Assembly (NCBI RefSeq): GCF_000485905.1
Contig: NC_022664.1
Coordinates: forward strand, 248,001 to 312,000
Length of the DNA stretch: 64,000 nt
Source of the DNA: Spiribacter curvatus
GTDB lineage: Bacteria > Pseudomonadota > Gammaproteobacteria > Nitrococcales > Nitrococcaceae
Direction of reading: 5' to 3'
Within the stretch, counting starts at the first letter, position 1. Each line of letters begins with the position of its first letter. Under the pieces are notes generated by a model. That model was not told the DNA's origin. It ran no database searches and saw nothing but the letters and a program-made list of their open reading frames with translations. The position numbers and the translations under genes were made by a program. This document shows positions 1 through 64,000 of the stretch, one piece after another.

Positions 1-1
1 G

Positions 2-1123
2 ACCGTTGGTATTCTCGGAAGCGGCCAGCTGGGGCGCATGCTGGCCCAATCGGCCCGCCGCATGGGATATCGCGTCCACACGCTGTCACCGGGTGCTGAT
101 TCGCCAACCGGCCAGATCGCCGATCGTGAGGTGATCGCCGCCTATGATGATCAAGCGGCCATCGCGCGATTCGCCCGCGATGTCGATGTGGTGACCTTCG
201 AGTTTGAGAATATCGCCGCTGAGTCAGCGGCGGTGGCGGCGCGATACGTGCCGGTACGCCCGCGCGGGGATGTCCTGCACATTACCCAGAACCGGCACCG
301 CGAAAAGCATGCGCTGACCGCAGCCGGGCTGCCCACCGCGCGCTATGAAGCGGTGGCGTCGCTGGAACAGCTGCATGATGCGATCGGCCGGCTTGGCACG
401 CCCTGCATCCTCAAGACCGCCGGCTTTGGGTACGACGGTAAGGGACAGGTCCGGATCACCGCCGAGACCGACCCGGCGGCGGCGTGGCGGATGATCGGCG
501 CCGGGGCGGCGATCGTCGAAGCGATGGTTGATTTCGAGGCCGAGCTCTCAGTGGTCGCTGCTCGCGGTGTCGACGGCGCGCAGGTCGATTTCGGCGTGAC
601 CGAAAATCGTCATGTCGACCACATCCTGGATATATCCGTGGCGGATATGCCGCTCGATCCGGCACAGACCGCCAGGGCCCACGAGATCGCAGGGACGGTC
701 ATGCGCGAGTTCGATGTGGTCGGAGTGCTCTGTATCGAGATGTTCCTGACCCGCGATGGTGATCTGCTTGTCAACGAGCTCGCTCCCCGTCCCCATAATT
801 CCGGGCATCTGACCATCGAGGCCTGTGCCAGCAGCCAGTTCGATCAGCAGTTGCGGGCCGTCTGTGGGTTGCCGCTGGGTGAGACGGCTCGCCGTGTCCC
901 CACGGCGATGGCCAACCTGCTCGGTGATCACTGGGAGAGCGGTGAGCCTGACTGGGCGGCGGCGCTGGCGGATCCGGCGGTCAACCTGCACCTCTATGGC
1001 AAGGCTGAACCCCGACCGGGTCGGAAAATGGGTCACCTGACCGCTTCCGCCCCGTCCCGCGACGAGGCCGTCCGACGCGTGACGCAAGCCCGCTCGGCAC
1101 TGCTTCGCACCCGAAACACCTGA
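2..1123 (+). CDS. purK: N5-carboxyaminoimidazole ribonucleotide synthase, 5' end cut by the window
   Basis: PurK uses ATP and bicarbonate to carboxylate aminoimidazole ribonucleotide in purine synthesis (cytoplasm). The reading frame is open from base 2 and starts TVGILGSGQLGRMLAQ, the nucleotide-binding loop that normally begins within the first few residues of PurK, so only a handful of N-terminal residues are missing. Other ATP-grasp signatures are visible: the ILKTAGFGYDGKGQ lysine/glycine loop and NELAPRPHNSGHLTIEAC near the metal site. The first ATG (38) falls inside the glycine loop and is not the true start. purE would be expected just upstream, outside the window. rdgC follows after 31 bp on the same strand. 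Confidence 0.95.
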   Translation, partial: TVGILGSGQLGRMLAQSARRMGYRVHTLSPGADSPTGQIADREVIAAYDDQAAIARFARDVDVVTFEFENIAAESAAVAARYVPVRPRGDVLHITQNRHREKHALTAAGLPTARYEAVASLEQLHDAIGRLGTPCILKTAGFGYDGKGQVRITAETDPAAAWRMIGAGAAIVEAMVDFEAELSVVAARGVDGAQVDFGVTENRHVDHILDISVADMPLDPAQTARAHEIAGTVMREFDVVGVLCIEMFLTRDGDLLVNELAPRPHNSGHLTIEACASSQFDQQLRAVCGLPLGETARRVPTAMANLLGDHWESGEPDWAAALADPAVNLHLYGKAEPRPGRKMGHLTASAPSRDEAVRRVTQARSALLRTRNT

Positions 1124-1154
1124 TCACCCTCCAGCACGGAAAAGACACCCAACA

Positions 1155-2048
1155 ATGTGGTTTCGAAATCTCTGCGTCTATCAGATAGCCGACGCCTTCA
1201 CGATCGACGCCGAACACCTTGAAAGCCGGCTCAGCGCCGGCCAGTTCCAGCCCGTCGGCCCTCACGACCCCGAGACCCGGGGCTGGGTGCCGCCGCTGGA
1301 GAATGGCGGAGAGACGCTGGTGCACGCCGCAGGGCAGCGGCTGATGGTCTGTCTGCAGACCGAGACACGGGTGCTGCCACCGGCGGTCATCCGCGAGAAC
1401 GTCGAATCCCGGGTGGCCGAGCGCGAGGATGCGATGGCCAGGCCGCTGGGCCGGCGGGAAAAGGCACGGATCAAAGAGGAGGTCACCATTGATCTGCTGC
1501 CACGGGCGTTTACCCGTAGCAAGCGATCCTATGCCTATCTGGATCTGACCGGCCGCTGGCTGATCGTAGATGCCGCGACCTGGCGCGAGGCTGAGTTGCT
1601 GACCGATGACCTCCGGGCAATGCTGGGGAGTCTGCCCATCCGGCCGCTGCAGACCGAGAGTGCGCCGCACCAGGTGATGACCGACTGGTTGGCCCACGAT
1701 CAGTTTCCCTCGGACCTTGAGCCGGGCGAGGAGGCCGTTTTCGAGGATCCGCGCAGTGAGGGGGCCGAGATCCGCTGCAAACGTCAGGATCTGCGCAGTG
1801 CCGAGATCCGTGGGCATATCAAGGCTGGCAAACGGGTCCGTCGGTTGGCATTGACCTGGGATGACCGTGTCAATGCTGTGCTCGATTCGGATCTATCGAT
1901 CAAGCGCCTGAAATTCACCGATGGCGTGCAGAATGATGTCGACGATCGGGAGGCGGAGTCGTCGCAGGAGCGCTTCGATGCCGATTTCGTGATCATGGCG
2001 GAGGAACTGGCGCGGTTCCTGCCGCGAATGGTCGCCTGGTTCGACTAA
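1155..2048 (+). CDS. rdgC: Recombination-associated protein RdgC
   Basis: RdgC is a nucleoid-associated DNA-binding protein that forms a ring-like dimer on DNA and limits RecA filament formation. The 297-residue product matches the usual family length (about 300) and starts with the typical MWFRNLCVYQI. The conserved middle is present (LLPRAFTRSKRSYAYLD, then the LIVDAATWREAELLTDDLR segment). The ATG is the first residue of the conserved N-terminal strand, so the start is secure. It lies 31 bp after purK and is followed by a GC-rich hairpin, which suggests transcription ends there. Confidence 0.95.
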   Translation: MWFRNLCVYQIADAFTIDAEHLESRLSAGQFQPVGPHDPETRGWVPPLENGGETLVHAAGQRLMVCLQTETRVLPPAVIRENVESRVAEREDAMARPLGRREKARIKEEVTIDLLPRAFTRSKRSYAYLDLTGRWLIVDAATWREAELLTDDLRAMLGSLPIRPLQTESAPHQVMTDWLAHDQFPSDLEPGEEAVFEDPRSEGAEIRCKRQDLRSAEIRGHIKAGKRVRRLALTWDDRVNAVLDSDLSIKRLKFTDGVQNDVDDREAESSQERFDADFVIMAEELARFLPRMVAWFD

Positions 2049-2051
2049 AAA

Positions 2052-2073
2052 GGTGCCCGCCATTGCGGGCACC
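2052..2073 (+). terminator. GC-rich stem-loop after rdgC
   Basis: A perfect 9-bp stem, GGTGCCCGC / GCGGGCACC, closes on a 4-base loop (CATT) starting 3 bases after the rdgC stop. No T-run follows, so it may act only as a weak terminator or an mRNA 3'-end stabiliser. Confidence 0.6.
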
Positions 2074-2108
2074 GCTTAGCGGATGATCACGAGGGGGGGG
2101 ACGGACTC

Positions 2109-4193
2109 TTGCTGGATATCCGAACGCTGATTGTGATCATCGGATTGATTGCGGCGTTGATTGCCGTGGTCTTCACTGTGACTTGGCGTCGGCCCGAAGT
2201 GGGAGGTCCAGCTGGTCACTGGGCAGCCGGTTTCGGCCTCGCCGCAGTGGGTACCCTGGGTACAGCGCTGCGCGGGGTGGCGCCCGATGCGCTCTCCATT
2301 GTCGCGGCCGCCCTGCTCATCCAGCTGTATATTCTACTCGTCGTGCGTGGCCTGTGCCGCTACACGGGGCACCGCTTTCCCGATCGCTTGGCCTTTTCCG
2401 TACTGGCTGTCTTTACCCTGGCACATGCCTACTGGGGGCTGATCGATCCCTCCATGACAGCCCGCATCGTGAATTTTTTCATCGTTTTCAGTCTTTTCCA
2501 TCTGGCGGGCGCGGCGCATCTTTGGTGGCGGTTCCCGAGGCGCATGCGCACGGTGGGGCGATTGACCGCGGCTGTGTTTCTACTGCTGGCGGTGGTGTAT
2601 CTCGGTCATGCCGCTTCTGCCGTCATTGTGGGCGTGAGCGGGACAGCTCTGACTGACCCGGACCCGCTCAGAGCACTGGCGGTGGTCGTGAGCATACTCG
2701 GCTGCATCGTTGTGGCGATGACTATGCTGTGGATGGTCGCCGCCAACTGGTACATCCGAAGTCAAGAAGCTGTTCGCGACCGGCTGGATGCGGAGCGTCG
2801 GTTTCGGGGCATCTTCGAGCACTCCGCCAGCGGCATCGCGCTGGCCGATGCCTCGGGGCGGTTGATGGCGGTCAATAATGCCTTTGCGGAGTTGGTCGGG
2901 CTTTCGCGGGCGTCGCTGGCGGGGCTGCCCTTCGATGATCTGGACGACCCGGGGGATGCATCCGGGGATATGGAGACCATCCGTCGCATTCTATCGGACG
3001 AAGCTGACTATTATCGGACAGAAAAACGCTATCGCCGGCCTGATGGCCAAGCAATCTGGGCTGACGTCACCACCTCGGCGGTGCGTGGCGATGACGACCT
3101 ACCGACCAGCTACATCACGGTTGCGGTGGATTTACAGGAGAAGAAGGCGGCAGAGGCCGAGCTTTACCGGCGAGCTGAAGGGGAAGCGATGGTCCAGGCC
3201 ATCTCCACCGCTCTCCTCGCCGCACCCTACGATCAGATTGATGAGACCATTAAGGACGCCCTGGCCCGGATCGGACAGGCAGCGATGGCCGATCGTAGCT
3301 ATATTTTTCAATGGGTCGATGACGACCGGAGGATGAGTAATACCCATGACTGGAATGCGGAGGGAGTGGCCCCGCAGATCAGGGATCTGGGGGATCTTCC
3401 GGCATCAGATTTCGACTGGCTGCGGCGGCACCTCCGCGAGCGGTCGGTTCCAATGATCCAGTCGGTCGCCGAGGTGGCGAATCCCGGGCTATGGGCGCTT
3501 TTTAAACAGCGTGAAATTCGCTCTTTGCTGCTGATACCCATGGTTCGCGATGAGGGACCCATCGGTTTTCTGGGGCTGGATGTGGTGAATGGAGACCGTT
3601 CATGGACGGACTCGGAGCAGCATCTGCTACGCATTGCCGCCGACACACTGGCAGGCGCTCTGGCGCGCCAACGCCTCGAACACGAGCTTCGCTATCAAGC
3701 CCATCACGATCCGCTCACCGGTCTGCTCAACCGCCGGCCCTTCGAGGAAGCACTGTCACAGGAGATCCATCGGTTACAGCGCTATGGTGCACCCGTGGCC
3801 CTGATCATGTTCGATATCGACCACTTTAAGGCGGTCAACGACACCTACGGTCATGACGCCGGCGATCGAACCCTGGCGGAACTGGCCAAGGGGATAAGCG
3901 ATCAGCTACGCGCCGGAGACCTGCTGGCCCGCTGGGGTGGCGAGGAATTCATGATCCTCCTCCCCGAAACGGACGCAGCAGGTGCGCGCCAGGTGGCAGA
4001 TAGTCTCCGGCGCCAGGTCGCGGAACATGCCTTCTCCGCAGTGGGAGGCTTGACTATCAGTCTGGGCGTGGCCCAGTGCCGTAGTCATGAGACGCTCGAG
4101 GACGTTACCCAGCGGGTGGACGAGGCGCTATATGCTGCCAAGCGATGTGGGCGCGACCGAGTGATGGGCGACGGCGAGGCACGGTCTCGCTGA
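2109..4193 (+). CDS. Membrane-bound PAS-GAF-GGDEF diguanylate cyclase
   Basis: Predicted to make cyclic di-GMP from two GTP at the inner membrane. Residues 1-213 hold about six or seven hydrophobic membrane segments. A PAS domain follows at about 230-345 (FRGIFEHSASGIALADASG), then a GAF-like domain at about 360-520, then GGDEF at about 530-690. The active-site motif is intact as GGEEF (610-614), and an RxxD (RAGD, 601-604) sits five residues before it, the spacing of the product-inhibition I-site. No EAL domain is present, so it should be a pure synthase. The chosen start is TTG at 2109 just after a G-rich stretch; no better ATG precedes the first membrane helix, so the exact start is uncertain. 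The sensed signal cannot be read from the sequence. Confidence 0.85.
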   Translation: MLDIRTLIVIIGLIAALIAVVFTVTWRRPEVGGPAGHWAAGFGLAAVGTLGTALRGVAPDALSIVAAALLIQLYILLVVRGLCRYTGHRFPDRLAFSVLAVFTLAHAYWGLIDPSMTARIVNFFIVFSLFHLAGAAHLWWRFPRRMRTVGRLTAAVFLLLAVVYLGHAASAVIVGVSGTALTDPDPLRALAVVVSILGCIVVAMTMLWMVAANWYIRSQEAVRDRLDAERRFRGIFEHSASGIALADASGRLMAVNNAFAELVGLSRASLAGLPFDDLDDPGDASGDMETIRRILSDEADYYRTEKRYRRPDGQAIWADVTTSAVRGDDDLPTSYITVAVDLQEKKAAEAELYRRAEGEAMVQAISTALLAAPYDQIDETIKDALARIGQAAMADRSYIFQWVDDDRRMSNTHDWNAEGVAPQIRDLGDLPASDFDWLRRHLRERSVPMIQSVAEVANPGLWALFKQREIRSLLLIPMVRDEGPIGFLGLDVVNGDRSWTDSEQHLLRIAADTLAGALARQRLEHELRYQAHHDPLTGLLNRRPFEEALSQEIHRLQRYGAPVALIMFDIDHFKAVNDTYGHDAGDRTLAELAKGISDQLRAGDLLARWGGEEFMILLPETDAAGARQVADSLRRQVAEHAFSAVGGLTISLGVAQCRSHETLEDVTQRVDEALYAAKRCGRDRVMGDGEARSR

Positions 4194-4237
4194 GGCTAGA
4201 AGCCCCACTGGGTATTTCGGGTGCCCTTATTTTGGAC

Positions 4238-4263
4238 AAAAAAAAGCCGACGATGTCGCCGGC
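4238..4263 (-). terminator. Rho-independent terminator (leftward)
   Basis: Read on the minus strand, GCCGGCGA-CA-TCGTCGGC forms an 8-bp stem with one mismatch and is followed directly by eight T's. It points away from the deacetylase gene ending at 4410. It could end that mRNA, or a separate small RNA reported at 4238-4305. Confidence 0.8.
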
Positions 4264-4305
4264 CAAGAGGAGGAGAGTCGGTTCAGGGAACTCGCCCTGA
4301 CAACG
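4238..4305 (-). ncRNA. Candidate small RNA, about 68 nt, between the deacetylase gene and the GGDEF gene
   Basis: On the minus strand the order is: a possible promoter (4312-4340); a 6-bp hairpin TCAGGG-CGAGTT-CCCTGA (4283-4300); a single-stranded pyrimidine stretch with CTCCTCCTC that could pair with ribosome-binding sites; and a terminator hairpin with eight T's. This two-hairpin plus anti-Shine-Dalgarno-like linker layout is typical of trans-acting bacterial sRNAs. No ORF explains the segment. It might instead be only the 3' UTR of the upstream deacetylase mRNA. I do not recognise it as a named RNA family. Confidence 0.4.
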
Positions 4306-4311
4306 ATTCTT

Positions 4312-4340
4312 ATCCTAGTCGCTGGATGGCTCCGCCGGAA
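4312..4340 (-). promoter_or_regulatory. Possible sigma70 promoter for the candidate small RNA
   Basis: Minus strand TTCCGG, a 17-bp spacer, then TAGGAT. The -10 matches 4 of 6 bases; the -35 is poor. It would start transcription near 4305. It is supported mainly by the well-formed RNA structure downstream. Confidence 0.3.
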
Positions 4341-4409
4341 GAGCCCCATCGGATGACCACTTGTGACGCCGGCGCACAAATGCTCGGGAACTGCTTAACG
4401 ACTGGACTG

Positions 4410-5432
4410 TCAGCAACCTGATTCAAAGCCCGCCATCAGCGATGCCGTATTGGCGGTCAGGCTTTCATAGTGATAACCGCCCTCCTGGATGGCAACGGTG
4501 GGTAACCCAAGCCCGGCGACGCGTTCGCCCAGCGTCTGGATGTCACTCGACTGCACCCCGATTTTCGCCTGTGGATCCTCGTGGTAGATGTCGAAGCCGT
4601 TGGAGAACACCAGAGCGTCCGGCGCAAACAGCCGGATCGCGGTCAATGCCTCGTCGAGCCGCCCGAAGAAGGCCGTGGCATCCGAGCCGTGGGGCAGGGG
4701 TAGATTGATGTTGTAGCCATAGCCGTCACCATCGCCGCGTTCATCCTCGAAGCCTGTGACCACCGGATAGAAGTTGGTGGGATCGCCATGGATAGAGATA
4801 TAGAGGACGTCCGCGCGGTCGTAGAAGATCTCCTGAATGCCCTGTCCGTGATGGACGTCGGTATCCAGAACGGCGACTCGCGGGAAGTGGCCGCGTAAAG
4901 CCTCGGCCGCGATGGCCGCATTGTTGAGATAGCAGAACCCGCCGGCCGCGTCGACGCGCGCATGATGACCCGGTGGACGGCAGAGTGCGAACGCCATGGC
5001 CTCGCCGGCGATCACGTCGCTGGCAGCGCAGAGTGCGCCCTGAGCCGACCAATATGCCGCCTCCCAGGTATGTTCGCCCACCGGGCAACTGCCGTCCGCG
5101 AGATAACGCGCCGCCTCGGCCAGAATACCCCGGAGTGGATTGGGTGAGCGCACGAACACGTTTGACAGAACCTCGTCACCCCAATCCTCGGGCATGCCGG
5201 TCCAGCGCCGATGACAGGACTCAAGGAAGCGAAGATAACCGAGATCGTGGACGCGGTTGATCGGCTGGATGCCATGATCATTCACCGTCTCGATCGACGC
5301 CCCGGCACCCTCGAGGCCAGCGAGGATATGCCCGGTCCGCTCCGGGATCTCCTGCGGCGCACGCATCTGGCCGCGGGTGAAGTAGGTTTTCGGGTGATGG
5401 CGATCCTGACGGTGATCGAAATAGGCTTTCAC
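4410..5432 (-). CDS. Histone-deacetylase superfamily amidohydrolase (acetylpolyamine amidohydrolase type)
   Basis: A zinc-dependent deacetylase of the class I/II HDAC fold; bacterial members of this length mostly remove acetyl groups from acetylpolyamines. The 340-residue product shows the family signatures: RPPGHHA with the catalytic His pair, GGFCYLNNAAIAAE, DTDVHHGQG with metal-binding Asp and His, and a C-terminal QEGGYHYE. The start is GTG (5430-5432) preceded by GGTAGGAG at good spacing; the next residues KAYFDHRQDRHHP match the family N-terminus. It is transcribed alone, between the tRNA-Arg gene and the candidate sRNA. A 19-bp palindrome lies 25 bp before the start. The substrate (acetylpolyamine or other acetylamide) is inferred from family only. 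Confidence 0.88.
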   Translation of the reverse strand: MKAYFDHRQDRHHPKTYFTRGQMRAPQEIPERTGHILAGLEGAGASIETVNDHGIQPINRVHDLGYLRFLESCHRRWTGMPEDWGDEVLSNVFVRSPNPLRGILAEAARYLADGSCPVGEHTWEAAYWSAQGALCAASDVIAGEAMAFALCRPPGHHARVDAAGGFCYLNNAAIAAEALRGHFPRVAVLDTDVHHGQGIQEIFYDRADVLYISIHGDPTNFYPVVTGFEDERGDGDGYGYNINLPLPHGSDATAFFGRLDEALTAIRLFAPDALVFSNGFDIYHEDPQAKIGVQSSDIQTLGERVAGLGLPTVAIQEGGYHYESLTANTASLMAGFESGC

Positions 5433-5456
5433 GGCGGCTGCTCCTACCTTTCGGTT

Positions 5457-5475
5457 GCTGTATCAGTCATACAGC
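5457..5475. promoter_or_regulatory. 19-bp palindrome upstream of the deacetylase gene
   Basis: GCTGTAT-CAGTC-ATACAGC is a perfect 7-bp inverted repeat with a 5-base centre, placed 25-43 bp upstream of the GTG start, where a repressor operator would sit. It looks like a LexA box at first sight but the CTG/CAG spacing is 11, not 10. No regulator gene is adjacent. Confidence 0.45.
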
Positions 5476-5529
5476 GAGGATAGCAGTGTGGTACGGGAGC
5501 CGGTAATGCTCGGTGGAGCGCTCGAGGGA

Positions 5530-5606
5530 TGGTGCGCCCGGCAGGACTCGAACCTGCGACCTTCGGCTTCGGAGGCCGACGCTCTATCCAGCTGAGCTAC
5601 AGGCGC
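5530..5606 (-). tRNA. tRNA-Arg (anticodon CCG)
   Basis: The minus strand gives a complete 77-nt cloverleaf beginning GCGCCTGTAGCTCAG and ending with an encoded CCA. The anticodon stem TCGGC/GCCGA encloses the loop CTCCGAA, so the anticodon is CCG, reading CGG arginine codons. The T-arm GGTTCGAGTCC is standard. A TACAAT -10 hexamer lies 9 bp before the 5' end. No integrase or duplicated 3' end was seen, so there is no sign that it is occupied by an integrated element. Confidence 0.97.
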
Positions 5607-5615
5607 AATAGTGAC

Positions 5616-5621
5616 ATTGTA
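5616..5621 (-). promoter_or_regulatory. -10 element of the tRNA-Arg promoter
   Basis: Minus strand TACAAT (5 of 6 consensus) ends 9 bp before the tRNA 5' end. No good -35 hexamer is visible at 16-18 bp. Confidence 0.45.
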
Positions 5622-5652
5622 GCGTCCGCGGCCGCTTCGGCATAGCCCCGGT

Positions 5653-5680
5653 TTGCCGTGTCGGGCAATGCCGCTATACT
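5653..5680 (+). promoter_or_regulatory. Sigma70 promoter for the cytochrome c5 gene
   Basis: TTGCCG, 16-bp spacer, TATACT (5 of 6). It ends 32 bp before the GTG start at 5713. Its position overlaps the first ATG of the longer open frame (5653), which argues that the longer frame is not the real start. Confidence 0.6.
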
Positions 5681-5712
5681 TTGTCGTAGCCCTGAAGATT
5701 GAGGATTACCAA

Positions 5713-6222
5713 GTGAGCGCCGAGCAGGATAGTGCCTTCATCCGTAATTTCGCCCTGGTCATTGCCACGCTGCTGGGCGTTACGGTTCTGCTCATTGTGA
5801 TCGCGAACTCGTTGTTCGGTGATGACGACCCTGCCCGTGAGGCATTGGCGCAGGAGCGCGCCACAGAGAACATGTCGCCTTCGTTCGCGGTCAGGCTCAG
5901 CGGCGAGCCCGCACCAGCCATTGCCTCGGCCGAGGAGTCCGAAGAGTCGGGCGGCGTTACAGAAGTGCGCAGTGGCGAACAGGTGACGCAGGCGGTGTGC
6001 ATCGCCTGTCATCAGGGCGATTTCCTCAATGCACCGGCCGTCGGCGATGCCGGCGCCTGGGGTGATCGGGTCAGCAAGGGGTGGGAAACCCTGATCGGCA
6101 ATGTGGCCAATGGCTACGGCAACATGCCAGCTCAGGGCGGGGCAGCCTCCGAGGAGGAAATCCGCGCCGCGATTGAATGGATGGTGGAATCCGAGACCGG
6201 GCTGGAAGTCCCCGAGTCCTGA
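5713..6222 (+). CDS. Membrane-anchored cytochrome c5 family protein
   Basis: A small electron carrier of the periplasm, held in the inner membrane by one N-terminal helix (about residues 12-32) and carrying one haem. The haem motif CIACH is at residues 96-100, and a likely axial Met lies in GYGNMPAQGG (about 138). The linker between helix and haem domain is rich in Glu and Ala. The GTG at 5713 was chosen because a GAGGA ribosome site precedes it, the family begins with a short acidic segment before the helix, and a good promoter occupies 5653-5680. It gives 169 residues. Cytochrome c5 proteins feed terminal oxidases or denitrification enzymes; the partner is not in this window. Confidence 0.88.
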   Translation: MSAEQDSAFIRNFALVIATLLGVTVLLIVIANSLFGDDDPAREALAQERATENMSPSFAVRLSGEPAPAIASAEESEESGGVTEVRSGEQVTQAVCIACHQGDFLNAPAVGDAGAWGDRVSKGWETLIGNVANGYGNMPAQGGAASEEEIRAAIEWMVESETGLEVPES

Positions 6223-6226
6223 TTCC

Positions 6227-6242
6227 GGCCATCGATCTGGCC
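6227..6242. other. Short hairpin between convergent genes
   Basis: GGCCA-TCGATC-TGGCC, a 5-bp stem between the stops of the cytochrome gene (6222) and the antiporter gene (6251). There is no T-run on either strand, so it is at most a weak bidirectional terminator. Confidence 0.25.
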
Positions 6243-6250
6243 AGCCGCCA

Positions 6251-8248
6251 TTACGAGTTGGAGACAGCCACCGCCTCGCCGCCAAGGAGGATGTGCTCGG
6301 CGTGCTCCAGCGCCTCGGGCGTTCCGTAGACCACCAGTACGTCACCCTCACGCAGAATGGTGTTGGGTGATGGTTGTGGGCCACGGATCCCGCCGCGGCG
6401 CACCGCATTGACCGTTACCCCGATCGATTCAGGGTGGAGATCGCTCAGTTGACGGCCAACCGCACTTGCATTGCCGCTGAGCGTAATGGCGTGGAGCTGC
6501 TCGCGGAAACGTCCGACCTTTTCCAGATCCACGCGCTCGGCGCCGTGGAAATACCCCTTCAGCAGCCGATAGCGGTCGCCCCGCACATCCCGGACACGCC
6601 GGAAGACCCTTGCCAGGGGGACCTCCAGTAGCGCCAGGACATGTGAAGAAAGCATCAGGCTCGCCTCCAGGATTTCCGGCACCACGACGGTGGCCCCAGC
6701 CTTTTCGAAACGGTCGATCCATCGATCATCGCGCGTCCGCACGATGATCGGGATATCCGGCCGCTCCGAGCGGGTGTGCTCAAGCACCTTGAGGCTGCTA
6801 GCCGGGTTGTCGAAGCTCAGCACGATCATCCGTGCCCGGCCGAGTCCGGCCGCATGGAGGATCTCGCGCCGCTCCGAGTCGCCGTAGCTGACCGGATCGC
6901 CGGCGTTACGCGCCTCCTCTACCCGTTTTGGATCGAGGTCCAGGGCGACGAACGGGAGTCCCTCCTGATCGAGGAAGCGGCCGATGTTCTGACCGGTCCG
7001 CCCATAGCCACACAGGATGACGTGATTGGACAGAGGTTCCGCGACCCGTGAGACCTCCGAGTCCATTTCGGATGGATCTGCATCGTTGGCGGCAGGCCGC
7101 AGCACCGCCTGTACCAGCCGGTCGTTGTAACGGATCAGCAACGGTGCCGCGACCATGCTGATAACGATGGCGGCCAGCACCAGCTGGCTCATGGCCGATG
7201 TCATCAGACCGGCACTGATCGCCAGGGCAATCAGCGCGAAACCGAACTCACCACCGTTGGCGAGGATCAGGGCTGTTCGGCCTGAATCCAGAGGCCCATC
7301 GACGCTGCGGGCAATGGCATAGACCAGTAGGAGCTTCACGGCCATCATGCCGAGCCCGATCAACAGCACCCAGTGTATGCCACTCATGAGGACCGGGACG
7401 TTGATCACCATGCCAACGGTGATGAAGAAAAACCCCAGCAGCACATCACGGAATGGCCGGATATCGGCGTCAATCTGATAGCGGTATTCGGTCTCGCCCA
7501 GCATGATGCCGGCGAGGAAGGCGCCAAGGGCGAGGGACAGGCCGGCCAGGTGGGTCACCCAAGCTGCCGCGACGGCGATCAGCAGGACCGTCAGGGTGAA
7601 AAGCTCGTTGGAGCGCGCCCGGGCGACTTCGTGGAAGATCGGCCGCAGCGCCTTGCGCCCGATCCAGACCATCGCTCCGAATACCGCAACGCCCTTGACC
7701 AGTGAGAGCCCCATCTCGACGGGCAGGGAATGATCACTGTTGCCGGCGAGAATCGGGATCGCGATCAGCAGCGGGACAACGGCCAGATCCTGGAACAGCA
7801 GCACGCCAATGGCTCGCCGGCCATGCCGGGTGTGGATCTCGACCTGCTCGGTCAACTGCTTGGTCACGATCGCGGTGGAGGACAGGGCCAGGGCACCGCC
7901 CAGCACCAGCGCGATTTCCGGTGAACCGGTCATCCACCAGGCGATCCCGCCGAACAGCACCAGGCAAACCAGTACCTGGCTGGCACCCAGTACGCCCACG
8001 GCCCAGCGCATGGCATGCAGCTGGGGGAACGAGAACTCCAGACCAATCGTGAACAGCAGAAAGACCACGCCGAACTCGGCGATCAGATGTGTGCTCTCGG
8101 TCTCCGGGACGAGGCCCAGCGCCGATGGACCGAGCGCTATGCCCACCGCCAGATAGGCGATGATCGGTGGCAGCGACAGGCGTCGGAAAAGTGCGACGGC
8201 CGCCACCGAGGTCGCCAATAGCAGGATGATGCTTTGCAGGCCGTCCAT
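6251..8248 (-). CDS. CPA2 cation:proton antiporter with TrkA-N and TrkA-C domains (KefB/KefC-like)
   Basis: An inner-membrane K+ (or Na+)/H+ exchanger controlled by nucleotide or ligand binding. Residues 1-385 form the multi-helix Na_H_Exchanger domain, beginning MDGLQSIILLLATSVAAVALF. A Rossmann-type RCK (TrkA-N) domain follows at about 410-525 with HVILCGYGRTGQNIGRFLDQ, and a TrkA-C domain lies at about 575-655. Length (665) is typical of RCK-bearing members. No KefF/KefG partner is adjacent, so glutathione gating cannot be claimed. It is transcribed alone or with the dadA gene 21 bp upstream. For a probable halophile, K+ and pH homeostasis is the obvious role (inference). Confidence 0.9.
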   Translation of the reverse strand: MDGLQSIILLLATSVAAVALFRRLSLPPIIAYLAVGIALGPSALGLVPETESTHLIAEFGVVFLLFTIGLEFSFPQLHAMRWAVGVLGASQVLVCLVLFGGIAWWMTGSPEIALVLGGALALSSTAIVTKQLTEQVEIHTRHGRRAIGVLLFQDLAVVPLLIAIPILAGNSDHSLPVEMGLSLVKGVAVFGAMVWIGRKALRPIFHEVARARSNELFTLTVLLIAVAAAWVTHLAGLSLALGAFLAGIMLGETEYRYQIDADIRPFRDVLLGFFFITVGMVINVPVLMSGIHWVLLIGLGMMAVKLLLVYAIARSVDGPLDSGRTALILANGGEFGFALIALAISAGLMTSAMSQLVLAAIVISMVAAPLLIRYNDRLVQAVLRPAANDADPSEMDSEVSRVAEPLSNHVILCGYGRTGQNIGRFLDQEGLPFVALDLDPKRVEEARNAGDPVSYGDSERREILHAAGLGRARMIVLSFDNPASSLKVLEHTRSERPDIPIIVRTRDDRWIDRFEKAGATVVVPEILEASLMLSSHVLALLEVPLARVFRRVRDVRGDRYRLLKGYFHGAERVDLEKVGRFREQLHAITLSGNASAVGRQLSDLHPESIGVTVNAVRRGGIRGPQPSPNTILREGDVLVVYGTPEALEHAEHILLGGEAVAVSNS

Positions 8249-8269
8249 GCGTTCTGATTGATTCCCGGG

Positions 8270-9532
8270 CTAGCGATAGCGATTGAGGGTCAGACCGGCG
8301 AGATCGATCGCCGGCGTCCGTCCATCGATCATATCAGCAACGACCCGGCCGGCGCCGGCTGCGAATGTCCAGCCCAGGTGGCCGGCGCCGGTATTCAGAT
8401 AAAGCCCGCTGACACCGCTCTCGCCGAGGATCGGGGGACCGTCGATGGTCATCGGCCGCAGACAGGCCCATTGCTCAGCGGCGCTGGCATCGATCTGAGC
8501 CGTCAGGGCCGGGAAGTTCGCCAGTCCCTGTTCAAGGACGGTGCGTACACGCTGTGGTCGGATGGTCCTGTCATAACCGGTGAACTCCGCCGTACCCGCG
8601 ATGCGCAGTTGGTCACCCAGGCGCGTGATAACGATCTTGCGGCCATCATCGATGATTGGCATCGCCGGTGCTGCCTCGATGCCTCCCACCGGCAGCGTCG
8701 CGGAGTAGCCTTTGACCGGTCGGATCGGCAGACGGACGCCGACCTGACGGGCCAGACGCGGTGCCTCCGCGCCCGTCGCCAGTACGAAGGCATCGGCGTC
8801 GATGGTGCCGTGATCGGTCTCGATGGTCTGCAACCGACCTGCCTCGACCCGAAGATCTCGAACGGACTCTCCCAGCCGGAGCGTCAGCCCCCTTTCGACA
8901 GCCGCCTCGCCGAGGCGCTGGCAGAAAATCCGGGCATCGCCACTGGCATCGTCCGGATAGAAAAAACCGCCTGCGAGATCGCCCTCAATGTCGGCGAGCG
9001 CAGGCTCATAGTCGCTGACGGCGGCCGGTGACAGTGCCTCGTGACGTACTCCGGCATCCGCCATCAAGGCGCTGCTGGTGTGCGCGGTCTGCATTTCCGC
9101 CTCGCTGCGGAAAATCTTCAGGATACCGGCATGTTGCTGGGTGTAGTCGATCGCCACGCGGTCTTCAAGCTCGCGCATGAGTCTGAGGCTATACACCGCG
9201 AGGCGCGCATTCACCGCTGTGTTGCGGGCATGGTGGTGCGCCCGGCTGTAACGCAGAAAGCCCACGCCCCAGCCAACGAGGCTGGGGATTGCCGTGGGCC
9301 GTAACAGCAGCGGAGAGTTCTCGCGGCCGATCCAGCGCAGCAATTGGCCGAGTGCCTGGGGGGTATTCCAGGGTTCGGTATGGCTGGCGTGGAGCATAGC
9401 GCCATTGGCGTGGCTGGCTTCCGAGGCAAGTTCAGGCGCACGGTCCACCAGCGTGACGGAATGACCGCTGTCGAGCAGATACCAGGCGGTCGTTATGCCC
9501 ACCAGGCCGCCGCCAATCACGGTGATATGCAC
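8270..9532 (-). CDS. dadA: D-amino acid dehydrogenase small subunit
   Basis: A flavoprotein that oxidises D-amino acids, chiefly D-alanine, to 2-oxo acids and passes electrons to the respiratory chain. The N-terminus has the FAD-binding loop ITVIGGGLVGITTAWYL followed by VTLVDRAPELASEASHANG, characteristic of DadA. The C-terminus has LYLNTGAGHLGWTFAAG, the second FAD contact. The length of 420 residues fits the family. No alanine racemase (dadX) is adjacent. Related GlyOx/DAO enzymes share the fold, but the ASHANGAMLHASHTEPWN segment favours DadA. Confidence 0.88.
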   Translation of the reverse strand: MHITVIGGGLVGITTAWYLLDSGHSVTLVDRAPELASEASHANGAMLHASHTEPWNTPQALGQLLRWIGRENSPLLLRPTAIPSLVGWGVGFLRYSRAHHHARNTAVNARLAVYSLRLMRELEDRVAIDYTQQHAGILKIFRSEAEMQTAHTSSALMADAGVRHEALSPAAVSDYEPALADIEGDLAGGFFYPDDASGDARIFCQRLGEAAVERGLTLRLGESVRDLRVEAGRLQTIETDHGTIDADAFVLATGAEAPRLARQVGVRLPIRPVKGYSATLPVGGIEAAPAMPIIDDGRKIVITRLGDQLRIAGTAEFTGYDRTIRPQRVRTVLEQGLANFPALTAQIDASAAEQWACLRPMTIDGPPILGESGVSGLYLNTGAGHLGWTFAAGAGRVVADMIDGRTPAIDLAGLTLNRYR

Positions 9533-9561
9533 AGAACCTCCTTCAACGCATCGCCACCAGT

Positions 9562-11091
9562 CTAACCTGCTGCAGGGCGGAACGGTCTCCGCGGGGGGTC
9601 AGATCGGACCCGCTCCCGATAAGACAACGCCTCGGCGACATGGTGTTCCCGGATCGCCGTGGTGCCCTCCAGATCGGCGATGGTCCGGGCAATCCGCCAG
9701 CATCGATGCCATCCGCGCGCGGACATCGCGAAACGCTCTGTCGCCTGTTTCATCAGGGCCTGGCCAGCCGGGTCCAGACCGGCATCGCGACGCATGACGT
9801 TGACCGGGAGATGGGTAGCGGCGAGACCGTCACGATCGATCTGTCGGGCGCGTGCGGCCTCGACCCGGGCCGCTACCGTGACCGTTGGCTCGCCCTCTCG
9901 GGCCTGGTCGAGTTCGGTGGCGGTCAGCCGTGGGACGTTGATCTGCAGGTCGATGCGATCGAGGAGTGGTCCGCTGATGCGGTTGCCGTACTGGCGGATC
10001 TGGCCGGGTGTGCAGCGGCAATCGTGGTCGGACTCGCCGTGATGGCCGCAGGGGCAGGGGTTCATGGCCGCAACGAGCTGGAAACGCGCAGGAAAGCGGA
10101 TCTGGGCCCTGGCGCGGGAGATACTGATCTCCGCGGTCTCCAGCGGTTCTCGCAGGGCCTCCAGCGCCTCGCGCGGGAACTCGGGGAGCTCATCGAGGAA
10201 CAGGACGCCGTGGTGGGCCAGTGATATCTCGCCGGGCCGCGGACGGGCGCCGCCGCCTGTCAGTGCCCGAGGCGAGGCGCTGTGATGTGGGCTTCGGAAC
10301 GGCCGCTGACGCCAGTCGCGGGGATCGAACTGCCCCTTGGCAATGGAGTGCAGTGATGCTGATTCCATGGCCTCGGTATCGTTCATCGCCGGCAGCAGCC
10401 CCGGCAATCGGGCGGCCATCAGGCTCTTGCCGCTGCCCGGTGGTCCCGATAACAGCAGACTGTGCCCACCGGCTGCCGCGATTTCCAGGGCGCGCCGGGC
10501 GTGGGACTGACCGATGACATCACTCAGATCGAGTGGCTGAGGCGGATTGACAGGCGTATCCGGTTGGGCCGCCGGCAGGAAGGAGGTAGCGGTGAGATGG
10601 CGGCACACGTCGAGCAGATGATCGGCACCATATACCTCACCGCCGGCCAGTGCCGCCTCGGCGCCATTGGCGTTCGCGACGACCAGCGATTCCCCCGCCG
10701 CCGCGCAGCGCAACGCCACCGGCAGCGTGCCGTTGACCGGTCGGAGACTGCCGGACAGGGCGAGTTCGGCGCAGACCACGGTATTGTCGAGCCGCTCACG
10801 GGGCAGTTGGCCGGATGCCACGAGTATGCCCAGTGCGATCGCCAGATCGAAGCGGGCACCGTCCTTGGGCAGATCGGCGGGGGCGAGGCTGACGGTGATG
10901 CGCCGGCGGGGAAACTCGAAACCGCTGGTGGTCAGCGCCCCACGGACGCGGTCCCGCGCCTCGCGCACGGCCGTGTTGGGTAGCCCGACAATGGATAGCG
11001 AGGGTAGGCCACCACCGAGATGGACTTCGACATCCACGCGCGGTGCGTCAATCCCGACGGCGGCGCGGGCCTGAATGAGTGCCAGTGACAT
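9562..11091 (-). CDS. comM: ComM/YifB family AAA+ ATPase (Mg chelatase-like)
   Basis: ComM is a hexameric helicase that promotes branch migration when incoming DNA is recombined during natural transformation. The N-terminal Lon-like domain begins at MSLALIQARAAVGIDAP; the ATPase core has Walker A GPPGSGKSLMAARL, Walker B LFLDELPEF, and the family signature NPCPCGHHG. The ATG at 11091 was chosen because the conserved N-terminus starts there; an upstream extension of the open frame has no family-like sequence. It gives 509 residues, the normal length. It sits next to ubiK and glnK as in many gammaproteobacteria. Together with the type IV pilus genes at 52082-55590 it hints that the organism could be transformable (inference). 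Confidence 0.93.
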   Translation of the reverse strand: MSLALIQARAAVGIDAPRVDVEVHLGGGLPSLSIVGLPNTAVREARDRVRGALTTSGFEFPRRRITVSLAPADLPKDGARFDLAIALGILVASGQLPRERLDNTVVCAELALSGSLRPVNGTLPVALRCAAAGESLVVANANGAEAALAGGEVYGADHLLDVCRHLTATSFLPAAQPDTPVNPPQPLDLSDVIGQSHARRALEIAAAGGHSLLLSGPPGSGKSLMAARLPGLLPAMNDTEAMESASLHSIAKGQFDPRDWRQRPFRSPHHSASPRALTGGGARPRPGEISLAHHGVLFLDELPEFPREALEALREPLETAEISISRARAQIRFPARFQLVAAMNPCPCGHHGESDHDCRCTPGQIRQYGNRISGPLLDRIDLQINVPRLTATELDQAREGEPTVTVAARVEAARARQIDRDGLAATHLPVNVMRRDAGLDPAGQALMKQATERFAMSARGWHRCWRIARTIADLEGTTAIREHHVAEALSYRERVRSDPPRRPFRPAAG

Positions 11092-11137
11092 GGCAACGCA
11101 CCTCCCTGTGCGAAGCGAATGGTCGGAGGCGGCAGGG

Positions 11138-11419
11138 TTACTCGCTGGCGTCGTCCGGCGCTGACTGATCGGCCATCGGTGCATTGCCTTCGAGCGCTGC
11201 GACCCGCGCTTCCATGGCCTCAAGCCGCTCGCGGGTGCGGGCCAGTACTTTGGCCTGGGCATCGAACTCCTCGCGGGTGACCAGCTCCATGCGATTGAAG
11301 GTGCTCTGCAGCGCTACGCGGGCATTTTTTTCGACTTCCGCCTGAAAGTCCCTCAGCCCGCTGGGCAGGTTCTCGGAGAAACGCTTCGCCATTTCATCGA
11401 ACTGTTTCGGATCGAGCAT
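11138..11419 (-). CDS. ubiK: Ubiquinone biosynthesis accessory factor UbiK (BMFP domain)
   Basis: A small coiled-coil protein that helps the Ubi enzyme complex with UbiJ. The 93 residues begin MLDPKQFDEMAKRFSENLP and continue into a long amphipathic helix with heptads (FDAQAKVLARTRERLEAMEARVAALE), the YqiC/BMFP family pattern. It lies 46 bp upstream of comM on the same strand, a common arrangement, and has its own promoter at 11447-11475. The tail is short and acidic. Confidence 0.92.
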   Translation of the reverse strand: MLDPKQFDEMAKRFSENLPSGLRDFQAEVEKNARVALQSTFNRMELVTREEFDAQAKVLARTRERLEAMEARVAALEGNAPMADQSAPDDASE

Positions 11420-11446
11420 TATTCGGCCTCCGTTGTCTTTGCGATC

Positions 11447-11475
11447 AGTCTAAGCCGTTGACGGGGAATTCCCAA
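11447..11475 (-). promoter_or_regulatory. Sigma70 promoter for ubiK
   Basis: Minus strand TTGGGA, 17-bp spacer, TAGACT, ending 27 bp before the ubiK ATG. Four of six bases match in each hexamer. Confidence 0.5.
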
Positions 11476-11518
11476 TCCACCCGGCGCGTTGATTTTGGTG
11501 CAACTGACGAACGGTGAT

Positions 11519-11535
11519 TGCACTTATTCGGTGCA
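11519..11535 (+). promoter_or_regulatory. NtrC (NR-I) binding site upstream of glnK
   Basis: TGCACTTATTCGGTGCA matches the NtrC enhancer consensus TGCACYNNNNNGGTGCA, with TGCAC and GGTGCA half-sites at the right spacing. It is 51 bp upstream of a sigma54 promoter. A further isolated GGTGCA half-site lies at about 11497-11502. Confidence 0.8.
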
Positions 11536-11585
11536 ATGAACCGTGAGCGAGCATTTGATCCCCGCCAGGCACTGGTGATCGCCCG

Positions 11586-11602
11586 TTGGCATGGTCCCTG
11601 CA
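11586..11602 (+). promoter_or_regulatory. Sigma54 (RpoN) promoter of glnK-amtB
   Basis: TTGGCATGGTCCCTGCA carries the GG and GC dinucleotides with the required 10 bases between them. It differs from the consensus TTGGCACGNNNNTTGCW at two positions. With the NtrC site upstream it predicts induction of glnK-amtB under nitrogen limitation. Confidence 0.85.
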
Positions 11603-11658
11603 TATACCCAGATGCATTTATATCGTTCATGGGTGCCGGTCTTGTCCGGTCCCGATAG

Positions 11659-12009
<351 letters not shown>

Positions 12010-12031
12010 GGCATCACTGGGAGTCTGAAAT

Positions 12032-13279
12032 ATGTCTGCAGAATTCAACGAACTGGCCTATGCGCTGGATACCTTCTACTTCCTGATCTCGGGCGCACTG
12101 GTGATGTGGATGGCCGCTGGCTTCACTATGCTTGAGTCGGGCCTGGTGCGCTCGAAAAACACCACCGAGATCCTCACCAAGAACGTCGCGCTCTACTCCA
12201 TCGCCTGCATCATGTACATGCTGATGGGCTACAACATCATGTATGGCAGCGGCATGAGCTCGCTGATTCCGTCCTTCGGCGGGATTCTGGGGGCCGCTGA
12301 CAATGCGGCGGCCGATGTGGCCGCCGGCAGCGATGCCTACTACTCGAACGTGTCGGACTTCTTCTTCCAGGTCGTGTTCGTGGCAACGGCGATGTCGATC
12401 ATCTCCGGCGCGGTGGCCGAGCGGATGAAGCTCTGGGCCTTTCTGCTGTTCACCGTGATCCTGACCGGCGTGATCTATCCCATCCAGGGTTTCTGGAGCT
12501 GGGGCGGTGGATTCCTTGCCGATATCGGTTACTCGGACTACGCGGGCTCCGGCATCGTCCACATGTTCGGCGCGGCTGCAGCCCTCGCGGCGGTGATGGT
12601 GCTGGGTCCGCGCAAGGGCAAGTTCGGCCCGAACGGCGAGGTCAAGCCAATCCCTGGCGCCAACATGCCGCTCGCCACGCTGGGTGTCTTCATCCTTTGG
12701 TTCGGCTGGTTCGGCTTTAACGGTGGCTCGGAACTCAAGGTGTCCGATGTGGGCTCCGCCAACGCAGTGGCACTGGTGTTCGCCAATACAAACCTGTCCG
12801 CCGCTGGCGGTGCCGTGGCCGCGCTGGTCACTGCCCGGCTGATGTTCGGCAAGGCCGATCTCACCATGGCATTGAACGGAGGCCTTGCGGGGCTGGTGGC
12901 CATCACGGCCGGGCCGAATGTCCCGAGCCTGCTCGCGGCCGCGCTGATCGGAGTCGTGGGCGGTGTGCTGGTGGTCTTCTCGATCGTCGGGCTCGACAAG
13001 CTCAAGCTTGATGATCCGGTCGGTGCCATCTCGGCTCACGGGACGGCCGGTATCTGGGGCCTCCTTGTGGTCCCGCTCTGGTCCGAAGGCGCCAGCTTCG
13101 GTGCACAGCTCATCGGTATCGCCACGATCTTCGTCTGGACCTTTGGCGTCAGCTATATCCTCTGGAGCATCCTCAAGGCGGTCGTCGGAATCCGCGTGAC
13201 CGAGGAAGAGGAAGAGACCGGCCTGGATATCGTCGAATGCGGTGTCGAGGCTTACCCGGAATTCAACTACTCGCGCTGA
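12032..13279 (+). CDS. amtB: Ammonium transporter AmtB
   Basis: A trimeric inner-membrane channel for ammonium uptake. The 415 residues hold eleven hydrophobic helices. The early AGFTMLESGLVRSKNTTEI signature is present, and the twin pore histidines are visible in GSGIVHMFGAAAALAAV and SAHGTAGIWGLL. No cleavable signal peptide is obvious: the N-terminus MSAEFNELAYALDTFYFLIS runs directly into the first helix. The C-terminal cytosolic tail (from about 375) is where GlnK would dock. A strong terminator follows 26 bp after the stop. Confidence 0.95.
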   Translation: MSAEFNELAYALDTFYFLISGALVMWMAAGFTMLESGLVRSKNTTEILTKNVALYSIACIMYMLMGYNIMYGSGMSSLIPSFGGILGAADNAAADVAAGSDAYYSNVSDFFFQVVFVATAMSIISGAVAERMKLWAFLLFTVILTGVIYPIQGFWSWGGGFLADIGYSDYAGSGIVHMFGAAAALAAVMVLGPRKGKFGPNGEVKPIPGANMPLATLGVFILWFGWFGFNGGSELKVSDVGSANAVALVFANTNLSAAGGAVAALVTARLMFGKADLTMALNGGLAGLVAITAGPNVPSLLAAALIGVVGGVLVVFSIVGLDKLKLDDPVGAISAHGTAGIWGLLVVPLWSEGASFGAQLIGIATIFVWTFGVSYILWSILKAVVGIRVTEEEEETGLDIVECGVEAYPEFNYSR

Positions 13280-13304
13280 TGCGGATCGGTTGAATCCACG
13301 CTCA

Positions 13305-13331
13305 ACGGGCGCCTTCGGGCGCCCGTTTTTT
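13305..13331 (+). terminator. Rho-independent terminator of glnK-amtB
   Basis: ACGGGCGCC-TTCG-GGCGCCCGT, a 9-bp GC-rich stem with a tetraloop of the UUCG type, followed by a run of T's. Confidence 0.92.
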
Positions 13332-13348
13332 GTGTGGGGTCGCAGAAT

Positions 13349-13368
13349 GCCCTGCTAGACTGCAGGGC
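13349..13368. promoter_or_regulatory. 20-bp palindrome enclosing a -10-like hexamer
   Basis: GCCCTGC-TAGACT-GCAGGGC: perfect 7-bp arms flank TAGACT, 34 bp upstream of the ATG at 13402. It could be a repressor operator over the -10 box of the dehydrogenase gene; no good -35 is seen at 16-18 bp. Confidence 0.4.
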
Positions 13369-13401
13369 CTGACGCTGTCTGATCCATCAAAGGAGAGAAT
13401 C

Positions 13402-14286
13402 ATGAAAGTGGGTGTTGCCGGACTCGGTGTTATGGGCCGTGGAATGGCCCGGAACCTGTCAGCCGCGGGTCTGCTGGCCGGCGTCTGGAATCGGACGCGG
13501 GCCAATGGTGAGGCGCTGGCCGAAGAGCTGCAGGTGCCGCTGACCGAGGATGCAGCGGCGCTCGCGCGACTGTGTGATGTCGTGATCACCTGTGTGAGTG
13601 CCGATCAGGATGTCCGTGAGGTCGTCGGTGCACTGGCCGATGGCGTCAGCAAGGGCGATGTGGTGATCGATACCTCAACCATTGGCGTGGATACGGCGGA
13701 GGCCGCTGCCGAGACGCTGCGGGCGCGCGGCGCGGAGTTCCTCGATGCGCCGGTCACCGGCGGCCCCGAGGGCGCCGACACCGGCACACTGCAGATCATG
13801 GTCGGTGGCGATCCCGACGTGCTTGAGCGTATCCGTCCGGCGCTGCAGGCGATCGGCAGTGGTGCGACGCATTTCGGGCCAGTGGGCTATGGTCAGCGCG
13901 CCAAGGCCGTCAATCAGGTCATGGTAGCGGGCCTGGTGCAGGCGATCAGCGAGTCGTTGTCATTCGCCGAGGCGAGTGGTCTGGATACTGAGCGTCTGCT
14001 CCCGGTCCTTACCGGCGGCGCGGCGGGCAGCCGCCTGCTCGAGCGCCGCGGCAGCCGGATACTGGCGGGGGACTTCGAGCCCGGGTTCCGCGTCTCTCTG
14101 CATCACAAGGACCTGAACCTGTGCCGCGACCTGCTGCAGAAGCTGGACGTCAGCCTCCCCCTGGTGGAGATGACGATCAAGCATTACGAACGTCTCCTCG
14201 AGCAGGGGTATGGCGAGGAGGACACCTCGGCGCTGTTCCGGCTCAAGCGCGACCTGTTCGCGTCCGGCAACCGCAAAAGCCTCTAA
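13402..14286 (+). CDS. NAD(P)-dependent beta-hydroxyacid dehydrogenase (3-hydroxyisobutyrate dehydrogenase / tartronate semialdehyde reductase family)
   Basis: Oxidises a beta-hydroxyacid, or reduces the matching semialdehyde, with NAD(P). The 294-residue product starts MKVGVAGLGVMGRGMARNL, the Rossmann loop of the family. The substrate loop DAPVTGGPEGADTGTL follows, and the catalytic lysine lies in GQRAKAVNQVM. The ATG at 13402 has AAAGGAGAG in front and begins the conserved fold; a longer open frame upstream overlaps the palindrome and is rejected. Genes around it give no pathway, so the substrate (3-hydroxyisobutyrate, tartronate semialdehyde or succinic semialdehyde) stays open. Confidence 0.85.
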   Translation: MKVGVAGLGVMGRGMARNLSAAGLLAGVWNRTRANGEALAEELQVPLTEDAAALARLCDVVITCVSADQDVREVVGALADGVSKGDVVIDTSTIGVDTAEAAAETLRARGAEFLDAPVTGGPEGADTGTLQIMVGGDPDVLERIRPALQAIGSGATHFGPVGYGQRAKAVNQVMVAGLVQAISESLSFAEASGLDTERLLPVLTGGAAGSRLLERRGSRILAGDFEPGFRVSLHHKDLNLCRDLLQKLDVSLPLVEMTIKHYERLLEQGYGEEDTSALFRLKRDLFASGNRKSL

Positions 14287-14312
14287 ACGCAGGAACCGGT
14301 CGCGGCGGCGGG

Positions 14313-14960
14313 CTATCCCCCTGCTTGAAGCAGGATCGATTCGATTTCCTGATCGGCCATCTGCGCCCGGACGCCGTTGACTTGCTGGAGCTCGCTGAAC
14401 GGGCCGACGCGGACCCGGTGCCAGGTCTCACCGCCGGGTAGCTCAACGGCCTGTATGCGGGCCTGGATCCCCAGTAGGGCGAGTTTCGCCTTCAGCGAAT
14501 CGGCATCCGCCGCCTGACGGAAACTGCCGGCCTGGAGCAGGTAGCGTTTGCCCTCCTCGGATGCGGGTGCTGGATCGCTGTCGGGGGCCGGTTCCGTGGG
14601 GGACTCGGCCTCGGGTAGCGCCTGTGTCCCTGAGTCACTCGCCGGCGTCTCTTCCTCAGCGACTTCCACCTCCTGCTCGTTGAGCAGACGATAGAACTCG
14701 AATCGCGGCTGGTCAGATCCACCGGCCGTCGCGTTGTCACTATCGGCGGTGGTGGCCGTTTCGTCCGGTGCGGCCGTATCCGGCCGGCGATGCTCGAGAT
14801 GCACGACAAGCGCCACCATCAGCCCGATGGCGAGCCCGGTCACCCCCCATGCAAACGGCATCCGGCTGCTTTTAGCGCTATTGCCGGATCGGGTCTTCCG
14901 GCTCGCCTGACCACTGCTCTTGCGGGCCGGCGGTCTTGTCGTGTTGCGCTTCGCGGCCAT
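14313..14960 (-). CDS. SPOR-domain membrane protein (FtsN-like)
   Basis: A bitopic inner-membrane protein. A basic cytoplasmic tail (1-33) precedes one helix (about 35-54), an acidic low-complexity periplasmic linker (55-135), and a C-terminal SPOR domain (about 137-215) with YLLQAGSFRQAADADSLKAK, which binds denuded glycan strands at the division site. It is 2 bp after argS, and priA-argS-SPOR is the usual location of FtsN-like genes in pseudomonad-type genomes, where hslVU often follows; hslVU is absent here. FtsN assignment is by context and architecture; the essential FtsN region cannot be verified by eye. Confidence 0.8.
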   Translation of the reverse strand: MAAKRNTTRPPARKSSGQASRKTRSGNSAKSSRMPFAWGVTGLAIGLMVALVVHLEHRRPDTAAPDETATTADSDNATAGGSDQPRFEFYRLLNEQEVEVAEEETPASDSGTQALPEAESPTEPAPDSDPAPASEEGKRYLLQAGSFRQAADADSLKAKLALLGIQARIQAVELPGGETWHRVRVGPFSELQQVNGVRAQMADQEIESILLQAGG

Positions 14961-14962
14961 GC

Positions 14963-16723
14963 CTACATGCGTTCCGGTGCCGATACGCCGAGCAGCGCCA
15001 GACCATTGTGGATCACCTGCCGGACCGCCTGGATGAGCGTGAGCCGGGCGTCCCGTAGCGCCTCATCGTCCACCAGAAAGGTATGGGCGTTGTAGTAAGT
15101 GTGGAACGCGCCGGCCAGTTCGCGCAGGTAGGCCGCGAGCTGATGGGGTTCATGGCTGGCGGCGGCGGATTCCAGTACCTCGCTGTAGCGACCGAGCGAA
15201 TCGATCAGTGACTGCTCGTGATCGGCGGTCAGCCGTTCCAGTGCGGTAAGGCCCATGTCCCGGTCATGGTGCAGACCGCGCTCCTCGAGCTGTCGCAGTA
15301 CGCTGCAGACCCGGGCGTGAGCGTACTGGATGTAGTACACCGGATTGTCGTTGGACTGTGATTTCGCGAGCTCCAGATCGAAGTCCAGATGCTGTTCCGG
15401 GCGGCGCATGACGTAGAAGAATCGTGCCGCGTCATTGCCCACTTCCTCGCGCAGTGCGCGCAGTGTCACAAACTCGCCGGAGCGGGTCGACATCGGCAGT
15501 CGCTCGGATCCGCGGTAGAGAATCGCGAACTGCACCAGCCGGAACGTGAGCGCCTCGGGCGGATGGTCGAAGGCGGCGAGACTCGCCCGTACCCGAGCCA
15601 TATAGCCGTGGTGGTCGGCGCCGAATACGTCGATGGCATGGCTGAAACCGCGATCGAACTTATTCAGATGATAGGCGATGTCGGAGGCAAAGTAGGTCGT
15701 CTGGCCATCCGCACGCCGGACGACGCGGTCCTTGTCATCGCCATAATCGGTGGATCGGAACCACAGCGCACCGTCCGAATCATAGAGTTTGCCCGCCTCC
15801 TGAAGGCGCTCGAGTGCCTGCTCGACGGCACCGGTTTTCACCAATGCCCGCTCGCTGAACCATCGATCGTAGCGAACACCGAAGGCGGCGAGGTCCTCGT
15901 CGATGTCTCCGGTGATGGTGCTAACGGCGGCTTCAAGCACCTCTTGGTAACGGGTCTCACCCAGACAGGCGCGGGCCCGTTCGACCAGTGCGTCGATATG
16001 CGCTTCCTTATCGCCGCCGGCATTGGCATCCGCCGGTAGCCCGGTGGTGAGCTCGGCGGCAGTGATGCGGTAGCGCTCGCCGCCACTGGCCTCGAGATCG
16101 CGGGCAATGCCGTGAATGTAGTCGCCGCGATAGCCATTGGTTGGGAAATCGAGCGTCTCGCCGCGGTGTTCCAGATAACGAACCAGCACGCTCACCGCAA
16201 GGATATGCATCTGACGGCCGGCATCGTTGATGTAGTACTCGCGGTGGACGTCGTAGCCCGTGGCCGCGAGGATATCCGCCAGTGCCGCTCCGAACGCCGC
16301 TCCCCGACCGTGGCCGACATGCAGTGGGCCGGTCGGGTTGGCGGAGACGAACTCGACGATGACACGCTCGCCCTGACCGTGATGACTACACCCGTACTGA
16401 GCCCCCTCGCGATGGATGCGGGCGATCACCGCATTCGCGGCATCCTGCGTGAGAAAGAAATTGATAAACCCCGGGCCGGCTACCTCGACACGCTCGACAT
16501 GCGGGTGGATCGGTAGATGGCTGACCAGCTTTGCCGCCAGATCCCGGGGGCTCTGCCGCGCCGGCTTGGCAAGGCGCATGGCGACATTGCTCGCGTAGTC
16601 ACCGTGGCCGCTGCCACGGCCGCGCTCGAGCTGGATGTCGATCTGTTCTGGCAGGGATAGGGATTCGGCATCAGCCAACGAGCGAAGCGCCTGGCGCAAC
16701 AGATCGACAAGGTCTTGTTTCAT
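14963..16723 (-). CDS. argS: Arginine--tRNA ligase
   Basis: A class I aminoacyl-tRNA synthetase charging tRNA-Arg. The 586 residues carry the HIGH-type signature [17 protein letters not shown], the [13 protein letters not shown] segment in the KMSKS position (arginyl enzymes often lack a canonical KMSKS), and the C-terminal anticodon-binding helices ending in [11 protein letters not shown]. It lies between priA and the SPOR gene in one leftward operon. Its cognate tRNA-Arg(CCG) is at 5530-5606. Confidence 0.96.
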
Positions 16724-16789
16724 CGGTGAGTCAGTTTCCGGCTAGTAAATGAGCAACCATTATCCGGCCTCGGTCGCAGTCTTCAAGCG

Positions 16790-18979
16790 CTATAGTGCCT
16801 CGACTGGATCGACATCCACCGACCAGCGGACCTGTCGTGCCTCGGGGATACGTGAGAGCCCCGGCAGCCAGCGGCTCAGGAATGTCTGCAGGCTGTTCCG
16901 TGAATCGGCCAGCAGCATGAGCTGGGCGCGATGACGGCCGGCCCGGCGCTCCATTGGCGCCGGATAGGGTCCGAGCCGTTCGATGGCCGCATCGCCGGGC
17001 GTCTGCTGCATCGCCGCCTGCAGAAAGGCGTTGGGTGCATCGCGTGCGGTCGCCTCGGCACGGATCAGCGCCATGGCCCGCGCGGGTGGCAGCCCGGCCG
17101 CTTCGCGCTCCGCGAGGGCCGTGCGCGCGAAGGCACTGTAGCCGCCGTGTAGCAATTGCTGGAGCAAGGGGTGCTCCGGGTGGTGCGTCTGGATGACGAC
17201 CTCTCCGGGTCGGTCGGCACGGCCGGCTCGCCCGGCCACCTGCACGATCTGCTGGGCGAGGCGTTCCGGTGCCCGGAAATCGGCTCCGAACAGGCCCTGG
17301 TCGGCGTCGATAATCGCCACCAGTGTCACGGCGGGGAGATGATGGCCCTTGGCGAGCATCTGCGTACCCAAAATCAATCGGGTCTCGCCATCCCGGGCCT
17401 GACGCATGGCCTGTTCGAAGCTGCCCCGTCGGCGCGTGCTGTCGCGATCGATGCGCACCGGTGGCGTGTCCGGGAAGGCGTCGGTCAGTGCCGCCTCGAT
17501 CCGCTCGGTCCCCAGTCCCAGAGCACGGAGATCGACGCTGCCGCAGCTCGGGCAGTGATGGGGGATGGGCCGTTCGCGGTCACAGTGGTGACAGTGCAGT
17601 CGCCGGCGGCCACGGTGATAGGTGTAGCGGGCGTCACAGCGGTCACACTCGGCAAGCCAGCCGCATTCATGACAGATCAGAGTCGGGGCGAACCCGCGTC
17701 GATTGAGGAACAGCAGGGCCTGGCCACCGGCGTCGAGATGGCCGCGGACCCGATCAAGCAGGGGCTGCGACAGGCCGTCCCGGGTGGGCTCGCCGCGCAT
17801 ATCCAGAAGCTGCAGCGATGGAGGCCGGGCATCGCCCGCTCGTTGTCTGAGCGGGTAGCACTGATAGCGGCCCGTCGTGGCGTTGGCAAGGCTCTCCAGC
17901 GACGGCGTGGCCGAGCCCAGGACCACGGGGATATCCAGCCGGTAGCCGCGTAGGACCGCCAGGTCCCGCGCGGAGTACCGGAACCCCTCCTGCTGCTTGA
18001 GCGACGGGTCGTGCTCTTCATCAATGACGATCAGCCCGGGATGCTTGAGCGGCGCAAATACCGCCGATCGAGTCCCGATGACGACATCCGCCTCGCCCGC
18101 CCGGGCGGCGAGCCAGGCGTTGAGCCGCTCACCATCCGCGAGTCCGGAATGGAGGATGGCGATCCGCCCGGCAAGGCGTTGCTGGAAGCGGCTGACGAGT
18201 TGCGGCGTAAGACCGATCTCGGGCACGACCACCAGCGTCTGGCGGCCCAGCGCGAGGGTGCGTTCAATCGCATCCAGGTAGACTTCGGTCTTACCGCTAC
18301 CGGTGACGCCGTCAACCAGGATCGCCTGGTGTCCGGCGCCCGGCTGAATCGCCGCGGCACTGCTCTGCTGTTCTGCATTGAGGACCGCGCCGGGTTCGTT
18401 CGACAGGCCCTGGAGCAGACCGTAATCGGGCGCGGTCACCGTTTCGGCAAGGCCCTGTTCGACCAATCGCTTGAGCGCCGCCCGAGCATCGCCACTAAAA
18501 CCGGCGAGCTGGACTGCGGTCAGGGTTTTGCTCTGCTGCAGCGCCTCCAGCAGCATCGCCTGACGCGGCGCACGCCGGCTGCGCGAATCGATCTGTGCGG
18601 CCTCGCCGGATTCAGTGATCCGCCAGCCGGTCTCAACGCTCGGTGTCGCACTCTGTCCCCGACGCAGTCGCGCCGGCAGAGCGGTCAGATAGGCCTCGCC
18701 AACCGGGTGGTGGTAATAGCGGGCCGCCCATTCGATCAGCTCGATGGTCGCCGGGTCGAGGAGCGGGGCGGAATCAAGGACCTCGGTCACTGCACGGAGA
18801 CGATCATCGGCAAGATCGCTCGCCTCAGGCCGGGAGGTGACCATCCCCACGATGTTGCGTCGGCCCAGGGGAACGCGGACCCGCGCCCCGATCACCGGTG
18901 CCGGACCGGTGACGGGGAGACGGTAATCAAGGGCGTCGGTGAAAGGCCCCGCCACGGCGACACGAATGACTTCGGTCAT
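16790..18979 (-). CDS. priA: Primosomal protein N' (replication restart helicase PriA)
   Basis: A superfamily 2 helicase that loads DnaB at stalled forks. The 729 residues show an N-terminal DNA-binding domain, Walker A DGVTGSGKTEVYLDAIE, a DEEH box (VIDEEHDPSLKQQEGFRY), and a cysteine-rich zinc module (CHECGWLAECDRCDARYTYH, then CHHCDRERPIPHHCPSCG) with the expected eight cysteines. The ATG at 18979 begins MTEVIRVAVAGPFTDALDYRLP, the usual PriA start; the longer frame upstream runs into the preceding gene and is not family-like. It is 66 bp upstream of argS. Confidence 0.95.
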   Translation of the reverse strand: MTEVIRVAVAGPFTDALDYRLPVTGPAPVIGARVRVPLGRRNIVGMVTSRPEASDLADDRLRAVTEVLDSAPLLDPATIELIEWAARYYHHPVGEAYLTALPARLRRGQSATPSVETGWRITESGEAAQIDSRSRRAPRQAMLLEALQQSKTLTAVQLAGFSGDARAALKRLVEQGLAETVTAPDYGLLQGLSNEPGAVLNAEQQSSAAAIQPGAGHQAILVDGVTGSGKTEVYLDAIERTLALGRQTLVVVPEIGLTPQLVSRFQQRLAGRIAILHSGLADGERLNAWLAARAGEADVVIGTRSAVFAPLKHPGLIVIDEEHDPSLKQQEGFRYSARDLAVLRGYRLDIPVVLGSATPSLESLANATTGRYQCYPLRQRAGDARPPSLQLLDMRGEPTRDGLSQPLLDRVRGHLDAGGQALLFLNRRGFAPTLICHECGWLAECDRCDARYTYHRGRRRLHCHHCDRERPIPHHCPSCGSVDLRALGLGTERIEAALTDAFPDTPPVRIDRDSTRRRGSFEQAMRQARDGETRLILGTQMLAKGHHLPAVTLVAIIDADQGLFGADFRAPERLAQQIVQVAGRAGRADRPGEVVIQTHHPEHPLLQQLLHGGYSAFARTALAEREAAGLPPARAMALIRAEATARDAPNAFLQAAMQQTPGDAAIERLGPYPAPMERRAGRHRAQLMLLADSRNSLQTFLSRWLPGLSRIPEARQVRWSVDVDPVEAL

Positions 18980-18995
18980 GCGTGGCGGTGGGCCG

Positions 18996-19409
18996 CTAGC
19001 GCATCTGAATGCCGCCGCCGGGCATGCCACCACCCCCGCCGGGGGCGCCACCGCCGCCCATCTGATCCGGCGTCATGATCTTTGACGCCTGCTCACGCTG
19101 CATTTCCTTGAGCTGCTCCATGGTCTGCTCAAGCGCGGCCTGAGCGGCCGGCGGGAAAGCATTCATGGCCTCTTCGAGGCTGTTGGCCTCGAGCTCGAAG
19201 TTGAGCGGCAGGGCACCGGCCGGCGTCATGACCTGCGTACTGCCCACGTACAGCACCGGCCGGCTGTCATCCGGCTGCCCATCGCGGGTAACCGGACTGA
19301 GCCGCTGAATGCTACCGACCTGACGGTCGGTGAAGTTCTCTTCCTGGTAGAGCCCATCGGCATTGACCGTGAGCTGATCCAGGGTTTCCTGGGTTTCCGG
19401 ATCCGTCAT
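18996..19409 (-). CDS. Conserved hypothetical protein with a glycine-rich tail
   Basis: I do not recognise a named domain. The 137-residue product is soluble and has three parts: an acidic N-terminus (MTDPETQETLDQLTVNADGL), a compact middle with many beta-prone residues (about 25-70, VGSIQRLSPVTRDGQPDD and PVLYVGSTQVMTPAGALPL), then a helical segment (about 75-110, SLEEAMNAFPPAAQAALEQT) and a Gly/Met/Pro tail ending GGGIQMR. It lies 18 bp after pntB and 16 bp before priA on the same strand, so it is co-transcribed with both. Codon use looks like its neighbours. Function unknown. Confidence 0.75.
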   Translation of the reverse strand: MTDPETQETLDQLTVNADGLYQEENFTDRQVGSIQRLSPVTRDGQPDDSRPVLYVGSTQVMTPAGALPLNFELEANSLEEAMNAFPPAAQAALEQTMEQLKEMQREQASKIMTPDQMGGGGAPGGGGGMPGGGIQMR

Positions 19410-19427
19410 GTTGACTCCCGTCTGTTT

Positions 19428-20921
19428 CTACAGGCCCTTGACGGCCTGGACCATGCCGCCGGCGACCTTCTGACCGTCGCCGAACACCATGCGTGTATTG
19501 TCGCCGAAGAACAGATGATTCTCGACGCCCGAGAAGCCTGCGCCGCGGCCCCGCTTGATGACCATGACGTTCTCGGCCTCGTCGACATTGAGGATCGGCA
19601 TGCCATAGATCGGGCTGGACGGATCGTCCCGCGCCGCAGGGTTGACCACATCGTTGGCACCGATGACCACCGCCACGTCAGTGGTGGCGAACTCCTCGTT
19701 GATGTCTTCCATGTCGAAGATCATGTCGTACGGCACACCGGCCTCGGCCAGCAGGACGTTCATATGACCCGGCATGCGCCCCGCCACCGGGTGGATGGCG
19801 AACTTCACCTCGACGCCACGATCCTGCAGCAGCTCCACGAACTCCCAGATCTTGTGCTGGGCCTGGGCGACAGCCATGCCGTAGCCTGGCACGATGATGA
19901 CGCGCTCGGAATAGGCCATCATGATACCCGCGTCTTCGGCCGAGATATCCTTCATCTCGCCCTCGGGGCCCTCACTGGCTGCCCCCTCGGTGCTGCCCCA
20001 GCCGGCGAACAGCACATTGGTGATGGGCCGGTTCATGGCCTTGGCCATCAGCTGTGTCAGCAGCGTACCCGCAGCGCCTACCACCGTACCGGCGATGATC
20101 ATGGCGGGGTTGCCGATGGCATAGCCCTCGAAGCCCACGGCCAGACCGGTCAGTGCGTTGAACAGGGATATGATGACCGGCATATCGGCGCCGCCGATGG
20201 GAACGGCGACGAACAGCCCGAACAGCAGGCCGAGTGCGAAGAAGATGGCCACCACTGCGACGCTGTCGGTGAAGAAGGTCAGGATGCCAAAGCCGACGGC
20301 CAGCGCGAACACGATGATGTTCACGATCTGCTGTCCTGGCACCAGCTGACTACGCTTCATTCGACCGTCGAGTTTCGCCCAGGCGATAAGCGAGCCTGAG
20401 AAAGCCACCGTGCCGATGAACGCACCGAGGATCGCCAGGATGGCAACGTCGGCACCGAGCGCCGCGGCGATACCGACACTGCCAGCGCCCTCGGCACGCA
20501 GGGCCGCCTCGGCGGCCTGGACGCTGATGTCGGCATCCATCGCGAGCCCCTCGGCCCGGACCTGCAGATCATTGGGCAGCGTACGCAGTGCCCGCAGCAT
20601 CTCGACGCCGGCGATGGCCGCAGCGGCGCCACCACCCATACCGTTGTAGAGCGCCACCATCTGCGGCATTTCGGTCATTCCGACGCGGCGGCCAGACCAC
20701 CAGGCGAGGCCACCGGCACCGGCGATGGCAATCACGATGAGGATATAGTTGGTGACGCCCTGTACCGCCGGATGCAGGAAGGTCACGAGCGTCGCCAGGA
20801 TCATGCCGACGCCCGCCCACATGATGCCCTTGCGGGCGGTCTTGGGCGAACTCATGGCCTTGAGGCCGAGAATGAACAGGACCGCCGCGAGGAGGTAACT
20901 CAGCTGGACAACGAAGTTCAT
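19428..20921 (-). CDS. pntB: NAD(P) transhydrogenase subunit beta
   Basis: Membrane subunit of the proton-translocating transhydrogenase that makes NADPH from NADH. The 497 residues start with about nine helices and end with the NADP-binding dIII domain (VIIVPGYGMAVAQAQHKIWEF, then GANDVVNPAARDDPSSPIYGMP and the KRGRGAGFSGVEN loop). It overlaps the upstream subunit gene by 4 bp. It is last of a three-gene set in the split, three-polypeptide arrangement. Confidence 0.95.
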   Translation of the reverse strand: MNFVVQLSYLLAAVLFILGLKAMSSPKTARKGIMWAGVGMILATLVTFLHPAVQGVTNYILIVIAIAGAGGLAWWSGRRVGMTEMPQMVALYNGMGGGAAAAIAGVEMLRALRTLPNDLQVRAEGLAMDADISVQAAEAALRAEGAGSVGIAAALGADVAILAILGAFIGTVAFSGSLIAWAKLDGRMKRSQLVPGQQIVNIIVFALAVGFGILTFFTDSVAVVAIFFALGLLFGLFVAVPIGGADMPVIISLFNALTGLAVGFEGYAIGNPAMIIAGTVVGAAGTLLTQLMAKAMNRPITNVLFAGWGSTEGAASEGPEGEMKDISAEDAGIMMAYSERVIIVPGYGMAVAQAQHKIWEFVELLQDRGVEVKFAIHPVAGRMPGHMNVLLAEAGVPYDMIFDMEDINEEFATTDVAVVIGANDVVNPAARDDPSSPIYGMPILNVDEAENVMVIKRGRGAGFSGVENHLFFGDNTRMVFGDGQKVAGGMVQAVKGL

Positions 20922-21226
20922 TCCTGGGCCCCCTTCTTCTGCTCATCCTTGCTCTTGAACATCTCGAGCATCCGCTCGGTGACGACATAGCCGCCAACGG
21001 CATTGCCCGCGGCGAGCAGCACGGCGATGAAGCCGATAATCTGCTCCGGCAGCGTCTCGGCATGACCGAGTACCACCATCGCGCCGACGACCACGATCCC
21101 GTGGACGAAGTTTGAACCCGACATCAGTGGTGTATGCAGGATGACCGGCACCCGGCTGATGACCTCGAAGCCGGCAAAGCCTGCCAGCATGAATATATAG
21201 ATTGCGACAAAGCCTTCGATCGCCAT
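20918..21226 (-). CDS. pntAB: NAD(P) transhydrogenase alpha subunit, membrane part (PntA2)
   Basis: The short subunit (102 residues) that carries the alpha-side membrane helices of transhydrogenase. Three to four hydrophobic helices are visible with the conserved PLMSGSNFVHGIVVVGAMV segment, and a charged tail follows. In enterobacteria this part is fused to the NAD-binding domain; here it is separate, as in alphaproteobacteria and many halophilic gammaproteobacteria. It overlaps pntB by 4 bp and pntAA by 1 bp, so the three are translationally coupled. Confidence 0.93.
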   Translation of the reverse strand: MAIEGFVAIYIFMLAGFAGFEVISRVPVILHTPLMSGSNFVHGIVVVGAMVVLGHAETLPEQIIGFIAVLLAAGNAVGGYVVTERMLEMFKSKDEQKKGAQE

Positions 21227-22356
21227 TACTTGTCTCCTTCCATGCGCTCGCGGGTCGGCGCATGACGGGTCTCGCCGTCGTGGGTCAGACAGCTGTCGGC
21301 CACCACCTGGTCATCCCAGTCGAGGTGGATTTCGCCATCCTTGATGATCAGACCCAGCAGGTTGACCAGATTGCGGGCGTACATCTCGCTCGCGTGGGTG
21401 GCAGCCATGCTGGGGATGTTCTTCGGTCCGGCGATGGTCACGCCATGATGGGTCACATCCTTGCCGGCCTCGGTGAGCGCGCAGTTGCCACCGGTCTCGG
21501 CCGCCATATCGACGATGACCGCACCGGCCTTCATCCGCTCCACCGTTGCCTGATCGATGATCTTCGGTGCTGGACGGCCGGGAATCGACGCCGTCGTTAT
21601 CACGGCATCCGCCTGCGCGATGTGCTGAGCGAGGATTTCCGCCTGGCGGGCCTTCTCATCCTCGGTGAGCTCGCGCGCGTAGCCCCCTTCGCCCTCGGCG
21701 CTGACGCCGGTATCGATGAACTTGCCACCCAGCGACTCGACCTGCTCGCGCGTGGCTGAGCGCACGTCGTAAGCCTCGACGATGGCGCCGAGGCGCTTGG
21801 CGGTGGCGATGGCCTGCAGGCCCGCTACACCGGCGCCGATGATCACAACCTTGGCGGGGCGGACCGTGCCGGCCGCCGTGGTCAGCATCGGGAACAGCTT
21901 CGGCGACAGATAGGATGCCAGAAGGGCGCACTTGTAGCCGGCGATGTTGGCCTGCGAGGAGAGGGCGTCGATGCCCTGCGCCCGGGTGATTCGCGGCACC
22001 AGTTCGAGTGCGAAACTGCTCACACTGCGCTTGTTGAGGTTACGGATCCGGCTGTCACCCTCGTGGGGCGTCAGAAACCCGAGCAGCAGGCTCTTCTCGG
22101 GGAGCTTGCCGGCCTCCTCCACACTGGGCGGCTGAACGCGCAGCACAACGTCCGCTTCGTTGTAGAGCGCGGTCTGGTCATCGGCCCAGCTGACGCCCTC
22201 GTAGAGATCATCGGGAAAGCCCGCGGCCTCCCCGGCACCGCGCTGCATGCGCACATCAACGCCAAGCTTGGTGAACTGCTTGAGCACGCTGGGCACGAGG
22301 GCGACGCGCTTTTCTCCGTTGGCCGTTTCCTTGGGGACGGCGATGGTGATACTCAT
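21226..22356 (-). CDS. pntAA: NAD(P) transhydrogenase alpha subunit, NAD-binding part (PntA1)
   Basis: The soluble dI domain that binds NAD(H) on the cytoplasmic side. The 376 residues resemble alanine dehydrogenase: MSITIAVPKETANGEKRVALVP at the start, the NAD loop KVVIIGAGVAGLQAIATAKR, and the mobile loop region TASIPGRPAPKIIDQATVE. It is first gene of the leftward pntAA-pntAB-pntB-unknown-priA-argS-SPOR run. A possible -10 (TAGAAT, minus strand, 22406-22411) lies 50 bp upstream, without a clear -35. Confidence 0.95.
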   Translation of the reverse strand: MSITIAVPKETANGEKRVALVPSVLKQFTKLGVDVRMQRGAGEAAGFPDDLYEGVSWADDQTALYNEADVVLRVQPPSVEEAGKLPEKSLLLGFLTPHEGDSRIRNLNKRSVSSFALELVPRITRAQGIDALSSQANIAGYKCALLASYLSPKLFPMLTTAAGTVRPAKVVIIGAGVAGLQAIATAKRLGAIVEAYDVRSATREQVESLGGKFIDTGVSAEGEGGYARELTEDEKARQAEILAQHIAQADAVITTASIPGRPAPKIIDQATVERMKAGAVIVDMAAETGGNCALTEAGKDVTHHGVTIAGPKNIPSMAATHASEMYARNLVNLLGLIIKDGEIHLDWDDQVVADSCLTHDGETRHAPTRERMEGDK

Positions 22357-22564
22357 CGAGCTAACTCCTGTCCTTTGGCGGTCGCTTTCGACCGTCGGAT
22401 CGTGGATTCTACAACATCTGCGCGGGTAAACACCCCCACGCGTATCGGGTCATCCGGAACCGCCCGGGTCATTATGCCGTCATACTTGCAGACTAGCGTA
22501 AACCGCTGGATGATCAGGAATTGTCGTTCCTGTGCGGGGACACGTGTGACAAGGGGACTTGGGC

Positions 22565-23167
22565 ATGATGAGTCTGCAGCAGCCGATCCTGCGAACTGAC
22601 GTATCCGGCATGCCGCTGGAGTGGATGACTTACCAGGACGCGGTCCGCCTCTATCACCTCGATCAGGTGGCCTATACCTGCGGCCACACGCTGTATCGCG
22701 TCCATGGCGGCTACAGCGCCCGTACCGGGCTGCGCAGCGTGGTCGACGTCAACTCGATCATCGCCACCGCCGGTGCGATGCAGACCAGCCTCAAGGGCCA
22801 TCCGGCTTATCGCCCGCCGCTGAACAACGCCACGCTGTTCCGGCGGGATGACCATCTGTGCCTCTACTGTGGTGAACGCCGGCCGGTGCGTGAGCTCTCC
22901 CGCGACCATATCAAGCCCATCAGCCGCGGGGGCGTCGATACCTGGTCAAATGTGGTGACCGCCTGTAAGCGCTGCAATAACCTCAAGGGCAGCCGGACGC
23001 CGGAACAGGCTGGCATGCAGCTGCTGGCCGTGCCCTTCGCTCCCACCCATGCCGAGTACGTCTATCTGCAGGGACGCCGGATTCTGGCTGATCAGATGGC
23101 CTTCCTGCGCGCCCATTTCCCGCGCCGCAGCCCGCTCAGGCAGCGGCTTGAGTCAGTCACCGACTAG
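22565..23167 (+). CDS. HNH endonuclease family protein
   Basis: A stand-alone HNH nuclease of about 200 residues. The C-terminal half has paired zinc cysteines and the HNH core: CLYCGERRPVRELSRDHIKP, then SRGGVDTWSNVVTACKRCNN, with catalytic His in SRDHIKP and Asn in SNVV. The N-terminal half (1-90) is a conserved extension without a known motif. The ATG at 22565 follows AAGGGGA by 7 bases; a TTG at 22559 and an ATG at 22568 are alternatives. It is flanked by oppositely oriented housekeeping genes and shows no sign of a restriction, toxin or phage context. Proteins of this type are common in gammaproteobacteria; their role is unsettled. Confidence 0.82.
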   Translation: MMSLQQPILRTDVSGMPLEWMTYQDAVRLYHLDQVAYTCGHTLYRVHGGYSARTGLRSVVDVNSIIATAGAMQTSLKGHPAYRPPLNNATLFRRDDHLCLYCGERRPVRELSRDHIKPISRGGVDTWSNVVTACKRCNNLKGSRTPEQAGMQLLAVPFAPTHAEYVYLQGRRILADQMAFLRAHFPRRSPLRQRLESVTD

Positions 23168-23171
23168 CACG

Positions 23172-23954
23172 TCACTCAGCCGGCGGCGCTTCCATTTCAT
23201 CGAAAAAGTCGGAGTAGGCATCGTCCTCGACCGACACTTCGCCGTCGTTGATCTGTCCGCGCCGATACTGCCGGTAGGCCGATCGGGTGAAGACATAGGG
23301 ATCCACTGCGGCATCGTCACGGAACCGCGCCGCACCGGCGACCTGTGCCCGGGTGTTGACGACATTGAGCGCAGTCAGGGCGCCGAAGGTCAGGGTGTCC
23401 AGCGTCACGTAGGTGAGGACGTTGGTGTAGTGCGCCACTGGATACTGAGTGACATCACGGGTATCCGAGGGACCGAACAGCGGCAGCACCAGATACGGGC
23501 CACTGTCGACACCCCAGACCCCCAGCGTCTGACCGAAGTCCTCGGCACGACCCTCGAGCCCCAGCCAGGCCGACGCCGGATCGAACAGCCCCAGTAACCC
23601 GACGGTGCTGTTCACCACAAAGCGGACCGACTCGCGGCCGGCGTCCACCGCCTTCCCCTGGAGGAGGTCGTTGAGCACATACCCGGGGGCCTCGAGGTTG
23701 GTGAAGAAATTATCGACGCTGGTGCGCACGCCGTCGGTGGTCACGCGCGTCCAGCCCTCGCTGGCCGGCTCGAGGGCATAGGTGTCGAGCCCTTCGTTGA
23801 AGTCATAGACCCCGCGGTTGACCCCCTCGATGGGGTCATTCGCCGACGTCCCACCACTGGTTGCACAGCCGCTCAGCGCGAGGGCGAGCATGAGCAGAGC
23901 GACAGCGCGTGTGAGCGTTGTCAGCGATGGGCGCTCAGGGATTCGGTGGCTCAT
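23172..23954 (-). CDS. mlaA: Outer-membrane lipoprotein MlaA (VacJ family)
   Basis: MlaA removes mislocalised phospholipids from the outer leaflet and passes them to MlaC, keeping outer-membrane asymmetry. The 260-residue precursor has a lipoprotein signal ending in the lipobox LSGC (about residues 27-30), then the family core DPIEGVNRGVYDFNEGLD, NFFTNLEAPGYVLNDLLQGK and GPYLVLPLFGPSDTRD. A long acidic C-terminal tail follows. It overlaps the start of the same-strand reductase gene by 4 bp. The mlaFEDCB genes are not in this window. Confidence 0.94.
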   Translation of the reverse strand: MSHRIPERPSLTTLTRAVALLMLALALSGCATSGGTSANDPIEGVNRGVYDFNEGLDTYALEPASEGWTRVTTDGVRTSVDNFFTNLEAPGYVLNDLLQGKAVDAGRESVRFVVNSTVGLLGLFDPASAWLGLEGRAEDFGQTLGVWGVDSGPYLVLPLFGPSDTRDVTQYPVAHYTNVLTYVTLDTLTFGALTALNVVNTRAQVAGAARFRDDAAVDPYVFTRSAYRQYRRGQINDGEVSVEDDAYSDFFDEMEAPPAE

Positions 23955-24970
23955 CGGGTTTCCGGTGCTGCTTCGAAAGAGTCGTAGAAAAGCCGGTCGG
24001 CAGGCAGGCCGGCTTCGGCAAAGGCGGTCTTGGCCGCGTTGATCATCGGCGGCGGCCCGCTCATATAGACATCGAAGCCGCTCAGGTCCGGATGGTCACG
24101 GACCACCTGTTCATGCACAAAGCCCGTGGAACCGCTCCACTCGTCCTCCGCCGCCGGGTCGGAGAGGACCGGCGTGTAGGCGATGTTTGAGTGCTGCGCT
24201 TCCCACTCCCGCGGGAGTGCGTCGAGATAGAGATCGGGGCGGGCCCGTGCCCCCCAGTAGATATGCATGGGACGCTTCACGCCGGTGTGCAGTGCCTGTT
24301 CGACAATCCCCTTGACCGGTGAGAAGCCGGTGCCGCCGCCTATCAGGATCATTGGTCGGTCGCTGTCATCGCGCAGGAAGAAATTGCCCAGCGGGCCCTC
24401 GAAGCGCAGCAGTGCCCCTTCCTTCATGTCGTTGAAGACGTAGCCGGAGAACAGCCCACCGGGCAGATGGCGGATATGCAGCTCGAGTAATTCGTCATCA
24501 TGCGGGGTGTTGGCAAGGGAGAAACTCCGCCGCTGACCGCCGCGCAGGAGGAAGTCGATGTACTGTCCCGGCAGGAACGCCAGGCGCTTGTCCCGGGGCA
24601 GCTTGAGGAACACCCGTCGCACGTCCGGCGCGCAGTCCTCGACCCGCTCAACCCGGGCGGGTAAACGCTGTGGGCGGATATCACCGGCATCGCGCACCTC
24701 ACCGACGCGGATCACCAGATCGCTCGTCGCACGGGCCTGGCAGAACAGGGCCTTGCCGGCCTCATCCTGGTCGCCGTCGATGGCGGGAGGGAGGCCGTCG
24801 GGGTAGGCGATGCGGCCCTCGACCACATCCCCCATACAGGTCCCACAAGTGCCGCCGCGGCAGCTGTAGGGCAGCATGAGACCCGCGCGCATCGCGGCGT
24901 CGATCACGCTCTCGCCATCATCGACATCAAAGGCATGGTCGGTCTCGGCAATGCGCACCTGATAGCTCAT
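23951..24970 (-). CDS. 2Fe-2S ferredoxin / FAD / NAD(P)H oxidoreductase (CDP-6-deoxy-glucoseen reductase-like)
   Basis: A three-domain electron-transfer flavoprotein of 339 residues. A plant-type ferredoxin domain (1-90) has CRGGTCGTCMGDV and a fourth cysteine in LFCQARA; an FAD domain (about 100-200) has RRSFSLANTP; an NAD(P) domain (about 205-335) has LIGGGTGFSPVKGIVEQ. This matches AscD/RfbI-type reductases and many phenol or benzoate reductase components. No sugar-deoxygenation or oxygenase genes lie nearby, so the annotated CDP-sugar role is unlikely here; it is more likely a general reductase for a partner elsewhere (inference). mlaA overlaps its 3' end. Confidence 0.82.
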   Translation of the reverse strand: MSYQVRIAETDHAFDVDDGESVIDAAMRAGLMLPYSCRGGTCGTCMGDVVEGRIAYPDGLPPAIDGDQDEAGKALFCQARATSDLVIRVGEVRDAGDIRPQRLPARVERVEDCAPDVRRVFLKLPRDKRLAFLPGQYIDFLLRGGQRRSFSLANTPHDDELLELHIRHLPGGLFSGYVFNDMKEGALLRFEGPLGNFFLRDDSDRPMILIGGGTGFSPVKGIVEQALHTGVKRPMHIYWGARARPDLYLDALPREWEAQHSNIAYTPVLSDPAAEDEWSGSTGFVHEQVVRDHPDLSGFDVYMSGPPPMINAAKTAFAEAGLPADRLFYDSFEAAPETR

Positions 24971-25039
24971 GAGTTGCCTCCGTTAATGGCCGAATCGGGC
25001 CACTGGCTGATTGCATTGATCGTCATTGTACGGGCCTGG

Positions 25040-25804
25040 CTACGCAAAGCGGGCGGCGACGGGTGTGTGATCCGACGGCCGCTCCCACGTGCGTGGATCA
25101 CGCTCGATGGTGCTGGACTGCAGGCTGGCCGTGATCGCCGGGCTGGTCAGGATCAGGTCGATCCGCAGGCCTCGGTTGCGTTTGAAGTTGTTCATTCGGT
25201 AGTCCCACCAGGAAAACGCCATCTCGGGCTGCTCGAAGGCACGGAAGCTGTCCGTGAAGCCGAGATCCAGCAGCCGCTGGAGTGCTTCGCGCTCGGGCGC
25301 CGAACAGAGAATCTGATCACGCCAGGCGTCGGGATCGTGGACATCGGCATCAGTCGGGGCAATGTTGAAGTCCCCCACCACGACGACCCGCTCGTGACGC
25401 TCGCATTCCGCGGCCAACCAGTCCCGGAGCTTTTTCAGCCAGTCGAGCTTGTACCCATATTTGTCACTGTCGACGGCCTTACCGTTCGGCACATAGAGAT
25501 TGATGAAGCGCACCCCATCCACCGTGACGCCCAGGACCCTTCGCTGTGGATCCTCGATGCCGGGCAGATCGGTGATGACGTCGCTGATTGGCGAGCGCGC
25601 CAGAACGGCAACGCCGTTGTAGGTCTTCTGCCCGGTGAAGACGACCTCATAGCCGGCCTCACGGATGGCCTGCCGGGGAAACTTCTCGTCGGTCAGCTTG
25701 GTTTCCTGCAATCCGAGGATGTCCGGTTGTGCCGATTCGAGCCATTCGAGCACGTGCGGCAGGCGGACATTCAGGGAGTTGACGTTCCAGGAGGCAACTT
25801 TCAC
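25040..25804 (-). CDS. xthA: Exodeoxyribonuclease III
   Basis: A DNA repair enzyme acting as an AP endonuclease and 3'-5' exonuclease. The 254-residue product starts at a GTG (25802-25804) giving VKVASWNVNSLNVRLP, the invariant ExoIII start. It contains LGLQETKLTDEKFP with the metal-binding Glu, VVVGDFNIAPTDADV, and the C-terminal WERPSDHTPVAARF with the catalytic Asp-His pair. The longer open frame upstream overlaps egtD and is rejected. A CCGGAG sequence precedes the GTG, and a TACAAT -10-like hexamer sits at 25843-25848 on the minus strand. Confidence 0.95.
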   Translation of the reverse strand: MKVASWNVNSLNVRLPHVLEWLESAQPDILGLQETKLTDEKFPRQAIREAGYEVVFTGQKTYNGVAVLARSPISDVITDLPGIEDPQRRVLGVTVDGVRFINLYVPNGKAVDSDKYGYKLDWLKKLRDWLAAECERHERVVVVGDFNIAPTDADVHDPDAWRDQILCSAPEREALQRLLDLGFTDSFRAFEQPEMAFSWWDYRMNNFKRNRGLRIDLILTSPAITASLQSSTIERDPRTWERPSDHTPVAARFA

Positions 25805-25883
25805 GGATGACGGCTCCGGTGGGGGTTTGCATGATGCGGCGAATTGTAACGGCTGCCGGTCTTCGGCGCAGTGCACAATGCCG

Positions 25884-26837
25884 TCATGGTTCACTCGCGT
25901 GCATGAGCAGGACCGCGAAACGCGCCTCGGCATCGGTCCAGTGCCCGCTGACCGACCAGCCCGCCTCGGCGGCGAGGGTGGTGAACGCCCCGATGTCGTA
26001 CTTCCGCGAGGTCTCGGTGTGCAGGCTCTCACCGGCCGTCAGCTCAAAACGCTCGCCTGCGACATGGACCGTGACCGCGCGCCTGCAGACCAGGTGCATC
26101 TCGATGCGGGCGGGCGCCTCGAAATAGCGGGCCTCGTGCCGGAAGTCATCCGGATCGAAATCGGCACCGAGCTCGCGATTGATACGCACCAGCAGGTTGC
26201 GGTTGAACGCCGCCGTCACGCCCTCGGGATCGTCGTAGGCAGGGATCAGGATATCGGCGGACTTGTCGAGGTCGATCCCCAGCAGAAACCTCGAATCCTG
26301 ACCCAGCAGTCCGCGGCAGTGCTGCAGCAGATGCCGCGCGTCCCCGGTCTCCAGGTTGCCGATGGTTGAACCGGGGAAAAAACCGAGCCGCGATGTGTGC
26401 TCGGGCAGATCCGCGGGCAGATCGAAGGCCTCGGTGAAGTCGGCGACCCAGGGATGCACGGGTAACCCGGGAAAACGGGCGCTGAGGGCATCGGCGGCCT
26501 CAGCGAGATAGTCCGCGGAGATATCAAGCGGCACATAGCCGGCCGGCTGGTGGAGCGCGTCGATCAGGGGAACGGTCTTGCGGCTCGATCCGCTGCCCAG
26601 TTCGACCAGCAGACTGCGCTCGGGGACCGCCGCCGCGATCGCCGGGAGGTGGGCCTCGAGGATGCCGATTTCCGTGCGTGTCGGGTAATAGCTGGGCAAT
26701 TGGGTAATGGCCTCGAACAGCGCGGAGCCGCGCTGGTCGTATAGCCACGCCGAGGGGATGCGGTGGGCCGGATCGCGCAGGGCGGCGAGCACGTCGTGCT
26801 GCAGTGTGTCGGTCATGGCGTGAACCCGTCCGTTCAT
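25884..26837 (-). CDS. egtD: L-histidine N-alpha-methyltransferase (hercynine synthase)
   Basis: EgtD adds three methyl groups from S-adenosylmethionine to the histidine amino group, giving hercynine, the acceptor for both ergothioneine and selenoneine synthesis. The 317 residues show SAWLYDQRGSALFEAITQLP, the methyltransferase loop VELGSGSSRKT (78-88), YVPLDISADYL, and GFFPGSTIGN (152-161), all typical of EgtD. The ATG overlaps the stop of the upstream permease gene as ATGA, so it is the last gene of the senA-transporter-egtD operon. A second ATG seven codons in (MTDTLQHD) is an alternative start. Its presence beside senA means hercynine supply is encoded within the cluster. Confidence 0.93.
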   Translation of the reverse strand: MNGRVHAMTDTLQHDVLAALRDPAHRIPSAWLYDQRGSALFEAITQLPSYYPTRTEIGILEAHLPAIAAAVPERSLLVELGSGSSRKTVPLIDALHQPAGYVPLDISADYLAEAADALSARFPGLPVHPWVADFTEAFDLPADLPEHTSRLGFFPGSTIGNLETGDARHLLQHCRGLLGQDSRFLLGIDLDKSADILIPAYDDPEGVTAAFNRNLLVRINRELGADFDPDDFRHEARYFEAPARIEMHLVCRRAVTVHVAGERFELTAGESLHTETSRKYDIGAFTTLAAEAGWSVSGHWTDAEARFAVLLMHASEP

Positions 26838-28354
26838 GGGGTGGGTGGTGTGGAGGCAGTGGGCGTCGTGCGCAGCTGCAGATGCCGGCGGATTCGCCTG
26901 GCAACGGCATCAACGGCAATATTGAGCAGCGCGGTGATGAGGATCAGCACCATGGCGCGGTCGAAGCGGAGCTCCTGAATGGCGCTGTCGACATAAAAGC
27001 CAAGCGTGGTGATGCCGAGGATGCCGAGGATGGCCGTCTCTCGCATGATGATCTCCCAGCGGTAGAACAGGAACGCAAGAAACGGTCGGTACAGCCTTGG
27101 CACCACCTCGTGGGTGTAGCGATCGAATCCGCCGACGGCATCCGGCCGGAGTGTGAGCTGATTGCTCTGACGACCGATCAGATGACCGATGATCGCGCCG
27201 TTATGGATCGCCAGCGCCGCCACTGCTGGCAGCATCGAGGGCCCCCAGAGCTGGAGCAGGATATAGGCCAGCAGATACTCCGGCGTCGAGCGGCCGATGA
27301 TCAGCAGGGCATTCCCGCCCCAGCGGGTGAATCGTCCGGCGAAAAGGCGCGAGATCAACGGAAAGCTGGCGAGCGCCAGCACGCCGGTCGCCACCAGCGC
27401 GATCTGGGTCAGCAGCAGTGTCGCCCCGATCCCCGGTAGCGCCTGATGGACAAGCAGCTCCCAGAGCCAGGGGCCCAGCCCGCTGAGTCCTTCACCGCTG
27501 CGCAGCGGTGCGGGCACGATATCCTGTGTGAAAAACCGCGTGGCGTTGCCCCAGACGATGGGCAGCCCATTACCGAGAAACCACGGTGCTGCGAGCAGGT
27601 AGAAAGGCACCAGCCGCGGCCGCACCCACAGTCGCAGACTGGCGATGAGGCCGAGGAAGATCAGCAGCAGCATCCCTACCTCGCCATACAGGCCCTCGCC
27701 GTAGGCGCTCTCGAGATAGAAGCCGAGCGTCGGCATGCCGACAAAACCGAGGATGGCGCTGGAGCGCATGCCGCATTCGAGCCGATAGCTCGTGTAGGTC
27801 ATCAGGTGGGGCCAGACATCCGGGACGCGCGCATACCAGAAGGTCGAGACCAGACCGCTGCCCGCCGGGAGCGAACGCGCGGGTCGTTCGTCGCCCTCCT
27901 CGAGTATCTCGCTGTAGACCCGTGCGAACACCGCCGCATAGGGCAGGGCGATCGCGAGGACACCGGTCAGTGGGTGGAGCCCGAAGAACTGCAGAAAGAT
28001 CAGCGCCCAGAATAGCTCATGGATGCCCCGGACGAACGCACAGGCACCACGCACGAAGCGACTGTGGAAAATCAGCGCCAGGCCCATGCCCAGAACCGCG
28101 GCCAGTCCGACGCCGGTGAAAGCGAATGTCACCGTGCGCAGCAGCGCCGTCGCTGCGGTATCCAGCGTACTGAAATCCGGTTGAACCAGCCCGCCGGCGA
28201 ACCGGCCAAGCTCGGCCCAGGGCGAGATTGATCGGATCTCGAAATCCGCCATGGCGGCACAGACCAGCGCAATGGCGACCAGCCACAGGCTCGTGCGCAC
28301 GGTAGGGGAGGACAGTGCGGAGCCCCCGCCGGGGCTGGGTTCAGTAAAGTGCAT
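26834..28354 (-). CDS. ABC transporter permease with two fused PhnE-like domains
   Basis: Inner-membrane part of a PhnCDE-type importer. At 506 residues it is about twice the usual PhnE length and holds two permease domains in tandem. The first covers about 30-270 (coupling-helix region VYSEILEEGDERPARSLP, then SSAILGFVGMPTLGFYLESA). The second covers about 285-490 (GGFDRYTHEVVPRLYRPF, then ETAILGILGITTLGFYVDSA). The parallel AILGFVG / AILGILG ends show an internal duplication or fusion. It overlaps the ATPase gene by 14 bp and egtD by 4 bp. Placement within the selenoneine operon suggests a selenium oxyanion as cargo; phosphonate, phosphite or hercynine-like molecules remain possible. Confidence 0.85.
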   Translation of the reverse strand: MHFTEPSPGGGSALSSPTVRTSLWLVAIALVCAAMADFEIRSISPWAELGRFAGGLVQPDFSTLDTAATALLRTVTFAFTGVGLAAVLGMGLALIFHSRFVRGACAFVRGIHELFWALIFLQFFGLHPLTGVLAIALPYAAVFARVYSEILEEGDERPARSLPAGSGLVSTFWYARVPDVWPHLMTYTSYRLECGMRSSAILGFVGMPTLGFYLESAYGEGLYGEVGMLLLIFLGLIASLRLWVRPRLVPFYLLAAPWFLGNGLPIVWGNATRFFTQDIVPAPLRSGEGLSGLGPWLWELLVHQALPGIGATLLLTQIALVATGVLALASFPLISRLFAGRFTRWGGNALLIIGRSTPEYLLAYILLQLWGPSMLPAVAALAIHNGAIIGHLIGRQSNQLTLRPDAVGGFDRYTHEVVPRLYRPFLAFLFYRWEIIMRETAILGILGITTLGFYVDSAIQELRFDRAMVLILITALLNIAVDAVARRIRRHLQLRTTPTASTPPTP

Positions 28355-28991
28355 CCAGCGCCTCGGTCTCGACCGTATCCGCCGGGCCGTCGAGAGCGAT
28401 CAAACCGTCGCGGATACCGACCAGGCGATCGGCATAGCGGCGGGCAAGCGGCAGGTCATGCATGGCGATCACGGCCGTTTCGTACTGCTCGGTCAGCGCC
28501 TCCATGACCCGCTCGGTGCGGGGTCCGTCCAGGGCCGAGACCGGCTCATCGGCGAGCAGGATGCTGCCGGCCTGGAACAGTGCCCGCGCGACCGCCACCC
28601 GTTGCCGCTGACCGCCGGATAGCTCACCGGTGCGCGCCCAGAGCGTCGGCGTCATGTCGAGCCGCTCCAGCACCGCTGTCACCGCCGCGACCTCGCGCCG
28701 GAACGGGCGGATCAGGTTGGCGAGGTTGTAGGCCGTCGAATGATGCCCGAGGCGCCCCATGTAGACGTTGTGGAAGACGCTCAGCGTGTCCACCAACCCC
28801 AGGTCCTGGGGCATCAGCGCGATGTCCGACCGCTCACGATCATGCAGGAGCGCGAGCAGCGTGGATTTGCCCGCGCCGCTGCGCCCCACCAGTGCCACTC
28901 GCTCGCCGGCGGCAATGTCGAGGTCAAGCGGGCCGAGCACCGATGCCCCGCCGTAGTCGGCCCGGGCGCCCCGGAGTGCGAGTGGGCTCAT
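28341..28991 (-). CDS. ABC transporter ATP-binding protein (PhnC-like)
   Basis: The ATPase that drives the adjoining importer. The 216 residues carry Walker A GRSGAGKSTLLALL, a Q-loop in SDIALMPQDLGLVDTLSVF, the ABC signature LSGGQRQRVAVARAL, and Walker B ILLADEPVSALDG. It is a little shorter than typical PhnC. Its ATG overlaps the stop of the binding-protein gene by one base, and its 3' end overlaps the permease gene, so translation is coupled across the transporter. Confidence 0.92.
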   Translation of the reverse strand: MSPLALRGARADYGGASVLGPLDLDIAAGERVALVGRSGAGKSTLLALLHDRERSDIALMPQDLGLVDTLSVFHNVYMGRLGHHSTAYNLANLIRPFRREVAAVTAVLERLDMTPTLWARTGELSGGQRQRVAVARALFQAGSILLADEPVSALDGPRTERVMEALTEQYETAVIAMHDLPLARRYADRLVGIRDGLIALDGPADTVETEALDALY

Positions 28992-29845
28992 CAGTCGATC
29001 AGACCGATCGCCCGTGCGGTCTGCTTCAGCCCCGCATAATCGTCGTTGGACACCGGCACGAAGCCGCTGCGCGGGAAGCGCTCGAGTAGATCAGGGTCAT
29101 CCATGGATAAAAGGGTGTCCTGCACCCGATCGACAAAACCGTCGCCAAAGCGCTCGTCGACGTCACCGCGGATGCTCCACTGATAGTTAAGATACCCCGG
29201 CGTTTCCCAGATCACCTCAACGGCGTCGGTATCAATGTTGCCGGCGGCGAGCTCACGCTCCCAGACCGCGTAATTCAGCGCCCCGACCTGATAGCTGCCG
29301 CTTTCCACCAGGCGCAGTGTGCGGCTGTGGTTGCCGCTGTAGCCGACCCGCTCGAAGATCTCGTCCGGGGCCTCGCCGAACTGGTCACGCAGATGGAATT
29401 CTGGCATCAGTCGGCCCGAGGTCGAACTCTTCGAGCCGAACGTGAATGTCCGGCCGCGCAGCGCCTCATCCAGGCTGTCACCCGGCATCAGTCCAGTGCT
29501 CTCGTGGGCGATGAAATAGGACTGAAAACCCTGATCCTCCTCACCGCGGGCCAGGGCCTGGGACCCCGGGACACGGGCGCGGGCCTGAACGCCCGAGAGG
29601 CCACCGAACCAGGCGAGCTGGACCTGGTTGTTACGAAAGGCGCTGACTGCAGCGGCATAGGACTTGACCGGGACATAGCGGACCTCGACGTCGAGTTCCT
29701 GTTCGAGGTACTCGCCCACGGCATTGAAGCGTGCTTCAAGTTTGCTCTCGTCCTGGTCAGGGATGGCAGTGAAGGTGAAGACCTGAGCCTGGGCCGGCAC
29801 GGCCGCGATCAGAGCGAGCAGGGCAAGCGGAGTCAAGAATCGCAT
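28991..29845 (-). CDS. Periplasmic substrate-binding protein, PhnD-like, putative selenate (selenium oxyanion) ABC transporter
   Basis: A secreted solute receptor of 284 residues. A signal peptide (MRFLTPLALLALIAAVPAQA) precedes the mature protein. The fold markers are those of the PhnD/phosphite family: FTFTAIPDQDESKLEARF, VRYVPVKSYAAAVSAFRNNQ, LAWFGGLSGVQAR and TFTFGSKSSTSGRLMPEFHL. A subfamily beside selD/glycosyltransferase genes is named putative selenate transporter in public annotation (from memory, unsearched). The same frame stays open far upstream, but that part is a shadow of senA; the ATG at 29845 has AAGGAAT before it and starts the signal peptide. It lies 25 bp after senA. The ligand itself is inferred from context. 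Confidence 0.85.
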   Translation of the reverse strand: MRFLTPLALLALIAAVPAQAQVFTFTAIPDQDESKLEARFNAVGEYLEQELDVEVRYVPVKSYAAAVSAFRNNQVQLAWFGGLSGVQARARVPGSQALARGEEDQGFQSYFIAHESTGLMPGDSLDEALRGRTFTFGSKSSTSGRLMPEFHLRDQFGEAPDEIFERVGYSGNHSRTLRLVESGSYQVGALNYAVWERELAAGNIDTDAVEVIWETPGYLNYQWSIRGDVDERFGDGFVDRVQDTLLSMDDPDLLERFPRSGFVPVSNDDYAGLKQTARAIGLID

Positions 29846-29870
29846 GGGGAATTCCTTTTTTAAGGGCTGT

Positions 29871-31190
29871 TCAGCGTGCGCAGGTCCGGAAACCGGCGAT
29901 GATGTCGTTGCGTCCCGGGGGGAAGAAATTGCGGGTGTTGTTGTTAAGGTGCCGTCGCCGGGTCGCCCAGCTGCCGCCGCGCAGGACATAGCGGCCATCC
30001 TTGAACCACGGCTCGGAGTAATCGGCGTATAGGTCGGCGCTGAAGCCCGGGTAGGGGCCGAAAGGCGAGGCCGTCCATTCCCAGACATTGCCCAGCATGT
30101 GCCGGCAGCCGAGGGCGCTGTCGCCGTTGGCAAGCGCCGCCACATCGACACCGCCCAGACGATAGCCATCGGTATTGGCATGCCGGCTGTCCCCGCTGGA
30201 ATCGCCCCACGGGTGAAGGCGTTTGCCGGGGGCGAGCCCCTCGTCGCCGGGGACCCGACTCGCAGCGACCTCCCACTCCACCTCGGTCGGCAGCCGTCGA
30301 CCGGCCCAACGGCAGTACGCCTCGGCCTCATGCCAGCTGACATGAGCGACCGGCGCGTGGGGCTGTAGCGGACGCCATTCGTCGAAATGCCGCACTTCCC
30401 AGCCCTCAGCGCCCGCTCGCCAGTAGACCGGCGCCTCGAGCTCGTTCGACTCGCGCCAGCGCCAACCCTCATCGGACCAGAAGGCGGGTTCCCGGTAACC
30501 GCCGGCCTCCACAAAGCGGGCGAAGGCCGCGCCGGTGACCGGCGCGCGGGCAATCTTGAAGGGCGCAACCGTGACCGTATGGGACTGTTTTTCATTGTCG
30601 AAGCGAAACGGCACCTGCTCATCGGCGCCCAGCACGTGGGTGCCGCCGGGGATCTCAACATCACCGTCCAGCGGGCCCTCATCGATGGCGGATAGAGGCA
30701 CGGGCGGCATGATGACGGGGGCTGGATCCGCCAGCGTCTGGCGTGTGTAGGCAAAGGCCTCGCCATGCATGTCCTCGTGGAAGACGGCGAGCTGCCAGAC
30801 ATAGCTCGTGACGGCATCCGCCATTCCCTGTGGCAGTCGGTCAACCATCTCCGCACGGACCTGACGCAGGTAGGCGAGGGTGTCGTCCATCGTCGGCAGT
30901 GCCAGATCCCAGCGATCGTCGTGGGCGACGCCCATCGAGTCATAGATCCGTTCGGCATCGGCGATCTGATAGTGGGGCAGGCCGTGGCGGTGATGGAGGA
31001 AGAAGTGATCGTAGAAAAACCCGACGTGGCCGATCTCCCACTGCGGCGGGTTGACGATGCTAAGCTTCGGCCCGAGCCGGCGTTCGGCGGGCAGGTCACC
31101 GGTGAGTTCCAGGGTCCGCTGCCGGGCGTCATCAAGCATGGCAATCAGGGTTTCGGAGGCGACAGGATGAGTGGGCGGCGTCTGGATCAT
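29871..31190 (-). CDS. senA: Selenoneine synthase SenA (EgtB-like, DinB + formylglycine-type domains)
   Basis: A nonheme-iron enzyme that joins hercynine to a selenosugar with O2, leading to selenoneine. The 439 residues have an N-terminal DinB-like domain (about 10-150) and a C-terminal FGE/sulfatase-modifying domain (about 175-436: RLPTEVEWEVAASRVPGDEG, GNVWEWTASPFGPYPGFSAD, RGGSWATRRRHLNNNTRNFF). The iron triad of the EgtB family is present: His55 in WEIGHVGFF, and His138/His142 in the HEDMHGE motif (HxxxHxE). By sequence alone EgtB and SenA are hard to separate; the SenA call rests on its divergent senB partner, nearby senC/selD and the absence of egtA/egtC/egtE in the window. It leads the operon senA, binding protein, ATPase, permease, egtD. 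Confidence 0.82.
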   Translation of the reverse strand: MIQTPPTHPVASETLIAMLDDARQRTLELTGDLPAERRLGPKLSIVNPPQWEIGHVGFFYDHFFLHHRHGLPHYQIADAERIYDSMGVAHDDRWDLALPTMDDTLAYLRQVRAEMVDRLPQGMADAVTSYVWQLAVFHEDMHGEAFAYTRQTLADPAPVIMPPVPLSAIDEGPLDGDVEIPGGTHVLGADEQVPFRFDNEKQSHTVTVAPFKIARAPVTGAAFARFVEAGGYREPAFWSDEGWRWRESNELEAPVYWRAGAEGWEVRHFDEWRPLQPHAPVAHVSWHEAEAYCRWAGRRLPTEVEWEVAASRVPGDEGLAPGKRLHPWGDSSGDSRHANTDGYRLGGVDVAALANGDSALGCRHMLGNVWEWTASPFGPYPGFSADLYADYSEPWFKDGRYVLRGGSWATRRRHLNNNTRNFFPPGRNDIIAGFRTCAR

Positions 31191-31216
31191 CGAGATCTCC
31201 TTGTCGGCGGAATGCT

Positions 31217-32182
31217 ATGAGGATCGGGTTGGTCACCCCGGCGGCTCCACGGTCGCGGGCGGGCAATCGGGCCACTGCCACGCGCTGGGCGCGACTGCTG
31301 CGTACGGCCGGGCATCAGGTAAGCGTGCTCGAGCAATGGCGGCCCGGCGATACCGGGTTCGACGTCATGCTCGCGCTCCACGCCTGGCGCAGCGCCCCGA
31401 GCATTACCGCCTTCGCCGAGCAATATCCCGAGCGGGCGCTGATGGTCGTACTGACCGGCACCGACATCTACCAGTTCCAGCACAGTGATCCGGCGGTCAC
31501 CGTCGCCAGTCTCGACCGGGCGGATGGGCTCATCGGTCTGCATGATCATGTTGGCCGGGATATTCCCGCCCGTTTTCATGCCATTCTGCACACGGTGCAC
31601 CAGTCGGCGACGCCCCTCCCGACGAGTGACCGCGGTCCGGTCCGTCGCCGTTTCGAGCTCTGTGTGGTCGGCCATCTGCGCGACGAAAAGGATAGCCTGC
31701 GAGCGGCGCTGGCCGCACGCAGCCTGCCCGTCGGATCCCGGGTCCACGTCCTGCAGGCCGGTCGTGCCCATACGCCGGACTGGGCCGCGGCTGCAGAGGC
31801 GGAAATGGCGGCCAACCCGCGCTACACCTGGTATGGCGAGATCGGCCAGGGCGCGATCCGACGCCTCTACGCCCGCAGTCGAGCCATGGTCATGAGCTCG
31901 GTGATGGAGGGCGGTGCGAATGTCGTCTCCGAGGCCTGTGTCGCGGGCCTGCCGATCCTCGCCAGTCGCATTCCGGGTAATACCGGACTGCTCGGCGACC
32001 ACTATCCCGGACTCTATCCGGCCAGGGACACCGCTGCACTGAGCCAGCTGATGCGCCGTATCGAGCACGAGCCCGACTACCTCGCCATGCTCGCGGCGCA
32101 TTGCCGGGCACTTGCTCCACGCTTTACGCCCGAGGCCGAACGCACCGCCCTGTTGCGGGCGATCACCAGCGTCACGGGTTGA
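31217..32182 (+). CDS. senB: Selenosugar synthase SenB (GT4-like glycosyltransferase)
   Basis: SenB uses selenophosphate and a UDP-sugar (UDP-GlcNAc in the described system) to make the selenosugar that SenA consumes. The 321-residue product has a two-Rossmann GT-B layout: MRIGLVTPAAPRSRAGNRAT at the start, LHAWRSAPSI, VLTGTDIYQFQ (78-88), FELCVVGHLRDEKD at the domain hinge, and the EX7E motif EGGANVVSE (Glu231, Glu239) followed by AGLPILASRIPGNTGLLG. These match the putative glycosyltransferase family that accompanies selD. It is divergent from senA with 26 bp between the ATGs and converges on senC with an 11-bp overlap of coding ends. Confidence 0.85.
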   Translation: MRIGLVTPAAPRSRAGNRATATRWARLLRTAGHQVSVLEQWRPGDTGFDVMLALHAWRSAPSITAFAEQYPERALMVVLTGTDIYQFQHSDPAVTVASLDRADGLIGLHDHVGRDIPARFHAILHTVHQSATPLPTSDRGPVRRRFELCVVGHLRDEKDSLRAALAARSLPVGSRVHVLQAGRAHTPDWAAAAEAEMAANPRYTWYGEIGQGAIRRLYARSRAMVMSSVMEGGANVVSEACVAGLPILASRIPGNTGLLGDHYPGLYPARDTAALSQLMRRIEHEPDYLAMLAAHCRALAPRFTPEAERTALLRAITSVTG

Positions 32183-34451
32183 GCTGAATCGGTTCAAGCG
32201 CGTCGCCCTGTGCATCGACATGGCCGATGATCGCCGTGTGGTGATAGCCGAGCGCCTTGAGTTCACTCACGCAGGCCTCCGCCTGATCGGCGGGGATACT
32301 CGCCAGCAGGCCGCCAGCGGTCTGCGGATCGAAGACCAGCGGATAGCGGGGGTGATCGGTCATCGCTTCGGCATGACGGATGGCCCGCCGCAGCCGGACG
32401 TTGGCGGGCTGCAATGAACTGAGGATGCCGGCGGCGACGGTCTCCTCGGCGCCCTCGAGGACTGGCAGCGCGGAGAGCTCGAGGGTGGCATCCACCGCCG
32501 ATGGCCTTGTCATTTCCACCAGATGGCCGAGCAGCCCGAAACCAGTGAGGTCGGTGCAGGCGTTGGCGCCACGCCGGTGGAGGCACTCGGCGGCCAGGCG
32601 ATTGGAGTGGCGCATCGACTGCAGCGCCTCGTCGATCCACTGACCCCGGGTGGCGAGGCGGGCATGGGCAGCGAACAGCGTGCCGGTGCCGATCGGTTTG
32701 GTGAGCACGAGCACGTCGCCAGCCTGCATACCGCCTTTGCGCATGATCCGGCCCGGCTCATCATCGATGAGTCCGTTGATCGCGAACCCCAGAGCGAGCT
32801 CGCGCCCTTCCCCGGTATGGCCGCCGACAAGGGCGCAGCCGGCGTCGTTGAGGATGTCGAGGGCCCCCGCCATCAGCTGATAGACGGTGTCTTCGACCTT
32901 CGCCTCGAGGCCCTGTGGGACCGTGGCGATCGCGGTGGCGGTCTGCGCCTCGGCGCCCATGGCGAAGATATCGCCGAGCGCATGATTGGCAGCCACCTGA
33001 CCAAAGACATAGGGGTCGTCGACGAACGCCCGGAAGAAATCAACGGTATGCACCATCGCCTTACCCGGAGGGACGCGCACGACGGCCGCATCATCCGGGG
33101 CATGCAGGCCGATCAGCACATCCTCGCGCTCGACGGGTTGCAGGGCGCCCAGCGCGTTCGACAGCGTTGAGGCCCCGACCTTGGCGCCGCAACCGCCGCA
33201 GCGCATCGCGACCGCCGAAATCGCCTGGCGGGCTTCCTCGCCCTCCAGCGGCACGCGCGAGCGCGGTCCCGTCGAGCCGCTCTCCTCCATGGCGGGCAGG
33301 TCATTGAAGCGGGCCATGAAGCGGCGATCGATCCAGTCCTTGTAGCGCCAGAGCGCCCGGCCCTCGGCACCGAACGGTCCGCGCGACGCCACCGCGTACT
33401 GATCGCCAGTGCTGATCAGGGCGAGCCAGTGGCGTTGGGGTCGATAGGGAATGGGCTCGCGGTCCACCAGCGATAGTCGCAGGTTGCGGGCAAGCGGGGG
33501 TCCCTGGCGCACGGCAAAGACACCTGCTTTCTCGCGCGGGTGATTGACCATGCTGGCGACATCGCCGGCGGCGAATATATCGGGATCGGTAACGGTCTGC
33601 AGGGTATCGGTGACCTGGATAAAGCCGCTGTCGTCCAGCGCCAGTCCCGTATCCCGCAGCCAGTCAGCCCCCCCCGCCCGGGTCACCCAGACCACTTCGT
33701 CGGCCGCATGGTGCTGGCCATCAAGGGTGCTCAATCCGGTGGCGTCCACCCCCGTAACCTCAGCATTGCAGTGGACGGCGATACCGCGCTCGGCGAGGAC
33801 CCGAGCGAACCGCTCGCGGACGTTCGGGGCATGCGTGGGCAGTACCGATCCGCCGCGCGTGAACAGCGTGAAAGCGAGGAGATCCGGGTCATAGCCCAGC
33901 GCCTGCAGCTCGTTGCGCAGCCGGTGGTGCATGGCGAGCAGCAGTTCGACCCCACCCGCACCGCCACCCACCACGGCGATACGCATGGGGCCCGGGTTCG
34001 TGCGCACCCGCTCAAGCAGCGCCAGCCAGCGATCGTTGAAGCGGTGGATCGGCTTGACGGCAACGGCGTGATCCGCCGCACCACCGGCATCGGCGACCCG
34101 GGGGGTCGAGCCGATATTGATTGACAGCCGATCGTAGGGGACGGCGGGACGGTCGCTACACAGGACGCGATGTCCCTCGCGATCCACGCCAGTCGCCTCA
34201 GTGCGGAAGAATCGGGCACCCGCAAATTCGGCCAGACGGCGCAGATCGATGTGGACATCGTCGTAGCTGTAATGCCCCGCCACATAGCCCGGGAGCATAC
34301 CCGAGTAGGGCGTGTGGGTGTCGCGGCAGATCAGCGTCAGGCGCACGCCGGGTACCGGCTTCATGCCAAAGCGCCGCAGTACCCCGACATGGCTGTGACC
34401 GCCGCCGACGAGGATGATGTCCCGGAGGACGGGTTGCGTGGAATCCTGCAT
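32172..34451 (-). CDS. senC: SenC: selenophosphate synthase (SelD) fused to an N-terminal FAD/NAD(P) oxidoreductase
   Basis: A 759-residue fusion. Residues 1-385 are a pyridine-nucleotide-disulfide/NDH-2-type oxidoreductase with FAD loop DIILVGGGHSHVGVLRRFG (11-29), NAD loop IAVVGGGAGGVELLLAM (158-174) and second FAD motif TDPDIFAAGDVASM. Residues about 410-759 are SelD, which makes selenophosphate from selenide and ATP: the active loop RCGGCGAKVG has Cys421 and Lys424 in the positions of the essential Cys17/Lys20 of E. coli SelD, with the non-essential second Cys replaced by Ala. ALVGGHTGEGRELALGF and CTDLTGFGLLGHL are also typical. The ATG at 34451 begins the conserved FAD domain. It lies 11 bp after prlC and is probably co-transcribed with it. 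Fused SelD of this form is known; its redox role is unproven. Confidence 0.88.
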   Translation of the reverse strand: MQDSTQPVLRDIILVGGGHSHVGVLRRFGMKPVPGVRLTLICRDTHTPYSGMLPGYVAGHYSYDDVHIDLRRLAEFAGARFFRTEATGVDREGHRVLCSDRPAVPYDRLSINIGSTPRVADAGGAADHAVAVKPIHRFNDRWLALLERVRTNPGPMRIAVVGGGAGGVELLLAMHHRLRNELQALGYDPDLLAFTLFTRGGSVLPTHAPNVRERFARVLAERGIAVHCNAEVTGVDATGLSTLDGQHHAADEVVWVTRAGGADWLRDTGLALDDSGFIQVTDTLQTVTDPDIFAAGDVASMVNHPREKAGVFAVRQGPPLARNLRLSLVDREPIPYRPQRHWLALISTGDQYAVASRGPFGAEGRALWRYKDWIDRRFMARFNDLPAMEESGSTGPRSRVPLEGEEARQAISAVAMRCGGCGAKVGASTLSNALGALQPVEREDVLIGLHAPDDAAVVRVPPGKAMVHTVDFFRAFVDDPYVFGQVAANHALGDIFAMGAEAQTATAIATVPQGLEAKVEDTVYQLMAGALDILNDAGCALVGGHTGEGRELALGFAINGLIDDEPGRIMRKGGMQAGDVLVLTKPIGTGTLFAAHARLATRGQWIDEALQSMRHSNRLAAECLHRRGANACTDLTGFGLLGHLVEMTRPSAVDATLELSALPVLEGAEETVAAGILSSLQPANVRLRRAIRHAEAMTDHPRYPLVFDPQTAGGLLASIPADQAEACVSELKALGYHHTAIIGHVDAQGDALEPIQLNP

Positions 34452-34462
34452 GTCGTCCTCGC

Positions 34463-36502
34463 TCAGGCGGCCAGGCCGCTCGCCTTTAGAAGGGGCTCGA
34501 TGCTCGGCTCGCGACCGCGGAAGTGGCTGAACAGTGTCGCCGCATCCTCTGATCCGCCGCGCTCGAGGATGTTCTCGAGAAACGAACGGCCGGTGACCGG
34601 GTTGAATATCCCCTCTTCGGTAAACCGCGCGAAGGCATCGGCGGAGAGGACTTCTGCCCACTTATAGCTGTAGTAGCCCGCTGCGTAGCCGCCGGCGAAG
34701 ATATGCGCGAAGCTGTTGGGGAAACGGTTGAACGCCGGCGGCTGCAGAACCGCGACCTGATCGCGGACCGCTCCGAGCAGTTCGAGGATCCGTTCGCCCT
34801 GATGACGGTCATGCTCGACGTGCAAGCGCAGATCGAACAGCGAGAACTCCAGCTGGCGGACCATCTGCATGGCGGCCTGGAAGTTTCGGGCCGCGGTCAT
34901 GCGCTGGAACAGCGCCTCGGGGATCGGCTCATTGGTCTCGTGATGGCGCGCGAACAGATCCAGCGCCTCCCGTTCCCAGCACCAGTTCTCAAGGAACTGG
35001 CTGGGGAGTTCGACGGCATCCCAGGCGACTCCGTTAATGCCGGCGACGCTCGCCGCATCCACCTGGGTGAGCATGTGATGGAGGCCGTGACCGAACTCAT
35101 GGAAAAGGGTTTCCACCTCGCCATGCGTGATCAGGGCCGGCTGATCGCCGACTGGCGGCGTAAAGTTGCAGGTGAGAAACGCCACCGGTGTCTGCGCCAC
35201 GTCGTGATGCCGCATGCGGCCACGGGCGGTTGCCATCCAGGCCCCGCCGCGCTTGTGCGATCGCGCGTAGAGATCGGTGTAGAACTGACCGCGCAGGGCA
35301 CCGTTGGCGTCGTGGATCTCGTAGAAGCGGACATCGGCGTGCCAGGTGTCGACATCCTCGCGCTCGGCGATATGGATGCCGAACAGTCGTTCCACTACCG
35401 CAAACAGACCGGCCATGACTCGATCAGCCTGAAACCAGGGCCGCAGATCCTCGGGCGAGAGCTCGAATCGGGCCTCTCGCAGACGCTCGCTGTAATAGCC
35501 CACATCCCAGGCCTGAAGTGACTCCAGACCATCGCGATCGTGGGCAAAGGCCTGGAGCGTCGCATACTCCTGTTCCGCCACTGGATGCGCCCGCCGCGCC
35601 AGATCCTCGAGGAACCCGACGACCTGTGCGGCGGAATCAGCCATTTTGGGGGCAAGCGATAGCTCGGCGTAATCGCTGAAGCCCAGCAGCTCTGCCTGTT
35701 CCTGACGCAGATCGAGGATCTCGGCCATGACCGGGTGATTGTCCCACTGGCCCGCCTGCGGGCCGGTATCCGACGCCCGTGTGGTGAAGGCTTCATAGAC
35801 GCGATAGCGCAGGTCACGGTTGCTGGCGTGGGCCAGCACTGCCTGGACGATGGGCATATCGAGGCTGATCCGCCATCCGCTGATACCAGCCTGTTCGGCT
35901 TTCTGTTTCATGACGCCCAGTGCTGACGCGGGAATGCCGTCGAGGTCATCGGCCGCGTCCGTGTCCCAGGTCCAGGCGTCACTGGCATCCAGCAGGTTTT
36001 CCTGGAATCGCGCCGATAGCGCCGTGAGCCGGGCGGATATCTCCGCGTAGCGGGTCTTCGCCGCATCCTCCAGGGCGACGCCGGAGCGCTCGAAATCGCG
36101 CAGCGCATTGTCGACGGTCTGGCGCTGATCGACCGTCATCCGCTCGTGGGCCTCGCTGTCGCGCAGTGTCCGAAACGCTTCATAGAGCGCCGTGTTCTGG
36201 CCCATCTCGGTCTGGTAGGCGGATAGGGCGGGCAGGCAGGCATTATAGGCCTCGCGCAGCGCCTCACTGTTCATGACGGCGTTGAGGTGCGAGACCGGTG
36301 ACCAGACCTTCTCGAGCCGGTCCTCGAGTCGCTCGAGGGGCGCGACCAGACTGTCCCAGTCGTGGTGGAGCGATGGCGCGGTCAACTCATCGATCGCCGC
36401 GCGATTGTCGGCAAGGACCTGGTCGACGGCGGGTTTGATGTGTTCGGGGCGGATCTCGGAGAAACGGGGCAGCCCGTCGGTTTCCAGCAGTGGATTGGTC
36501 AT
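34463..36502 (-). CDS. prlC: Oligopeptidase A (M3 family metallopeptidase)
   Basis: A cytoplasmic zinc peptidase that degrades signal peptides and short oligopeptides. The 679 residues carry the active-site motif LFHEFGHGLHHMLTQ (HEFGH) in the catalytic domain, with GINGVAWDAVELPSQFLENW downstream supplying the third zinc ligand, and the C-terminal YYSYKWAEVLSADAFARF typical of PrlC/OpdA. The start MTNPLLETDGLPRFSEIRPEH matches the family. It is divergent from gorA and 11 bp upstream of senC, so the senC mRNA probably starts at the prlC promoter. Confidence 0.95.
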   Translation of the reverse strand: MTNPLLETDGLPRFSEIRPEHIKPAVDQVLADNRAAIDELTAPSLHHDWDSLVAPLERLEDRLEKVWSPVSHLNAVMNSEALREAYNACLPALSAYQTEMGQNTALYEAFRTLRDSEAHERMTVDQRQTVDNALRDFERSGVALEDAAKTRYAEISARLTALSARFQENLLDASDAWTWDTDAADDLDGIPASALGVMKQKAEQAGISGWRISLDMPIVQAVLAHASNRDLRYRVYEAFTTRASDTGPQAGQWDNHPVMAEILDLRQEQAELLGFSDYAELSLAPKMADSAAQVVGFLEDLARRAHPVAEQEYATLQAFAHDRDGLESLQAWDVGYYSERLREARFELSPEDLRPWFQADRVMAGLFAVVERLFGIHIAEREDVDTWHADVRFYEIHDANGALRGQFYTDLYARSHKRGGAWMATARGRMRHHDVAQTPVAFLTCNFTPPVGDQPALITHGEVETLFHEFGHGLHHMLTQVDAASVAGINGVAWDAVELPSQFLENWCWEREALDLFARHHETNEPIPEALFQRMTAARNFQAAMQMVRQLEFSLFDLRLHVEHDRHQGERILELLGAVRDQVAVLQPPAFNRFPNSFAHIFAGGYAAGYYSYKWAEVLSADAFARFTEEGIFNPVTGRSFLENILERGGSEDAATLFSHFRGREPSIEPLLKASGLAA

Positions 36503-36682
36503 GGTGCTCCAGTGATCGGACAGGTTAGCGCTTAGGGCTCATCCTCTAGGGTAGCCCGCGGACATGTTTGTTTCGAGCGCAGCAACGCCGATCAGTTCGC
36601 CCTGGATCGATCGGCGTGACTGTCATTCTCGTGCCGATCTGTGAAAATGGTGGCTTATAGGAACGGATATCAGGAGTCCACC

Positions 36683-38047
36683 ATGACCGATAGCGACCAC
36701 GCCTATGATCTTATCTGCATCGGCGGCGGCAGCGGCGGCATCGCCACCGCCCGGCGTGCCGCGGCGCACGGCGCGCGCTGCGCCGTCATCGAGGCATCGC
36801 GTCTGGGCGGGACCTGCGTGAATGTGGGCTGTGTTCCCAAAAAGGTCATGTGGCAGGCCGCCCACAGCCGCGAGGTCATGGCACGGGCCGGCGATTATGG
36901 CTTCAGCGGCGTTGCTCCGACGCTCGACTGGGGCGCGTTGGTGAGCGCGCGGGATGCCTACATTGAGCGGCTCAATGGCATCTATGACCGTAATCTCGAT
37001 AAGTCTGGGGTTGATCTGATCACCGGGCATGCGCATTTCATCGATCCGCATACCGTCGTGGTGGACGGCCAGCATTACCGAGCGGCGCGTTTCGTGATCG
37101 CAACCGGCGGCACTCCGGGTCGGCCGGGGATCCCGGGCGGCGACCTGGGCATCGACTCCGATGGTTTCTTCGAGATGACCGATCGCCCGGAAAAAGTCGC
37201 GGTGGTCGGAGCCGGTTACATTGCCGTGGAACTGGCAGGCGTCCTGCACCAGCTGGGCAGCGATGTGGAGCTGGTGATCCGGCGTGAGAAGCCGCTGCGC
37301 GGCTTTGATACAGCGATTCAGGATGCCTACGTCGAAGCGATCGGTGCGCATGGTCCAACGCTTGTGAATCATTTCACTCCAGCCGGCCTCGAGGCGGCAT
37401 GGGGCGGTTATTCGCTGCATGGCACTGATGGTCGCTCGCTGGAAGGGCTCGATCAGGTGATCTGGGCTGTCGGTCGGTTACCCAATACCGATGAGCTGGG
37501 GCTCGAGGCCGCTGGCGTCGACATCGATGAATCCGGGACGATCCCGGTCGATGCCTGGCAGGCCAGCAACCAACCGCATATCTTCGCGCTCGGTGATGTG
37601 ACCGATAATCCCTATCCGCTGACACCGGTGGCGATTGCGGCGGGGCGGCGGCTCGCGGACCGGGTCTGGGGGGGAGAGGCCGACCGGCATCTCGAGTATC
37701 GTGATGTCCCTACCGTGGTGTTCACGCATCCGCCCATTGGCAGCGTGGGTCTGACCGAGGCCGATGCCCGGGCCGTCCATGGTGATGCGGTCCAGGTCTA
37801 TGAGACCCGCTTTGTCCCTATGGATTTCGCCCTGGCCCCGGCAGAGGCCAAGCAGCGCAGCACCATGAAGTTGGTCTGCGTGGGCGCGGAAGAGCGGGTT
37901 GTCGGCGTTCATCTGTTCGGCGTCGGCAGCGACGAGATGCTGCAGGGATTCGCCGTGGCGGTCCGCATGGGCGCGACCAAGCAGGATCTCGACGAGACGG
38001 TGGCCATTCATCCCACCAGTGCTGAGGAACTGGTCACCATGACCTGA
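36683..38047 (+). CDS. gorA: Glutathione-disulfide reductase
   Basis: An FAD enzyme that reduces oxidised glutathione with NADPH. The 454 residues contain [19 protein letters not shown], the redox disulfide [16 protein letters not shown], an NADP-binding loop [18 protein letters not shown] with Arg residues after it ([12 protein letters not shown]), the FAD motif [19 protein letters not shown], and the C-terminal active-site [11 protein letters not shown]. The ATG at 36683 follows CAGGAG; a longer open frame begins upstream but lacks homology. A gamma-carbonic anhydrase gene follows 18 bp downstream. Its neighbourhood with senC is noted because glutathione reduces selenite to selenide. Confidence 0.93.
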
Positions 38048-38065
38048 GTCGACGGGAGTGTCGCG

Positions 38066-38596
38066 ATGATCGAGACCTATCAAGGCACCCAACCCAGCAT
38101 CCCGGCGACGGCCTGGGTCCATGACAGTGCGGTCGTGATCGGTGATGTCACGCTCCATGATTCAGTCTCGGTCTGGCCGACGGCGGTACTGCGGGGCGAT
38201 GTGCACCGCATCGAGATCGGCGCCCGCAGTAATATCCAGGACGGCGTGATCGTCCACGTCGCCCATGAGGGACCGCACCAGTCCGGTCATCCGGCAATCG
38301 TCGGCGAGGCGGTGACCGTCGGCCATCGGGCAGTCATCCATGCCTGCACGATCGGTGACCGAGTCCTGGTGGGGATGGGGGCGATGGTGCTGGATGGTGC
38401 CGTGGTCGGCGACGAGGCGATTCTCGGCGCCGGTGCGCTGGTGCCGCCGGGTAAACAACTCGACGGCGGGTATCTATATCTCGGCAGCCCGGCGCGGCCC
38501 GTGCGGGCGTTGGGCAATCGCGAGCGCGAGCAGCTCGCCTATTCCGCTGATCACTACGTCCGCCTGATGGGACGTCACCGGCCCGCGGATACCTGA
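38066..38596 (+). CDS. Gamma-class carbonic anhydrase family protein (YrdA/PaaY-like)
   Basis: A trimeric left-handed beta-helix protein with a metal site at the subunit interface. The 176 residues show hexapeptide repeats (SVWPTAVLRGDVHRIEIG, SNIQDGVIVHV) and three metal histidines in VHVAHEG and VGHRAVIHACTIGDRVLVGM. Carbonic anhydrase activity has been shown for some members, but others act as acyl-CoA thioesterases, so the reaction is not certain. It is 18 bp after gorA, likely one operon, and its 3' end overlaps the convergent antiporter gene by 22 bp. Confidence 0.9.
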   Translation: MIETYQGTQPSIPATAWVHDSAVVIGDVTLHDSVSVWPTAVLRGDVHRIEIGARSNIQDGVIVHVAHEGPHQSGHPAIVGEAVTVGHRAVIHACTIGDRVLVGMGAMVLDGAVVGDEAILGAGALVPPGKQLDGGYLYLGSPARPVRALGNREREQLAYSADHYVRLMGRHRPADT

Positions 38597-39831
38597 TTGG
38601 GCCCATTCGCATCGGGCGGCCCGGTCGGCTGCGCCGCCAGTAAACGCTCAACGACCGCTGGCGTCAGCGCACAGGTTGCCAGTGTGACCATCGTCATGGC
38701 GCCGTACAGCGTTGGTGGGACCACCTCCGAGCCGTAGCGTCCGGCCTGATCAACGATCACCATTGCGATCTCTGCCCGCGGCACCATGCTCACCGCGATA
38801 ACCAGTGCGCTGCCGCGGGGCGCCACGAGCCGGGCCGGCAACGCGGTTCCGATGACCTTGCCGAGCACTGCCGCCACCAGTAAGAGACCGCCAGCGCCCA
38901 GCGCGCCGGTCAGGGCAGCCGGTTCGAGCTTAAGCCCGATGCCGATGAAGAAAAACGGCGAGAGGAAGTCGTAGAGCACGATATAGGCGCGGTCCCGATG
39001 GATTCGCCGCGGCGCCTTGCTGAACATCAGGCCGGCGAACAGGGCACCGATCGCCAGCGAAAAGCCGAGCATGCCCGCGAGTGCTGCAATGAGGCTGCCC
39101 ATCGCGACCACGATCAGCATTCGCGCCGGAGCGCGTTCATGTTGAACGAGTGCCCGCGTGAGCGGTGGCTCCAGCCAACGGGCGAAGATGTAGCAACCGG
39201 CCGCGAATGCCGCGAGACTCGTCAAAAGCCCCGCACCGGTGGTGAGTACGCCACCCCAGGCTACGCCGTTACCGGCGGTCAGCGTCGGGATGATGCCAAG
39301 CAGAAGCGCCATCAGGACAACGCCCGAGATATCGTCGAGTTCGGCGACATCGAGCACCAGAGAGCCCTGTTCGCTACCGAGCGCGCCCGCTGCCTGCCAG
39401 GGCGGCAGGGCAACGCCAATGCTGGTGGCAGTCAGGGCGACGCCGGCGACCAGCGAGGGAACCATATCGAACCCGATCCAACGGGCGGCGTAGTAGCCGA
39501 CGCCGCCCGAGACGATCACGCTGATCAGCCAGATCACGCTCGCGCCGGGCAGTTTCGCAAGGAGGCGTTGGGGGTTGCTGCCCAGACCTACCCGGAACAG
39601 CAGGGCGACGAGCCCGAGGGCGGCGAGTAGATCGAAGGCGCCGCGCACAGCCGGGTCCATGATCGGAATGACGTCGTGACTCAGACGCAGCCCCAGTCCA
39701 ATCAGGATATAGCCGACCAGGGCGGGAAACCTCAGCTGGGCGCAGAGGTGGCGCAGCAGGATGGCGAGCAGCGTAACGCCGCCCACCAGCAGGACCATGA
39801 CTGAATCCGGGGTCGCACTCGCCTCGACCAT
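38575..39831 (-). CDS. CPA2 family cation:proton antiporter without RCK domain
   Basis: A second Na+(K+)/H+ exchanger, 418 residues, made almost entirely of the transmembrane exchanger domain (about 12-13 helices). Recognisable segments are LRFPALVGYILIGLGLRLS, VGLGSNPQRLLAKLPGAS, LVLDVAELDDISGVVLMALL (acidic pair of the ion site) and MVPRAEIAMVIVDQAGR. Unlike the antiporter at 6251-8248 it ends soon after the last helix, with no TrkA-N or TrkA-C. It lies 9 bp after aroE and is the last gene of that leftward run. Confidence 0.87.
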   Translation of the reverse strand: MVEASATPDSVMVLLVGGVTLLAILLRHLCAQLRFPALVGYILIGLGLRLSHDVIPIMDPAVRGAFDLLAALGLVALLFRVGLGSNPQRLLAKLPGASVIWLISVIVSGGVGYYAARWIGFDMVPSLVAGVALTATSIGVALPPWQAAGALGSEQGSLVLDVAELDDISGVVLMALLLGIIPTLTAGNGVAWGGVLTTGAGLLTSLAAFAAGCYIFARWLEPPLTRALVQHERAPARMLIVVAMGSLIAALAGMLGFSLAIGALFAGLMFSKAPRRIHRDRAYIVLYDFLSPFFFIGIGLKLEPAALTGALGAGGLLLVAAVLGKVIGTALPARLVAPRGSALVIAVSMVPRAEIAMVIVDQAGRYGSEVVPPTLYGAMTMVTLATCALTPAVVERLLAAQPTGPPDANGPNQVSAGR

Positions 39832-39840
39832 CGGTGCGGC

Positions 39841-40659
39841 TCAGGGCCGGGTGTCGTTACGCAGTGCCTCGATCACCGGTGCCGTGCTGGGCCGGATTCC
39901 ACGCCACAGCTCGAACGCGGCCGCGGCCTGCTCTATCAGCATGCCGAGCCCATCGCGGGTGCGGAATGCCCCGTTATGCTCGGCCCAGCGCAGGAACGGC
40001 GTGGGCTCGGCGCCGTAGAGCATATCGAAGGCCGTCGCGCCGTCGGCGACGATACTCGACGGCAGCATCGGGACATCGCCCTCAAGCCCGCTGGACGTGG
40101 CATTGATCACCACCTCGAAGCGCTCACCCGTCAGATCATCAAGGCCGCAGCTGTCGACGGCGCCGACATTGGCGAAGGCCTGTGCAAGCGTGTGCGCCCG
40201 CTCCGCGGTGCGATTGGCCACCACCAGGCTGGCAGGGTTTTCGTTCAGCAGTGGGGCGAGGACGCCGCTGGCGGCACCGCCGGCACCGATGATCAGGATG
40301 CGCTTGCCGGCCAGACCAACGCCGAGGTTGTTGCGCAGATCGTTGATCAGGCCCTCGCCATCAGTGTTATCAGCATAGATGGCGTCGCCGAAGATCAGGG
40401 TGTTGGCGGCACCGGCCCGCTCGGCACGATCGCTGCGCTGATCCGCCAGTGACCAGGCTTCTTCCTTGAATGGCACGGTGACGTTGGCGCCATGGGCGCC
40501 CTCCGCGCGGAACGCCGCGATGGCGTCGGCGAAGCCATCGAGCGGCGGTTCACGCCGGGTGTATTCGAGTTGCTGCGCTGTCTCCTGGGCAAAAAGCTCG
40601 TGGATGCGGGGCGAGAGTGAATGACCGACGGGATGACCGAAAACGGCATAGAAATCCAT
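39841..40659 (-). CDS. aroE: Shikimate dehydrogenase (NADP+)
   Basis: Reduces 3-dehydroshikimate to shikimate in aromatic amino acid synthesis. The 272 residues begin MDFYAVFGHPVGHSLSPRIH, with the shikimate-binding Ser pair. The catalytic Lys lies in NVTVPFKEEAW and the catalytic Asp in YADNTDGEGLIND. The NADP loop ILIIGAGGAASGVLAPLL and VVANRTAERAHTLA complete the pattern. It is 24 bp after hemB. aroB and aroK are further right, so three shikimate-pathway genes are within this window but not adjacent. Confidence 0.95.
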   Translation of the reverse strand: MDFYAVFGHPVGHSLSPRIHELFAQETAQQLEYTRREPPLDGFADAIAAFRAEGAHGANVTVPFKEEAWSLADQRSDRAERAGAANTLIFGDAIYADNTDGEGLINDLRNNLGVGLAGKRILIIGAGGAASGVLAPLLNENPASLVVANRTAERAHTLAQAFANVGAVDSCGLDDLTGERFEVVINATSSGLEGDVPMLPSSIVADGATAFDMLYGAEPTPFLRWAEHNGAFRTRDGLGMLIEQAAAAFELWRGIRPSTAPVIEALRNDTRP

Positions 40660-40683
40660 GGTGACCTCCGATGGGCGGGATTG

Positions 40684-41727
<1,044 letters not shown>

Positions 41728-42165
41728 TCAGCCAGTCGGATGATCGGGCAGTCGGGCAGTCGCCCAGTCGAGCACCCGCCGCACCCGTGGCGCGGTAATG
41801 CGGTAGGCCGTCTGCTGGTCCACCCAGCGCCACTCGTGGTGCTCGGGCGTGCCCAGATCCGGGGCGATGCCGAGGACCACCTCACGGGTGGGTGTCTCTG
41901 CCAGGTAATAACGCGCGACTTTACCGCGCGCATAAGGGCCGGTCTCGGTGAAGTCATCTCCCCAGTTGAAGTGAAGCTCAGTGATGCCGGTTTCTTCGGC
42001 GACTTCACGGCGGGCGGCCTCGAGGGGGGTTTCGCCGGTCTCGGTGCCGCCCTTGGGGAAATCCCAGTACTGATACGCGCGCAGTAGGAGGAACCGCCAG
42101 GCGGCATTTTCGGCGCGGACCAGAACCACGCCGGCGGAGAGTATGCGGGGATTCTGCCTAGTCAT
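41728..42165 (-). CDS. Nudix hydrolase (diadenosine tetraphosphatase-like)
   Basis: A 145-residue hydrolase for nucleoside diphosphate derivatives. The Nudix box is complete: [20 protein letters not shown] then TGI, matching GX5EX7REUXEEXGU. Upstream [17 protein letters not shown]-like residues (here [16 protein letters not shown]) are typical of the Ap4A hydrolase subgroup. The start overlaps hemE by 8 bp and continues a hemE-nudix-hemB run, though a link to haem synthesis is not known. Confidence 0.85.
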
Positions 42166-43222
42166 GCCACGCCGGGCTCAGCGAGCGGACGGCATCGACC
42201 ATGGCTTTGACATGTTCCGGGGGGATCTGGGGATGCACGCCGTGACCGAGATTGAAGACATGACCACTACCGGAGCCGAACTCCCGCAGTACCCGTTCAA
42301 CCTCGCGATGGATGACCTCGGGACGCGCGTACAGGATGCTCGGATCGAGATTGCCCTGCAGGGCCACGCGATCGCCCACCCGGCGCCGCGCTTCGTCCAT
42401 TGACAGCGTCCAGTCGATGCCCAGCGCGTCGGCACCGCTTTCGGCGATGGTCTCGAGCCAGATACCACCGCCTTTGGTAAAGAAGATGACCGGTACGCGC
42501 CGGCCCTCACGGTTGCGGATCAGACCGTCAATGATCTGCTGGGCGTACCGGAGCGAGAACTGCGGATAGGCGTCGTGAGCGAGCGATCCACCCCAGGTAT
42601 CGAAGATCATGACGGCCTGGGCACCCGCCTCGATCTGGGCGTTGAGATAGGCGGTGACCGCCCGCGCGGTCTTATCCAGCAGCCGCTCCATGACCGCCGG
42701 CTGATCATAGGCGAGTGCCTTGATATGCCGGAAGTCCTTGCTGCTGCCGCCCTCGACCATGTAGGTCGCGAGGGTCCACGGACTGCCGGCGAAACCGATC
42801 AGTGGAACGCGGCCCCGCAGCTCCCGCCGTACGCGGCTGAGCGCATCGGTCACGTAGCGCAGTTCGCTGTCCACATCCGGGATCGGCAGACGATCGACGG
42901 TCGCCGCATCGCGGACGGTGTGCTCGAAGCGCGGCCCTTCGCCCGGCTCGAAATAAAGGCCAAGGCCCATGGCATCGGGCACCGTGAGGATGTCAGAGAA
43001 TAGGATGGCCGCATCCAGATCGAACCGCCGCAGAGGCTGGAGCGTGACCTCGCAGGCCAGCTCCGGGTTGCGGCAGAGATTCATGAAGCTACCGGCCTCT
43101 TCGCGGATCTGCCGATACTCCGGCAGGTAACGTCCGGCCTGACGCATGATCCACACCGGTGTGCGATCCACCGGTTCCCGGACCAGTGCCCGAAGCAGAC
43201 GGTCGTTATCGAGCTCACTCAT
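42158..43222 (-). CDS. hemE: Uroporphyrinogen decarboxylase
   Basis: Removes four carboxyl groups from uroporphyrinogen III, giving coproporphyrinogen III. The 354 residues show the N-terminal signature [18 protein letters not shown], the second signature [19 protein letters not shown], the catalytic Asp in [17 protein letters not shown] and [15 protein letters not shown] at the end. It is 14 bp after gltD, a known gltBD-hemE arrangement in gammaproteobacteria, and overlaps the Nudix gene. Confidence 0.97.
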
Positions 43223-43236
43223 CGGACATGACCGCC

Positions 43237-49114
<5,878 letters not shown>

Positions 49115-49186
49115 GCGAACTGCCTCTCTGTTATTGGCTGGGATTGGGCGTTTTCATCCGTTCGGATCCTGTCGGGACGGGATGTC

Positions 49187-49217
49187 GTCAACGCCTCCGG
49201 CGGCGCCAGCGTTTGAC
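49187..49217. repeat. Inverted repeat in the gltB leader
   Basis: GTCAACGC and GCGTTTGAC can pair as an 8-bp stem with one bulged base around a 14-base GC-rich loop, in the untranslated leader between the gltB promoter and its ATG. A second small hairpin ATCCG-TT-CGGAT is at 49156-49167. No T-run follows either, so neither is a standard terminator. Confidence 0.4.
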
Positions 49218-49265
49218 GTCCTCAATCAGTCTGCGACTTCCATGTCAGCGGGCAAATGATTAGAC

Positions 49266-49294
49266 AATATAGCGCGGGCGCCGTTTTGCGGCAA
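49266..49294 (-). promoter_or_regulatory. Sigma70 promoter of gltBD
   Basis: Minus strand TTGCCG, 17-bp spacer, TATATT: four of six and five of six matches. It sits just downstream of the end of the dGTPase-like gene (49297), so the glt operon can be expressed independently of the pil-aro-dgt operon. Confidence 0.65.
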
Positions 49295-49296
49295 TC

Positions 49297-50469
49297 TCAG
49301 GTAAGTTTCCTCGGGTCCGTGAGACGCTCGTATTCTTCGAGGGCAAAGCGATCTGTCATGCCCGCGATGTAGTCGGCGATCACTCGTGCCCGACCGCGTT
49401 CGCTCTCCGGCGAAGACTGATCTGCTGCGCTTGTCCGGAATCCGGGGGGCAGTAGCTGGCCATCATTCATGAAGCGCTGGAACAGGGCGCGAATGACATG
49501 ATCCGCCTTCGTGGTCATACGGTGGACGCGATAGTGCCGATAGAGATTTTCCATCAGATGGTCCTTGAGGGCGCGGTGTCGGGCATACATGCCAGGACTG
49601 AACCCGATCAGTGGTTGTTGCAGGGCGCGGACCGCTGCCGGGCTGTCCGGTCCGGCCTGATCGATGCGCTCGCGACTGGTCGCCAGGAGGTCGTTGACCT
49701 GACCAGCGATCAGCTCGCGGACTATCCGATAGACCCGCCGACGGCCGCCAAGTTTCGGGTGTCCGGCCTCGACCTGCCGGTACAGTGTGTCGATCCATTC
49801 CACGCCGCGCAGCGCATCCAGGTCCAGCAGCCCGGCGCGCAGGCCGTCATCGACGTCGTGGCTGTTGTAGGCGATTTCATCGGCGATATTGGTGAGCTGC
49901 GCCTCCAGCGCCGGCTGGGTGCCATCGAGAAAGCGCTGCCCGACCGCGCCAAGCCGTTCGGCGTTGGCCAGTGGGCAACGTTTGACGAGCCCTTCCCGGG
50001 TCTCGAAAGTAAGGTTGAGACCGTCATGATCCGGATAGCGGGCCTCGAGCTGGTCCACCACGCGGAGTGACTGCAGATTGTGCTCGAACCCGCCGTAATC
50101 GGTCATGCAGTCATTGAGTGCTGCCTGTCCAGCGTGACCGAAAGGGGTATGACCGAGGTCATGTGCCAATGCAATCGCCTCGGTGAGGTCCTCATTGAGG
50201 CCCAGTGCCCGGGCGATTGTCCGCGCGATCTGCGCCACCTCCAGACTGTGGGTGAGGCGGGTCCGGAACAGATCGCCCTCGTGATTCACGAACACCTGCG
50301 TCTTGTACTCCAGGCGTCGGAAGGCCGAACTGTGGATAATCCGATCGCGGTCGCGCTGGAAGGCGTTGCGCAGGTCCGGTCGGGTGTCCTCATGGAGGCG
50401 GCCACGACTCGTGGATGGACGGCAGGCATAGGGCGCGAGGCCCAGGGGATCCTGGGTCGGGTCATTCAT
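49297..50469 (-). CDS. Deoxyguanosinetriphosphate triphosphohydrolase-like protein
   Basis: An HD-domain enzyme that splits dNTPs into deoxynucleosides and triphosphate. The 390 residues include the HD metal ligands (RLTHSLEVAQIARTIAR and ALAHDLGHTPFGHAG), a second conserved FEHNLQSLRVVDQLE, and ETREGLVKR. The N-terminus begins YACRPSTSRGRLHEDTRPDL-like residues after MNDPTQDPLGLAP; the ATG at 50469 overlaps aroB by 8 bp and is preferred over a much longer open frame that is only a shadow of aroB. Substrate specificity among dNTPs is not readable. Confidence 0.9.
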   Translation of the reverse strand: MNDPTQDPLGLAPYACRPSTSRGRLHEDTRPDLRNAFQRDRDRIIHSSAFRRLEYKTQVFVNHEGDLFRTRLTHSLEVAQIARTIARALGLNEDLTEAIALAHDLGHTPFGHAGQAALNDCMTDYGGFEHNLQSLRVVDQLEARYPDHDGLNLTFETREGLVKRCPLANAERLGAVGQRFLDGTQPALEAQLTNIADEIAYNSHDVDDGLRAGLLDLDALRGVEWIDTLYRQVEAGHPKLGGRRRVYRIVRELIAGQVNDLLATSRERIDQAGPDSPAAVRALQQPLIGFSPGMYARHRALKDHLMENLYRHYRVHRMTTKADHVIRALFQRFMNDGQLLPPGFRTSAADQSSPESERGRARVIADYIAGMTDRFALEEYERLTDPRKLT

Positions 50470-51556
50470 GGCCGACGGCCTCCAGCGTTGCCTCGAGTGC
50501 GCGGGGATCGTAATCTGCGGTGACGGTCGCATCCCCCAGGTTGCGTAACAACACCAGCCGAAGCTCGCCGTTGCGGTTTTTCTTGTCCCGGGCCATGAAT
50601 TCGCGGAACCGGGCCGGGCCGATATCGTCCGGTGCCCGTATCGGCAGTCCGGCGCGTTCGACCAATGTGATCGCGCGGTCACGCTGGGCAGCGCTGATCC
50701 ATCCGAGGCGGGCCGACATCCGGGCTGCCATGCACATGCCCGCGGCGATCGCCTCGCCATGCAGCCAGTCACCATAACCCCGGGCGCCCTCGATGGCATG
50801 GCCGAAGGTATGACCGAGGTTGAGTAGCGCCCGTTCGCCCGACTCGCGCTCGTCGGCGGCGACGATCGCCGCCTTGTTGCGACAGCAGCGCTCGATGATG
50901 AATGCCATCGCCGCTGGATCACGGGCCATCGCTGCGTCGATATGCGCCTCGAGCCAGTCGAGGAAATCGCGATCGCCGAGCAGTGCGTATTTAATAACCT
51001 CCGCCATACCGGCGCGGAGCTCCCGATCGGGGAGTGTGTCGAGCACCGCCAGATCGGCAATGACTGCACGTGGCTGGTGGAAGGCACCGATCATGTTCTT
51101 GCCGCGGGGATGATTAACGCCCGTCTTACCGCCGACTGACGAGTCCACCATCGCCAGCAGCGTCGTCGGCACCTGTACGAAATCGACGCCGCGCTGGTAG
51201 GTCGCGGCGACGAAACCGGCAAGATCGCCGATGACTCCCCCACCCAGGGCGATGACCTGACAGTCACGGCTCAGGCCGTTGACCAGCATCGTGTCAAAGA
51301 CCGGCAGCATCGATTCGAGTCGTTTCTCGTGTTCGCCGTCCGGCAGACAGGCGCTCGCGAATCGCCGGGCGGCAAACGCCGATTCCAGTCGCTCCAGATA
51401 GAGCGGGCCAACGGTTTCGTTGCTGACTGCCATGACTTCGTCGGCGCTGACGCAGTCGCGTAACAGCTCGCGGTCATCCAGTAGGCCACGACCAATGACA
51501 ATCAAATAGCGGCGCTCGCCGAGCGCGACCTCCACGCGGCGGGGTTCATCCTTCAT
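50462..51556 (-). CDS. aroB: 3-dehydroquinate synthase
   Basis: Second step of the shikimate pathway (DAHP to 3-dehydroquinate), NAD- and metal-dependent. The 364 residues contain ALGGGVIGDLAGFVAATYQR, VPTTLLAMVDSSVGGKTGVN, HPRGKNMIGAFHQP, and zinc-ligand histidines in NLGHTFGHAIE and WLHGEAIAAGM. It overlaps aroK by 11 bp and the dGTPase-like gene by 8 bp, forming a tightly packed aroK-aroB-dgt block downstream of the pilus genes. Confidence 0.96.
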   Translation of the reverse strand: MKDEPRRVEVALGERRYLIVIGRGLLDDRELLRDCVSADEVMAVSNETVGPLYLERLESAFAARRFASACLPDGEHEKRLESMLPVFDTMLVNGLSRDCQVIALGGGVIGDLAGFVAATYQRGVDFVQVPTTLLAMVDSSVGGKTGVNHPRGKNMIGAFHQPRAVIADLAVLDTLPDRELRAGMAEVIKYALLGDRDFLDWLEAHIDAAMARDPAAMAFIIERCCRNKAAIVAADERESGERALLNLGHTFGHAIEGARGYGDWLHGEAIAAGMCMAARMSARLGWISAAQRDRAITLVERAGLPIRAPDDIGPARFREFMARDKKNRNGELRLVLLRNLGDATVTADYDPRALEATLEAVGHE

Positions 51557-52085
51557 GGGAGAGCTCCGTTTTCAGCAGTCGCTGGGCGAGTCGCTCGGCG
51601 ATCCGCTCCGGCGAACCATCTTCTGTATCGATACTGATGTCGGCCAGCGCCTCGTAGAGTGGGGCCCGTTCCGCGAGGATCGCGCGCAAACGGCCCGCCG
51701 GGTCTTCGTCGCGTAGCAGCGGGCGGTTGCTGTGGCGTATTCGGGCAAGCTGCGCGGGTACGCTGGCCCGCAGATACACGACCTGACCGCGCTCGCTGAG
51801 GTGGCGGCGGTTATCGGCATCGAGGATGGCGCCGCCGCCGGTGGCGAGGAGGATGCCGGACTGCTGGGTCAGGCTGTCGAGTAACTCCGCCTCCCGGCGC
51901 CGGAAGCCGGCCTCACCCTCGATATCGAAAATGCGTGGGATATCCACTCCGGTCCGCGCCTCGATCGCGGCATCCAGATCCACGAACGATAGACGCAGCC
52001 GCGCCGCCAGGCGCCGGCCGATCGTGCTCTTACCCGCGCCCATCGGGCCGATGAGGAATACGCGCTTGGTCATGGTCATGGTCAT
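51546..52085 (-). CDS. aroK: Shikimate kinase
   Basis: Phosphorylates shikimate with ATP. The 179 residues have Walker A VFLIGPMGAGKSTIGRRLA, the shikimate site SFVDLDAAIEARTGVDIPRI with FRRREAELLD, and LATGGGAILD. The reading frame begins with three tandem ATGACC units, giving in-frame ATGs at 52085, 52079 and 52073; the first overlaps the pilQ stop by 4 bp. pilQ-aroK-aroB is a conserved gammaproteobacterial order. Confidence 0.95.
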   Translation of the reverse strand: MTMTMTKRVFLIGPMGAGKSTIGRRLAARLRLSFVDLDAAIEARTGVDIPRIFDIEGEAGFRRREAELLDSLTQQSGILLATGGGAILDADNRRHLSERGQVVYLRASVPAQLARIRHSNRPLLRDEDPAGRLRAILAERAPLYEALADISIDTEDGSPERIAERLAQRLLKTELSHEG

Positions 52086-53188
52086 GGTGCAGAGTCTATC
52101 GTTTTTGTCCCGGTGGTCGTGGCATCGAGGATGCGGGGCGTGACGAAGATCAGCAATTCACTGCGATCATTGACGCTGGAGCGGCGCTGGAACAGCCCGC
52201 CGACAAGCGGTAGTTCGGAGAGCACCGGGATCCGGCTGACCCCCTCGCGCCGGGTCTGCTCAAACACGCCGCCCAGCACCACCGTCTCGCCATCGGCGAC
52301 GAGGACATGCGTGCGCACTGCCTGGGTATTGATCGCTGGGCCCTCCGGGGTTTCCTCGCCGCGACTGTCCTGATTGATTTCAAGCGCGAGCTGTACCTCG
52401 CCATCGGGCGTGATCTGTGGGGTGACCACCAGCCCCAGTACGGCCTCACGGAACGCGATGCTGGTGGCGCCGCTGGAGGTGGCCTGCTCGAACGGGATCT
52501 GGACACCCTGCTTGATCGCGGCCTCCCGATGGCTGGCGGTGACCACCCGTGGACTGGAGATGATCTCACCCTCATTCTCGCTCTCCATTGCCGAGAGCTC
52601 GAGTTCGAGCAGATAGCTGCCGATCTTGCCGATCGCGACCCCGGCGCCTCCAGCCGCATTGCCGACGGGCAGGTCCACCATCAGGCCATCCTCGTCGAGC
52701 GTGCCACCCGTTTCGATGGTGGTGTCGCCGGTCCGGTTCTGCCGCTGGGCGTTGAAGCGCACCCCGATTTCATCACTGAAGTCATCACTGGCGATCACGA
52801 TGCGTGCCTCGATGAGGACCTGCTGGACGGGTACGTCGAGCCGTTCGACCAGCCTCCGGGTACGAGCGATGGCGGATTCGCTGCCGCTGATGATCAGGGT
52901 GTTGGTGCGCGGATCGACGCGGGTCTGTGCGTTTTCGAGCAGGCGGGCGAGCTCGTTGGCGTCGGCGTATTGAATCGGTATGAACACGGTCCGTGCCGTC
53001 GTGGTAGCGGTGGTGATGGGATCGTCGGTGGCTGTGGGGCCATTGATGGCCTCTACCTGCCGTCTGACCTCCGGGAGGGTCACGTCCTCCACATCCAGGC
53101 GGATGGGCTCGTCGGCGACGGCCGATCCAGCCATGACCCCTGTCAGGATGGCGAGTACTGCCCGATATTGTATGCCGATGGTCTGCAT
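52082..53188 (-). CDS. pilQ: Short type IV pilus secretin PilQ
   Basis: Outer-membrane secretin through which type IV pili pass. At 368 residues it is about half the usual PilQ length. A signal peptide (1-25, ending AGSAVA) is followed by only about 45 linker residues. One N1-type domain comes next (VFIPIQYADANELARLLENA, RVDPRTNTLIISGSESAIA, RRLVERLDVPVQQVLIEARI), then the secretin core (about 130-360: GLVVTPQITPDGEVQLALEI, GETVVLGGVFEQTRREGVSR, PVLSELPLVGGLFQRRSSVN, LLIFVTPRIL). The AMIN and STN domains of typical PilQ are missing. The gene is intact at both ends, 3 bp after the pilO-pilP gene, so this is not a sequencing break within its frame. Confidence 0.88.
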   Translation of the reverse strand: MQTIGIQYRAVLAILTGVMAGSAVADEPIRLDVEDVTLPEVRRQVEAINGPTATDDPITTATTTARTVFIPIQYADANELARLLENAQTRVDPRTNTLIISGSESAIARTRRLVERLDVPVQQVLIEARIVIASDDFSDEIGVRFNAQRQNRTGDTTIETGGTLDEDGLMVDLPVGNAAGGAGVAIGKIGSYLLELELSAMESENEGEIISSPRVVTASHREAAIKQGVQIPFEQATSSGATSIAFREAVLGLVVTPQITPDGEVQLALEINQDSRGEETPEGPAINTQAVRTHVLVADGETVVLGGVFEQTRREGVSRIPVLSELPLVGGLFQRRSSVNDRSELLIFVTPRILDATTTGTKTIDSAP

Positions 53189-53191
53189 CCG

Positions 53192-54091
53192 CTAGTCTCC
53201 TGTCCCCTCGGTGCCTGAATGGCGGTGAATGATGCGTGGCCGGCCGCCGCGATCTGATCTCACCGGTTCAAGCGTGATGGCCTGGGGCCGGATTCGGGTC
53301 AGGCGTCCAATACCGGGTACGGGGTCACCGACGCGCGAGCGGTGGAGCTGGCCGTTGTGATCCCGGATCAGCGCCCACTGCGCATCGCCCCGCATGATCC
53401 GGCCTAGATAGGCGACATCATGGGGATCGGCCGACGTGGTGCCGATCGCTGGATGAAAGGGATCGCGGCGTAACGGCGTCGGGACAGTCATGGTATCGAC
53501 CGCTCCGGCCGCCTGCGTCCAGCCGCTGTCAGCGTCAACCGTCGCGGCGTCGCCGCCTGGATTGGGTTGCCAGTGGCCATTCAGGCTGACCCCCATCGTG
53601 AGCTGTCGCCGATCATGCTCGGCCTCTACCTGGTCAAGCGCCAGGCCGGTTGCTGTGACCGCCCGCGTCGTAGCGTCGATCGCGGTCAGCAAGCGCACCA
53701 GCGCCTCCCATCGCCCCTGTACGCGGACGGTGATCGCCTGATGGCGGTAGCCGGGTGTCTCGCCGGTTTCACCCGGCGCGATATCGATGATCCTGACATC
53801 GCGGTCGGCGGCCAGCGCGGTGAGGTGGCTGATCAGTCCGGATTCATCGGGTTGGCCTGGCAGTCGCATGGGATGCTGGCTGACCGCCTCACTGAGGGTC
53901 TCGAGGGCCCTACGCTGCTCCGCCAGTCCCGCTGCCGTGCGCTGATGGGCTGCGAGACGCTGACTTAGCGCGTCGTTGCCCGGTTCGATGGCGCCACGCT
54001 TGGACAGCGCCGGTTGCAGGGTGATGAACCAGCCAATGGTCAGGCCCAGAATCAGCGCCATGACTGTGCGCTTGAGTGTCTCAGCGATCAT
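53192..54091 (-). CDS. pilO: PilO-PilP fusion protein of the type IV pilus alignment complex
   Basis: Residues 1-175 look like PilO: one membrane helix (about 8-25), a coiled segment (40-75), and a ferredoxin-like domain with SGLISHLTALAADRDVRIID and YRHQAITVRVQGRWEALVRL. Residues about 205-280 look like PilP: LRRDPFHPAIGTT, VAYLGRIMRGDAQWALIRDH and HRSRVGDPVPGIGRLTRIRP, matching the PilP beta-sandwich. The lipoprotein signal and the disordered N-terminal arm of PilP are absent, as expected if its membrane anchor is now PilO. No internal start fits a separate pilP. The ATG at 54091 begins the helix; the longer frame upstream is a shadow of pilN. It overlaps pilN by 11 bp and precedes pilQ by 3 bp. 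Confidence 0.82.
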   Translation of the reverse strand: MIAETLKRTVMALILGLTIGWFITLQPALSKRGAIEPGNDALSQRLAAHQRTAAGLAEQRRALETLSEAVSQHPMRLPGQPDESGLISHLTALAADRDVRIIDIAPGETGETPGYRHQAITVRVQGRWEALVRLLTAIDATTRAVTATGLALDQVEAEHDRRQLTMGVSLNGHWQPNPGGDAATVDADSGWTQAAGAVDTMTVPTPLRRDPFHPAIGTTSADPHDVAYLGRIMRGDAQWALIRDHNGQLHRSRVGDPVPGIGRLTRIRPQAITLEPVRSDRGGRPRIIHRHSGTEGTGD

Positions 54092-54647
54092 GGTCGGATA
54101 ACGCAGTGGGTCGGCGGTTGAGTACCAATCGGAATCGCTGCCCCGGTGCTGATTCGAGGGGATGGTTGCTGAGACGATGGACACGGAATGCGGCGAAGCC
54201 CGGCTCGGCGCGGAGCGCATCGATGAGTGTCGGAATGGCTGCTGACCGTGAGCTCCGGCCCTCAATCACAAGCTTGTTGGGCCGTTGTTCGAGCCGGATG
54301 AGCGAGATCGGCAACGGCAGCGCGGCCATCACGCCGGTCAGTGCATCGACGGCTTGGGTTCGCCGCTGCTGGAGCCGATCCATTGCTGACTGCCGGGCAT
54401 TGAGGCGATCGATCTCCTGATCGAAGCGCTGGGCGCGTTCGACATCCGCTTCGAGGGCCGCGATGCGAGCCTTTAGTCCACTCTGGCGGTCGCGCTCGGC
54501 CAGGTTGCGGTCAGTGACCGGCGCCGCTATTGCGACCATGATCATCAGGCCGGCAAGTACCGCGAATACCGTGATCAGTCGCAGGCGTTGGCGCTGGCGG
54601 CGCGCCTGCGTCTCCCGCCAGGGCAGGAGATTAACGCCAATGGGCAT
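54081..54647 (-). CDS. pilN: Type IV pilus assembly protein PilN
   Basis: A bitopic inner-membrane protein that binds PilM through its short cytoplasmic N-terminus and PilO through its periplasmic domain. The product starts MPIGVNLLPWRETQARRQRQ, containing the INLLPWR-type PilM-binding motif, followed by one helix (about 25-45), a coiled region, and a periplasmic domain (LIRLEQRPNKLVIEGRSSRS). The ATG at 54647 was chosen because GGAG lies 7 bases before it; ATGs at 54662 and 54671 are alternatives. It gives 188 residues and overlaps pilM by 17 bp. Confidence 0.9.
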   Translation of the reverse strand: MPIGVNLLPWRETQARRQRQRLRLITVFAVLAGLMIMVAIAAPVTDRNLAERDRQSGLKARIAALEADVERAQRFDQEIDRLNARQSAMDRLQQRRTQAVDALTGVMAALPLPISLIRLEQRPNKLVIEGRSSRSAAIPTLIDALRAEPGFAAFRVHRLSNHPLESAPGQRFRLVLNRRPTALSDHDR

Positions 54648-55590
54648 TCGGATCTCCGGCATGAAGGGCAAGGCCCATGGCGGTCAGTAGCCGGGGTAGC
54701 GACCGGCTCAGTTCACTGACGTCGACCGTCTCGGCAATGTCGAGTGCGTGCAAGGGGTCAATACGCCGGCAGCGCATCACCAGGCGTTGGTCCAGTGCAG
54801 CGGCCAGTTGCGGGCTGCTGCCGCCGCCAGTCAGGCTCAGAACACCCGGCGCGCGGGCGTCTGGACTCCCGTGGTGCATGGCCATTGCCTGCTCAATGAC
54901 CCGCAGACAATCGTTGTCATCCGCCCCGGCGCCGAGGGCGTGATCCTGGCGGTAGTGGATGCGCTGGCGATCGAAGATGGTCAGATGGAGTCGCGTGCCG
55001 ACATCCAGGAGGGCGACCGGTGCGCTGTCCGGACCGGAATGCAGCTGGGTATCGGCGAGCGCGGCCCGGGCGATGGCATGGGAGTCGAGATCAACGAGCC
55101 GGCACTCTAGATCGGAGGTCTCCAGCTGTCTGCGCCGCCGTGTCAGTGCCTCGGCGCGCGCCGCGACCACCCGGACCGGTTGCTTGCCACGATCGGCGTC
55201 GAGCGCGAGTCGCCGGAAATCGCAGGCAAGCTCATGATGGGGCTGTTTCAGCGACGCTTCGATATCGAGGCTGACCCGGATGCGCAGGGCTTTCTCCTCG
55301 AGCTCTGTCGGGACCTCGATCACGCGGGTGATGGCCTCTTCATCGGGCAGGGCGGTCGCGGCAGCGCGGGCACCCGGTGCCGCCGTGCGCACCGCACGCT
55401 TGATGGCGGCGGTGAGCGCCCCGTCAAGCGCTGCAGGGTCTGCAGGCGCCGGAGCGGTACTGATCGGCTCAATGGCGAAGCCGCTGATCACGGGCCTTTC
55501 GCCGCTCCGCCTCATACCCACGGCCTTGATCGCCGTGGTGCCCAGGTCGATCCCCACCGTTGGGGGATGGTATGGGTGGATCAGGCGCAT
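54631..55590 (-). CDS. pilM: Type IV pilus assembly protein PilM
   Basis: A cytoplasmic actin-like ATPase that links PilN to the motor side of the pilus machine. The 319 residues show the phosphate-1 motif VGIDLGTTAIKAVGMRRSG, the conserved ALPDEEAITRVIEVP, a VALLDVGTRLHLTIFDRQ strand pair, and the SLTGGGSSPQLAAALDQRL adenosine motif. The start MRLIHPYHPP at 55590 is just before the first strand; the upstream part of the frame has no homology. It is the first gene of the pilM-N-OP-Q-aroK-aroB-dgt operon and divergent from mrcA. Confidence 0.9.
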   Translation of the reverse strand: MRLIHPYHPPTVGIDLGTTAIKAVGMRRSGERPVISGFAIEPISTAPAPADPAALDGALTAAIKRAVRTAAPGARAAATALPDEEAITRVIEVPTELEEKALRIRVSLDIEASLKQPHHELACDFRRLALDADRGKQPVRVVAARAEALTRRRRQLETSDLECRLVDLDSHAIARAALADTQLHSGPDSAPVALLDVGTRLHLTIFDRQRIHYRQDHALGAGADDNDCLRVIEQAMAMHHGSPDARAPGVLSLTGGGSSPQLAAALDQRLVMRCRRIDPLHALDIAETVDVSELSRSLPRLLTAMGLALHAGDPNAHWR

Positions 55591-55638
55591 CCGCTCACCG
55601 CCTCCGGTCGTTTTCGGGGCGGCAGCTGTCCGTGCTGG

Positions 55639-55647
55639 TGATATACT
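55639..55647 (+). promoter_or_regulatory. Extended -10 promoter of mrcA
   Basis: TGATATACT combines a TGN extension with TATACT, 36 bp upstream of the mrcA ATG in the divergent pilM-mrcA gap. No -35 of note is present, which extended -10 promoters tolerate. Confidence 0.5.
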
Positions 55648-55682
55648 CGCCATCAGTCGGTTTGCTGTGTACAAGAAGGTTC

Positions 55683-58043
55683 ATGTCGGTCATCGCTCGG
55701 CGGTTATTGCAATTATTCGCGGGTCTGGCGTCGCTCGGGCTTCTGGCGATCGGGGCGTTTGTGATCGCCTATATCGTGCTTGCCCCGGGGCTTCCCAGTG
55801 TCGAGTCGGTGCGGAATGTCGAGCTCCAGGTGCCGATGCGGATCTACACAGCCGAGGGCGAACTCATCGAGGAATTCGGCCAGATCCGTCGTACGCCGGT
55901 CTCGCTTGACGAGATTCCCCCGACGATGATTAAGGCCTTCATCGCGGCTGAAGACCAGCGTTTCTACCAACACCCTGGTGTCGATTATGAAGGGATTGCC
56001 CGGGCGGTCTGGTACCTGGTTCGCACTGGAGAGAAAGGGCCCGGGGGCAGCACCATTACGATGCAGCTTGCCCGCAATCTGTTCCTCAGTTCCGAGCAGA
56101 CCTATCTGCGCAAGCTCCGCGAGATTCTCCTGGCCCTGCGCATCGAACAGCAGCTCGACAAGGAAAAGATCCTCGAGCTGTACCTCAACAGGATCTATCT
56201 TGGGCAACGGGCGTATGGCGTCGCCGCGGCCGCTCAGGTGTATTACGGCCGACCGCTCCCGGAACTGACCCTCCCCGAATGGGCCATGATCGCGGGTCTG
56301 CCCAAGGCGCCGTCGGCCTCCAATCCGCTGGCGAATCCTGACGAATCGCTGCGCCGGCGGGGGTATGTGCTAGGTCGGATGCGCGATACCGGCGTCATTG
56401 ATGCGGCACGCTACGAGCAGGCGATGGCGGCCCCGATCACGGCGAACTACCATCGCCGCGAGAACAGTGTGGATGCCCCGTATATCGCGGAAATGGTGCG
56501 CGCATGGATGGTCGAGCGCTATGGCCAGGAGGCCGCGTACACGCAGGGTTACGTCGTCCACACAACGGTTTCCGGGGAGCGTCAGCGCGAGGCCCGTGCC
56601 GCGCTGCGGGATGGGTTGCATGGCTACGATGAGCGCCATGGCTACCGCGGTCCGCTCGCCGAGCTCGATCCGACGGTGGTGGAGGACAGCCGCGGGTCAC
56701 TCCTCGATCGCCTGTCTGAGTTTCCGCGTCCCGGCGACCTGGAGGTGGGAGTGGTCCGCGCGACCGAGGGACAGACCGCAGCACTGCTGACCCGCACGCA
56801 AGGGCGTGTGGAACTGCCATGGACGGCGCTGCAGTGGGCCCGCCCGCAGCTCGGTCGCAATGCCATGGGGCCCAGTCCGGACCAGGCGGCTGATGTGCTG
56901 TCCGTGGGTGATGTCGTCCATCTGCGCGAGACCGACCAGGGATGGCGGCTCGCGCAGCTGCCGGAACCCCAGAGCGGCTTGGTGTCACTGGCCCCGAAGG
57001 ACGGCCGTATTCGGGCCCTGGTCGGTGGGTACGACTTCTCGTTCAGTAAGTTCAACCGCGTGACTCAGGCGTCGCGGCAGCCAGGCTCGGCGTTCAAGCC
57101 ACTGATCTATTCGGCGGCGCTGGCCAACGGTCTAACGCCGGCGACGCTGGTGAACGATGCGCCCGTGGTGTTCGCGGATGTCGCTCTGGAGGATGTCTGG
57201 CGGCCGGAGAACTACAGCGGCCGGGTGTTCGGCCCGACCCGTCTGCGCGAGGCGCTGACGTATTCACGCAATCTGGTCTCCATTCGTGTGTTGCGGCGTG
57301 TCGGCGTCGAGGCCACGATCGATCATATTGCGCAGTTTGGTCTGCCGGGCGAACGGCTGCCCCGGAACCTCTCACTGGCCCTCGGCGCGGCGGGAGTGAC
57401 GCCGCTCGAGCTGGCGCGCGCCTACTCCGTATTTGCCAACGGGGGATATCGGGTCGATCCGCATTTTATTGATCGAGTGGTCGATAATGAGGGAGCGACC
57501 GTTCATGATGCCGATGCGCCGCGTGTGGTCGACGATGGGGGCGCCGCGCCAAGCGAACGGGCGATCAGTGCGGAGAACGCCTGGCTGATGCGATCGATGC
57601 TGCGGAATGTGGTCCAGGAAGGCACGGCCCGCGCCGCCCGCGCGCTCGGGCGTGAAGACATTGCCGGGAAGACCGGCACCACCAATGATCAACAGGACGC
57701 CTGGTTCTCTGGATTCAATGGCGATCTGGTGACCACCGTCTGGGTGGGATTCGACGAGCGCGGCACCCTGGGTCGCTACGAGACCGGGGGGCGTGCGGCC
57801 CTGCCGATCTGGATGGATTTCATGGGTGAGGCGCTGGCGGATCGACCCCCATCGCAGTGGCCGCGTCCGGATGGTCTGGTGACGGTCAAGATCGACCCTG
57901 AGACCGGGAAACGCGTGCCCAGTGATGCAGCGGATGCCGTGTTCGAGACATTCCGTGCCACCAACCTCCCGGAACCGCCAGGTGCAGGGGCGGACGGTGG
58001 CGGGTCGGGCGATGACCGTGGCGCTGATCAGCCTCTTTTCTAA
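55683..58043 (+). CDS. mrcA: Penicillin-binding protein 1A
   Basis: A bifunctional peptidoglycan synthase. The 786 residues have an N-terminal membrane helix (about 8-32) and a GT51 transglycosylase domain with catalytic Glu90 in AAEDQRFYQHPGVDYEG and GGSTITMQLARNLFL. An OB-like insert follows, then a transpeptidase domain with Ser469 in PGSAFKP, Ser528 in YSRN and KTGTT at 663-667. The ATG at 55683 follows AAGAAGG and precedes the helix; the longer frame overlaps pilM and is rejected. mrcA divergent from pilM is a classic gammaproteobacterial arrangement. Confidence 0.96.
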   Translation: MSVIARRLLQLFAGLASLGLLAIGAFVIAYIVLAPGLPSVESVRNVELQVPMRIYTAEGELIEEFGQIRRTPVSLDEIPPTMIKAFIAAEDQRFYQHPGVDYEGIARAVWYLVRTGEKGPGGSTITMQLARNLFLSSEQTYLRKLREILLALRIEQQLDKEKILELYLNRIYLGQRAYGVAAAAQVYYGRPLPELTLPEWAMIAGLPKAPSASNPLANPDESLRRRGYVLGRMRDTGVIDAARYEQAMAAPITANYHRRENSVDAPYIAEMVRAWMVERYGQEAAYTQGYVVHTTVSGERQREARAALRDGLHGYDERHGYRGPLAELDPTVVEDSRGSLLDRLSEFPRPGDLEVGVVRATEGQTAALLTRTQGRVELPWTALQWARPQLGRNAMGPSPDQAADVLSVGDVVHLRETDQGWRLAQLPEPQSGLVSLAPKDGRIRALVGGYDFSFSKFNRVTQASRQPGSAFKPLIYSAALANGLTPATLVNDAPVVFADVALEDVWRPENYSGRVFGPTRLREALTYSRNLVSIRVLRRVGVEATIDHIAQFGLPGERLPRNLSLALGAAGVTPLELARAYSVFANGGYRVDPHFIDRVVDNEGATVHDADAPRVVDDGGAAPSERAISAENAWLMRSMLRNVVQEGTARAARALGREDIAGKTGTTNDQQDAWFSGFNGDLVTTVWVGFDERGTLGRYETGGRAALPIWMDFMGEALADRPPSQWPRPDGLVTVKIDPETGKRVPSDAADAVFETFRATNLPEPPGAGADGGGSGDDRGADQPLF

Positions 58044-58059
58044 TCCGGAGTGAGGACCA

Positions 58060-58686
58060 ATGGCCAGAGGAAAAGCGAATCGGGACGCGCGCATGCGTGA
58101 GCGGCTGATTCAGGAATCGGCTCGGGTCATGGCGGTTGAGGGTATACGGGATTTCTCGATTGCCAAGCGCAAGGCGGCGCTGCAGCTGAATGCGCCACGA
58201 ACGACCAACCTGCCCCAGAATCGCGAGATTCAGGCGGCGCTGCAGGACTATCAGCGGCTGTTCGGTGGCGAGCGGCAACAGTCAGCGTTGCAGTCGCTAC
58301 GCGAGGCGGCGCTGGAGGCGATGGCGTTTTTTGCGGCATTCCGACCGCGTCTGGTTGGCTCGGTGCTCGACGGCACGGCCGGCCCGGATAGCGCGGTGGA
58401 TCTCCACTGTTTCGCGGAAACGCCGGAAGACATCGTTTTTTTCCTGATGGATCACGATATCCCCTTCGACACGCTGGAGAAGCGGTTTCGATTTGAGCAC
58501 GATCACGAATCAATCCCGGTCCACCATTTTGTGGCGGGGGAAACCGCCGTGACGGTCGCCGTATTCTCGGGCCGGGGAAACCATCAGCCGCCAAGAAGCC
58601 CTGTCGACGGGCGGCCGATGCAGCGCGCGGGGCGCCGTGAAGTGGAGGCGCTGGTGACTGAGGACACCAGCACCGTCCAGGACTAG
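58060..58686 (+). CDS. Conserved protein with nucleotidyltransferase-like motif, function unknown
   Basis: I do not recognise a named family. The 208-residue product has an N-terminal helical stretch (1-35: RMRERLIQESARVMAVEGIR) that resembles the start of a TetR-type DNA-binding domain but lacks the rest of it. A helical middle follows, then an alpha/beta part with LVGSVLDGTAGPDSAVDLHC, which recalls the GS-X9-DXD motif of minimal nucleotidyltransferases; the first Asp position holds Ala-Val instead, so catalysis is doubtful. A basic Pro/Arg-rich segment (SPVDGRPMQRAGRREVEAL) lies near the end. It is 16 bp after mrcA, likely co-transcribed, and converges on gltA with 3 bp between the stops. 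Confidence 0.7.
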   Translation: MARGKANRDARMRERLIQESARVMAVEGIRDFSIAKRKAALQLNAPRTTNLPQNREIQAALQDYQRLFGGERQQSALQSLREAALEAMAFFAAFRPRLVGSVLDGTAGPDSAVDLHCFAETPEDIVFFLMDHDIPFDTLEKRFRFEHDHESIPVHHFVAGETAVTVAVFSGRGNHQPPRSPVDGRPMQRAGRREVEALVTEDTSTVQD

Positions 58687-58689
58687 TTG

Positions 58690-59988
58690 TCAGCCGCGGC
58701 GGTGGAGAGGCACATAATCGCGCCGGGCCGCACCGGTGTAGAGCTGGCGTGGGCGACCGATCCGCTGCTCCGGATCAGAGAGCATCTCCATCCACTGAGC
58801 GATCCAGCCCGGCGTCCGGCCGATCGCAAAAAGCACAGTGAAGAATTCCTTGGGGATGCCCAGGGCGCGATAGATAATGCCTGAGTAAAAGTCGACGTTG
58901 GGATAGAGCTTGCGCTCGACGAAGTAGTCGTCCGCCAGAGCGATTTCCTCGAGCCGGATCGCCAGTTCAAGCTGCGGGTCGTTGCCCACGCCCAGCTCGT
59001 CGAGGACCTCATGACAGGTCTTGCGGATAATGGTCGCGCGCGGGTCGTAGTTCTTATAGACCCGATGACCAAAGCCCATCAGCCGGAATGGATCGTTCTT
59101 ATCCTTCGCCTTCTCGATATACTTCGGGACCGCCTCGACGGTGCCGATTTCGCTCAGCATCCGCAGGACGGCCTCGTTGGCGCCACCGTGGGCAGGTCCC
59201 CAGAGTGCTGCGCAACCAGAGGAGATGGCCGCGAACGGATTGGTTCCGGTGCTGCCGGCGAGCCGCACGGTGGAGGTGCTCGCGTTCTGTTCATGATCGG
59301 CATGCAGGATCAGGAGCTGATCGAGTGCGCGCTCAGCGACTGGATTGATTTCATAATCCTCGCTGGGCCGCGCGAAAAGCATATTGAGGAGGTTGCCGGT
59401 GTAGGACAGGCGATTGAGCGGATGGACAAACGGCTCGCCCACCATATGCTTGAACGCCGCACCGGCGATTGTCGGCATCTTGGCGATGATGCGGTGCGCG
59501 GACAGCAGGCGGTTCTCGGGGTCGGTGATATCGATCGTGTCGTGGTAGAACGCCGACAGCGAACCGACCACGCCTGTGAGCATGGCCATTGGATGGGCGT
59601 TGTAATGGAAGCCGTTGAAGAATATCCGCAGGCTCTCGTTGACCATCGTGTGGTGCGTGATCGCCTGATCGAAAGCCTCGAGCTCGTTCTTGTTGGGCAG
59701 GTCGCCGTGAATCAACAGGCGAGCGACCTCGAGGAATGAGGCATGCTCCGCGAGCTGTTCGATCGGATAGCCGCGGTACAACAGGACACCCTGATCGCCG
59801 TCGATGTAGGTGATGTCGCTCTGGCAGCTGCCACTCGTGCTATAGCCCGGGTCGTACGTGAAGTACCCGAGATCGCTGTGCAACGAGCGGATATCGATGA
59901 CGTCAGACCCGTGCGTGCCCTGGCGCACCGGCATATCCGCCTTTTTACCCGTCTCGTTGTCAGTCATCGTGACGGTCTTGTCAGCCAT
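58690..59988 (-). CDS. gltA: Citrate synthase
   Basis: Condenses acetyl-CoA and oxaloacetate at the entry of the TCA cycle. The 432 residues match the hexameric type I enzyme of proteobacteria: [20 protein letters not shown], catalytic His in [19 protein letters not shown] and [17 protein letters not shown], and catalytic Asp in [13 protein letters not shown]. The N-terminus ([20 protein letters not shown]) is the usual strand region. It lies 32 bp downstream of rpmE2 on the same strand. Confidence 0.97.
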
Positions 59989-60020
59989 CGGGTCGCCTCC
60001 TGTTGTCCGCCGCTCGCGCG

Positions 60021-60284
60021 TCAGCCCTTGGAGCCTTTCGCCATTCCGCCATAACGGCGGCGGAACTGATCGACCCGGCCGCCACTCGACAGCACGCGCT
60101 GCTTGCCGGTGTAGAACGGGTGGCTGGCGCTTGAAATCTCAACCTTGACCAGGGGGTATTCATTGCCGTCTTCCCACTGGATCGTCTCATCGGTCTTGAC
60201 CGTGGAGCGCGTCAGAAAGGAATAATCGGCGGAGATGTCCTGGAACACCACCTGACGGTAACCGGGATGGATGCTTTTCTTCAT
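60021..60284 (-). CDS. rpmE2: 50S ribosomal protein L31 type B (cysteine-free)
   Basis: A ribosomal protein bridging the subunits. The 87-residue product starts [20 protein letters not shown] and has [39 protein letters not shown] and [11 protein letters not shown], typical of the type B form. It contains no cysteine at all, so it lacks the zinc ribbon of type A L31. Type B genes are often switched on when zinc is short, through Zur; no clear Zur box was recognised here. The ATG at 60284 begins the family sequence; a longer open frame upstream is not homologous. Confidence 0.94.
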
Positions 60285-60319
60285 GCGGTATCTCGAGATG
60301 CTGGTTATTGAATGCGCGT

Positions 60320-60348
60320 ATGTTAGGCGGTCACCGCCGGCGGTACAA
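60320..60348 (-). promoter_or_regulatory. Candidate rpmE2 promoter with a palindrome in its spacer
   Basis: Minus strand TTGTAC, 17-bp spacer, TAACAT, 36 bp upstream of the rpmE2 ATG. The spacer contains the perfect inverted repeat GGCGGT-C-ACCGCC (60326-60338), a good position for a repressor. Hexamer matches are moderate. Confidence 0.4.
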
Positions 60349-60424
60349 GGGACACGCTCGACCGCGTTCCCCCCCGGCGGTAGGATGCAGAGCAAGATCT
60401 GGCCGTATTACAAGGACTGCTTCC

Positions 60425-60805
60425 ATGCTCTACATCGGGCTCAAACACCTGCACACCACGGTAGCGACACTGACAGTGCTGCTGTTCATTCTGCGCGGCG
60501 GCTGGATGGCAGTGGGCTCATCGATGCTGCAGCGCAAGTGGGTGAAAATACTGCCGCATGTCATCGATACCACGCTGCTGCTGACGGCCTTCGCGACCGC
60601 CTGGATCGGCTGGCGCTACCCCGTTGTCCCGCACGACTGGATCACTGCCAAGGTCGTCGCGCTCGTGGCCTATATCGTACTCGGCATCATCGCGTTAAAG
60701 CGCGGTCGCACGGCCACTGTGCGGGTCACCGCATTCGTCGCGGCGCTGGCAGTCTATGGATACATCGTCATGGTGGCGCTCTACAAAACGCCGCTGCCGA
60801 TCTGA
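60425..60805 (+). CDS. SirB2 family membrane protein
   Basis: A small integral membrane protein (126 residues) with four hydrophobic helices at about 10-30, 45-62, 75-92 and 97-118. The start MLYIGLKHLHTTVATLTVLL and the LPHVIDTTLLLTAFATAWIG segment match the SirB/SirB2 family (named from a Salmonella invasion regulator locus; biochemical role unknown). The ATG at 60425 was chosen because the family starts there; the open frame continues upstream without homology. It stops one base before the convergent CPXCG gene. Confidence 0.85.
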   Translation: MLYIGLKHLHTTVATLTVLLFILRGGWMAVGSSMLQRKWVKILPHVIDTTLLLTAFATAWIGWRYPVVPHDWITAKVVALVAYIVLGIIALKRGRTATVRVTAFVAALAVYGYIVMVALYKTPLPI

Positions 60806-60988
60806 TCAGTCATCATCGCGACGGACCGACAGCTGCGCGCCGTCGGCGGTAACGGTGAGCCGGCACTCGATCGGGCGGCAACAGACCACACAATCCTCGA
60901 TATAGTCCTGATCCCCCGCTGAGCTGTCGACGATGGTCTCGAAGGCCTCACCGCAGTAGGGGCACTCGATCGTCACGGTCTCGATCAT
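60806..60988 (-). CDS. CPXCG motif cysteine-rich small protein
   Basis: A 60-residue protein with two cysteine pairs, ECPYCGEAFE and CVVCCRPIEC, forming a likely zinc ribbon. It belongs to the CPXCG-motif family of unknown function. Acidic residues dominate the linker (DSSAGDQDYIEDC). It overlaps the end of the hemW gene by 4 bp and is the last gene of the rph-rdgB-hemW run. Confidence 0.9.
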   Translation of the reverse strand: MIETVTIECPYCGEAFETIVDSSAGDQDYIEDCVVCCRPIECRLTVTADGAQLSVRRDDD

Positions 60989-62172
60989 CCTGCGCTCACC
61001 CGGTCATCCGGTTGGTCAGGCTCGAGGAAAACATCCAGCAAATCGTTCAGAAAACGCTGTCCAAAGGGTGTGGCCTGCAGCCGTGACGGGTCGTCGGTCA
61101 GCAATCCACGACGCCGCGCCTCGCTCAGTCCCGGCTCGAATGCCGATGCCGGCAGGCCGATCCGCTCGGTCGCCGCCTGTATGCCGGTGCCGTCAGTCAG
61201 CCGCAGGGCATTCATCAGATACTCGAGGGGGCGCTCGTGCGCGGCGATGGATCGGGTTTCCACCGTCGCCGCGTCGGTGCCGGCGAGATCCTGATAGAGC
61301 CGCGGTAGCCGCTGCTTGCGGTAGCGCCGAATGCTGCCGTCGGGATCACTGATCTTGGCGTGACCGCCAGCACCGATTGCCAGATAGTCACCAAAGCGCC
61401 AGTAATTGAGGTTATGCCGGCATTCATCCCCGGGAGTTGACCAGGCGGACACCTCATAGCGCCGCAGTCCTGCTGCATGGATCCGTTCGGCGCAGGCGGC
61501 CTCGATGTCCGCGAGTTGATCGTCATCAGGTAGAACCGGTGGCTTTGCATGGAATGCCGTCCCGGGCTCCAGGGTGAGCTGGTAGTGGGAGAGATGCTCG
61601 ATACCCAGTGCCAGCACCTGCTCGACGTCGGCGAGGGCAGCGGCGGGAGACTGTCCGGGCAGACCGTGCATCAGATCGACATTGATCCGCTTGAACCCGG
61701 CGCGCTGGGCCGCAACGATGGCATCCGTGGCCTCGTCACCACCATGCACACGCCCAAGCCGATGCAGCTGATGATCGTTGAAGCTCTGAACACCGATTGA
61801 CAGTCGGTTGATGCCGGCTGCGAGGAAGCCCTCAAAGCGGCCCGACTCCAGTGTTCCGGGGTTTGCCTCGAGCGTGATTTCGGCATCGGCACGAATATTG
61901 ATCCGCTGGTGAAGGCCGTCCAGCAGGCCCTGTATGGCGCCGGCGCTGAACAGGCTGGGTGTGCCGCCGCCGATGAACAGCGTCTCGACCTCGCGTCCCG
62001 CTGCAGCCACTGCCTCCTGATCGGCATCCCGCAACAGGGCGTCGATATAGGCCTGTTCCGGCAGCTCGCCACGCAGCGCATGGGAGTTGAAGTCGCAGTA
62101 GGGGCATTTCTGTACGCACCAGGGTAGGTGGATATAAAGCCCCAGTGGCGGTGCTTTCAGGGTTGCTGCCAT
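60985..62172 (-). CDS. hemW: Radical SAM haem chaperone HemW
   Basis: A radical SAM protein that binds haem and delivers it to target enzymes; formerly annotated as oxygen-independent coproporphyrinogen oxidase. The 395 residues carry the [4Fe-4S] motif in LPWCVQKCPYCDFNSH (CX3CX2C), then ETLFIGGGTPSLFSAGAI and SIGVQSFNDHQLHRLGRVH. It lacks the N-terminal extension and extra cysteine of true HemN. Its 5' end overlaps rdgB by 16 bp. Confidence 0.93.
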   Translation of the reverse strand: MAATLKAPPLGLYIHLPWCVQKCPYCDFNSHALRGELPEQAYIDALLRDADQEAVAAAGREVETLFIGGGTPSLFSAGAIQGLLDGLHQRINIRADAEITLEANPGTLESGRFEGFLAAGINRLSIGVQSFNDHQLHRLGRVHGGDEATDAIVAAQRAGFKRINVDLMHGLPGQSPAAALADVEQVLALGIEHLSHYQLTLEPGTAFHAKPPVLPDDDQLADIEAACAERIHAAGLRRYEVSAWSTPGDECRHNLNYWRFGDYLAIGAGGHAKISDPDGSIRRYRKQRLPRLYQDLAGTDAATVETRSIAAHERPLEYLMNALRLTDGTGIQAATERIGLPASAFEPGLSEARRRGLLTDDPSRLQATPFGQRFLNDLLDVFLEPDQPDDRVSAG

Positions 62173-62771
62173 TCCTGCTCCAGCCGCCGTCGCAGCGCAC
62201 TGAGTGCCTGGCCGCGATGACTCAGCATGTTCTTGGTGTCGGCCGGTAGCTCGGCCGCCGTGCAGCCGGCCTCAGGCAGAAAGAAGTGCGGATCATAGCC
62301 AAACCCGCTGTCGCCCTGTGGGGTCTCAGTCAGCTGCCCGCTCCACATGCCCTCGGCGATCAACGGAGCGGGATCGGCGGCATGCCGCATTGCCACCAGC
62401 ACGCATCGATACGCGGCCCCACGCTCATGGGCACCGAGATCGATCAGCGCATCGCGGAGTCGGGCATTATTGTCGGCATCACTCGCGTCCTCCCCGGCCC
62501 AGCGCGCCGAGCGGACGCCCGGTTCGCCATCGAGGGCCGGGATTTCCAGGCCCGAGTCATCGGCGATGGCGGGCAGGCCCGTGTGTGCGGCTGCATGACG
62601 GGCCTTGATAATGGCGTTCTCGACGAAAGTGCTGCCGGTTTCCTCGGCGGTTGGCACGAAGTAAAACGACTGCGGGATGATCTCGCCGACCTGTCCGCTC
62701 AACAGACTGGCCAGCTCGGCGAGCTTGCCCGCATTGCCGCTGGCGAGCACCAGTCGCTCGATCAGTGCCAT
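62157..62771 (-). CDS. rdgB: XTP/dITP diphosphatase (RdgB/HAM1)
   Basis: Hydrolyses non-canonical purine NTPs such as dITP and XTP, keeping them out of DNA. The 204 residues show LVLASGNAGKLAELASLL, FVENAIIKARHAA, ADDSGLEIPALDGEPGVRSA and GFGYDPHFFLP followed by the C-terminal SHRGQAL. The ATG at 62771 begins the family; it is 1 bp after the rph stop. rph-rdgB-hemW is a widely conserved gammaproteobacterial operon. Confidence 0.95.
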   Translation of the reverse strand: MALIERLVLASGNAGKLAELASLLSGQVGEIIPQSFYFVPTAEETGSTFVENAIIKARHAAAHTGLPAIADDSGLEIPALDGEPGVRSARWAGEDASDADNNARLRDALIDLGAHERGAAYRCVLVAMRHAADPAPLIAEGMWSGQLTETPQGDSGFGYDPHFFLPEAGCTAAELPADTKNMLSHRGQALSALRRRLEQEWQQP

Positions 62772-62772
62772 G

Positions 62773-63489
62773 TCAGCGCTCCAGTGCCAGACGCTGGGCC
62801 GCGACCAGCTCGTCGATGCCGGCGGCCGCCAGGTCGAGCATCGAGTCGAGCTCGGTGCGCCGGAATGCATGGCCCTCGGCAGTGCCCTGCACCTCTATGA
62901 AATGGCCGGCCTCATTCATGATGACGTTCATGTCGGTTTCCGCTTCAGAGTCCTCGGCGTAATCGAGATCGAGGACCGGCATGCCCTGATGGATGCCTAC
63001 CGATACGGCGGCAATGTGCCCATGCAGCGGATTGCGGCGGATCCTGCGCTTATCGAGAAGTGTCTGGATGGCGTCGGCGAGCGCGACATAGCCGCCGGTG
63101 ATGGCGGCGGTGCGGGTACCACCGTCGGCCTGGAGTACATCACAGTCGACGACGACGCGCCGTTCGCCCAGCGCTTCGAGGTCCACGGCCGCGCGCAGGC
63201 CGCGTCCGATCAGGCGCTGGATCTCGATGGTGCGCCCCTGCTGCCGACCCCGGGTCGCCTCACGGTCGGTACGGCTGCCGGTCGCACGGGGCAGCATGCC
63301 GTATTCGGCGGTCACCCAGCCGCGCCCCTTGTTACGGAGCCATGGTGGTACCCGATCTTCAACAGAGGCGTTGCACAGCACCCGAGTGTCGCCAAACTCC
63401 ACCAGTACCGACCCCTCGGCATGTCGGGTGAAGCCGCGGGTAAGGCGGATGGGACGGAGTTGATCGGGGTTTCGGCCGCTGGGGCGCAT
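62773..63489 (-). CDS. rph: Ribonuclease PH
   Basis: A phosphorolytic 3'-5' exoribonuclease that trims tRNA precursors. The 238 residues start [20 protein letters not shown], with [20 protein letters not shown], the active RAT segment, [18 protein letters not shown] and [18 protein letters not shown]. The ATG at 63489 is the family start; a longer frame reaching 63573 overlaps the gmk start. Divergent from gmk with 61 bp between them. Confidence 0.96.
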
Positions 63490-63550
63490 GCAGGTCTCCT
63501 GGGTGTTTGGCAAGGTGCGAAAAGATGCCCGCAAGGGTAACATTGCGGGG

Positions 63551-64000
63551 ATGGAAACGGGCACGACAGGCACTCTCTACATCGTCTCGGCGGCCTCAGG
63601 CGCCGGTAAGACCTCGCTGCTTCGCGCGTTGATGGCGCGCGACGACCGGTTGTGTTTCTCGGTCTCGCATACCACACGGCAGCCGCGTCCCGGCGAGCGC
63701 GATGGGCACGATTACTACTTTGTGGACGACGCGGGTTTTCAGGCGCTGGTGGAGGCCGATGCGTTCCTTGAACACGCCCGTGTCTTCGACCGTCGTTATG
63801 GGACCTCCTGGGCGGCGATCGAAGCCGATCTCGCCGCGGGCCGGGACGTGCTGGTGGAGATCGACTGGCAGGGCGCGCGACAGATCCGTGAGCGGATCCC
63901 CGGGTGTGCCTCCGTTTTTATCCTGCCGCCATCGCGGTCTGCGCTGGAAGCACGTCTGCGGGCGCGCGGCCAGGACAGCGACGATGTGATTGAGTCGAGA
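63551..64000 (+). CDS. gmk: Guanylate kinase, 3' end cut by the window
   Basis: Phosphorylates GMP to GDP. The 150 visible codons read [20 protein letters not shown] then TSLLRAL (P-loop SGAGKTS), followed by [20 protein letters not shown] (GMP site), [20 protein letters not shown] and [16 protein letters not shown] (Asp of the active site), and the lid region [18 protein letters not shown]. The frame is open to the last base; about 55 residues are missing. GCGGGGATGG surrounds the ATG. rpoZ would be expected downstream. Confidence 0.95.

Follow-up and report, generated by a model that had tools for sequence, protein, structure and literature searches.

Kayrouz 2022 is reportedly the source study for the sen cluster of Variovorax paradoxus DSM 30034, and OvsA is a selenoxide synthase with a role in ovoselenol. 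In the literature, the V. paradoxus cluster comprises senABC (PMC9814287, PMC10702425, PMC10891094), the catalytic and selenophosphate-pocket residues of the solved SenB have been listed (PMC10891094), and the binding protein PhnD1 binds phosphite, phosphate, and methylphosphonate (PMC10284923, PMC5700983). PhnD1 binds phosphite more tightly than the other two ligands and was crystallized with phosphate, as given in PMC10284923. It is a picocyanobacterial core gene of paradoxical role; it binds phosphite without known use.

Here we compare these systems with an 8.6-kb block (positions 25884–34451) of the window, a 64,000-nucleotide stretch of the small-genome bacterium Spiribacter curvatus (NC_022664.1, 248,001–312,000). 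The block encodes EgtD, a PhnDCE-like importer, SenA, a divergent SenB, and an NDH–SelD fusion, and very probably constitutes a self-contained selenoneine pathway including a selenium-oxyanion importer. The features are, in window coordinates:

34463..36502, minus strand: prlC (oligopeptidase A), upstream neighbor; NF008159 925.5 bits (cut-off 927), Pfam Peptidase_M3
32172..34451, minus strand: NDH–SelD fusion (SenC role); N-terminal NDH-2/SQR-like flavoprotein domain, then selenophosphate synthetase
31217..32182, plus strand: SenB, selenosugar synthase, divergent from senA; TIGR04348, alignment to 8k5u
31191..31216, no strand: senA–senB gap, 26 bp between divergent start codons; holds the senA ribosome-binding site
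29871..31190, minus strand: SenA, selenoneine synthase (non-haem iron); NF041186, tree, residues
28991..29845, minus strand: periplasmic binding protein of the candidate selenium importer; TIGR04553, frame open from 29866
28341..28991, minus strand: PhnC-like ABC ATPase of the importer; Pfam ABC_tran 81 bits, TIGR02315 164.4 bits
26834..28354, minus strand: importer permease, one polypeptide with two PhnE-like halves; TIGR01097 in two stretches
25884..26837, minus strand: EgtD, histidine N-alpha-methyltransferase (hercynine supply); TIGR03438
25040..25810, minus strand: downstream neighbor by position beside the block; we take the product to be exonuclease III-like from its sequence

All named genes of the block are intact open frames at these positions. 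The first-pass annotation had proposed a block of an EgtB-like protein, a GT4-like protein, a SelD fusion, EgtD, and a PhnDCE-like transporter; intact frames and family scores confirm this gene set. The same block ends were found, with prlC 11 bp away at one end and the exonuclease III-like gene about 73 bp away at the other. Both are fixed neighbors: in G001, G004, G005, and G017, as in the window, prlC adjoins the block, and the exonuclease III-like gene is the constant downstream neighbor. The egtD and importer genes do lie within the block. Two details need small corrections, the strand of senB and the start of the binding-protein gene. In a string of genes otherwise on the minus strand, senB is on the plus strand; it diverges from senA, with 26 bp between the two starts, and at its other end shares 11 bp with the fusion gene. 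The binding-protein ATG at 29845, inside the longer frame, has AAAAAGGA upstream and is followed by a signal-peptide-like start. A scan of positions 25000–36600 with the sigma-70 consensus gave no promoter-like site (mean of shuffles 1.5). The ten terminator-like sites (5.1 expected) all fall within genes, on the minus strand, and were disregarded.

The three frames assigned to SenA, SenB, and SelD all score over the NCBIfam cut-offs of their families. SenB reaches 387 bits against TIGR04348 (cut-off 300) and aligns with the solved SenB 8k5u over residues 3–317. N20, T23, H58, R61, T83, T85, R155, K158, and the EGGA motif are kept, and H235 is replaced by Asn. The GT4-like protein is thus identified as SenB by its family score and its retained pocket and catalytic lysine. 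The fusion protein scores 502.5 bits against TIGR03169 (cut-off 310) and 296 bits against the selD family TIGR00476 (cut-off 125); TIGR04369, described in NCBIfam as 'not SelD', is matched at 456 bits, below its cut-off of 700. Residues Cys421 and Lys424 of the fusion align with Cys17 and Lys20 of the solved SelD 3u0o, which we take to be its catalytic pair, and bear out the SelD assignment together with the TIGR00476 score. EgtD is likewise borne out by its score against TIGR03438 (373.5 bits, cut-off 290.9).

The SenA frame scores 502 bits against NF041186 (NCBIfam cut-off 420). H55, H138, and H142, presumably the iron ligands by analogy with EgtB, are present, and E144 completes the HX3HXE motif of the putative iron site; the iron triad noticed earlier is therefore there in sequence. 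In a tree made by a quick method from 76 of the 137 collected rows, two long rows (L042 and L050) included, the window protein falls within a 12-row clade (support 100), and the EgtB-like rows and a separate OvsA clade (support 100) are placed elsewhere. The eight EgtB-like rows are SenA-profile matches below cut-off, and egtD is next door in all of them except L012. It is extremely unlikely that the window protein is a true EgtB and that the cell makes ergothioneine: the protein does match the EgtB family TIGR03440 at 331 bits and shares its block with egtD, but that score is under the cut-off of 360 while the SenA cut-off is exceeded, the quick tree sets the protein apart from the EgtB-like rows, and SenB and SelD are encoded in the same block. 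The suggestion in the first-pass annotation that the EgtB-like protein is SenA agrees with the tree and with these scores.

In PDB searches with a single sequence and with a profile, OvsA 8ux5 (294 and 564 bits) outranks 8k5i (237 and 456 bits), which we take to be V. paradoxus SenA. Since the nearest solved homologue is OvsA, the reading that the C–Se enzyme is OvsA, with ovoselenol or a different selenohistidine as the product of the block, needed excluding. NF041186 alone cannot exclude it, because it lets OvsA through: the proteins of G162, G229, and G265 score 434.9–440.5 bits, over the cut-off of 420, yet carry OvsA residues. These three were at first counted as SenA until their residues ruled that out; they are selenium users that are not counted as selenoneine producers, and the window assignment is independent of them. 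In the alignment, the window protein has the SenA-type residues E139, D140, A145, Y391, N421, and F422, where OvsA has Q, N or H, S, M, Q, and A, respectively; at positions 391/421/422, the six natural OvsA-clade rows have M/Q/A in place of Y/N/F. At 25 positions that distinguish OvsA from the 8k5i clade in a comparison of 27 rows, the window protein is SenA-like at 13, OvsA-like at seven, and neither at five, and in the tree its clade is nearer OvsA than solved SenA 8k5i. With the separate clade, the six SenA-type positions, and an egtD in the block whose product hercynine has no other user found, the OvsA reading is very improbable. We assign the window protein, on its sequence, to SenA rather than to EgtB or OvsA.

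In profile searches, the window genome gave a single match each for SenA, SelD, and EgtD (the last at E 1e-50) and none for SelA or MnmH. Therefore, among the families searched, no selenophosphate sink other than selenoneine was detected. The SenA profile, which stands in for a direct EgtB or OvoA search, and the EgtD search revealed no other hercynine user. Across the 14 genomes of the genus, SenA, the importer, SelD, and EgtD occur as a set: four genomes have every one of them, and in the remaining ten none was detected. A chance figure for this shared pattern was dropped, as it ignores kinship and the NDH tree fits one loss.

The PhnDCE-like transporter recognized in the first-pass annotation consists of a TIGR04553 binding protein (420.1 bits, cut-off 250), a PhnC-like ATPase, and a double-PhnE permease. 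Its designation as a candidate selenium importer gains from the TIGR04553 match and from co-occurrence with SelD, but the idea is not new for the family, which NCBIfam names 'putative selenate ABC transporter' SBP. Among the titles listed in literature searches about this family and about how bacteria take up selenium, no study of the TIGR04553 ligand was found. PMC13077682 lists a gene of this importer type and guesses selenite export.

The predicted structure of the binding protein is closest to PhnD1 (Z 34.8–35.6). Compared with Prochlorococcus PhnD1 (Pm_PhnD), nine of ten pocket positions are unchanged, among them Y46, S126, T127, S128, H158, and the cap residue Y206; the sole change is D205, which is Asn in the window. 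The substitution was considered as a switch from protonated phosphorus to selenium oxyanions and dropped: among 77 matches, near-copies included, the position is Asp in 55, Asn in 21, and Gln in one, and many of the proteins with Asp lie beside sen or selD, so that the change is not diagnostic. A cargo of hercynine, ergothioneine, or selenoneine in place of selenium, as the operon-like string with histidine-betaine genes could suggest, is hardly credible given a small oxyanion pocket with those six Pm_PhnD positions kept, an internal hercynine supply by EgtD, and the occurrence of the family in 27 genomes of the phylum without a SenA match over cut-off.

In favor of an importer of phosphite, phosphate, or phosphonate, present in the block by chance or for phosphorus, are the PF12974 match and PhnDCE homology of the importer genes, the nine shared pocket positions, and the preference of the family member PhnD1 for phosphite; in addition, phnD1CE of Synechococcus WH8102 is induced by low phosphorus, according to the introduction of PMC10284923. 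We nevertheless consider it unlikely. The importer proteins score below the PhnDCE cut-offs (PhnD, 126.9 against 261.1; PhnC TIGR02315, 164.4 against 266.1; PhnE TIGR01097, 201.5 against 216.7), and within the genus the ten genomes in which no importer was detected are also those in which SelD, SenA, and EgtD were not detected. Moreover, it tracks SelD, SenA, and MnmH and adjoins selD even in genomes without SenA over cut-off.

Among 398 genomes of the phylum, SelD occurs in 32 of 34 importer genomes and in 97 of the 364 others (Fisher p 3.7e-15; 129 of 398 overall, so SelD is common in this sample), and counting by genus gives 21 of 22 (p 2e-8). SelD was unfound in G234 and G354 (78% complete). 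In the 32 genomes having both, 14 place the importer and selD within 10 kb of each other and 18 do not. With the window genome set aside, 30 of the remaining 33 importer genomes have MnmH. At least 11 of the 398 genomes have an NF041186 match over cut-off, a lower bound because up to four candidates were scored per genome in many genomes, and the importer is absent in four of these 11. In a sample of 95 relatives, the importer is over cut-off in all ten genomes with SenA over cut-off and in one of the 85 others, which has MnmH and SelD instead. When the neighbors were listed for ten importer regions that have no selD close by, the importer of L200 was not matched by the method used. The importer family is a stronger lead than the sen cluster itself.

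The aligned parts of the PhnD1 chains also exceed the TIGR04553 cut-off (302.7 and 335.6 bits against 250). In a tree of 63 binding proteins, PhnD1 is sister to the sen-linked L110 (support 98/84), within a clade of mostly selenium-gene-linked importer proteins. The tree omits near-copies from 19 loci as well as L195–L204 and the importer proteins of G112, G234, G266, and G362, and it comes with a program warning about long branches joining in places; 'selenium-linked' holds for L072 only through nearby sen genes, its binding protein being of a distant type, and includes L105, which has no SenB nearby. The string 'selen' is absent from the main text of PMC10284923 and PMC5700983, and PMC1273633 places SelD and MnmH in picocyanobacterial genomes. 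Our proposal is that the importer family, PhnD1 included, would import selenite. On an even balance, TIGR04553 proteins with their PhnC/PhnE partners could be the dedicated high-affinity selenite importers of bacteria for whichever sink is present, with phosphite mimicking selenite in PhnD1. The sinks, a part of the proposal that is equally evenly poised, would be selenouridine, selenoneine, or ovoselenol, and in the window genome selenoneine alone.

In the pathway proposed for the window, the reactions of which are modeled on characterized homologues, the TIGR04553/PhnD1-type periplasmic binding protein would capture selenite or, less likely, another selenium oxyanion, which the PhnC/PhnE-like ABC transporter would bring into the cell. 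Selenite would be reduced to selenide in the cytoplasm via glutathione, perhaps with help from the flavoprotein half of the fusion, and converted to selenophosphate by the SelD half. SenB would couple selenium to a UDP-sugar, EgtD would supply hercynine by trimethylating histidine, and SenA, using iron and oxygen, would transfer selenium onto hercynine; by analogy, selenoneine is the probable product. The earlier view of uptake, activation, sugar carrier, hercynine supply, and C–Se bond formation as one system is supported by scores, tree, residues, and the place of egtD and the importer in the block. The block and the behavior of the importer family across genomes yield a specific selenium-importer candidate. 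Should PhnD1 be part of it, photosynthetic bacteria that abound in the sea would possess an importer dedicated to selenium, one described in the literature as transporting phosphorus. No use of selenophosphate beyond an antioxidant small molecule was detected in the window genome, and such a genome would account for some SelD genes found without SelA or MnmH.

The sen cluster is of a known kind, and the extended set is recurrent, not unique. That the set is fuller than the minimal three genes is correct insofar as egtD and the importer lie in the block, but similar full sets occur in four of 28 well-flanked sen loci, and the transporter trio in ten of the 28. These loci belong to the best 80 of 566, a sample that leans to the SenA kind of the window, and in only 34 of the 80 does the sequence reach 8 kb to either side of SenA, so that counts over all 80 are lower bounds. 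As in the window, SenA, SenB, SelD, the trio, and EgtD lie together in one locus in Halomonas jincaotanensis (L051) and in MAGs of Ectothiorhodospiraceae (L052), Gammaproteobacteria (L073), and Gemmatimonadaceae (L103). Gene order and orientation differ from the window in all four, and the SelD of L103 is of low similarity (37%) with no NDH match, unlike the window fusion. The V. paradoxus cluster shares with the window SenA, SenB, and a selenophosphate synthetase, with equal predicted chemistry and kept catalytic residues; the window differs in the fusion of SelD to an NDH-like domain, in the egtD and three-gene ABC importer within the block, and in the tree position of its SenA, in a different clade from the solved SenA 8k5i. 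OvsA (8u41, 8ux5) is the nearest solved structure by sequence to the window SenA, yet forms a separate clade and differs at the six compared positions. PhnD1 (5LQ5, 5LQ8, 7S6G) is a TIGR04553 member with the pocket of the window protein except for D205 and, unlike the reading proposed here for the window importer, has been published as phosphite-binding and probably phosphate-transporting.

Judged from its genes, the block belongs to the known sen type of selenoneine locus and carries in addition genes for a hercynine synthase and an importer; the enzyme identities are well supported, and the product and the importer ligand are predicted. The open frames named in the first-pass annotation are all present and intact, and the profile search that it proposed for the SenA, SenB and SelD genes returns scores over the curated cut-offs for SenA, SenB and the SelD half of the fusion. 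EgtD, the binding protein and the NDH half exceed theirs as well. The permease and the ATPase do not reach the phosphonate-specific cut-offs, and the binding protein scores below the PhnD cut-off (126.9/261.1). The fusion has a further match, below the cut-off (456/700), to TIGR04369, a family of fusions labelled 'not SelD'. The genes are tightly packed, with 11 bp between prlC and the fusion gene and 25 bp between senA and the ATG of the binding-protein gene, and short overlaps join the genes for the binding protein, ATPase, permease and EgtD. One gene stands alone on the plus strand in this string of minus-strand genes:

31217-32182, plus strand, senB

The start codons of senB and senA lie 26 bp apart, and the end of senB runs 11 bp into the fusion gene. 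Many other loci have senB and senA in the same divergent arrangement. In an alignment, the selenophosphate-pocket and catalytic residues of solved SenB, as listed in the excerpted text of PMC10891094, are conserved, with H235 replaced by Asn. In the SelD half, the residues aligned with Cys17 and Lys20 of a solved SelD are likewise Cys and Lys. Beyond prlC, a gene at 36641-38047 (plus strand) resembles glutathione reductase, an assignment that we presume from its motif; glutathione may serve as a reductant for imported selenite.

The solved structure nearest in sequence to the window's SenA is OvsA, not SenA. OvsA is a selenoxide synthase that acts in ovoselenol biosynthesis. The SenA assignment therefore required a separate test. 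A tree of 76 proteins built by a quick method places the window's SenA in a 12-row clade (100*) and gives OvsA a separate clade of six rows (100*), which also holds proteins from G265, G162, L071 and L076 and the second of the G018 copies. The window's enzyme falls inside the SenA/OvsA group, and solved EgtB (4x8b) and the eight EgtB-like proteins from relatives fall outside it, in line with the first reading. Solved SenA (8k5i, presumably the V. paradoxus enzyme) sits in another, more basal clade, so the SenA enzymes taken together do not form a single clade to the exclusion of OvsA. Of the 25 positions separating OvsA from the 8k5i clade, the window's clade resembles SenA at 13 and OvsA at 7, and matches neither at the remaining 5. 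By sequence position, the window's SenA has all three iron histidines, as well as E139, D140, A145, Y391, N421 and F422; at these last six positions the natural members of the OvsA clade (six rows) carry Q, N or H, S, M, Q and A, respectively. Unlike 8u41, PDB 8ux5 has the SenA-type letters at the final three (391, 421 and 422 in the window's enzyme) and is presumably an engineered OvsA.

Three proteins that carry OvsA residues (L038 from G265, L039 from G162 and L040 from G229) pass the cut-off of the NCBIfam family NF041186, 'selenoneine synthase SenA'; the first two also fall in the OvsA clade, so some annotated SenA genes may be ovoselenol enzymes. In G018, about 10 kb separates an enzyme of SenA type from one of OvsA type (L190:2757-4076 and 14565-15890). 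Second SenA-like copies in L046 (G337) and L047 (G428) have Arg at the third iron-ligand histidine (H142 in the window). A six-row SenA-like clade within OvsA's 13-row group is without SenB in the flanks read, which are short in L071 and L083. Its loci are the following, with both copies of a tandem pair given for L071 and L076:

L071, 75 and 1485
L076, 6200 and 4783
L082, L083, L093 and L095

In each of these two pairs, one copy belongs to this clade and its tandem partner is of the OvsA type.

The extended arrangement recurs elsewhere. Among the best 80 of 566 loci found by the SenA profile, SenB lies within 5 kb of SenA in 62, accompanied by SelD in 21, EgtD in 15 and the transporter trio (binding protein with PhnC- and PhnE-like partners) in 12. 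In 34 of these 80 the flanks reach 8 kb or more on each side; 28 of the 34 contain SenB, and of those 28, 12 have SelD, 10 EgtD and 10 the trio. The binding protein occurs in one of the 18 loci without SenB (L105). All of SenA, SenB, SelD, the trio and EgtD are found together in L051 (Halomonas jincaotanensis), L052 (Ectothiorhodospiraceae MAG), L073 (Gammaproteobacteria MAG) and L103 (Gemmatimonadaceae MAG). The extended-set loci belong to Proteobacteria and the one Gemmatimonadaceae MAG, and their gene orders vary, which supports a functional tie among the genes and makes the window less unique. The earlier view of a fuller-than-minimal cluster is upheld as to egtD and the importer in the block; the extended set is recurrent rather than unique.

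The window's genome (G000), probably that of a Spiribacter-like halophile, is one contig of 1,926,631 bases with a single match each to the SenA profile, EgtD, SelD and TIGR04553 (NCBIfam 'putative selenate ABC transporter SBP'); SelA and MnmH are not found in it at E 1e-30. Therefore, among the families searched, hercynine and selenophosphate each have one user. SenA exceeds the cut-off in 10 of 95 genomes, G000 included; all ten have EgtD, and seven lack SelA as well as MnmH. EgtD is encoded inside the sen block in five (G000, G001, G004, G005 and G017) and away from it in G018, G026 and G035; the sen contigs of G029 and G051 (3,155 and 3,962 bases) are too short to judge. A second match to the SenA profile, which outside G000 also picks up EgtB-like and OvoA-like proteins, occurs in G018, G026 (partial), G029 and G035; the five egtD-linked genomes and G051 (82% complete) have none.

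TIGR04553 exceeds its cut-off in 11 of the 95 genomes, namely the ten with SenA and G091, which has MnmH and SelD. In the phylum sample it does so in 34 of 398 genomes, with SelD in 32 of the 34 versus 97 of 364 others (Fisher p 3.7e-15), or 21/22 importer genera versus a background of 87/213 (p 2e-8); SelD is not found in G234 and G354 (78% complete). TIGR04553 is present in 7/11 genomes with an NF041186 match over cut-off versus 27/387 others (p 5e-6). The binding protein lies within 10 kb of selD in 14 of 32 genomes (10 genera); among these, importer and selD are divergent neighbours, with no SenA over cut-off, in G146, G298, G362, G462, G469 and G477. MnmH is found in 30 of 33 importer genomes other than G000. 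This co-occurrence indicates that the family follows selenium use in general and, in the window's genome, selenoneine.

Among solved structures, the binding protein is closest to PhnD1, published as phosphite-binding, of Synechococcus MITS9220 (7s6g) and Prochlorococcus MIT9301 (5lq5). An AlphaFold model (mean pLDDT 90.1) retrieves the same relatives (Z 34.8-35.6), with PtxB next (30.6). The aligned parts of PhnD1 exceed the TIGR04553 cut-off of 250 (335.6 for 7s6g; 302.7 for 5lq5). In a PtxB-rooted tree, in which the Prochlorococcus branch is long, the PhnD1s are sister to L110, the binding protein of a senAB locus (98/84*), within a 37-row clade (100/99*) that has 26 rows labelled selenium-linked and 9 with SelD elsewhere. 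Of the ligand, cap and partner residues given in the excerpts of PMC5700983, the window retains Y46, S126, T127, S128, H158, cap Y206 and partners D13 and N176; D205 is Asn in the window and Asp in 55 of 77 hits. According to the excerpted text of PMC10284923, PhnD1 is present in 97/97 picocyanobacterial genomes of one database, binds phosphite tighter than phosphate and seemingly requires three oxygens in trigonal arrangement, and two strains are unable to use phosphite or methylphosphonate. The ligands assayed there are phosphorus compounds and commercial cocktails, and those excerpts make no mention of selenium. Low phosphorus induces phnD1CE in one strain (introduction of PMC10284923), which argues for a phosphorus role. 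According to the excerpted text of PMC1273633, Prochlorococcus marinus and Synechococcus have an NDH-extended homologue of SelD that stands separate from the other SelD proteins, and ybbB is present in cyanobacteria. With its three oxygens, and a lone pair in place of the P-H of phosphite, selenite could plausibly mimic phosphite; selenate, NCBIfam's named ligand, would resemble phosphate.

Across the genus, the block genes are present or absent jointly. SenA, TIGR04553, SelD and EgtD are all present in 4 of 14 genomes (G000, G001, G004 and G005), and none of the four is found in the other ten, five of which are 74-87% complete. The block is flanked by prlC and an exonuclease III-like gene in these four genomes, and likewise in G017 from a different genus. 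Both flanks are readable together in nine of the ten block-less genomes (G007 has no exoIII match): a gap of about 80-110 bp separates them in G002, G006 and G009, and they enclose only a single intact stand-alone NDH domain in G003, G008 and G010-G013. The stand-alone NDHs (88/86, unstarred) cluster within the genus (100/99*) beside the fused ones, with the G017 fused copy outside. The most economical account is that the block was ancestral, that all of it except the NDH half was lost, and that this half was lost in turn. The intact, stand-alone NDH genes (L178, L180 and L182-L185) occur in genomes with no SelD or SenA found, and this suggests that the NDH half has a function unconnected with selenium.

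The main value of the locus is that it ties a transporter family without an assigned role to selenium, strongly enough to merit a binding experiment. Compared with the known sen kind, the block adds egtD and the importer.
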